In this document: piece after piece, positions 1 to 39,451 of the stretch
Position numbering within the stretch: position 1 is the stretch's first letter
Layout of the letters: every line of letters begins with the position of its first letter
Assembly: GCA_025360005.1 (NCBI GenBank)
Contig: JANYDA010000018.1
Coordinates: forward strand, 1-39,451
Source of the DNA: Fibrobacteria bacterium
Lineage (GTDB): Bacteria > Fibrobacterota > Fibrobacteria > UBA11236
DNA length: 39,451 nt
Direction: 5' to 3'
Notes under the pieces: generated by a model
The model's database searches: none
Seen by the model: the letters and a program-made list of their open reading frames with translations, nothing else
Told to the model about the DNA's origin: nothing
Made by a program: the position numbers and the translations under genes

Positions 1-82
1 GTCTCGCGCGATCGGCATGCCCCAAGACTAAGGACAATCGTTCCATGTACTGTTCAAAGCGCCGGAGAAGGTCGGAAGCCAT
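1..82 (-). mobile_element. N-terminal fragment of an IS701-like DDE transposase gene, cut by the window edge
   Basis: An ATG at 82 (reverse strand) opens a frame that stays open for 27 codons to the window edge. The peptide contains RRFEQYMERLSLVLGHADRA, which resembles the start of IS701/IS4-like transposases (typically a short helix, then ERL..VLGHADR). Only the first residues are visible, so the family is an inference from this short motif. The IS end probably lies between the ATG and nirK (about 100-140), but no terminal repeat can be confirmed without the other end. Confidence 0.5.
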
Positions 83-144
83 GCCATAAAATACCTTCAC
101 CCGCCAATTTTTGCAAGATATTTATGACACAGTAGAATTAGGAG

Positions 145-192
145 TGGCATCCTGAATTGGTTATACTTAAACACCATCATATCCCTCGAGGT
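145..192 (+). promoter_or_regulatory. possible nirK promoter and ribosome binding site
   Basis: TATACT at 162-167 is a plausible -10 hexamer about 30 bases upstream of the nirK ATG. TTAGGA about 18 bases further upstream is only a weak -35. GAGGT at 188-192 is the ribosome binding site. No 14-bp FNR/NNR-type palindrome (TTGAT-N4-ATCAA) is visible, so nitric-oxide or oxygen control cannot be read from this stretch. The rest of 83-196 shows nothing convincing. Confidence 0.3.
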
Positions 193-196
193 ATAA

Positions 197-1699
197 ATGA
201 ATACGAGCATCCTTCTCAGCCATCCCCGCAATTCAAAACTCCGGATCAAACAAGGGACGGGATGGATCCCGGTCATGCTCCTCCTGATGGGATTGGTCCT
301 GGCCGGGTGCAATAAGGACGTAAGCCGGAACGGGAATCAAGCTGCGGCCGCCGTCGCGGAAGGGCCCATGCAAGGCGAGGAAACCGCCGTATTGACCCAT
401 GCCCCGGAGGTGCCGCCCCCGATTACCCGCAATCATCCGACCAAGGTGAAGGTGCAGCTCGAAATCAAGGAAGTGGAAAAGGAGTTGGCTCCGGGCGTCC
501 GCTATATGTTCTGGACCTTCGGCGGCAGCGTTCCGGGCATGTTCATACGCGTGCGCGAAGGCGATTTCGTGGAATTCCACCTGAGCAACCACCCGGACAA
601 TAAGATGCCGCACAATATCGATCTCCATGCGGTGACCGGCCCCGGCGGCGGCGCGGCGGCTTCGGTCACGGCCCCGGGGCATACGTCCGTATTCTCCTTC
701 ACGGCCAGGAACCCGGGATTGTTCGTCTATCATTGCGCCACGGCTCCGGTGGGGATGCATATCGCCAATGGCATGTACGGCATGATCCTGGTGCAGCCGA
801 AAGAAGGCCTCCCCAAGGTGGACAAGGAATATTACGTCATGCAGTCCGAGTTCTATACCCACGGCAAGAATCGCGAGGAGGGCCTGCAAGCCTTCGATAT
901 GGAAAAGGCCATCAAGGAGGATGCGGACTACGTGGTCTTCAACGGATCCATGGGAGCCCTTTCGGACGATAAGGCCTTGACGGCCAAGGTCGGCGAGACC
1001 GTCCGCCTGTTCGTCGGCAATGGCGGTCCCGGGCTCATCTCCTCCTTCCATATCATCGGCGAGGTCTTCGACAAGGTCCATTCCTGGGGCGGCGCGAAAG
1101 TCGATCAGGAACAGGTGCAAACCGTGCTCATTCCTTCCGGCGGGGCGGCTATCGTGGATTTCGGCGTGGAATATCCCGCGACCTATATCCTGGTGGATCA
1201 CTCCATCTTCCGCGCCTTCAACAAGGGCGCCTTGGCCATGCTCAAGGTTTCCGGAGCGGCGGACTCGACGGTCTATTCCGGCAAACAGCGCGATGAGGTC
1301 TATCTGCCGGAAGGCGCGGCCATCCAGACCATACCCAACGGCGTTGCCGCTAAGGCTCCCACGGTTTTATCCCGCGCGGAAATGATGGATAGAGGCGCTC
1401 GGACCTTCAACCAGATTTGCGCCGCCTGCCATCAACCCACGGGACAAGGCATACCCATGGCCTTCCCGCCTTTGGCGAAATCCGACTTCCTGATGGCCGA
1501 TAAGAATCGCGCCATCGACATACTCCTAAATGGGAAATCCGGCGCCATAGTGGTGAACGGGGCGAGTTTCAATGGCGTGATGCCCCAATTGAACCTGGAC
1601 GATGCATCCATCGCCAGCGTGCTGACCTATGTGCGCAACAGCTTCGGCAATTCCGGCGATCCGGTGTCCATCAAAGAGGTTAAGGCCCGCCGGCACTGA
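197..1699 (+). CDS. nirK: copper nitrite reductase with C-terminal cytochrome c domain (lipoprotein)
   Basis: NO-forming nitrite reductase of the periplasm or outer membrane. The N-terminus has a hydrophobic segment ending in a lipobox (LAGC, Cys38). Two cupredoxin domains follow. Type-1 copper ligands are His139, Cys180, His188 and Met193; type-2 ligands are His144, His179 and His335; the catalytic pair is Asp142 and His285. The short loop CATAPVGMH matches the AniA-like class II NirK rather than the Alcaligenes type. A fused C-terminal cytochrome c has CAACH at 408-412 and a probable Met462 ligand, presumably feeding electrons directly into the type-1 site. It is 500 residues against about 340-380 for enzymes without the fusion. 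The gene heads a nirK-nirV-SCO cluster. The start is chosen for the GAGGT five bases upstream and the complete signal sequence. Confidence 0.95.
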
Positions 1700-1708
1700 G
1701 AGATCGGC

Positions 1709-2476
1709 GTGAGATTTCTTCATCCGGTATTCCTGATTCCGACTGTCGTCCTCCTTGGGACCGCGGCCCTGGCCGCGCCTAAAGGCATGGCCTTGGTGCC
1801 CAAGGGTGAATTCGCGCTTCCCTTCCGCAAGGACTCGGCGGAGATCCGGATGAAGGTGGACCCGTTCTACCTGGATAGGCATGCGGTGACCTACGCGGAA
1901 TTCCTGGGGTTCGTAAGATCCCATCCCAATCAAGCGCGTTCTCGGATGAAAAGAGTATTCGCGGATTCCGCCTATCTCAAGGAATGGAAGGATGATTCCA
2001 CCCCGCCGACCCGTGCCGTTAACTCACCGGTTACCCAGGTTTCCTGGTTCGCGGCCAAGGCCTATTGCTCCAGCCTGGAAAAGCGCCTGCCCACCACGGC
2101 GGAATGGGAATGGGCCGCCAAGTCCCTGCCTCCGGGGATGGATTCCGCCGGGCTCGACCGGGCCATCCTGGACTGGTATGCCAAACCGTCCAACGATCGG
2201 TTCAACCCCATCGGATCCGGGTCCGTGAACGGGAACGGGATCCGGGATCTTTTCGGGCTGGTTTGGGAATGGACTTCCGATTTCGATGCCTACGGTTTCG
2301 CAGGGCTGAACCAGCGGGGCGTGGCGGATAGCGCGGCCTTCTGCGGCGCCGGCGGCGCCCGGGCCACCAAGGAATCGGATTATGCGACCTATATGCGATG
2401 GGCTTTTCGACTCAGTCTGCATGCGGATTATTCGGTGGGCAGTCTCGGGTTCCGCTGCGCCCGTGATATGAATTAA
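1709..2476 (+). CDS. nirV: NirV: formylglycine-generating-enzyme (SUMF1)-like exported protein
   Basis: The product has 255 residues and starts at a GTG preceded by GAGAGA at 1698-1703. An N-terminal signal peptide ends near TAALA. The remainder is an FGE/SUMF1 fold: it opens with MALVPKGEF, contains DRHAVTYAEFLGF, PVTQVSWFAAKAYC, RLPTTAEWEWAA and DLFGLVWEWTSDF, and ends GSLGFRCARD, all family landmarks. In Rhodobacter sphaeroides nirV lies next to nirK; its exact role is unresolved. No sulfatase gene is visible nearby, so a sulfatase-activating function is unlikely in this context. It starts nine bases after nirK and precedes the SCO gene, so it is probably cotranscribed and may act in NirK maturation; that part is inference. 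Confidence 0.85.
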   Translation: MRFLHPVFLIPTVVLLGTAALAAPKGMALVPKGEFALPFRKDSAEIRMKVDPFYLDRHAVTYAEFLGFVRSHPNQARSRMKRVFADSAYLKEWKDDSTPPTRAVNSPVTQVSWFAAKAYCSSLEKRLPTTAEWEWAAKSLPPGMDSAGLDRAILDWYAKPSNDRFNPIGSGSVNGNGIRDLFGLVWEWTSDFDAYGFAGLNQRGVADSAAFCGAGGARATKESDYATYMRWAFRLSLHADYSVGSLGFRCARDMN

Positions 2477-2489
2477 AGGGAGATAGGCC

Positions 2490-3080
2490 ATGCATGATTC
2501 CAAATTCCGGTTCCTATCATTGATATTGATCCTGGGAGGGATACACGCACTTGAAGCTAAGCCGCTTCCGCCCTCCCTTCCGGACAGCTCGCTTTACCAG
2601 GTCGACTCGCGCTGGCAAGATGACGAAGGCAAAACACTGAGGCTTTCGGGTTTGCGGGGTCAAGTCCGGGTAGTAAGCCTGTTCTATACCGGCTGCGACA
2701 ATCTCTGTCCCATGATCCTCGGACAGTTGAAGTCCCTGGAAGCGGCCATGCCGGCTGATATCAAGGACAAGGTGGGTTTCGTCCTGATCACCATGGACTC
2801 CAAGAACGATAGCTCCGGAGCCTTGAGGGCATACCGGAAGAAATCCAATCTGACACATGATCATTGGGTGCTGCTTCGCGGTGCAGCCGATGATACGCGG
2901 GAAGTGGCCGAGTTGTTGGGTGTGCACTACACTCCCAAGGATGCGAAAGGCCAGATGGGGCATACCGGGGTGATCGCCATCCTCGATCGGGACGGTCGGA
3001 TCCTTGCCCGTGTCTCAGGCATTACCGATCAGAAGGCATTTCTCGCCGAACTTGCACGCGCCCTTTCCGCGAAGCCGTGA
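2490..3080 (+). CDS. SCO1/SenC-family copper chaperone
   Basis: Periplasmic thioredoxin-fold copper chaperone of 196 residues. A signal peptide spans about residues 1-23. The copper motif is CDNLCP (Cys69 and Cys73) and the third ligand is His158 in GHTGVIAI. The family loads copper into cytochrome oxidase or other copper enzymes; here the position directly after nirK-nirV points to NirK metallation. AGGGAGATAGG ahead of the ATG is a good ribosome binding site. Residues from LCPMILGQ to the C-terminus are repeated in a 5'-truncated second copy at 25650-26018, with about 84% amino-acid identity by eye. Confidence 0.92.
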   Translation: MHDSKFRFLSLILILGGIHALEAKPLPPSLPDSSLYQVDSRWQDDEGKTLRLSGLRGQVRVVSLFYTGCDNLCPMILGQLKSLEAAMPADIKDKVGFVLITMDSKNDSSGALRAYRKKSNLTHDHWVLLRGAADDTREVAELLGVHYTPKDAKGQMGHTGVIAILDRDGRILARVSGITDQKAFLAELARALSAKP

Positions 3081-3112
3081 GCAAATCCCGGGTGGTCCCG
3101 GATGGGTTGCTC
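3079..3112. terminator. hairpin between SCO and the convergent nnrS remnant
   Basis: GAGCAA (3079-3084) pairs with TTGCTC (3107-3112), and inside it CCGGG pairs with CCCGG across a TGGT loop. It starts at the SCO stop codon. There is no U-tract directly after it, so it is only a candidate terminator between convergent genes. The equivalent place in the right copy (from about 26017) keeps GAGC...GCTC with altered inner sequence. Confidence 0.4.
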
Positions 3113-3139
3113 AACGGGCTTTGCCCTGCACCTGCAGGA

Positions 3140-3359
3140 CCAAAGGCAGCAATGCCAACCCCAGATGATCAGACCCGCAACGGCCATCCCCGAAGCCAGG
3201 GCGAAGTGGAACCATCGGCAATGCGTCCAGATATCGGTTGTGATACGGGTAATCATGGCAAGGGCGATCAGGATGCCATAGGCCAGGAATTTTATCCGAC
3301 GATGTTCCAGGATTTCCATCCTTCAGCTATGGGTGGCCATGACCCTGGCGGCAATCGAC
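3140..3359 (-). pseudogene. remnant of nnrS (C-terminal end only), decayed
   Basis: The reverse strand encodes a peptide nearly matching the last 70 or so residues of the intact NnrS at 26080-27276 (KFLAYGIL..MITRITTDIWTH.R). It is not functional. Everything upstream is missing, replaced by the IS3 remnant at 3360. A GGA codon has become TGA between HS and RME. The normal TGA stop has become TGG, so the frame runs on into SCO. These are signs of relaxed selection after truncation. Confidence 0.85.
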
Positions 3360-3777
3360 TGATCTTCCCCGACTTTTGCGTACAGGGGGTTAAGCACTTT
3401 CCTGTTGCTCGAATTCCATCGGGCTCATTTGGCTCAACGTCGAATGCGAGCGAACGCTATTGTAGTATAATTCGATGTATTCAATAATTTTCTCCTTGCC
3501 TCCTTTCGTGTTTGGAAATTCTCCTCATGGACAAGTTCGAACTTGAGAGTGTGGAAGATGCTTTCTCCCACCGCATTGTCTAAGCAGTTTTCCCGGCGGC
3601 TCATACTTGGGACATTCCGCACGCCTCCAGCATCTCTCGGAAATCGTAGCTGGCATACTGACTGAACTCTGAATCGAACTTCCTTCTTTTACCCATGGAG
3701 TATAATTTGCTTTTTCTGGTCTGCTTTTTCATCTCGTACACTCCTATCTGGGTGTGCGCAAAATCAGGGGAAGATCA
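3360..3777 (-). mobile_element. IS3-family insertion sequence remnant with terminal inverted repeats
   Basis: The left end reads TGATCTTCCCCGACTTTTGCG from 3360. The right end (to 3777) read on the opposite strand is TGATCTTCCCCTGATTTTGCG, the same sequence with a one-base difference in length. At 418 bp it is far shorter than a complete IS3-family element (about 1.2-1.5 kb). Flanking bases (GAC at left, GTG at right) do not form a target duplication. This fits recombination between two IS copies, or an IS-mediated deletion, rather than a simple insertion. Confidence 0.85.
3390..3732 (-). pseudogene. internally deleted IS3 transposase: OrfA start fused to OrfB end
   Basis: From an ATG at 3732 the reverse strand gives an OrfA-like start (MKKQTRKSK..GKRRKFDSEF). 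It runs directly into an OrfB-type catalytic stretch (SQYASYDFREMLEACGMSQ), then stops. After a frameshift come SRRENCLDNAVGESIFHTLK and TRKEAR, then after another shift IIEYIELYYNSVRSHSTLSQ and MSPMEFE with a stop at 3390-3392. The final DDE glutamate region is present, but most of OrfA and the first half of OrfB are deleted. It cannot make an active transposase. Confidence 0.85.
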
Positions 3778-4566
3778 GTGCAGCCGATAACCCGATCGCT
3801 TTGGCGCTTCTCAACCGGTATGGACTCACCGATCATCATGGATTCATCCACGGCGCTACCGCCCTCCAGCATCGTTCCATCGACGGGAAGTTTTTCTCCG
3901 GGCCTTACCCTGAGGCGATCTCCGACTTTGACTTCAGATAGGGGCGTATCCTTTTCCTTCCCACCATCCTGGATGATGCGCGCCGTCTTGGGAGAAAGCC
4001 CCAGCAGGGCCTTGATAGCCGAACCCGTGCGGCTCCTGGCCTTCAGTTCCAAGACCTGGCCCAGCAATACCAAGGTGACGATTACCGCCGCGGCCTCGAA
4101 GTAAAGGCCCACCTGCCCATGATCATCCCGGAAGGCCGAGGGGAAAATGCCAGGGAAGAGCGCAGCGATCAGGCTATACCCGTACGCCATCCCGACCCCC
4201 AGGGCGATCAGGGTAAACATATTGAGGCTTCGGTTCAGAATCGAATCCCAACCTCTGACAAAAAAAGGCCAGACGCCCCATAGTACGACGGGACTTGCCA
4301 TCGCCAATTCGAACCACTTCCGGAACGAAGATGGAAAAATCTCAGCATGGTCTCCCGATATCATATGGCCCATGGCCATCATCATGAGCGGCGCAGATAA
4401 TGCGACGCTTATGCGAAACTTGAGTTGCATTTCTTTCAATTCGGGATTTACCTCATCTTGGGATGAGGTAATGGAGCGTGTCTCCAAGGCCATGCCACAA
4501 ATTGGGCAGCTTCCCGAGGCGTCACGAACGATGTCAGGATGCATGGGGCAGGTGTAAACCGCTCCT
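3778..4566 (-). pseudogene. copper/heavy-metal P1B-type ATPase fragment truncated by the IS remnant
   Basis: The frame begins upstream of [11 protein letters not shown] and continues with [10 protein letters not shown], the metal-binding segment common at the start of CopA/CopB-like pumps. Transmembrane segments, the actuator loop ([12 protein letters not shown]) and the phosphatase motif (GESIPVEK) follow. At 3777/3778 the reading passes into the IS inverted repeat and ends. The CPC motif, DKTGT phosphorylation site and nucleotide-binding domain are absent, so no pumping activity is possible. The true 5' end is unclear: no good start is seen in this frame upstream of about 4566. Confidence 0.85.
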
Positions 4567-4767
4567 GGACCAGGTTCTGCAGGGCTCCAATTTGATTTCC
4601 AAAGTAGGTTCTGGCTTGGGGGACAACCGCACCCTTTCCCTTACCCGGGGAAATGGGGCTGACCATAAAAATTGGATCGGTAGGAATTATGCGTTTGATG
4701 CCCGCCGATAGTTCCAACGGCTTGAAATTCATCGTTCCCTGATAGGGGAGAACTTTTATTTCCGGCT
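4567..4767. other. divergent intergenic stretch between the ATPase fragment and the HAD/phosphoketolase operon
   Basis: No supported gene is seen. A reverse-strand frame starting at 4780 runs through here out of frame with the ATPase but shows no recognisable similarity. This space should hold the ATPase promoter and the upstream part of the operon promoter at 4768-4788. Confidence 0.4.
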
Positions 4768-4788
4768 GGGACGTCAGCAATTTATATT
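4768..4788 (+). promoter_or_regulatory. promoter-like pair shared with the N-ATPase operon (GGGAC, TATATT)
   Basis: GGGAC (4768-4772), ten bases, then TATATT (4783-4788). The N-ATPase operon has GGGAC, eleven bases, TATATT at 17763-17784. The spacing to the shared leader is also kept. TATATT is a reasonable -10, but no good -35 sits 17 bases upstream. GGGAC may therefore be an activator site or belong to a non-housekeeping sigma factor. Confidence 0.45.
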
Positions 4789-4939
4789 ACGACAGGACGG
4801 AGGAAACCCCTCGTCTCCGTCTCCCGACTTCCGGATCTTCCAGGCCGCCATGCGGCGATGGAAGCGCTGCAAGACCGCACCTCTGAGGCTTACCGTTTGG
4901 AAACGGGTCGGCAAACATTCGGAGATGGGAGGAATCAAG
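4789..4939 (+). promoter_or_regulatory. conserved structured 5' leader, copy A (upstream of the HAD-ackA-xfp-ldh operon)
   Basis: This untranslated stretch aligns over about 125 bases with 17785-17925, upstream of the N-ATPase operon. Shared blocks include CTCCCGACTTC, AGGCCGCC, CGCTGCAAGACC (4865-4876) and ACCTCTGAGG (4879-4888). Hairpin 1 is GACGGAG (4796-4802) with CTCCGTC (4815-4821). Hairpin 2 is GCCGC (4844-4848), CAT, GCGGC (4852-4856). In the other copy both hairpins exist with different bases, which favours selection on RNA structure. Length differences of two and three bases between copies and a lack of shared frame argue against a coding sequence. I do not recognise a known riboswitch class. 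Confidence 0.6.
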
Positions 4940-5593
4940 ATGGGGAAACTGGCTTCAATCACTTGCCTTTTCGTGGATATCGGCGGCGTTCTCCTGAGCG
5001 ACGGATGGGATCATCGCGCGCGCAAAAAAGCGGCGGCCCATTTCCGTTTGGAGTGGGCCGGAATGGAAGATCGCCACCGCATGGTATTCGATACCTACGA
5101 AGAAGGGAAGCTGACCTTGGAGGAGTACCTGGATCGGGTGATCTTCTACGCGAAGCACGCGTTTATGCGGGCGCAGTTCCGGAGTTTCATGTTCGCGCAA
5201 TCGCAGCCGCGGCCGGAGATGCTGGATCTCATTCTGCGGCTCAAGTCGCGGTATGGGCTCAAGATCGCCGCGGTCAGCAATGAAGCGCGGGAGCTGAACG
5301 CCTACCGTATCCGCACCTTCAAGCTGGATCGGATCGTGGATTTTTTCGTTTCCTCCTGTTACGTCCATCTCCGCAAACCGGATGCGGATATCTTCCGGCT
5401 CGCCTTGGACATAGCCCAAGTGCCCGCTTCCCGAATCGTCTATATCGAGAATACCGCCATGTTCGTCGGGATAGCGGAAGGCATGGGCATCAAAAGCATC
5501 CTCCATGCGGATTGGAAGACGACGCGCGCCCGATTGGCCTCGTTAGGGTTGCCCGACGATGGCGGAGAGAAGGGCGATCATGGCCCCGGCTGA
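4940..5593 (+). CDS. HAD-superfamily hydrolase-like protein
   Basis: The product has 217 residues when started at the ATG at 4940, which has GGGAGGA (4927-4933) at good spacing. Longer upstream starts would run through the conserved leader. Motif I is FVDIGGVLL with Asp13; the usual second Asp of DxD is Gly, as in a subset of HAD proteins, so phosphatase chemistry may be altered. AAVSN (motif II), RKPD with the motif III Lys, and YIENTAMFVGIAEGMG (motif IV, with EN in place of DD) follow. The substrate is unknown. It overlaps the start of ackA and is probably cotranscribed with ackA, xfp and ldh. Confidence 0.8.
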   Translation: MGKLASITCLFVDIGGVLLSDGWDHRARKKAAAHFRLEWAGMEDRHRMVFDTYEEGKLTLEEYLDRVIFYAKHAFMRAQFRSFMFAQSQPRPEMLDLILRLKSRYGLKIAAVSNEARELNAYRIRTFKLDRIVDFFVSSCYVHLRKPDADIFRLALDIAQVPASRIVYIENTAMFVGIAEGMGIKSILHADWKTTRARLASLGLPDDGGEKGDHGPG

Positions 5594-6785
5594 ACCCCTC
5601 ATCCTCACCGTCAACGGCGGTTCTTCGAGCATCAAATTCGCGCTGTTCGAAAATGACGCCGCGCCGCGGCGGATCCTGGCGGGCGCCATCGACAGGATTG
5701 GGCTGGCGGACGCCACTTTGAAGGTAACGGGTACGGATCAGACGGATACATTTGCGGGATCGGTAGCGGTTCCGGATTATGCGGCGGCGGTAGGCGCGCT
5801 GATGGATTGGATCCAAGGGAACGGCCGGGGCGGCGCCTTGGGCGCGATAGGGCATCGCGTGGTGCATGGCGGGCCAAACTACGGCAAGCCGCAGCGCATC
5901 ACGGCGGACATGATCGTGGAGCTGGGCCGGTTCAGCCCTTATGATCCCGAGCATCTGCCCCATGAGATCCTCTTGATGGAAACCCTGCAGCGCCGGTTCC
6001 CGGATTTGCCGCAAGTGGCTTGCTTCGACACGGCTTTCCACCGCCATATGCCGCGCGTGGCGAAACTGTTGCCGATCCCGCGACGGTATGAGGCGCAAGG
6101 GCTGCGCCGCTATGGGTTCCACGGCCTTTCTTACGCGTTCCTGATGGGCGAATTGGCGGCCATGGGCGGCGGCACGGAGCAAGGCCGCATTATCCTGGCG
6201 CATCTGGGCAGCGGGGCCAGTTTGGCGGCGGTGCATGCGGGCCGGCCTATGGACACGACCATGGGTTTCTCTCCCGCGGGCGGCTTGGTGATGGGGACCC
6301 GTTCGGGCGATTTGGATCCGGGGCTTATCTACTTTCTCGCGGATGGGGAGCACCAGAGCGCTGCGCAGTTCCAGCGCATGGTGAACCATGAGTCCGGGCT
6401 ACTGGGGGTCTCCGGATCGCATTCCGACATGCGCGATCTGATCGCGGGGGCGATCGAAGACGAGCGCGCCGCGGAAGCCGTGGAGCTTTTCTGCTATCAG
6501 GCCAAGAAAGGCATCGGCTCTTTCGCGGCCGTGCTGGGCGGAGTGGATACCTTGGTGTTCACGGCCGGCATCGGGGAGAACTGCCCATCCGTCCGCGCCC
6601 GCATTTGCGAAGGGCTCGGCTTTCTGGGGATCGAACTGGACGCGGCCCGCAACGCGGCGAACCTGCCCGTGATCTCCGCGGACGCCAGCGCGGTGCGGGT
6701 GCGCGTCATCCCCACGGACGAAGAACTCATGATCGCCAAGTCGGTGATCCCCTTTTTGGAAGTCGGCGCAAAGAAAGCAGCGTGA
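5580..6785 (+). CDS. ackA: acetate kinase
   Basis: Converts acetyl phosphate and ADP to acetate and ATP. The 401-residue protein has all family signatures: [17 protein letters not shown] at the N-terminus, [19 protein letters not shown] (catalytic Asp), [41 protein letters not shown] and FTAGIGEN near the C-terminus. The ATG at 5580 is preferred over 5559 because AGAAGG precedes it. It overlaps the HAD gene by 14 bases and abuts xfp, which makes its acetyl-phosphate substrate, so the pair forms a substrate-level phosphorylation step. Confidence 0.95.
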
Positions 6786-6787
6786 AT

Positions 6788-9151
6788 ATGAATAACGATA
6801 CATTGGATCCGGAACAACTCCGCAAGCTGGACGCCTACTGGCGCGCCGCCAATTACCTTTCAGTCGGCCAGATTTACCTCTATGACAATCCGCTGCTGAA
6901 GCGCCCGCTGGCGCCCACCGACATCAAGCGCATGCTGCTGGGGCATTGGGGGACCACTCCCGGCCAGAACTTCATTTACGCGCACCTGAACCGGGTCATC
7001 AAGAAATTCGATCTCAACATGATCTATGTCTCTGGCCCCGGGCATGGCGGCCCCGCCGTGGTGGGGAACACCTATCTGGAGGGCTCCTACAGCGAGGTCT
7101 ATCCGGATATCAGCCAGGATGAAGCGGGCCTGCGGAAACTCTTCCTGCAGTTCTCCTTTCCCGGCGGGATTCCCAGCCATGTGTCGCCGGAATGCCCGGG
7201 ATCGATCCATGAAGGCGGCGAATTGGGCTATTCGCTCAGCCACTCGTTCGGCGCCGTGTTCGACAATCCCGATCTGATCGTGGCTTGCGTGGTGGGCGAT
7301 GGGGAAGCGGAGACCGGGCCCTTGGCCACGGCCTGGCACTCCAACAAGTTCCTCGATCCCGTGGGAGATGGCGCGGTGCTGCCCATCCTCCATCTCAACG
7401 GGTACAAGATTTCCAATCCCACCTTGCTCGCCCGCATTCCGCGGGAGGAGTTGGAGCAATTGTTCCGCGGCTACGGATGGGAGCCTTATTTCGTGGCAGG
7501 GCATGAACCCGGGCCGATGCATCAGGCGATGGCGGCGGCCTTGGACATCGCCGTGAAGCGGATCAAGGACATCCAGCGCGACGCCCGCGCCCACGGCGCC
7601 GCCGAACGTCCGCGTTGGCCGATGCTGGTCCTTGATTCGCCCAAAGGCTGGACGGGGCCCAAGGTAATCGACGGCCGGCCCATCGAAGGCACTTTCCGAT
7701 CGCATCAGGTTCCGCTCTCGGATCCGGCTTCCAATCCGGAACATCTCAAGCTCTTGGAAGCATGGCTGAAAAGCTACCGTCCCGAAGAGCTTTTTGACGC
7801 GCAGGGCCGACTGAACGAGGGCCTGGCGGAATTGGCGCCCCGCGGGGACAGGCGCATGGGATCGAATCCGCATGCCAATGGGGGCGCGCTGCTCCGCGAT
7901 TTGCGGATGCCGGATTTCCGCGCCTACGCCGCGGCCGTGCCCTCGCCGGGAACGCCCGGCATCGGCGATACGCATGTGCTGGGCAAGTTCCTGCGCGATG
8001 TGGCGAAGCAGAACGCGGAGCAGAAGAATTTCCGCGTCTTCGGACCGGATGAAACGCTCTCCAACGGCCTGGAGGCCCTTTTCGATGCGACCAACCGGCA
8101 ATGGGAAGGTAAGCGCCTCGCGAACGATGAATTCCTGGCGCCCAGCGGCCGCGTGCTGGAAATGCTCAGCGAGCATCAATGCGAGGGCTGGCTGGAAGGC
8201 TATCTGCTCACGGGGCGGCATGGGCTTTTCAATTGCTATGAAGCCTTCATCCATATCGTCGACTCCATGTTCAACCAGCATGCCAAATGGCTCAAGGTCA
8301 CCGCGCGACTGCCCTGGCGCCGCAAGATCGCGTCCCTGAATTATCTGCTGGCTTCGCATGTCTGGCGCCAGGATCACAACGGCTTTACGCATCAGGATCC
8401 CGGTTTCATCGATCATGTGGTGAACAAGAAAGCGGAAGTGGTGCGGGTGTACTTGCCGCCGGACGCCAATTGCCTGCTGTCGGTGATGGACCATTGCTTG
8501 CGCAGCCGCCAGTATGTCAACGTGGTGATCGCGGGCAAGCATCCCGCGCCGCAATGGCTGGGCATGGATGCCGCGGAGAAACATTGCGCCGAGGGCATCG
8601 GCATCTGGAGATGGGCCGGCACCGATAAGGAGGCGGCTCCCGACGTGGTCATGGCCTGTTGCGGCGACGTGCCCACCTTGGAAACGCTGGCCGCCGTGGC
8701 CATCCTGCGCGAGCATTTGCCAGATCTCAAGATCCGCGTGGTCAACGTGGTGGACCTGATGAAATTGCAGCCGCACTCCGAGCACCCGCACGGATTGAGC
8801 GATATGGATTTCGACGAAATCTTCACCAAGGATAAGCCCGTCATTTTCGCCTTCCACGCCTATCCATGGCTGATCCACCGGCTGACGTACCGGCGCAGCA
8901 ACCATCATAACATCCACGTGCGGGGCTATAAGGAAGAAGGCACCATCACCACGCCTTTCGATATGACGGTGCTGAACGAATTGGATCGTTTTCACTTGGC
9001 CATGGATGCAATCGATCGATTGCCGCAGACGGGGGATAAAGGCGGCTACTTGAAGCGGCAGCTCAAGGACAAGCTGGTGGAGCATAAGCGGCACATCGAA
9101 AAGCACGGCGAGGATATGCCGGAGATCCGCAACTGGAAATGGCCGGTATAA
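6788..9151 (+). CDS. xfp: phosphoketolase (xylulose-5-phosphate/fructose-6-phosphate)
   Basis: Thiamine-diphosphate enzyme that cleaves xylulose 5-phosphate and/or fructose 6-phosphate with phosphate to give acetyl phosphate. It has 787 residues, typical for the family. Visible signatures are [20 protein letters not shown] (from residue 83), [18 protein letters not shown], and the thiamine-binding stretch [20 protein letters not shown] (GDG at 170-172). The C-terminal part includes [10 protein letters not shown] and GKHPAPQWL. The ATG at 6788 is preferred; a GTG at 6782 in the same frame overlaps the ackA stop and is an alternative. Substrate preference cannot be read from sequence. It sits directly between ackA and a D-lactate dehydrogenase. 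Confidence 0.95.
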
Positions 9152-10162
9152 ATGCGCGTCACCGTATTCGGTTCCAAGCAATATGAGCGCGCTTTGTTGG
9201 AGGATGCCGCGCGGGCCGCCGGCCACGTGCTGTCGCACCAATCGCAGCATCTGAATGCCGACACCGCGGCCTTGGCCGCCCGTTCCAGGGCCGTTTCGGC
9301 TTTCGTGAACGATTCCTTGAATGCGGAGACCTTGGAAATCCTGGCCAAGTGCGGCGTGAAAATGGTGGCTTTGCGCTGCGCCGGCTTCAACCAAGTGGAT
9401 GCCGCCGCAGCGGAAAGATTGGGAATCATCGTAGCCAGGGTGCCCGCGTACTCGCCCCACGCGGTAGCCGAGCATACCCTGACCTTGGCCTTGGCGCTGA
9501 GCCGGAAATTGTGCCGTGCCTACAATCGCATCCGGGAAGGGAATTTTTCCCTGGAGGGCATGTTGGGAACCGGCCTGTACGGGAAAACCGTCGGCATAGT
9601 CGGCACCGGGCGCATCGGCGCGGTGGCGGCCAGCCTGTTCAAGGGTCTGGGATGCAAGGTTGTCGGGTATGACGTGGTTCCGTCGCCGGAATGCCTGCGA
9701 TTGGGGATGACGTATCTGGCATTGCCGGATTTGCTGCGGACCGCGGATATCATCAGCCTGCATTGCCCCCTTACGCCGGAAACCAAGCATTTGCTTGGCC
9801 GCCGGGAGATCGCGCTGATGAAACCGGGGGCCATGCTGCTCAATACCAGCCGGGGCGGAGTGCTGGACGCCGGAGCCGTTATCGACGGACTGAAATCCGG
9901 GAGGATCGGAAACCTGGGGTTGGATGTGTATGAGGAGGAGGCGGACATGTTTTTCGAAGACCTTTCCGGCCAGGTGATCCAGGACGATGTCTTCGCGCGC
10001 TTGCTGACCTTCCCCAACGTGATCATAACCGGGCACCAGGGTTTCTTCACCGAAGAAGCCCTCGCCGATATCGTCCGCACGACCATGGCGAATATTTCCG
10101 AATTCGAAGGCACGGGGAAATGCGCCAACGCCATTCCCATCGCGAGGAAAGCCGCAGCTTGA
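9152..10162 (+). CDS. D-lactate dehydrogenase-like D-2-hydroxyacid dehydrogenase
   Basis: NAD-dependent reductase of 2-keto acids, most likely pyruvate to D-lactate, which would reoxidise NADH in the phosphoketolase pathway. It has 336 residues. RCAGFNQVD, the dinucleotide-binding GIVGTGRIG (about 148-156), SLHCPLTPETKHL, MLLNTSRGGVLD and GHQGFFTEEAL with the catalytic His are all as expected for the LdhA branch. The ATG begins one base after the xfp stop codon, so translation is coupled to xfp. The stop overlaps the region where homology to a magnesium P-type ATPase starts. Confidence 0.88.
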   Translation: MRVTVFGSKQYERALLEDAARAAGHVLSHQSQHLNADTAALAARSRAVSAFVNDSLNAETLEILAKCGVKMVALRCAGFNQVDAAAAERLGIIVARVPAYSPHAVAEHTLTLALALSRKLCRAYNRIREGNFSLEGMLGTGLYGKTVGIVGTGRIGAVAASLFKGLGCKVVGYDVVPSPECLRLGMTYLALPDLLRTADIISLHCPLTPETKHLLGRREIALMKPGAMLLNTSRGGVLDAGAVIDGLKSGRIGNLGLDVYEEEADMFFEDLSGQVIQDDVFARLLTFPNVIITGHQGFFTEEALADIVRTTMANISEFEGTGKCANAIPIARKAAA

Positions 10163-12370
10163 GCGCAGGCTTCCGCTTCCCGGGCCGAACGGGTTATCGG
10201 TCCTGGAAGCGGAAAACCGCTTGTCCAGGTACGGCCGCAATGAGGTGGGGGCGGAAAAGCAGGCGGGCTGGCCGACCTTCCTGTTCAACAGCCTTAAAAA
10301 CCCCCTGGCGATCTTGCTGGCGGTTTTATCCGGATTGTCTTTCGCGACGCATGATTACCGGGGCGGGGCCGTGATGGCCGCGATGATCGTCCTGGGCGTG
10401 TGCCTGCGGTTCGTGCAGGAGTTCCGCGCCGACAATGCCGCCGCCCGGCTCAAGGCTTTGATCAGCGTTACCACCAACGTCATCCGCGGCGGCGAGCCGC
10501 GGGAAATCCCCATCCACGATGTGGTTCCCGGCGACGTGATCCGCATAGCGGCGGGCGACATAGTCCCGGCGGACGTCCGCCTGCTCTCCGCCAAGGATCT
10601 TTTCATCACCCAATCCAGCCTGACGGGCGAGTCCCTGCCCGCGGAAAAGTTCGCGGATGCGGCCGCGGGCAAAAGCGTTTCGCTGCTGGACTGCTCCAAC
10701 CTGTGCTACATGGGAACCAGCGTGGAGAGCGGAACCGCGTCGGCGGTGGCGGTGGCGACGGGCGCGAAAACCTATTTCGGCGGTATGGCCAAGGCCATCA
10801 TAGGCGCCAAGGTGGAAACCAGTTTCGACAAAGGCCTTAAGGGTCTGACGCTTTTGATGCTGAAGTTCATGATGTTCATGGTCCCGGCAGTATTCCTCAT
10901 CAACGGGCTCACCAAGCATGAATGGAAGGGAATGAACACCTTGAAGCGGGTCCCGTTTCCGGCTATACGAAACTGGACGAAATCCCTTTCGACTTCTCGC
11001 GCAAAATGATGTCCGTGGTGGTGGAATCGCCCAAGCGGGAGCGCCTATTGATCACCAAGGGCGCGCCCGAATCCGTTTTCGCCCGCTGCAAACGCTTTGA
11101 GATGGGAGGCCGCGTAGAGGCGATGACCCCGGAACTGGAAGCCGGCGTCCGTGGGGAATACCAAAGCTTGAGCGCGGATGGATTCAGGGTGTTGGCCGTG
11201 GCCTATCGGAAAATGGATCCCCGCCCGGCATACGGGCGCGACGATGAGCAGGATCTGGTCCTCAGGGGATACTTGGCGTTTCTGGATCCTCCCAAGGAAT
11301 CCGCCGGCCCCGCCATCCAGGCCCTGAAGCGGCACGGCATTTCCATCAAGGTCCTCACCGGGGACAATGAGTTGGTGAGCAAGAAGATATGCCGCGACGT
11401 GGGTTTGGATGCCGGGACCATCCTGTTGGGCCCGGCGATGGAAGGCATGTCGGATCCGGAATTGGCGGCGGCCGCGGAAAAGGCCACCGTCTTGGCCAGG
11501 CTCTTGCCTTCGCATAAACAGAGGGTCATCCAGGCCTTGCAAGGGAACGGCCATGTGGTGGGGTTCATGGGCGACGGGATCAACGACGCTCCCGCCTTGC
11601 GGCATGCCGACGTGGGCATTTCGGTGGATACCGCCGTGGACATCGCCAAGGAATCCGCCGATATCATCCTGCTGGAAAAAAGCCTGCTGGTGCTGGATGA
11701 GGGCGTGCTCGAAGGGCGCAAAGTATTCGCCAACATCCTGAAATACATCCGCATGGGAGCCAGCTCCAGCTTCGGAAGCATGTTCAGTATGCTCGGCGCC
11801 AGCGCCTTCCTGCCGTACGTTCCCATGCTGCCCATCCAAATCCTGGCCAACAATCTGCTTTACGATATTTCCCAGGTCCCCATTCCCACGAACAATGTGG
11901 ACGCGAGCCAAATCGCCCTGCCCAGGCCTTGGGACATGGGGGAAATCCGGAAATTCATCCTTTACATCGGTCCGGTCAGTTCCCTTTTCGACTACTCCAC
12001 CTTCTTGGCGATGCTGTACGTCTTCAAATGCTGGGATCCGGCGCGCGCCGCTTTGTTCCATACTGGATGGTTCGTGGAATCGCTCTTGACGCAAACCCTG
12101 ATCATCCACGTTATCCGCACCAAGCGATTGCCCCTCATCCAAAGCCGCGCCAGCCTGCCCATCGTCCTGACCGGATTGGCGGTGATGGCTTTCGGAACGG
12201 CGCTGCCGTATTCCCCCCTGGCCGCCTATTTGGGTTTCGTGCCGCTGCCGTGGCGCTACTGGCCCATCTTGGCCGTTACGCTGGGATGTTACGTCACCCT
12301 GACGCAAGGGGTGAAAGCGTTCCTACTTCGCCAGGGGACGGGCTCCGTGCCCGTCTCCAGCGCAGCATAG
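10161..12370 (+). pseudogene. mgtA: MgtA-type magnesium P-type ATPase lacking its phosphorylation segment
   Basis: Family similarity starts at about 10185 (NGLSVLEAENRLSRYGRNEV), upstream of the only candidate start seen (TTG at 10221), so the N-terminus looks lost. The first frame carries the membrane entry, actuator domain and TGES loop (SSLTGESLPAEKF) up to LINGLTKHEW near 10920. The second frame picks up at KLDEIPFDFSRKMMSVV and runs to 12370 with TGDN, GDGINDAPALRHAD and the C-terminal membrane domain. The segment between, which in MgtA holds the PEMLP helix and the DKTGT aspartate (roughly 150 residues), is absent and the frame is shifted. The pump cannot form its phosphoenzyme. It lies just after ldh in the same direction. 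Confidence 0.88.
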
Positions 12371-15038
12371 CCAGCTTCCGGCCTTCTTCCATTAGGAGAA
12401 AGACGAAGGGATAGCAGGCCAGCAGCGCCCAATGGCGCCATTGCAAGGGCGCGAGGCCGAAAATCCCCGCCAGGGGGCGCACGTGGATCAGAAGCAGGAC
12501 CAATGTCATCTCCGTAACGATTGCTCCCCAAATCCAAGGGTTCCGCCGCTTGAGGCTGAAAACGGAGTAGCGCGAGCTGCGGCAGGCGAAAACGTTCCCG
12601 ATCTGGCACGCTACGATTCCGGCCAGGGAAAGGGTCACAGCCTGCTTATACACCATGCCCGCGGCCGCCATGGGCATGCCGGGCCTCCATCCGGACAGCC
12701 AATACGCGTAGAAGAATCCGCCCAGGCAGAACACGGCCTGGATCCCGCCCAGCCAGGCATAAGCGCGCAGCAGGGTTCCGGGATTCAGCAACCTGTCCTT
12801 GCGGGATCGCGGGGGACGCGTCATGACGTCCGGCTCGGCGGATTCCATTCCCAGCGCCAAGGCGGGCGCCATATCGGTCCCCAAGTCGACGGCCAGGATC
12901 TGCATCACGTTGAGCGGGAGCGGGATGCGGAAGAGGGCGAAAGCCAGGAAAGGGACCAGCTCGGAAACATTGCTGGCGAATATGTAGGTCACGAATTTCC
13001 GCACGTTGTCGTACACGGTGCGGCCTTCCTGGACCGCGGTCACGATAGTCCCGAAATCATCATCGCGCAGCACCATGTCCGCCGCCGCGCGCGCTACTTC
13101 CGTTCCCGCTTTGCCCATGGCCACGCCGATGTCCGCTTGCTTCAAGGCCGGCGCGTCGTTGACGCCGTCGCCCGTCACCGCCACCACCTCACCCAGCCGC
13201 TGGAAGGCTTCTACCAACCGCAGCTTATGCTCCGGTTTCACGCGGGCGAAAAGCAGATCCGGGGACGTCAGCAGCGCGTCGAGGGCGGGATCGTCGAGTC
13301 CGTCCAGATCGCGGCCGGTAACCACGCGCGGGGCGGTTTCGCCCATGCCGATTTCCAGGGCGATGGCCGCTCCGGTCAGCCCACTGTCGCCGGTGACCAT
13401 ATGCACGCGGATGCCGGCGGAACGGCAGGCACGTAACGCAGCGGGTACGGAGGCGCGGGGCGGATCCTCGAATCCGACATACCCCAACAGCGTCAAATCC
13501 TTTTCGGTTTCATCGCGCAGCAAGCCGCCCGGATCGTCCATGGCGGGAGGAAGCTCCCGGCTCGCGACCGCCAGGACGCGGAAGCCTTTGCGGGCGAGGG
13601 TTTCATAGGCCCGCTGCGACGTTTCCAGGGCATCGCCGGGCAAGGGGGCGTCCGCGCCGTCGCTGCGGACATAGCGGCAGCGGGCAAGGATTTCCTCGGG
13701 CGCGCCTTTCACGCATGCGAGCAATCGCTCCCCTTGCCGATGCACCGTGGTCATGCGTTTGCGCGCCGAGTCGAAGGCGAATTCCCGCACGCGCGGCAGG
13801 GCCGCCTGCAGGTCCGGAGGATTCCCCGCGATCAAGGCCGCTTTCCAGATGGCGGCGTCGGTGCCTTCCTGCACGCGCCGGGCGGCGCTGGCGCCGGCGG
13901 TATTGTCGCTGCATAGCGCCGCGATGAGCAGAATGCGCTTCTGCGCTTCCGGAGCGGCGGCCTGCCATGCCTCCGCCCCCGGAGCCCACACGGCGCGCAC
14001 GGCCATGCGATTTTCGGTGAGGGTTCCGGTTTTATCCGTGAGGATGACCGTGGTCGCGCCCAGGGCCTCCACCGCCGAAAGCCGGCGCACCAGGGCTTCG
14101 CGGCGGGCCAGGCGGCGCACGGCCATGGCCAGCGATAGCGTGAGCGTGGGCAACAGCCCTTCCGGAACGTTGGCGACGATGACGCCGATGGCGAACAGGA
14201 AGGCGTCCACCATGCGCATATGCATTGCCAATACGCCGAGGGCCCCGAAGGAAATCCCCATGCCCACGGCCAGCAGGGTTACCACGCGCGTTACCCCTTG
14301 CAGTTCCCGTTCCAAGGGGCTGGGTCGCTCGCGCTGCCGCGCCGTGAGCCACGCGATGCGTCCGAACTCGGTGTCCTTGCCGGTCGCGAAGACCAGGGCC
14401 CGCCCCGTGCCTTCCGCCACCGACGTTCCCGCGAATACGATGTTGGCGGGAAGCGCCGCCTCTTCTTCCTTGGCTGTCGGTGCCGCGACGCAGGCTACCG
14501 AGCGGGATTCGCCGGTGAGGCTGGAAAGATCGACGCGGAGATCCTCCGCGAACGCGATGCGGGCATCGGCCGGGATCAGATCGCCCGCGCGCAGGAAAAC
14601 GAGATCGCCGACGACCACCGCTTCGGCGGGGATTTCGCATTCCAAGCCATCGCGTTGGGCCCGCACCATCACGGGGAGCATGGCTTCCAAAGCCTCCATG
14701 GCTTTTTCGGCTTGGAACTCCTGCCAGAAACTGAAGGCTCCGTTCAAGAGCACCACGGCCGCGATGGCCACGGCGAGCGAGGGCATGCCCGCCAGAAACG
14801 AGAGCAGCGCCGCGACCCAGAGGAGGAGGGCGAAGAAATGGATGAAATGGGTGGGAAGGATCTTATACCACGGTTTCCGGACCGCCGCGGAAATGATATT
14901 CCGCCCCTGGCTTTGCAGTCGCCGACCCGCTTCCTCCTGGGTAAGGCCGGATTCCGCGACCGCGAGTTCCCGGCGCAGATCGTCCAAGGAATGCCGCGCC
15001 GCGTTCTTCCAGCGGGCTTCCGGCTGCGCCGCCATCAA
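12294..15038 (-). CDS. cation-transporting P2-type ATPase
   Basis: A 914-residue P-type ATPase of the calcium or sodium/potassium-like branch. An N-terminal cation-ATPase domain precedes the actuator domain with LTGES (about 174-178). The ion-site helix has VANVPEGLLPT (from 289), the phosphorylation loop is DKTGTLT (335-341), and the hinge is TGDGVNDAPALKQADIG. The C-terminal helices include SNVSELVPFLAFALF and LAVDLGTDMAPALALGME, a pattern seen in Na,K-ATPase-like pumps, so Na+, K+ or Ca2+ are all possible. Its start overlaps the RND gene stop by four bases, so they are coupled. Its 3' end overlaps the mgtA pseudogene by 77 bases in convergent orientation. Confidence 0.9.
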   Translation of the reverse strand: MMAAQPEARWKNAARHSLDDLRRELAVAESGLTQEEAGRRLQSQGRNIISAAVRKPWYKILPTHFIHFFALLLWVAALLSFLAGMPSLAVAIAAVVLLNGAFSFWQEFQAEKAMEALEAMLPVMVRAQRDGLECEIPAEAVVVGDLVFLRAGDLIPADARIAFAEDLRVDLSSLTGESRSVACVAAPTAKEEEAALPANIVFAGTSVAEGTGRALVFATGKDTEFGRIAWLTARQRERPSPLERELQGVTRVVTLLAVGMGISFGALGVLAMHMRMVDAFLFAIGVIVANVPEGLLPTLTLSLAMAVRRLARREALVRRLSAVEALGATTVILTDKTGTLTENRMAVRAVWAPGAEAWQAAAPEAQKRILLIAALCSDNTAGASAARRVQEGTDAAIWKAALIAGNPPDLQAALPRVREFAFDSARKRMTTVHRQGERLLACVKGAPEEILARCRYVRSDGADAPLPGDALETSQRAYETLARKGFRVLAVASRELPPAMDDPGGLLRDETEKDLTLLGYVGFEDPPRASVPAALRACRSAGIRVHMVTGDSGLTGAAIALEIGMGETAPRVVTGRDLDGLDDPALDALLTSPDLLFARVKPEHKLRLVEAFQRLGEVVAVTGDGVNDAPALKQADIGVAMGKAGTEVARAAADMVLRDDDFGTIVTAVQEGRTVYDNVRKFVTYIFASNVSELVPFLAFALFRIPLPLNVMQILAVDLGTDMAPALALGMESAEPDVMTRPPRSRKDRLLNPGTLLRAYAWLGGIQAVFCLGGFFYAYWLSGWRPGMPMAAAGMVYKQAVTLSLAGIVACQIGNVFACRSSRYSVFSLKRRNPWIWGAIVTEMTLVLLLIHVRPLAGIFGLAPLQWRHWALLACYPFVFLLMEEGRKLAMLRWRRARSPSPGEVGTLSPLASG

Positions 15039-17605
15039 GGGGCTCCGCCGGCCAGGACTTCATCGTCGCGGATGAATTTCATCGCCAACCAAGGCGTCAA
15101 GCCGAGCGAGGTGACGAGAATGGCGGGCAGCCCGATCACGGCGAATTTCCCGATGCTGGCTATGCCCAGGTGGGAGGTGAAGAGCATGCCCACGAATCCC
15201 GCGGCGGTGCTCAAGGTGCACACCGCCACCAGCAGGCCGATGCCGGAATAAAGCTCCCACAAGCGGTGCCGGCCCAAGCGGAGGTAGCCCAAAAGCAGGT
15301 AGGTGCACACGTCCACGCTGTAGTCCTGCAACGTGGTGATGACGATCAGGTTGAAGACGCCGACCTTGACGTGGAACAGGCCCATCAATCCCAAGGTCCA
15401 AATCACGCCTACGGCCATTTCGATGCCGCAGATGAGCAGCAGTTTGCGGCTGCGCAGGATGAGGCCCAGCAGTAGCAATAGGATGACCGCCAAACAGGCG
15501 AAGAGCTTCCGGCTGTCCGCCTTCACGATGCGCGTGATATCGCTGAAGACGAAGCTGGAGGAATACGCGCTGAGATGTTCGCCGTTGACGTCGAAGTGCC
15601 CGTACCGATCCTGGAATTTCCCGGCTTCGATGGCGTTGGAGGAATTGTAATTGCCGTATATGAATCCGATCTTGCCGAATGAGCCGTCCCTTTCGCGCAG
15701 GAGATTGGCCGCCCAGGCCGGGATGTCCGCGCTGGAAAATGCCGCGGTTTGGCCGAGCTTGCGGAGCTTGGCGATCACGGCAGAGTCATCGCCGCCGGCA
15801 TGATCGAAAATCCGCTTTCCCGCGCTGGCGGCGATGGCGTGGATATACTCCATGCGCATCCTCTGCGAGTCCGCAGGAGGCACGAAGGTGGTGAGCGTCA
15901 GGAAACTCCGTAATAAAGGATCCTTCTCCACGGTCAGGCGCTGGAACAGGGTGTCATGCAATGCGGCCATGGCGGCGGAGTCGCGCGCCAGCACCACTAC
16001 AGGCTGGCTGCTGGTGCGATGGCTGTTCAAGGCGACGCTCACGGGAAGATGGCGCTCCGACTTCTGGTGCGTGTCGCGCAATTTATCGAAGTCGTATTCG
16101 AACCTCACCCTGGGCACGAAGCAGGCCAGGATCAAGGTTCCCGCCCCGATCACCGCGGCCGAGAACGGGACGATTTTACGGGAGCCTTGCTTTTTAAGCC
16201 AGACCGGCATGCGCAGCGGCGCGTGCCTGGAAACCAGGGACGGCCATATCCTGGGAAGTTTGGCGTGCATGCTTTCCCAGGTGAAAATGAAGGAAGGCAT
16301 GATCAGGAAGGTGGAGATCAGGCTGAGGGCGACGCCGATGCTGGCGAGGATCCCGAATTCATAAAAACCCACGAACTTGGAAACCAGCAATGTCAGCAAC
16401 CCGGCGATGGTGGTGGCGGCGGATACGATCAAGGAGAAGAACAAGGCATCCAGCGCTTCCTCCAAAGCCTCGATCCAGCTTCGTCCCGCGCTCACTTGCC
16501 GCTGCGCGTACCCCAGCACATAGGTGAAATAATCGATGCCCATGCCGAACAGGATGGAAATGACGAAGACGGTGTAAAGATTGAGCCGGCCGTAGGTCAA
16601 AGCGGTCAGGGCCAAGGTGAGGATGCATGTGAACGCGGCTTGCCAACCCAGCAGCAGCACGGGCGCCGCGCTGCGGAAGTAGGCGAACAGGATCAGGATA
16701 TTCAAAGCGATGGAGATAACGGTGGCGATCATGCCATTGCGGGAAAGCGAGTTGACTTCTTCCAATTCCCGGTACGGCCCTTCCACGCCGATGCTCAAAG
16801 CGCTTCCGTAGCGGCTTTGCGAAGGCCCCAGCAGGGCTTTCGATCGCGCGAGCACGGTCTTCACATAATCGATATCGGAACTCGGGTATTTCAGCACCGC
16901 TTGCACCAGGCCCACGGTTTTGCCTTCTCGGGTTTTGCCCATGAGGCGCGCCCGCAAGCGGGCCGGAATCCCTTGCTTGGGATCGAATTCGCCCGGCGGC
17001 GCCGGCCCATTTTTGCCCGCTTGGAAAAATGCCGTGAACGCATCCGCGGCCTCGTCGGGCAATCCCAATTGCTGGGGAAGATCGGCCTTGAACCATTGCA
17101 GGGGAGGGGCTTTCCGCGCAGGCAAGGAGTCGTCGCTCAGCAGATCGACGCCTAAGGGCGTCCGGTTCCCCAGGTCCAATTCCACCTGTTTCAATTTTCC
17201 CAGAATATCCTTGAGGTAAGCGGAAGGCAGATAGAGCAAGGCATGCTGTTCAAAGAAAGCGTTATCGCGCGCCACCTGGGAATAGACCAGGTCCGGCCAA
17301 TCCTTTTTCAGGGTGGAATCGATTTCGTCCTGGATGCGGGCCACCGAGTCCGCATCGTCCATGACGATGGCGATGGTGAATAAGTCCGCGCTGCCGAACC
17401 GCTTGTTCGTTTCCCGCAGGGCCCGGAAGGTTTCCGTTTTCCGGGGAAGCAGGGATTCCAGATCCGGATCGAGGCGGATTTTCAAACTGACGAAGAAGGC
17501 CGCCGCGCCGAGCAACAGGGAACAGGCCACCACGGCCTTGCGGCGCTTGAACGCGAAATCCAAATAGGCCCGGACGAAAAGGCGCTTCGTTGTCACTTCG
17601 GGCAT
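15035..17605 (-). CDS. RND/MMPL-superfamily exporter
   Basis: An 856-residue inner-membrane protein. The start MPEVTTKRLF is chosen because GGAG lies about nine bases upstream, and because the longer frame would add 68 residues of non-membrane sequence overlapping the N-ATPase leader region. Topology follows the family: one helix near residues 20-40, a large periplasmic loop beginning IRLDPDLESLLP, a bundle of five helices, a second helix after KKQGSRKIVPF, a second loop, and a final bundle near the C-terminus. Such proteins export lipids or hydrophobic compounds; the cargo is unknown. It heads a two-gene operon with the P2-type ATPase. Confidence 0.85.
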   Translation of the reverse strand: MPEVTTKRLFVRAYLDFAFKRRKAVVACSLLLGAAAFFVSLKIRLDPDLESLLPRKTETFRALRETNKRFGSADLFTIAIVMDDADSVARIQDEIDSTLKKDWPDLVYSQVARDNAFFEQHALLYLPSAYLKDILGKLKQVELDLGNRTPLGVDLLSDDSLPARKAPPLQWFKADLPQQLGLPDEAADAFTAFFQAGKNGPAPPGEFDPKQGIPARLRARLMGKTREGKTVGLVQAVLKYPSSDIDYVKTVLARSKALLGPSQSRYGSALSIGVEGPYRELEEVNSLSRNGMIATVISIALNILILFAYFRSAAPVLLLGWQAAFTCILTLALTALTYGRLNLYTVFVISILFGMGIDYFTYVLGYAQRQVSAGRSWIEALEEALDALFFSLIVSAATTIAGLLTLLVSKFVGFYEFGILASIGVALSLISTFLIMPSFIFTWESMHAKLPRIWPSLVSRHAPLRMPVWLKKQGSRKIVPFSAAVIGAGTLILACFVPRVRFEYDFDKLRDTHQKSERHLPVSVALNSHRTSSQPVVVLARDSAAMAALHDTLFQRLTVEKDPLLRSFLTLTTFVPPADSQRMRMEYIHAIAASAGKRIFDHAGGDDSAVIAKLRKLGQTAAFSSADIPAWAANLLRERDGSFGKIGFIYGNYNSSNAIEAGKFQDRYGHFDVNGEHLSAYSSSFVFSDITRIVKADSRKLFACLAVILLLLLGLILRSRKLLLICGIEMAVGVIWTLGLMGLFHVKVGVFNLIVITTLQDYSVDVCTYLLLGYLRLGRHRLWELYSGIGLLVAVCTLSTAAGFVGMLFTSHLGIASIGKFAVIGLPAILVTSLGLTPWLAMKFIRDDEVLAGGAP

Positions 17606-17762
17606 TTTATTTCGGCTCCGGGCTGTGGACTGCGAGGCGGGATGCAAGTTCCGGCTATGCCCAACATAGGTGGATCCGCCCCCGTCTACAAGACAAATCG
17701 GGCCTGGTGGAAAAAACCAATTTTCCTGGTTATCTTCAATAGCCGCAAACTTAAACCCGCAC

Positions 17763-17784
17763 GGGACCCTTTCAAACATATATT
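17763..17784 (+). promoter_or_regulatory. promoter-like pair of the N-ATPase operon (GGGAC, TATATT)
   Basis: GGGAC at 17763-17767 and TATATT at 17779-17784, eleven bases apart. The same pair precedes the phosphoketolase operon (4768-4788). The remaining upstream stretch (17606-17762) shows no gene and must also hold the divergent promoter of the RND gene. Confidence 0.45.
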
Positions 17785-17986
17785 GGGTCCAGGCGGGGGA
17801 ACCCCTCACTCACGCCTCCCGACTTCAGGATTTCCCAAGGCCGCCCCGGCCCGGAAACGCTGCAAGACCCGATACCTCTGAGGATTGCCGTTCGCAACCT
17901 GAAGCGGCATACGCTCGCGGAACGGGACGGATCATGGTTTGTTGTCCCTGCATCCGCACAATCACGATGAAAGACAGGAGCCGGAT
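17785..17986 (+). promoter_or_regulatory. conserved structured 5' leader, copy B (upstream of the N-ATPase operon)
   Basis: Homologous to 4789-4920. Shared blocks are CTCCCGACTTC, AAGGCCGCC, CGCTGCAAGACC (17858-17869) and ACCTCTGAGG (17874-17883). Hairpin 1 here is AGGCG (17791-17795) with CGCCT (17813-17817). Hairpin 2 is GGCCG (17839-17843), CCC, CGGCC (17847-17851). Both occupy the same places as the hairpins of copy A with compensating base changes. About 60 further bases lead to the first start codon and are not shared. Confidence 0.6.
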
Positions 17987-18271
17987 ATGAAAAACGGAAA
18001 AATCCAATATGAAACGCGCGAAAGCGTCCTGGAATTGCTGTCCGATGATGAAGTCGCCACCGTAAGCACCGCGGAGACGGCAGGACGCCTGCTCGAAGAC
18101 GATGAATACCTAGACTTGGATCGGCTCGATCAAGGCGTGCAAAGGGCGATTGGGACCGCTCCCAAAATGGGAAGCGTGCTTCCCAAGAAGGCGATCCGCT
18201 TGGAGACTTGGAGCAAGATATTGGCGCGCCTGGACGGCCACGGAATCGGCAAGACCGACGCTTCTGCGTAA
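17987..18271 (+). CDS. small protein of unknown function, first gene of the N-ATPase operon
   Basis: A 94-residue soluble, acidic protein starting at an ATG with AGGAG at 17976-17980. It has no signal peptide or membrane segment. A run of acidic residues (LLEDDEYLDLDRLDQG) occupies the middle, and a basic helix (KKAIRLETWSKILARLD) lies near the C-terminus. I do not recognise a family. Its position between the conserved leader and a receiver-domain gene suggests a regulatory or adaptor role for the operon, which is inference only. Confidence 0.65.
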   Translation: MKNGKIQYETRESVLELLSDDEVATVSTAETAGRLLEDDEYLDLDRLDQGVQRAIGTAPKMGSVLPKKAIRLETWSKILARLDGHGIGKTDASA

Positions 18272-18309
18272 ACCCCTAAGGATTGGCCCTTGATGGGCCG
18301 GAGCATCGG

Positions 18310-20120
<1,811 letters not shown>

Positions 20121-20121
20121 C

Positions 20122-20526
20122 ATGCCGCAACCGCTGATGCACCTCAAGATCCTCCTGCCCTTCGGGATCTTCGCGGACAAGGCCGACGTCACGCGCATCG
20201 TGGCGGAGACGCGCGCGGGCTCGTTCGGATTCCTGCCGCGCCGGCTCGACTGCGTGGCGGCTTTAGCGCCGGGAATCCTGGTCTACGAAACGGAAGCGGA
20301 GGGCGAGGTTTTCACTGCGGTGGATGAAGGAGTACTGATCAAGACCGGCGCGACCGTACTCGTTTCCGTGCGCGGCGCACTGAAGGGATCGGATTTGGGG
20401 CGCTTGCGCCAGGCCGTGGAAAAGGAATTCCTGAGCCTGGATGGAAACGAGAAAAGCGCGCGTTCGGTCATGGCGAAATTGGAGACGGGATTCCTGCACC
20501 GGTTCGCGGCCATTCAGCATGGATGA
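20122..20526 (+). CDS. atpC: N-type ATPase subunit epsilon
   Basis: A 134-residue central-stalk subunit with the beta-sandwich pattern ILLPFGIFADKADVTRIVAET, FGFLPRRLDCVAALAPGIL and VFTAVDEGVLIKTGATVLV. It follows atpD after one base and its last codons overlap atpQ by eight bases. The C-terminal helical part is short, as is common in this ATPase class. Confidence 0.9.
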   Translation: MPQPLMHLKILLPFGIFADKADVTRIVAETRAGSFGFLPRRLDCVAALAPGILVYETEAEGEVFTAVDEGVLIKTGATVLVSVRGALKGSDLGRLRQAVEKEFLSLDGNEKSARSVMAKLETGFLHRFAAIQHG

Positions 20527-20887
20527 GAGCATAGATAAGGCGGACGGGAAGAAAGGCGGGACGGCCGGGGGGAAAGCCGGATCCGGACTCGGCTTCGCCG
20601 CGCAAGTGGGCGCCCAAGCGGCCCGCAAGCTCAAGGCGCAAAGGCATCCCGCCCAGGGGGTGTGGTTCGGCTTGGGCATGATGGGGCTCATCGGCTGGTC
20701 GGTGGCGGTCCCCACCGTAACAGGCGCGTTACTGGGGCTGTGGCTGGACGGGCATCATGCGGGCAAGCATGCCTGGACCTTGCCCCTCCTAGCGGCCGGG
20801 CTGGTGCTGGGATGCGCGAACGCCTGGCGCTGGGTGGCCAAGGAAGATGAAGCGATGCGCGCTGAGGAGGAGAGCGGCGATGCATGA
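20519..20887 (+). CDS. atpQ: N-type ATPase subunit AtpQ (AtpI-like)
   Basis: A 122-residue protein with two membrane helices (about GVWFGLGMMGLIGWSVAVP, and PLLAAGLVLGCANAW), a GALLGLWLDG turn between them and a Lys/Gly-rich cytoplasmic N-terminus. This is the AtpI/AtpQ-like family, associated with ATPase assembly. It overlaps atpC and atpR, in the canonical N-ATPase order. Family knowledge gives the name; its exact function is not established. Confidence 0.85.
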   Translation: MDESIDKADGKKGGTAGGKAGSGLGFAAQVGAQAARKLKAQRHPAQGVWFGLGMMGLIGWSVAVPTVTGALLGLWLDGHHAGKHAWTLPLLAAGLVLGCANAWRWVAKEDEAMRAEEESGDA

Positions 20888-21188
20888 AACCCTGGTTCTG
20901 GTATCCGCGTGGATGGCCGGCACCGTCTTAGGTGCGTTTTTTTTCGGCGGCCTCTGGTGGACGGTGAGGGCGGGCATCGCTTCGCGGCAGCCCGCATTAT
21001 GGTTCCTAGGAAGCCTGCTGGCGCGGATGGCGATGGCCTTGTCCGGATTGTACCTGGTTTCCGACCACCACTGGGAAAGGCTATTGGCTTGCCTGCTGGG
21101 TTTCATCACGGCCCGCGTCGCCGTGAACCGCATGATCCGGTCTCCGGAAAACGCGCTGCGCGCGACGGGGGCCGGAAATGCGGCTTAG
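20880..21188 (+). CDS. atpR: N-type ATPase subunit AtpR
   Basis: A 102-residue protein with three predicted membrane helices (LVSAWMAGTVLGAFFFGGLW, a second from ALWFLGSLLARMAMALSGLY and a third near LLACLLGFITARV). It occupies the slot unique to N-ATPase operons between atpQ and atpB. Its start overlaps the atpQ stop and its end overlaps the atpB start by 11 bases. Confidence 0.85.
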   Translation: MHETLVLVSAWMAGTVLGAFFFGGLWWTVRAGIASRQPALWFLGSLLARMAMALSGLYLVSDHHWERLLACLLGFITARVAVNRMIRSPENALRATGAGNAA

Positions 21189-21882
21189 CTCCGACGAACT
21201 GGTTTTCTGGCGGCACGGATTCATCAAGGTGAATGGCACCTTGGTATATACTTGGGCGCTGATGCTCGTGCTGGCGGTGGGCTCCAAGCTCGTCACGCGC
21301 AAGCTCTCCGCCCATCAGGAACGATCCCGCTGGCAAAACCTGTTGGAAATGATCGTCATCGCGATCGGCAAGCAAATCGAAGAGATCGGACTGCGCGATG
21401 CGGGCAAGTATCTGGGCTTCCTGGGCACGCTTTTCCTGTTCATCGCCGCGGCCAACCTTGGCACCGTCATCCCGGGCTACGAGCCGCCCACCGGATCGCT
21501 GTCGACCACGGCGGCGCTCGCCTTATGCGTGTTCATAGCCGTGCCCTTTTACGGCATCGCCGATCGCGGCCTGGGCGGCTATCTCAAATCCTACCTGGAG
21601 CCGACGCCCATCATGCTGCCGCTCAACATCATCAGCGAGCTTTCCCGCACCTTGGCCATGGCCGTGCGCCTGTTCGGCAACATGATGAGCGGGACCATGA
21701 TCATCGCCATCCTGCTCACCATCACTCCCTTCCTGTTCCCGATCGTCATGACGGCGCTGGGCCTGCTCACCGGCATGGTGCAAGCCTACATCTTCAGCAT
21801 CCTGTCCGCGGTCTACATCGCCGCCGCCACGCGCCCCGCGGGCCCGGAACCGATCCCGACCCCGATTCCGCGAACGGATTGA
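21178..21882 (+). CDS. atpB: N-type ATPase subunit a
   Basis: Stator membrane subunit with the ion half-channels. It has 234 residues and multiple helices. The essential arginine is in the stretch ELSRTLAMAVRLFGNMMSG. It starts inside the atpR 3' end. A Pro-rich tail (PEPIPTPIPRTD) closes the protein. Sequence of the a subunit alone does not settle proton versus sodium coupling. Confidence 0.93.
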   Translation: MRLSSDELVFWRHGFIKVNGTLVYTWALMLVLAVGSKLVTRKLSAHQERSRWQNLLEMIVIAIGKQIEEIGLRDAGKYLGFLGTLFLFIAAANLGTVIPGYEPPTGSLSTTAALALCVFIAVPFYGIADRGLGGYLKSYLEPTPIMLPLNIISELSRTLAMAVRLFGNMMSGTMIIAILLTITPFLFPIVMTALGLLTGMVQAYIFSILSAVYIAAATRPAGPEPIPTPIPRTD

Positions 21883-21909
21883 ACCACCTAGCCAACCAAG
21901 GAAACCGAA

Positions 21910-22191
21910 ATGGACTACACCAGCCTGATCGCCGTCGCCTCGATCATCACCGCCGGATTCACTACCAGCATCGGGTGCATCGCGCCCGCGTTGGGGGAGG
22001 GGCGTTCCGTCGCGACGGCATTGACCGCGCTGGCTCAGCAGCCGGACGCTTCCGCTACCATAACGCGCACCCTGTTCATCGGCTTGGCCATGATCGAATC
22101 GACGGCCATCTACTCTTTCGTGGTCTCCATGATCCTCATCTTCGCCAATCCGTTCTGGAACCACGTCATCGCCCAGGCCGCGGGGAAATAA
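21910..22191 (+). CDS. atpE: N-type ATPase subunit c, two-carboxylate form
   Basis: Rotor ring proteolipid of 93 residues, two helices. The ion site in helix 2 is IESTAIY (Glu63, Ser64, Thr65, Tyr68), the motif of sodium-binding c subunits. In helix 1, GEG at 29-31 places Glu30 where sodium rings such as that of Ilyobacter tartaricus have Gln. This two-carboxylate site is typical of N-ATPases; a published c17 ring of this class from Burkholderia was reported as proton-specific, so the coupling ion is open. AAGGAAA precedes the ATG. Confidence 0.93.
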   Translation: MDYTSLIAVASIITAGFTTSIGCIAPALGEGRSVATALTALAQQPDASATITRTLFIGLAMIESTAIYSFVVSMILIFANPFWNHVIAQAAGK

Positions 22192-22194
22192 CCC

Positions 22195-22965
22195 ATGCTC
22201 ATCGATTGGTTCACGGTCGGCGCGCAAGCCGGTAACTTCCTGATCCTGGTGTGGCTGCTGAAGCGGTTCCTGTACAAACCCATCCTGGCGGCCGTCGATA
22301 CCAGGGAGAAGCGGATCGCCGCCGCCATCGCGGACGCGGAAGCGGGGAAATCCCTGGCCCAAAAGGAGCGCGATGAGTTCCGGAACAAGAATGAGGCCTT
22401 CGCCGCGGAACGCGCCGCCCTTTTCGCCCGCGCCGGCGAGGAAGCCAAGGCCGAAGGCGCCAGGCTGCTGGCCGAAGCCCGCGGGGCCGCCGATGCCTTG
22501 AGCGCCAAGCGCGGCGAGACGCTGAAACGCGACGCCGCGAACCTGCACCAGGCCATCGTCCGCCGCACCCGGCAGGAGGTGTTCGCGGTCGCGCGCAAGG
22601 CACTGGCGGATTTGGCCGCGGTAGGCTTGGAGGAACGCATGGCCGAAGTATTCATCCGCCGCTTGGGGGAAATGGACGGGGCTTCCAAATCGGTTTTCGC
22701 GGAGGGATTGCGATCCGCTTCCGTCGCAACGCCCGTGTTGGTGCGCAGCGCCTTCGATCTGCCGGCGGCGCCGCGCGCGGCCATCCAGCAGGCCGTCAAT
22801 GGAGCCTCAGCGGCGGAGATCCCGCTCCGCTTCGAGGCTGCGCCCGATCTGGTGGGCGGCATCGAGCTTACCGCCAACGGGCAAAAGGTGGCCTGGAGCA
22901 TTTCCGAGTATCTGGCTTCCCTGGAGAAGAGCATCGTGGAGGTAAGCGATGGAGCGGTCGCCTGA
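22195..22965 (+). CDS. atpF: N-type ATPase subunit b with delta-like C-terminal domain
   Basis: A 256-residue peripheral-stalk protein, against about 156 for a standard b subunit. One membrane helix lies near residues 8-28, followed by a long charged coiled coil rich in Ala, Glu and Arg. The last 60 or so residues ([20 protein letters not shown], then LASLEKS) resemble the C-terminal domain of delta subunits (G-x-x-x-x-x-G-x-x-x-x-x-S, then a leucine helix). No separate atpH gene is present, so this tail probably replaces delta in binding the head. It overlaps atpA by 17 bases. Confidence 0.9.
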
Positions 22966-24562
22966 AAATTTGCAAGAGGTTTTTGATCGCGCCTTCGCCG
23001 GGATCGATCGGACATTGTCGGGCTTCGCGCCGCCGATGGCGCCGCGCGAGGTGGGGGCGGTGACTTCGGTTTCCACAGGCATCGCTACCGTTTCCGGCCT
23101 TCCCGGGGCGGGCAGCGAGGAATTGCTCCGCTTCCCGGGCGGCGTGTCCGGCATCGCCTTCAACGTGGACGAGGAGGAGATAGGCGTGGTGCTGCTCGGC
23201 GAGTATGGGCATCTGCAAGCGGGCGACGAAGTCGAGCGCACCGGCCGCGTCATGGACGTGGCTGTGGGCGATGCCTTGCTGGGGCGCGTCATCGATCCAC
23301 TCGGCCGCCCCGTGGACGGCTTGGGGCCCATCGCCTGCGAAGAACGCCTGCCCATCGAACGGCCGGCCGCGCCCATCATGGAACGCGCCCCTGTCACCGT
23401 GCCGCTGCAAACCGGCCTCAAGGTAGTCGACGCGCTCATTCCCATCGGCCGCGGCCAGCGCGAATTGATCCTGGGCGATCGGCAGACGGGGAAGACCGCC
23501 ATCGCCCTCGACACCATCCTCAACCAAAAAGGGCAGGACGTTCTCTGCGTATACTGCGCCATCGGCCAACGGGCTTCCGCGGTGGCCAAAGCCGTGGCCG
23601 TGCTCAGGGAAAAGGGCGCGTTGGAATACACCGTGGTGGTGGTGTCCGAAGGCAACGATCCTCCCGGGCTCGCCTATATCGCGCCCTATGCCGCAACCAG
23701 CATCGCGGAGCATTTCATGGAAAAGGGCCGCGATGTGCTGATCGTTTACGATGATCTCACCCAGCATGCGCGCGCCTACCGCGAGCTTTCCCTTCTGCTC
23801 CGCCGACCGCCGGGGCGCGAGGCTTTTCCGGGAGACATCTTCTACATCCATTCCCGCCTGCTGGAACGGGCCACGCGCTTGCGCCCGGAACGCGGGGGCG
23901 GATCGCTAACCGCCTTGCCCATCATCGAAACCGAGGCCCAGAATATCTCCGCGTACATCCCCACCAACCTAATTTCCATCACCGACGGGCAAATCTATCT
24001 CTCGCCCTCCCTGTTCGAACTGGGCCTGCTGCCCGCCGTCGACGTCGGCAAATCCGTGTCCCGCGTGGGCGGCAAGGCGCAACGGGCCGCTTACCGGGAC
24101 GTGGCCGGCGATCTCAAGCTCGCCTACGCGCAATTCGAAGAACTGGAAACCTTCGCGCGCTTCGGCGCGCGTCTGGACGAGGCTACGCAGACAAGCATCG
24201 CCCATGGGAAACGCATCCGGGCCTGCCTGAAGCAAGCGGAATCCTCGCCCGTTCCCGTGGCCGCGCAAATCGCGGTGCTGGCGGCTTTGACCGCCGGTTT
24301 CTTCGATCCGGTGCCGATGGAACACATGCCGGACGCGGAAAAAGCCGTCCAGGACGCGTCGAAAAGCATCCCGGCGGAAATCCTCTCGCGTTTCGAAACC
24401 GCCGGCAAGCTGGATAATGCGGATCGGAAAGCGATCCTGGACATGGCCGATCGATCGTTGCTGCCGTTCAGATCCGGGCCCGCGGGTCCGCCCCAACCGG
24501 AAACGCCGGCGCCGCTCGTTACCCCGGCGGCGGCCCCTCTCAAGGCGAAGGCGGCCGCTTGA
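22949..24562 (+). CDS. atpA: N-type ATPase subunit alpha
   Basis: Non-catalytic nucleotide-binding subunit of 537 residues. Walker A is GDRQTGKT (176-183); [45 protein letters not shown] and [10 protein letters not shown] are all conserved. The C-terminus carries a Pro/Ala-rich extension (after [11 protein letters not shown]) not usual in F-type alpha. The start overlaps atpF, and the stop overlaps the atpG TTG. Confidence 0.94.
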
Positions 24563-25449
24563 GCGGGAATCCGGAAAGCCTGCGCCGCAAGATAGCCAGC
24601 GCCGGCGAGCTGCAGGGCGTCGTCCGCACCATGAAGGCGTTGGCCGCCTCCAGCATCGGTCAATACGAGAAGTCCGTGCGGGCCTTGGCGGAATATTACC
24701 GCACCGTGGAGTCGGGATTGGGGGCCTGCTTCCGCGCCAGCGAACCGGGCACCGCGATCCCGGAAAAAGCGGGGCGGATGGAAACGGGCCCCATCAGCGC
24801 CATAGTTTTCGGTTCCGATCAGGGTTTGGTAGGCCGCTTCAACGAAACGGTGGCCGATCATGCCGTCGCCTCGCTCGCAAGCTTGCGCGGCGATCTGCGC
24901 ATCTGGGCGGTGGGCGAAAGGGTGCATGCGCTGCTGGCCGATGCGGGCCTGCCCCCGGCCGGACTGTTCGCTGTGCCCAATTCTGTGCAGGCCATCATCC
25001 CCCTCATCAGCCACGTGCAAATCGAAAGTGAATCGTACCGCGGCCGGCGCGACGATGCGCGCGTATACGTATTCCACAATCGCCCGCGTTCCCAGGGGCT
25101 TTACGAGCCCGTGACGCAAAGGCTGTTGCCGCTCGATGCATCCTGGCAGCGTGGGCTCTCGCAAGTCCCCTGGCCCGGCGCCGTGCGGCCGCAGATCATC
25201 GGAACCGGCCTGGAGCCCTTGCCCGCGCTGATCCGCGAATACCTTTTCATTTCGTTGTTCCGGGCCTGCGCGGAATCGCTGGCCAGTGAAAACGCCAGCC
25301 GCTTGTCTGCCATGGAACGCGCCGACAAGAACATCGGGGAATTGCTGGACGGCCTCAACGCGGACTTCCATCGTTTGCGCCAAGCCGGGATCGATGAGGA
25401 GTTATTCGACGTGATCGCCGGTTTCGAAGCTCTGGTCCGTCCGTCTTGA
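24559..25449 (+). CDS. atpG: N-type ATPase subunit gamma
   Basis: Central rotor shaft, 296 residues. N-terminal helix [20 protein letters not shown] and C-terminal helix [21 protein letters not shown] with ADKNIGELL follow the gamma pattern. The start is TTG overlapping the atpA stop (TTGA). It is the last gene of the nine-gene operon. No terminator is evident after it, and its 3' end overlaps a reverse-strand frame by 48 bases. Confidence 0.92.
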
Positions 25450-25650
25450 TCCATTTTTCCGCGCCGCATCATTGGACGCCTTGTCATTGGACATCAACAT
25501 GGCCCGGATTCTTTCGATGTGAACCTGGGATTGCCGGGCCCTCTCGGAAGCGGATGGGCTGAATCCCCGCTTGCCGGGCGCGGACATGCTCGTCAGCAGG
25601 TTCTTGCGCTCTTCGAACATACGTAAGGCCACCCATAGGTCTTTGTCCAA
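25402..25650 (-). CDS. small unknown protein, probably 5'-truncated at the duplication boundary
   Basis: A reverse-strand frame of up to 82 residues reads WVALRMFEERKNLLTSMSAP, then SPSASERARQSQVHIERIR. Its amphipathic, charged composition looks like a real protein rather than a shadow. It can start at a TTG (25650) or at an ATG at 25620 (72 residues). The reading reaches the point where SCO homology begins (about 25642), so the original 5' end was probably cut off there. It overlaps the end of atpG. I do not recognise the family. Confidence 0.45.
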   Translation of the reverse strand: MDKDLWVALRMFEERKNLLTSMSAPGKRGFSPSASERARQSQVHIERIRAMLMSNDKASNDAARKNGSRRTDQSFETGDHVE

Positions 25651-26298
25651 TGATCCTCGGACAGTTGAAGTCGCTGGAAGCGGCCATGCCGTCTGACATC
25701 AAGGATAAGGTGGGTTTCGTCTTGATCACCATGGACTCCAAGAACGATAGCGCCGGAGCTCTCAAGGCATTTCGGAAAAAATCAGATCTCCCCGACGATC
25801 GCTGGGTGCTACTGCGGGGCGCAGCCGATGATACGCGTGAAGTGGCCGCGTTATTGGGCGTGCGCTATACTCCCAAGGATTCGAATGGCCGGATGGGGCA
25901 TACCGGGGTGATCGCAATGCTCGATCGGGACGGCCGGATCCTGGCCTATGTCTCCGGCATCGCCGATCAGAAGGCCTTTCTCGCCGAGCTTACGCGCGCC
26001 ATCACCGCAAAGCCATGAGCACAAGTCCGTTCGGATTCCGGAGCGGTCGCTCAGCGGGCTTTGCCCGGCACCTGCAGGATCAAAGGCAGTAAAGCCGACC
26101 CCAGATGAGCAGGCCGATTATGGCCATTCCCGAAGCCAAGGCCAGGTGGAACCCTCGGCCATGCGTCCAGATATCGGTTGTGATCCGCGTAATCATGGAT
26201 AGAAGTATTAAGATGCCGTAGGCCAGGAATTTCCACAGATGGTTTTCCAGGATTTCCATCCTTCCGCTATGGGCGGTCATGACCCTGGCGGCGATCGA
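25642..26298. repeat. right copy of the SCO/nnrS direct duplication
   Basis: Counterpart of 2704-3359, same orientation, about 85% identical by eye, including the spacer between SCO and nnrS. The match begins at codons for LCPM, inside the SCO copper motif, and after 26298 continues only in nnrS, where the left copy is replaced by the IS3 remnant. Confidence 0.93.
25650..26018 (+). pseudogene. 5'-truncated SCO/SenC copper chaperone
   Basis: This encodes the last 122 residues of a SCO protein (MILGQLKSLEAAMPSDIKDK to ITAKP) including the GHTGV histidine. The signal peptide and first copper cysteine are missing; only the codons for Cys-Pro just before the ATG survive (CTT TGT CCA). Without both cysteines and export it cannot work as a copper chaperone. 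The C-terminal frame is intact, so truncation may be recent or the fragment was inherited by recombination. Confidence 0.88.
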
Positions 26299-27276
26299 CA
26301 GGGTGAGCCATAGGAAGCCGGAAATGAAAATGAGGTGCTCCCAGGCGAGAAGATAGGTCGGGAAGAAAATAGGCATGGCCATTCCCAGACCCATGGAAAA
26401 AAGCGAGAGTCGCGCCGCAGCCAGATAGGCCGGCAGCTTTCGGGATATCCCGGCCAGCCGCAATTGGCGCAAGGTGAACCAAGCCCAAATCAGGGTCCTC
26501 AGCAGATAAGCGGACCTCAGGACCGAGGATCCGGATCCGAGAGCCGGCGCGCCGGCTTCCAAGGCGTAACTGGCGAGGAGCAAGGAACCCATGGCCAGCG
26601 GTACGAACAAGGGGCTGCCTTTCTGATTTCGCAAGGCCTGCGGATCGACCAGGGCATTGCCGAACAGCTTAGGCAACAGGAAGCCGCCGATTCCCAGGAT
26701 GAGCAATAAGGGAAAGGCCTGGAACTGGAGCAGGGACGCGCCACGTAACATACTTATATCGGTAACATGCATGATAACCAGGATGCGCAGCAAGGTTCCG
26801 ACGGTGTCCGCCGCGAATGCCAGGGGTATGAAGGCGAAGGTGGAGGGCGGGGAGCCTTTCCGCTCCGGCCAGCGGCGCATTATGAAGGAAAGGAAATTGA
26901 GTATGAGCAAAAGGTGGACTACCTGGACGCCCGCGCGGGAATGCGGGGCATTGACCCAGGCACATAGGGATATCGCCAAGAAACCCGCCGGGAAAAGCAG
27001 GAGCTGAAGCCGTCCCAAGGGCCTTACGCCCAGCACTTTAGGAAGTATGGTCGTCAGGAAACCCAGGATGAAGCAAAGGAGGAAACCCTGGATTTGGAGG
27101 ACGGCATGCCCCTCGCCCGGGTAACGAAAAGTTGCGGGACTGATATAGGACGGGATCCATGCGCCGATGCCGACGCAGGCAAGGAGAAAGCCCAAGGGGA
27201 AAAGCAATCGGTATGGCTCGCTTTGCAAGTCGGCCCATGATGGGGCAGGGAGCGGATGGCTGATTTTATCCTGCAT
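26080..27276 (-). CDS. nnrS: NnrS-family membrane protein (nitric-oxide stress)
   Basis: A roughly 398-residue polytopic protein with about a dozen hydrophobic helices. The start at 27276 (MQDKISHPLP, GGAAG upstream) is preferred; the frame is open further upstream to 27438. Family landmarks are the N-terminal YRLLFPLGFLLACVGIG, FLTTILPKVLGVRP and the C-terminal MITRITTDIWTHGRGFHLAL. NnrS proteins bind heme and protect cells from NO and iron nitrosyl damage, which fits a partner of NirK. It lies convergent to the truncated SCO gene. Originally it probably sat just after the complete nirK-nirV-SCO cluster. Confidence 0.85.
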   Translation of the reverse strand: MQDKISHPLPAPSWADLQSEPYRLLFPLGFLLACVGIGAWIPSYISPATFRYPGEGHAVLQIQGFLLCFILGFLTTILPKVLGVRPLGRLQLLLFPAGFLAISLCAWVNAPHSRAGVQVVHLLLILNFLSFIMRRWPERKGSPPSTFAFIPLAFAADTVGTLLRILVIMHVTDISMLRGASLLQFQAFPLLLILGIGGFLLPKLFGNALVDPQALRNQKGSPLFVPLAMGSLLLASYALEAGAPALGSGSSVLRSAYLLRTLIWAWFTLRQLRLAGISRKLPAYLAAARLSLFSMGLGMAMPIFFPTYLLAWEHLIFISGFLWLTLSIAARVMTAHSGRMEILENHLWKFLAYGILILLSMITRITTDIWTHGRGFHLALASGMAIIGLLIWGRLYCL

Positions 27277-27466
27277 GGAGTCTTCCAAGATAAATTTTGC
27301 TCGATGCATTACTGACCTGTGCATTGATATTTCAACACGCCGCATAGCGAACATGTTCTTCTTGAAAAAAAGCCCTGACCTTGGTCGGCGATTTTTGGAG
27401 ATGGGCAATGTGGCTGAATACTTTTTCGACCATACCATCGGGACCCGACAATGAGGTTTTCCGGAT

Positions 27467-27507
27467 TTCCGCTCATTGGATCACCGGATTCCGGTGCATT
27501 GGATCAG
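27467..27507. repeat. paired direct repeats with an embedded hairpin, possible IS end
   Basis: TTCCG(C/G)T(G)CATTGGATCA occurs twice, at about 27467-27483 and 27490-27507. Between and overlapping them CACCGG (27482-27487) pairs with CCGGTG (27491-27496). Arrays of this kind sit at the ends of some insertion sequences, including IS21-type elements. No transposase gene or second end is in the window, so this is a candidate solo end. Confidence 0.4.
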
Positions 27508-28031
27508 GGTCGGAACCATGTAACGCTGTAAATGCTTCGCAGAAACAAGAACGCTTCTTCCCGTCATTCTTAGAATGCCCTTCTAAATCCAAATAACATG
27601 TCTTATGCCAGTAAGGAATACCCCACCATTCGCCGGCAGCCTCCGCCATGTTTAATCTTTCGAGCAGGTGAATTTCCATCTGGATTTCAATATAAATCGT
27701 GATATCGAAAGCCGATGCCTGGCTTACGTGCGCACCCGTGAGAGGTAAAGATTCGAACTAAATCGAAATGCGCTGGATAGTCTGCTTCTCGAATAGAGGG
27801 GGGAGGGAGTCCGTAGACTCCCTCCCTTTGAAGAAGGCCGTTATTACCCGCGCAACGGTTCCTTCTCGCAGCTGATTTCAGGGTCTAAGAATGTAAATCA
27901 TGACTTTCAATTCCCGAAGGGACATTTAACCCAGTCGACCTGAATGGAGTAGTCGGGTTACTGTTCAAAATTCATGAAAAATGGGCTTCGGCCACAATTT
28001 CTTGAAGCCTGACTGACGGCACAAAAAATAA
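27508..28031. other. long non-coding stretch between nnrS and the secretion operon
   Basis: About 520 bases without a convincing gene; short frames on both strands have no recognisable content. Apart from the 11-bp hairpin at 27801-27826 there is an imperfect palindrome with TAACCC (27927-27932) and GGGTTA (27955-27960). Base composition becomes clearly more A+T-rich towards 28000. This is the likely boundary of the third block. Confidence 0.5.
27801..27826. terminator. perfect 11-bp hairpin, likely terminator or boundary structure
   Basis: GGGAGGGAGTC (27801-27811), loop CGTA, GACTCCCTCCC (27816-27826), followed by TTTG. The stem is perfect and G+C-rich. Only three T residues follow, so rho-independent termination is plausible but not certain. 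No gene ending here on the plus strand was found. Confidence 0.5.
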
Positions 28032-28059
28032 TTGCCGCTGGATGTGGTCTTTTTATAAT
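28032..28059 (+). promoter_or_regulatory. sigma-70-like promoter of the secretion operon
   Basis: TTGCCG (28032-28037), 16 bases, TATAAT (28054-28059). The -10 is perfect and the -35 matches four of six consensus bases. It is the best promoter in the window and sits directly before the first gene of the type IV secretion-like operon. Confidence 0.7.
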
Positions 28060-28060
28060 A

Positions 28061-28084
28061 AACATGATAAATAAATATCATGTT
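28061..28084. promoter_or_regulatory. palindromic operator over the transcription start
   Basis: AACATGATA (28061-28069), spacer AATAAA, TATCATGTT (28076-28084): a perfect 9-bp inverted repeat. It begins two bases after the -10, covers the expected transcription start and overlaps the first possible ATG (28080). A dimeric repressor bound here would block transcription. The repressor is not encoded in this window. Confidence 0.6.
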
Positions 28085-29043
28085 AAATAAATCATCTTTT
28101 CCCACCTCGAAAATACACCCCAGCCCTCGAAGTGTGATGGGAGTCTTAATTGTGTTCACCGGGGTTCTTCTGGTTGCGGTTCCGGGCCAGGTTGTGGCGG
28201 ATCCCGGTGTCAGCGGCTCTTACACCCTTACGGAGGCCACGAACACGAAGAAGGCCGTCAGCAAGGTGTGGAGCAACCTTCTGGCTGGCTACCAGCAGGC
28301 CCGTAACGCGGCCAAGGCGATGGTCAAGCAAATGCAGCTTACCTCCAGCCTCGCTCACTCGATGGAGGAAAACCTGCTCGCCTGGCAGTCCGTGGCGCAG
28401 CGGACCGAAGCGCTTCTCCATGCGGATGTTTGGGACGAAAATCCCATCAAGGTGGTGGAGAACCTGGAAGAGAACGTCTTCCAGAAATCGGATGCCCTTC
28501 TTTACAACCCGCATCCCGAACGCGAAGCAGGCTTCCGCTAAGCTCAATCAGTCCCGCAGGGCTTGGGTCAAGGGTCTCGGATGGAATGAAACGGACCTCA
28601 CCGACGCGGGACGGAAAACCCTCCTTGGCACCTTGGGCCTCGTCTCCTTACGCCCGGATCAACGGAAGCAGAAGACCCGCGAGAAAGCGGCCTTCGATAT
28701 CCGTTCAACCTCCCTCGCCAAGACTGCCGCGCGGCAGGGTCAGATGGACTACATGACCGACGATGCGGATGCGCATCTCTCCGCTCTTGGAAGCACGCTC
28801 ACCCAAATGGATGCCTCTGAGGCTCGGTGCCTGGGGGAAATGAATGCCCAGCTCTCCGAGAACGATTTCGTCCAGGGCCAAATGGAAGCGCACCAGGACA
28901 TGGATCGCCTGGAGCTCTACTCCCAAATCCTCTTGGCCAAGGCATCGGATTACAACCGCCGGGGTCTTCTGGTCCACCTGGCCATTGAACCTCTGGTGCT
29001 GCTTTCAACGGAACTGGAAGCGAGGAAGGTGCCCCATGAATAA
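28080..29043 (+). CDS. VirB5/TrbJ-like exported helical protein, frameshifted
   Basis: The first frame (28080-28541) has a signal peptide (VMGVLIVFTGVLLVAVPGQV, then VA) and a long helical region (YQQARNAAKAMVKQMQLTSS). It ends FR-stop. A second frame, offset by one base, continues without a break of character (AKLNQSRRAWVKGLGWNETD to 29043). Together they give about 320 residues, the usual size and composition of TrbJ/VirB5-like minor pilus proteins. One extra base near 28535-28542 would explain the break. The start could be 28080, which adds a positively charged N-region, or 28137. It overlaps the next gene by eight bases. Confidence 0.55.
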
Positions 29044-30100
29044 GGGCATTGTCTTCCTGACCTCTATCATGGCCATGGCCATCGTTCTTTCAACGCGGGC
29101 GCATGGTGAAACCGATCAGACCTCGGCTCCCGTCGGCAATTTCTTTGATCCCGACAACCTGGAAAACCTGAATAAGGCGCAGACCGGCGCGTCCACGGCT
29201 CGGGAGGGGATGAAGCAGAAGAAGCTCTACGACGCGGGCAAATACAAGGACATGCTCCAATCGGCGTTCCTGACTTATCAGAACTCGAAGGTCGGCCTCA
29301 TGACGCTCATCCGGAAGGTCCAGCAAAAGACCGAAGCGGTCCTGACCAAAGCCTCGGAGCGTGTGGACAAGTGGCGGACCACGGTTCCGAAGATCCGTGC
29401 CTATGCCCAAAAGACAGAACGTTACGCGGATGATTCTTACGACTTCGCGAAGACATTCGAAATGTCCGACCTTTGGGACATCGACCGGAATTTCTCCAAG
29501 GAAATGGAATCGCGGTTAAAGGATGGCCGACGCCTGGGCCTTTCCATCTGGGACTTCCTGGTTTCACGGATAGACCGGAAAGGATTCCTACAAGGAATCG
29601 AGGATATCCTGTATCCCGATTATAGGGCGGAGCTGAATCATTCCGCGCTGCATGGATTCGTGTACACGGATGATCCTTCTGAAAGCGAACGGGTCCCCAT
29701 CTTCATCCTGCATGAAAGCCTGGGCGTCTTGAATGACGTACAGCAAATGGCCGAAGCGGAGCTGTCGCCGTCCACGGACGCTCCGGGGCTATCCAAGCAG
29801 CAGTACGTAACCCATCGTATCCGCGAAGCCCTGTTCGACCCGACGTCCGGCTTTGTCGATCAAGTTTCCATCCGCCAGGACATTTTGAACAAGGAATATG
29901 AAGTCGCCGTGAGGCGGTCCATTCTCCATGACAGGATGGCGGAAATGGACCTGCTCTGGGGAAAGCTCGCCGCCCAAAAGCTGGAAAACAAGGAGCGGAC
30001 CACCAAAGCCGTGGCGGATGAGGTAAGCCACCTTTCGGGAACCAAGCTCAATCCCAGCGAATGGATTTACACCCGCTTCGGCCTTGAGGACAAGCCATGA
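29036..30100 (+). CDS. second VirB5/TrbJ-like exported helical protein
   Basis: A 354-residue protein with a signal peptide (MNKGIVFLTSIMAMAIVLST) and almost entirely helical, charged mature part. The order of segments (KVQQKTEAVLTKASERVDKW, a SDLWD acidic stretch, a C-terminal helix) is similar to the preceding product, so the two may be old paralogs. Assignment to VirB5/TrbJ rests on position before VirB6-like genes and general character, not on a firm motif. GAGGAAGG precedes the ATG. The stop overlaps the next start (ATGA). Confidence 0.6.
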   Translation: MNKGIVFLTSIMAMAIVLSTRAHGETDQTSAPVGNFFDPDNLENLNKAQTGASTAREGMKQKKLYDAGKYKDMLQSAFLTYQNSKVGLMTLIRKVQQKTEAVLTKASERVDKWRTTVPKIRAYAQKTERYADDSYDFAKTFEMSDLWDIDRNFSKEMESRLKDGRRLGLSIWDFLVSRIDRKGFLQGIEDILYPDYRAELNHSALHGFVYTDDPSESERVPIFILHESLGVLNDVQQMAEAELSPSTDAPGLSKQQYVTHRIREALFDPTSGFVDQVSIRQDILNKEYEVAVRRSILHDRMAEMDLLWGKLAAQKLENKERTTKAVADEVSHLSGTKLNPSEWIYTRFGLEDKP

Positions 30101-30963
30101 CGCCCCTTGAAGCCGTGAATGAACTCGCTGCGATGAGCCTGCACAAGGACTTTTGGAAGCCCTACCGGTTCCTCAATGACAACACCTTCCTGTTCAACGA
30201 TTGGATGCGCGAGATCCGTCCCTTATCCGCGGGACTCCTCGTTCTTTTTTTGGTCCTGGAAATTATCCGGCGGCAGCAAGGAGAGCTTCGCGGCGAAAGC
30301 CCGATGGGAACCTATGCCACGTTCATCTGGGCGTCCCTGCTAGGGGCATTTTTGACGGTGCCGGGGCTGTATTTCGAGGGCATCAAGACCTGCATTGAAG
30401 TCGCCTCCTCGCTCTCCAATTCCATCCACAATGCCGAGCTCGATGCGATGGATATGGAAATCTCCAACCTGATGAAAGGGATTCTGGCCTCGACCCTTAA
30501 TCCCGTAGCCTTAATGACCGCGTTCCTGGAACTGCTCACGCCCATCGGGCTTTTGACCGTGGTGGCTTATTACCTCGTCATCGCCATCCTCTACGCGCTT
30601 CCTTACATTCAGTCTTTGTACATCGCGGTCTTTGTTTTTCTGGGTCCGATTCTTTTGCCCTTTGCCCTATTCGCACCGATGCGAGTCGTGGCGCGGAAAT
30701 GGTTCCTGAGTGTTCTCGGAGCTTCATTCATCAGCGTCTTTGGCATTATCGCCTATACCGCGATTTCCGTCTCCGGAATCTTAACCAACCTCGCCATGGC
30801 GGGGGATAAGCACGTGCCTTCCCTGGTGTACAGCTTCGTCACCCTGGCTTTCCTGCTCACCGTCGTCTGGTCCTCCTTCCGCCTCTTCGGCGCGATTTCC
30901 CTTTCGGTCCGGCAAGGATGGAACTCCGTATCGGTCCCGCTCAAAAAGCTGGGGGGCATGTGA
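30097..30963 (+). CDS. VirB6/TrbL-like inner-membrane protein 1
   Basis: The product has 288 residues and five to seven hydrophobic helices. Key stretches are PLSAGLLVLFLVLEIIRR, LLTVVAYYLVIAILYALPYI, FVFLGPILLPFALFAPMRVV and VYSFVTLAFLLTVVW. The GPILLP motif after a paired helix is shared with the next two gene products and with VirB6/TrbL channel components. No long C-terminal tail is present. It begins inside the stop of the preceding gene. Confidence 0.65.
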   Translation: MTPLEAVNELAAMSLHKDFWKPYRFLNDNTFLFNDWMREIRPLSAGLLVLFLVLEIIRRQQGELRGESPMGTYATFIWASLLGAFLTVPGLYFEGIKTCIEVASSLSNSIHNAELDAMDMEISNLMKGILASTLNPVALMTAFLELLTPIGLLTVVAYYLVIAILYALPYIQSLYIAVFVFLGPILLPFALFAPMRVVARKWFLSVLGASFISVFGIIAYTAISVSGILTNLAMAGDKHVPSLVYSFVTLAFLLTVVWSSFRLFGAISLSVRQGWNSVSVPLKKLGGM

Positions 30964-31952
30964 TGGCCACGCTCCCGGAAATGTTCCAGACCGCCACGGA
31001 GGAGCTCGGAAACCTCTCGGCGATGTGGAATCCCTTTGCCATCATCGAGGCCAAAGGACTCGATGGACATCCCGTCTTCAGTTCCATTCTTCCGAGAATC
31101 ATCGTCTTTGGAATTGGCCTGCTTGTTCTCTTCTCCTTGCTCCGCGTGATTCATTTCTTCTCGGAAGCGATTTCCGGGCGGTCTCGCCCGGTGATGGGCC
31201 TTGCCGCAGAAATCGTCCTGGCCGCGGCCCTCCTTGTGTCCTACCCGGAATGGGTTCAAATCTTCCCACACGTGTTTGTCGCACTGGGAAGGGGGATACA
31301 GGAGGCCTCGGTTCAGGACCTTTCCGCCCAGGTGGCCGGCAGCCTCGCCCAGATGGGCGACGAACGCGCTTCGGACTTTCGGCTGTGGTCGGTCCAGGCT
31401 TTCCAACTGGGGATTGGAAGCCTAATCGCCGCATTGACCTCCACGGTGGCGTTGGTATTGCTCTGGGTGATGGCCAAACTTCAAGCCTATCTATTCACGT
31501 TCTGGTATTTGCTTGGACCCATCGCTTTGCCGACCATGGTATTCCCGCCGCTTCGGCATGTGAGCCGGATTTGGCTCGGAACTTTGCTCGGTGTTTCTTT
31601 CATGGCGGTTACGGGTCCGCTTCTCTTCGCGATTCTGACGCGGTCCCAATGGCTCCCGCATGCCTTCGCCGCCGGGGCCGCCATGGATGCCGTGACCTGC
31701 ATGGTCTTCTCCATCCTTTGCATCGTGACCTCGGTATCCATACCCATCCTCTCCCAAAAGATTTGGAACGGAATCGAAGCTCAGGTTTTCAAGGGGGCCG
31801 CATTGGCTTCTGAGGGCATAGGCCAAACAGCCGGAGCCCTTTACACGGGGGGAAGTCGCGCGCGGGAGACCTATGACTCCCTGAAGGGTGGGCGCGCGGC
31901 TTCCCAGGGGGGATCCGGTTCAACCGAATCCCCAAAGGAAAAGGCGGGGTGA
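30963..31952 (+). CDS. VirB6/TrbL-like inner-membrane protein 2
   Basis: The product has 329 residues; ATG overlaps the previous stop (TGATG). It opens with a hydrophilic segment ending MWNPFAI, then six or more helices. LQAYLFTFWYLLGPIALPTM and a WLGTLLGVSFMAVTG segment are almost the same as in the third copy. The tail after IWNGIEAQ is hydrophilic and Gly/Ser-rich. Strong similarity to the next gene shows a tandem duplication. Confidence 0.68.
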   Translation: MATLPEMFQTATEELGNLSAMWNPFAIIEAKGLDGHPVFSSILPRIIVFGIGLLVLFSLLRVIHFFSEAISGRSRPVMGLAAEIVLAAALLVSYPEWVQIFPHVFVALGRGIQEASVQDLSAQVAGSLAQMGDERASDFRLWSVQAFQLGIGSLIAALTSTVALVLLWVMAKLQAYLFTFWYLLGPIALPTMVFPPLRHVSRIWLGTLLGVSFMAVTGPLLFAILTRSQWLPHAFAAGAAMDAVTCMVFSILCIVTSVSIPILSQKIWNGIEAQVFKGAALASEGIGQTAGALYTGGSRARETYDSLKGGRAASQGGSGSTESPKEKAG

Positions 31953-31953
31953 T

Positions 31954-33930
31954 ATGGCCTATACAACGATGGATGCCTATACGGATGCGGTCACGGAACT
32001 GGCAACGGTATCGGACATCTGGAATCCCTTCCAGCTCGTCTATTCCGAATCGGGCGGTAGTGTCGTCAATCAATGGCAGACCTTCATTCATTCGATGCAG
32101 ATGGTCGGGGTGGGCTTGCTGGTCCTTATGGCGGCGCTCAAGTTCGTCAAGGTCTTCCTGGACGAACTGAACGATATCCCAGCCACCACGAAGATTCTGG
32201 GGATCGCCGTGGAAATGATTCTCGTGACCGTCTTCCTATTCAACTACACCTGGTTCGCTGAAATCTTCCCGTCGCTGTTCCACCAATTGACCAAATCCAT
32301 TCTTGCATCCTACGAGGCGTCCCTGATGGATCAGGTCCTCTCTGCCCTCAAGGCCGCTGGGGCGGAAAAATCCTCCGAGATCAAATGGTTTTCCATCAAT
32401 GCGATTGAGGCCTCGATCCCGAATATCCTTTCTACTGCCGCGGCGGGTCTCGGCTTGGCCCTGTACTGGGTCATGTCCAAGTACCAGGCGATGCTTTACA
32501 CCTTCTGGTATCTGATTGGCCCCATTCTTCTTCCGTTTTATTTGTTCCCGCCTTTCCGGGGGGTCGCGGAGAGATGATTCGCCTCCCTTCTCGCGGCTTC
32601 CTTCATGGGAATCGTGGGCGCCATAATGTTCATCCTGATGGTCCGGGCCCAATGGCTTACCCTGGCCTTCGGAGCTGGAGCGAACGCCAGTTACATCACC
32701 GCTTTGGTCTTTGCCATCCTGACCCTGCTCCTCATGATCAGTATCCCTCGGCTATCCAATTCCATCTGGGATGGGATTTCCGCGTCGCTATCCCAATCTG
32801 CCACCACCGGGGCAAGACTGGGTGGCGCAGCCACAACCATGACCTTGGGAACCGTCGGGGCGATGACTCAGGTTGCGGGATCCACCCTTCGCCAGGGTAC
32901 CGGCGTTGCCGGGATCTTGCACCGCTACAACACGAACAAGCAAATGGGCCTTTCGAAGGGCCGTCGCATTCTCGATGCCCTGCGGAACCGGGACAGCTTT
33001 GCATCAGGAGCCGATCGTAAGGGTGCGCCCAGTCGGACCGAGAAAACCCTTTCCGGGCTTTACCAAGCAGGTACTTCCCTTCGGGATATGGGCCACGGCG
33101 TCATGATGTCCCAAATGCCGTCTTCCGTGCAACGGGCAGAGCGGGCCTTGGGCGAGGCCGGAAAGGCTCGGGAGTTAGGACGTGCCAAGCGCAAGGAGCA
33201 GGACGCCGTGCGGAGCTACGTGGAGTCACGGCTTGGCGCGGGGGGTGGAGTCGCTGATGCTTCGGGCGCGGCGAGTGCAGGCAAAGCAACCTCCCAAGGA
33301 CTCACCTTCCCGGAACGGTGGCGGCTGCCCCGGCGGGTAGGGGAATCCCTTGAGGAATCGGTGAAGCGAGCGGGAGAGGGATTCATTCGCTCGCGGAAGG
33401 TCGATGATACGCATGGGGCGCTGCGCAGGGAAATAGGCAAGCTCATCGGCAATGAACAGGCTGCCACGTTCCCGGTGCCGGAAAACTTCCGCCTCAAGCC
33501 ACGCCGGAATCAATCGGAGGGCGAAGCCCTGCGAGACGCCGCCCTGGGCCTCCTCCGAAGCCAAAAGACCGCAGACCCGGAAGTCCGGAAGAAACTCGAC
33601 CAGGAAGCGACGTTGCGCGAGGCTGTCCGTGTTCTAGGGCCTGACAGGGCGCAGAAGCTGATCATCCCGGAGGATTGGGCCATCGTGACCTATAAGGGAC
33701 AGTCTCCGCGGCAGGCACTGGAAGGCTCGACCCGCGCCCTGATGCAAAAGCAGGGGCTCATCGACAAGAAGGATGAGAACGATGTCGCGATTCGGTACCG
33801 CTACGCCTTGGCGCGGCAGCGGAAGGGTATGCGGCAAGGCAAGGGCAACGGGAAATGGAACGCTGAGAGAAATAGCAAAGGAAACGGCAAAGGAAGTAAA
33901 GGAAATAAAGGGAAAGGCGGCAAGAAATGA
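31954..33930 (+). CDS. VirB6/TrbL-like protein 3 with extended repeat tail, interrupted by TGA
   Basis: The first part (31954-32577) ends at TGA at 32575-32577, inside the membrane domain. The same frame continues immediately (FASLLAASFMGIVGAIMFIL) to 33930, giving about 658 residues if read through. Aligned with the second copy (RIWLGTLLGVSFM), the TGA occupies a Trp position. The C-terminal half is soluble and carries three related units of 55-60 residues (from about 33301, 33466 and 33655; each with FPExW/F and a GESLE-like helix), ending in a Gly/Lys/Asn-rich tail. An alternative is a short channel and a separate 441-residue protein starting at ATG 32605. Confidence 0.62.
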
Positions 33931-34583
33931 ACCCGACAAAGAATCATCGCACGGACCTTCCCTGGTTCGCAGGGTTGCTTAAGGAAAACCAGGCGTACAA
34001 AATGGCTCTCTTGGTCTTCCTGATTTCGAACCTGGCTCTGGCGGGCATTCTCTTTTGGCAAATGAAGAAAGGGAAGGAAGTCTACGCCTTCGACTCGTCG
34101 ACGGGTCGCACGTACATCACGGGCCAGATTGGTCAAAAGCATGTCGATAACATGGTATTGTTCGCCACAAAGACGTTCGTGTCGGACTTCTTGAACTACG
34201 ACGGCCTGACGATTGAACAAGCCCGCTTGGCCGCATTCCGCCGCCTTTCCCCGGCCTTGCGGCAGAAATTCAAAGAGGAGATTTCCGCCGAGGCGCCTAT
34301 CAAGGATGCCATTTCCGGCAAGGCCCACTACACCCTCACCTTTGAGATAGAACCCGCCCTCATCACGCGCGCGCATCCCAATTACCGGGTGTTCTGCAAG
34401 GTGAAGCGCCTTATCCGCTTTGAAAGCGGGAAAGTTTCCGAGACGGAGCACGACCTCCGTCTCACCTGGAAAATGATGGAATCCACGCCGGACCGGCCGG
34501 ACGGGCTCTACCTCACGGACCTCGAACGCATCAGCCCCGAGGATAAAGAAACCCTGAACGCCATTCTTAACCAAATCAAATAG
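33927..34583 (+). CDS. VirB8-like (TrbF/DotI-like) membrane-anchored protein
   Basis: The product has 218 residues: short cytoplasmic N-terminus, one helix at about 26-46 (ALLVFLISNLALAGILFW), then a periplasmic domain with an NTF2-like pattern (YITGQIGQKHVDNMVLFATK, FVSDFLNYD, YRVFCKVKRLIRFESG). This is the architecture of VirB8-type bridge proteins. ATGA overlap with the preceding gene. Whether it is closer to VirB8, TrbF or DotI needs a profile search. Confidence 0.68.
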   Translation: MNPTKNHRTDLPWFAGLLKENQAYKMALLVFLISNLALAGILFWQMKKGKEVYAFDSSTGRTYITGQIGQKHVDNMVLFATKTFVSDFLNYDGLTIEQARLAAFRRLSPALRQKFKEEISAEAPIKDAISGKAHYTLTFEIEPALITRAHPNYRVFCKVKRLIRFESGKVSETEHDLRLTWKMMESTPDRPDGLYLTDLERISPEDKETLNAILNQIK

Positions 34584-34592
34584 GAGAAAACC

Positions 34593-35429
34593 ATGAACAC
34601 TTTAATCATCCTTTGCCTGCTCTTTTTCAATTCGCTGTGGGCAACTAAGACCTTCAAAGTGAAGGAGACCAAGGAGATCTACCCGCTCAATTGGGAAATA
34701 ATCTATACGCTTAACGTCTGCAATTCGTACAGCACGGTCATCGAACCGCCGGAAGGATACATCCTCAGCGATGCCATACTGGGCGATTCGAAATCCTTCC
34801 AATCGGGCCGCACTGAGAACCGGCTTTTCCTGAAGCGGGTCGCCCCCGATTATGCGAGTACGAATCTCGTCCTCATCCTCACAGCACCAGACAAGACGAG
34901 CCGCAGCCTGACCTTCGAACTCACCGGCTATGATTATCCGAAGGTTTCCAACGTGCAGTTCATGGCCCCCGAAATGAGGGGCAAGAATCCGGAGGCCGAA
35001 GCCATGCGGAACTTCTATTCCACACAATTACAGCTCACCCTCATGGAGCAGGAGAAGCGATTGACGGGGACGATTCGGGACTTGACCCTTGAAAAAGTCG
35101 AGACCTTCCACTTGGACGCCGGGGACCTGATGGCGGAAAAGCTCGGAGTCAAGATCCACTTGGATGCCGTTATGAATTTGAGCGGCAAGGGGTACGTCTA
35201 TGTCTCAACCAACAACATGGATCCCGATTTCAAAATCGTCACGCTGACTGGCATCCAAGGTAAAGACCTGGCGAAAACGGTCACGCTGTTCCGGACCACG
35301 CGGGACGAGCACGGCACCCGGTACATCTACGAAACCACTCCCTTCGTGAAGTGTGAAGAGTGCAAGAAGTACACCTTCTTCTTCCGCGTCTACCATGAGA
35401 ATTCCCAACTAACCGCAAAGGTGAAATAG
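34593..35429 (+). CDS. VirB9/TraK-like periplasmic secretion protein
   Basis: The product has 278 residues with a signal peptide (first 17 residues). The N-terminal domain has LNVCNSYSTVIEPPEGYILS, DAILGDSKSF, RLFLKRVAP and TNLVLILTAPDKT, matching the beta-rich N-terminal domain of VirB9/TraK proteins. The C-terminal part has a CEECKKY motif (about 252-258). Position between VirB8- and VirB10-like genes supports the outer-membrane core complex. AGGAG precedes the ATG. Confidence 0.65.
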   Translation: MNTLIILCLLFFNSLWATKTFKVKETKEIYPLNWEIIYTLNVCNSYSTVIEPPEGYILSDAILGDSKSFQSGRTENRLFLKRVAPDYASTNLVLILTAPDKTSRSLTFELTGYDYPKVSNVQFMAPEMRGKNPEAEAMRNFYSTQLQLTLMEQEKRLTGTIRDLTLEKVETFHLDAGDLMAEKLGVKIHLDAVMNLSGKGYVYVSTNNMDPDFKIVTLTGIQGKDLAKTVTLFRTTRDEHGTRYIYETTPFVKCEECKKYTFFFRVYHENSQLTAKVK

Positions 35430-35438
35430 GAGAGCGCC

Positions 35439-36719
35439 ATGGAACCGATCAAACAAAATCCAGAAGAGGATTCGGAGTTCCTCCGCAAACTCCAGGAGTC
35501 TGCAAATTTGCCTCCCGAGGAAGCCGGACTTTCCAAGAAGAGGAAGATCCAAATTGTCATTGCCGCCATCGGCGGAATGATTCTCCTCGCCCTTTTCCTT
35601 TTCCTTCCTGGTGGGTCCAAAGCCGACAAGCACGGCAAAGCGACTCCGGCCGTGAACCGGGGCCTCATGCAGGCCGAGGACATGCGCCGTCAGAAGGATC
35701 TTTTCGACCAAAAGAAAAGAGGTCCGGACGAGGAGCAATGGATGAAGCGCCTGCGCGCCTTGCGGGACTCGGCGGTGAGGGGGGAGGAGGTGCCGAATCC
35801 GGTTCCGCTCTTCCCGGAAAACCGGAAATCCCCTGCGCGGCTCGAAAGTCCAATGGGTTCTTCCCAAGGGGTGGGTGCGCAAGGTGAAGAAGGAACTGAC
35901 GCGGATTCGGTGCGTGAGCATGTCCATATTGCAATGCCTTCCTCAAGCGGGTTCAAGGGTGTCAACTTCAAATCGCCCCTGTCCCTAAAGGGGGAAAGCA
36001 ATATGCAGAATGTCCCTGGGGAGCCGACCGGGTTTAAGCCGGACGGCAAAATGACCCAGCGGATGTCCGATGAATATCAGAAGGCGTTGGCCTACAATTC
36101 ATCGGAACAACTCGTCTTCACCCGTGACCGAAGAGAGGACGCGAAATCGACGCCCGCGCCGAAGGCGACACTCCCGGGTTCCGGGTCGGGAATCAAGGTC
36201 GTGGTTTCAGCGGGGCAGGAGCTTCGCGCCGTGCTCACTGAATCGATCAGTTCCGACTACCCTTCGGTTGCGAAGGCGACCATGACCTCACCCTCGGAGC
36301 TTTCGGGAGCGACCTTACTCATCTCCTATAGCCTGGGGGAAGAACGGGTCACGGCTCAAGTGGTGAAACTGGTATTGGCTGGGAAGGAGGGCGAGCGCGC
36401 GCGCGAAATCGCCCTTTCCGCCGTGGTCAAGAGTGGACTGCCGGGCCTGGCCGGGGACGTGAGTCACCACTGGATTCCGCAGATCACCGCTGGCCTGGCC
36501 AATGCGGGGTTAACGGCCGGGGCTTTGGCCTATGCGGCTCAGAACCAGAACAAGGATTTGGGGACGGCTGTTTTGGTGGCTCCCATGATCGAACAGAGCG
36601 TGCAAGGCGTCCTCAAACCCATCAACTATCTCGGTCGGGATCGTCCTATAACCGTCACCGTGCCGGCGGGGACGGAATTCACCTTGCTGGTCACGGAAGG
36701 ATTCGAGGTGGACCTGTGA
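35439..36719 (+). CDS. VirB10/DotG-like core complex protein
   Basis: A 426-residue protein with a cytoplasmic N-terminus, one helix at about 35-58 (IQIVIAAIGGMILLALFLFL), a Pro/Lys-rich periplasmic linker and a C-terminal beta domain. The C-terminal domain has VVSAGQELRAVLTESISSDY, LSGATLLISYSLGEERVTAQ, SGLPGLAGDVSHHW and ends in VTVPAGTEFTLLVTEGFEVD, matching VirB10/TrbI and DotG/TraO families. It should span both membranes and connect to the VirB9-like protein. AGGAGAGC precedes the ATG. Confidence 0.8.
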   Translation: MEPIKQNPEEDSEFLRKLQESANLPPEEAGLSKKRKIQIVIAAIGGMILLALFLFLPGGSKADKHGKATPAVNRGLMQAEDMRRQKDLFDQKKRGPDEEQWMKRLRALRDSAVRGEEVPNPVPLFPENRKSPARLESPMGSSQGVGAQGEEGTDADSVREHVHIAMPSSSGFKGVNFKSPLSLKGESNMQNVPGEPTGFKPDGKMTQRMSDEYQKALAYNSSEQLVFTRDRREDAKSTPAPKATLPGSGSGIKVVVSAGQELRAVLTESISSDYPSVAKATMTSPSELSGATLLISYSLGEERVTAQVVKLVLAGKEGERAREIALSAVVKSGLPGLAGDVSHHWIPQITAGLANAGLTAGALAYAAQNQNKDLGTAVLVAPMIEQSVQGVLKPINYLGRDRPITVTVPAGTEFTLLVTEGFEVDL

Positions 36720-37165
36720 AGTGGCTCCTTTGCATCCTACTCCTCCTCGCTCCGATGTCAAAAGCGAACGCCGAGGCCTCACCATGCGAAGACATGGCCC
36801 GGCGGACGGAGCAGACCTTTAAGAAAATGGATGAAACCTTGAAACTCAAGGCGGGAATGCTCCTAGGGGAAATGGAAATGGCCAAGGACGCCCTTCAAGG
36901 ATGCATTGAGCGCAATCAGGCCTTGAGCACCCAAATGGCTATGGTGTGGGTTCTCGGTGACGCGGGCCTTCTTGGCGCCATTGCCCTTCTGGTTTTGTAC
37001 CAGAGGCGGATGCGGCAAGAGATCCGGCAATACGCCAAGATCATCAACGCCAAGTACCCGGAATTTTCCATCCGGTATGTCCCTTCCAACGCTTTATTTC
37101 GCTGGGCCATCGTGGTTCTTATCCTGTTGGTCCTGGGCCTCAACATGGTGGCCTTATTCCTATGA
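36716..37165 (+). CDS. small membrane protein of the secretion operon, unknown
   Basis: The product has 149 residues and starts at a GTG overlapping the VirB10-like stop. It has a signal peptide or anchor (LLCILLLLAPMSKANA), a helical segment with two Cys, and two hydrophobic helices (WVLGDAGLLGAIALLVLY and WAIVVLILLVLGLNMVALFL). I do not recognise a family. The tight overlaps on both sides argue for a role in the same apparatus. Confidence 0.6.
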   Translation: MKWLLCILLLLAPMSKANAEASPCEDMARRTEQTFKKMDETLKLKAGMLLGEMEMAKDALQGCIERNQALSTQMAMVWVLGDAGLLGAIALLVLYQRRMRQEIRQYAKIINAKYPEFSIRYVPSNALFRWAIVVLILLVLGLNMVALFL

Positions 37166-37641
37166 ATCCTATGAAAAAGGCCGCTCTCCTTTTCCTTTGC
37201 GTATTGGGTGCCTGCCTTGAGTCGAAGGGAGGTCAGGGGATGGAATTCACTGTTTCCAAACCCTACGTCAAGACCACGGAACCAGGGCTGTTCATTCTGG
37301 CCTTGTCCTGGTTCAATGAGCGTCTATCGCCCTTTCCGGGATTTGATGAGTATGGGGTAACTGCCATGTTGCCTTGGAGAAATGAACCAGCTACCCAAGA
37401 AGGCCTGGAACGGACTACGGATTTCGTGGGACTGTACGCCGGGCATTTGTTCTTGCCCTTCCAGGGAAGGATTCGCCCAGGTTTCGATCTGGGCTGGGTA
37501 TGGGAAGGGGTGGGTCAATCCGGTTCCAAAAGTCCTTCCAGGCAATTCGCTTTGTACTACGCCATGAAGGTCCAGGTGTCGTGTCTGACCTTTGTTCTAT
37601 CGAGCAAGGGGATAGGCGGAGGAATCAACCTCAGCTTGTAA
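37162..37641 (+). CDS. small lipoprotein-like envelope protein, unknown
   Basis: The product has 159 residues. A lipobox-like VLGAC lies at about 14-18, so a lipoprotein is likely. The mature part has alternating hydrophobic and aromatic residues (FVGLYAGHLFLPFQGRIRPG, FDLGWVWEGV, YYAMKVQVSCLTFVLSSKG) suggesting beta-strands and an outer-membrane or barrel-like fold. Position after VirB10 allows comparison to VirB7, but it is much longer. Start overlaps the previous stop. Confidence 0.55.
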   Translation: MNPMKKAALLFLCVLGACLESKGGQGMEFTVSKPYVKTTEPGLFILALSWFNERLSPFPGFDEYGVTAMLPWRNEPATQEGLERTTDFVGLYAGHLFLPFQGRIRPGFDLGWVWEGVGQSGSKSPSRQFALYYAMKVQVSCLTFVLSSKGIGGGINLSL

Positions 37642-37647
37642 TGGGAT

Positions 37648-39339
37648 GTGAAAATGCTCTCCCGTAAATTCCTTTTCAAGTCCGCGCCTCATTCAATAAA
37701 AGCCTCCTTCCTATTTGCACTCGCCAGCTTCTGGATGCTGGGAATGGCAATACCCATTAACGCTGGAACCTTTCCCATGGTCGGCCAGACCTGGGTTTTT
37801 GTGAATGGTCCCAACGAGGACACGCATATCGTGCGGTCCCTTTCCGAGTTCGCTCCGTCCTCGGCCATCATGGCTCGATTCAATGGGGATGGCACGGTGG
37901 ATATGCGTTACGCCAACCTTTCCGGCCGATTCCAGAAATCCACGACCGAGGCGCTGGATTCCATCGGCATGGACTTTCGCCGAAACGTGATCCGGAATTC
38001 CAATGCGTTCCAGGCTACCTACCAACCCATACCCGATACCGCTTTCAGCTGCGATGAAGAGTTGGCCAAGCTCTCGGCAACGCTTCGGTATAGTCGCTAT
38101 CTGATGAATGGGGAAGAGACCACCCCCAGCTTGGACTCCAGGAATTGGCATTGGTTCTACGAGGTCCCGGACTGTTATGCCTCTAGGCCGGCCAGGCAGC
38201 AGGACCGGCAAGAGAAGAACCTTTGCCAGAACCATTGGTGCTCGGACCCGACGGATGAAGAATCTTCGACTGTCCAAGAAGTTTGCGACGATGCTTATAC
38301 GGAGTGTCGCCAAATCATTGAGGAACCTTCGATGAAGTCACGCCCCTCGACACGATTCTTCTGGAACCTGCACCTTTTTCCAAAAATAATTCTTCACCCC
38401 CGGCACCCGGCCACAGGCCGCATCATGAAGGAAATTTCACTTTCAGAGGAGCAGGCCGTGACCTTAAGGAAACAAGCGATAGGCTCCCCAGGAAATGAAG
38501 AGCTTAAGCCTTACCTGAATCCGGTGATGGACGATTCCGCCTCGGTTTATTTTTCGGGCCAATTCCTATGGACCGATGCGAACTCCGATGGCGTATGGTC
38601 CATTCGCATGGAGGTCAGCGCCGAAGGGGAAGGTTCTACGGGCTTTTTTCATGATCCACCCGGGGCCTATCGAATCAGCTCCTTTGACGATTGGCTCGGT
38701 CTTCAGAAAGCCTTGCTGCTTCCTTTTTCCCGTGACGATGCGGAATACGACTTTTTATCGGACCTGGACACGCGTTGTCCTGGGTGGGCGTTCATGGATC
38801 GCCTGATCGGTCAAAAGGCCTTTTCGGTTCAGGAGGATCTCGAAGTCACCCTGCCGGATGTACTACCCGCGGAGCCCAGCGATCCGGCTTGGACCCGCGT
38901 TCGGCAGGAACGGGTCGAAGTCAATGGCGGGGTGGAGGTGCGAACCGTTGTAGCCGAGGACAGGACCCTGACGAGTCAAAGTGCCCTGGTCCGAAATATC
39001 AACTTTCCCTATGGGGATTATTTCTGGAAAGGTTGCCCGGACCTGGAGGACGGCACCTTCCATCGAACGAAATCTCAGCTTGCCAGAATCCTCTCCTGGC
39101 CCGTCCCTACCTGCAACCTCAGTACGCTTGGCCAGGCGCCGGGACTATTTCGGAATATTGGAATGCGGTTCAAGGGCGCAGAAGATGCCGAGGAAAAATC
39201 ATTGGCGGACCAAAGGGCTAAGGAGGCCGAGTTTCAATATGAGAGAACGAAGCAGAAGGAAAGGCCTGCCGACCTGACCTGTCCTGATACCCCCCTTGAC
39301 CTTCTTTTAAAGGCTCTACAGTCATTCGTGTGGACGTAA
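37648..39339 (+). CDS. large exported Cys-rich protein of unknown function
   Basis: The product has 563 residues from a GTG at 37648 (ATG at 37654 also possible). A signal peptide or anchor spans about 18-40 ([20 protein letters not shown]). The mature protein contains about a dozen Cys, several clustered around residues 170-220 ([14 protein letters not shown]). Two calcium-binding-like loops are seen ([16 protein letters not shown]). A charged helical stretch ([18 protein letters not shown]) lies near the end. No family is recognised. Disulfide-rich exported proteins in conjugation operons include TraN-type adhesins; a similar role is only a guess. Confidence 0.6.
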
Positions 39340-39354
39340 TTTGAGACCGCCGCA

Positions 39355-39451
39355 ATGGAAAAGTATGGCAACCCTGAAGTTGGCGAAATTGCGGAACCCC
39401 CGTGCCCCCGCCTTGATGAGCTGAATTTTGGAGTTAAGTCCTTCCGCAACC
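39355..39451 (+). CDS. possible start of a further gene, cut by the window edge
   Basis: An ATG at 39355 opens a frame ([16 protein letters not shown], then CPRLDELNF) that stays open to the last base. There is no strong ribosome binding site and no recognised family. It follows the previous stop by about 15 bases in the same direction, so it may be the next operon gene. Confidence 0.3.

Follow-up and report, generated by a model that had tools for sequence, protein, structure and literature searches.

A candidate structured leader RNA shared by the ackA-xfp and N-ATPase operons of a probably mobile energy module in a Fibrobacteria bacterium

The current analysis concerns a stretch of DNA of 39,451 nt from a Fibrobacteria bacterium, referred to here as the window, which encodes two plus-strand operons. 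By Pfam assignment, the first of these (operon A) has the gene order HAD-ackA-xfp-D-ldh and the second (operon B) is an N-ATPase operon that includes AtpR, in agreement with the gene identities given in a first-pass annotation of the sequence. The principal coding features are as follows.

4940-10162, plus strand: operon A (Pfam)
4940-5593, plus strand: HAD gene (Pfam)
5559-6785, plus strand: ackA (Pfam)
6605-9151, plus strand: xfp open reading frame (Pfam)
9152-10162, plus strand: D-2-hydroxyacid dehydrogenase gene, D-ldh (Pfam)
17934-17990, plus strand: putative 18-codon open reading frame MVCCPCIRTITMKDRSRI after leader copy B, its stop overlapping the start of the next open reading frame (sequence)
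17987-25449, plus strand: operon B (Pfam)
17987-18271, plus strand: first small open reading frame of operon B
18283-18711, plus strand: receiver-domain protein gene of operon B (Pfam)
18708-25449, plus strand: N-ATPase genes atpD, atpC, AtpR, a, b, alpha and gamma of operon B (Pfam)

The putative 18-codon frame is cysteine-rich, and its start is located where copy B has the homologous ribosome-binding region. Between the two operons lie opposite-strand genes for a P-type ATPase and an MMPL-family protein. The cation-transporting P-type ATPase located 3' of ldh is split between two overlapping frames (10221-11009 and 10922-12370), which could be due to a frameshift, a pseudogene or an assembly error, and a second P-type ATPase gene is intact (12294-15038, minus strand). 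Furthermore, TrbL-, CagX- and TrbI-like conjugation proteins are encoded on the same contig (30918-36719). The module is therefore probably carried by a conjugative element, and the contig is probably part of a conjugative plasmid or an integrative element.

The stretches 4768-4920 (copy A) and 17763-17915 (copy B) were read and aligned, and all of the conserved blocks listed in the first-pass annotation are found there, at the positions it gave. The homologous leader comprises ~100 bases (4795-4895 in A and 17791-17890 in B); in both cases it is intergenic, directly upstream of the first gene of its operon and 3' of a conserved TATATT. When copy A was used as a blastn query against the whole 4.98 Mb genome, copy B aligned with 78% identity over 96 nt (E 1.1e-10), and only copy A itself and copy B count as real matches. 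A third match of 33 nt on another contig (C21; E 0.008) has no leader blocks nearby and was dismissed as chance. Local alignment of copy A against either strand of the 39,451-nt window yielded a score of 87 for copy B versus 33 for the best other stretch. The similarity spans the region from the TATATT box to the ribosome-binding region, which is reached at lower identity in the local alignment (GGGAGGAATCA in A and GGGACGGATCA in B), and includes a low-identity tail (GGGAGGAATCAAGATG in A and GGGACGGATCATG in B). Conservation is blockwise, with 10-12 identical bases between divergent stretches and flanks without similarity, and among the shared blocks are CTCCCGACTTC (at 4821 and 17816), CGCTGCAAGACC (at 4865 and 17858) and ACCTCTGAGG (at 4879 and 17874). 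Indels between the blocks are 1-2 nt in length and no reading frame is conserved, so we rejected the possibility that the leader is a coding sequence. At the level of sequence comparison, A and B are thus confirmed as copies of one leader whose homology exceeds chance, as had been proposed for two stretches followed by non-homologous genes. The features of the two copies are listed below, with helices and hairpins as predicted.

4768-4788, plus strand: copy A, conserved box GGGAC-N10-TATATT (pattern scan)
4783-4788, plus strand: copy A, TATATT, a plausible -10 element (pattern scan; no sigma-70 consensus pair)
4795-4822, plus strand: copy A, helix P1, GGACGGAG/CUC-CGUCU (structure-aware alignment, pair count)
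4805-4812, plus strand: copy A, conserved P1 loop AACCCCUC
4821-4831, plus strand: copy A, block CTCCCGACTTC, the P1/P2 junction and start of P2 (alignment)
4828-4873, plus strand: copy A, helix P2, CUU, CGG, CUUCC / GGAAG, CUG, AAG (fold-and-align)
4844-4856, plus strand: copy A, inner hairpin P3, GCCGC/GCGGC (fold-and-align)
4865-4888, plus strand: copy A, conserved CGCTGCAAGACC and ACCTCTGAGG (alignment)
4927-4932, plus strand: copy A, Shine-Dalgarno GGGAGG of the HAD gene, ATG at 4940 (sequence)
17763-17784, plus strand: copy B, GGGAC-N11-TATATT, with TATATT at 17779-17784 (pattern scan)
17791-17817, plus strand: copy B, helix P1, AGGCGGGG/CUC-A-CGCCU (structure-aware alignment, pair count)
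17800-17807, plus strand: copy B, conserved P1 loop AACCCCUC
17816-17826, plus strand: copy B, conserved block CTCCCGACTTC (alignment)
17823-17866, plus strand: copy B, helix P2, CUU, CAG, UUUCC / GGAAA, CUG, AAG (fold-and-align)
17839-17851, plus strand: copy B, inner hairpin P3, GGCCG/CGGCC (fold-and-align)
17858-17883, plus strand: copy B, conserved CGCTGCAAGACC and ACCTCTGAGG (alignment)

In a structure-aware alignment of A and B made by hand, the predicted fold consists of 24 pairs arranged in three helices, namely P1 (8 pairs), P2 (11) and the inner hairpin P3 (5). Each of the 24 pairs forms in A as well as in B; five of them are changed on both sides and three are A-U/G-U exchanges. It had been claimed that two hairpins, the second of which is P3, keep their pairing with changed bases, and this is borne out by the pair counts. 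The longer stem P2, which surrounds the second hairpin, shows covariation of its own and was absent from the earlier description; its consensus is CUU-CRG-YUUCC / GGAAR-CUG-AAG, interrupted by internal loops and a bulged C. The unpaired blocks AACCCCUC (P1 loop), CCCGA (P1-P2 junction), ACC (3' of P2) and ACCUCUGAGG are all invariant. A candidate pseudoknot between CCUC of the P1 loop and GAGG of the last block is neither supported nor opposed, since neither side varies.

The single-sequence minimum free energies of the two copies are not unusual compared with shuffles (z about -1), and for this reason a LocARNA-like fold-and-align score was devised. In the corresponding nulls, one copy was kept intact, while the substituted letters of the other were redistributed over the same mismatch columns. 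Based upon the unbiased MAFFT alignment, the observed score was matched by 0 of 300 nulls in either direction. With the structure-aware alignment, 0/1000 and 1/1000 nulls matched it, and the outcome was the same with random substitutions. A simpler column-shuffle control was only moderate (21/500). The reverse strand scored 9459 versus 13743 on the plus strand, and the wobble pairs are sensible only for RNA read from the plus strand. Within the limits of two sequences, the null tests and the lower reverse-strand score support selection for a fold on the strand that is transcribed, and the secondary structure of this sequence pair appears to be kept by compensatory change.

The upstream box GGGAC-N10/11-TATATT has two matches in the window (0.01 expected by chance) and three across all 4.98 Mb of the genome, where the additional one is within a gene, and the distance from TATATT to P1 is 6 nt in both copies. 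The first-pass annotation had described these elements as a promoter-like pair. The shared GGGAC and TATATT boxes do exist, but GGGAC is only 10 or 11 nt from TATATT and therefore does not qualify as its -35 box, and no sigma-70 -35/-10 pair with a 16-18 nt spacer was found in 4600-5000 or 17600-18050. Consequently, the pair amounts to at most a -10-like box. On the plus strand, no intrinsic terminators were found in either leader. A second ackA-xfp locus in the same genome (contig C29), whose xfp extends to the contig end, contains AACATATATTGG shortly before ackA (L029, 9319-9330), the same 12 bases as those around the TATATT of copy B. We considered this locus as a third leader copy and rejected it, as only the AACATATATTGG box is similar and there is no leader.

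A covariance model built from A and B recovers the pair at 104 and 98 bits and detects no further copy in the rest of the genome or in 295 relatives. None was detected with lax filters in 36 relatives either, where the best other match had an E of 1.5; weak matches in two relatives (G002 and G007), with genome-wide E values of 1.5 and 8.8, are attributable to chance. The model likewise found no copy among 168 genomes of the phylum, copy B had no blastn match in plasmid and phage records, and plasmid regions carrying xfp or N-ATPase relatives are without the leader. When 84,980 species were scanned for the exact pattern CCCGACTTC-N24..54-CGCTGCAAGAC, 25 matches were returned, which is about the chance expectation; all of these are in stop-free frames and none yields a substantial full-length match to the model (best E 0.045, located elsewhere on one contig). 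As the scan required exact blocks, diverged relatives could have been missed. Among viral contigs, 28 pattern matches without a model match were discarded, as were two more within one conserved coding sequence and four more without a match. Within the collections searched, the leader is known from two loci of one genome only. The first-pass annotation had proposed a covariance-model search of this kind and had named a lack of copies beyond the two loci as refuting its candidate, and no such copies turned up in these collections. Since no further copies were found, a new riboswitch class is a possibility and not a finding.

Comparisons with known RNAs point in the same direction as the earlier statement that no known riboswitch class matches. 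Rfam 15 has no match in the window at the gathering threshold, and a cmscan of both loci with E values up to 5 places no Rfam 15 family in the leader. The short leader core GCGCUGCAA resembles the core of the SAH riboswitch, which is a lead only; copy B has ACGCUGCAA instead, there is no Rfam match at E up to 5, and the downstream genes are unrelated to methylation. Protein-bound leaders, such as ribosomal-protein-type and CsrA-type targets, are alike in presenting hairpins and invariant single-stranded blocks before a ribosome-binding site and are likewise common to co-regulated operons; however, no known consensus was recognized in A or B and Rfam offers no match. In functional terms, the nearest analogue is the Na+-I riboswitch (DUF1646 motif), a structured 5' leader tying ion state to energy genes, which is located ahead of ATP synthase or V-type ATPase genes in certain species (PMC9337991). 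Unlike the present case, no ackA-xfp association is mentioned for it in the portions of that source considered here (PMC9337991), and the leader has no covariance-model match to it at E 5. The N-ATPase of Burkholderia pseudomallei is H+ coupled, so an N-ATPase need not pump Na+ (PMC5376962). In the literature searched, there is no link of N-ATPase with phosphoketolase and no shared post-transcriptional control of the ackA-xfp and N-ATPase modules.

When examining the distribution of the downstream genes, relatives of xfp are found on many plasmids, with 84 of 241 typed conjugative. In a genome of the same genus, ackA-xfp adjoins N-ATPase genes on one contig (C48), and the two modules are also neighbours on plasmids of Methylophaga thalassica and Polymorphobacter. 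It is because of this proximity elsewhere that shared control is plausible. The homologous operons of the same-genus genome are without the leader, and the HAD gene there directly follows another gene. On the M. thalassica plasmid (NZ_CP143310.1), an unannotated N-ATPase beta-like sequence is located just after ackA-xfp. With the modules close together in other genomes and the operons apart in the window, a shared leader would presumably give joint control.

The main rival to an RNA-level function is one exerted by the DNA itself, in which an extended promoter/operator (GGGAC-TATATT plus downstream protein sites, e.g. CCTCTGAGG) would be recognized by one transcription factor and the hairpins would be incidental to GC-rich DNA. 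The upstream box is indeed also shared and occurs essentially nowhere else in the genome, CCTCTGAGG is an invariant perfect 9-bp palindrome, and neither the minimum free energy z-scores of only about -1 nor a ribosome-site occlusion not above shuffles distinguishes the leaders as RNA. Against an operator, the substitutions keep pairing to a far greater degree than permuted ones do, especially on the plus strand, and G-U pairs are among those kept. In addition, the spacing of the blocks shifts by 1-2 nt and helical phase would change with it, and the conserved stretch of about 150 bp is long for an operator, so we consider this explanation somewhat unlikely.

The presence of both copies on a single 39 kb contig that also has conjugation genes, and nowhere else in the collections searched, could also reflect a promoter-leader duplication inside a mobile element that has no special RNA function, the similarity being residual ancestry. 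In which case, the blockwise rather than even conservation (10-12 identical bases), the changes that preserve pairs and the loss of flanking similarity would all be unexpected, rendering a simple duplication improbable. A still more doubtful scenario involves a trans-acting small RNA, which would either target the leader or be derived from it. This scenario draws upon the C-rich single-stranded AACCCCUC and CUCCCGA, which resemble Shine-Dalgarno-binding loops and belong to C-rich unpaired blocks that are invariant in both copies, whereas no terminator is found 3' of either copy, no partner RNA was identified, and there is no Rfam match in the window; we regard it as very unlikely.

An RNA reading is the one we favor, and our best reading of the two loci is a lineage-restricted cis-regulatory leader RNA that co-controls the acetyl-phosphate/N-ATPase module, which is itself probably mobile. 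To the specific claim that A and B are one structured cis-acting 5' leader RNA co-setting both operons of this module, we assign a probability of roughly 0.6. The leader probably constitutes an RNA control element that has not been described before, here a two-copy candidate in a single genome. From the earlier interpretation as a whole, the shared leader, the fold kept on the transcribed strand, the missing Rfam counterpart and the linked modules stand, whereas the promoter pair and the expectation of further copies do not.

Several features of such a leader RNA can be proposed. Transcription of each leader would start from the shared upstream element (the TATATT box), P1 would be located at or near the RNA 5' end, and the long irregular stem P2/P3 would follow, flanked by the invariant single-stranded AACCCCUC, CCCGA, ACC and ACCUCUGAGG, with the leader ending at the ribosome-binding region. 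Its action would most likely be in cis and after transcription start, upon either translation initiation or mRNA stability. Attenuation by intrinsic termination is unlikely, as neither leader has a terminator. One signal or one RNA-binding factor would presumably set both the production of acetyl phosphate and ATP by ackA-xfp and the ion pump formed by the N-ATPase. The CUCCC in the conserved block of copy A is predicted to pair with the Shine-Dalgarno GGGAG, and the predicted Shine-Dalgarno-paired and P1-formed ensembles are ~1.2 kcal/mol apart; in copy B, CCCG is predicted to pair with CGGG just 5' of the start codon. However, the ribosome-binding region is not paired more than in shuffled leaders (137/300 and 70/300), and consequently ribosome-site sequestration was not retained as the mechanism and this mode of action is a guess. 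It is improbable, though conceivable, that the leader represents an undescribed riboswitch-like class sensing an energy- or ion-related signal and jointly setting the phosphoketolase/acetate-kinase ATP supply and the N-ATPase on a mobile element.

Because the genome itself supplies a natural counterpart for either copy, it is possible to design compensatory mutants and leader swaps directly. If real, this leader RNA without an Rfam counterpart would couple an ATP-driven ion pump to the fermentative supply of ATP.
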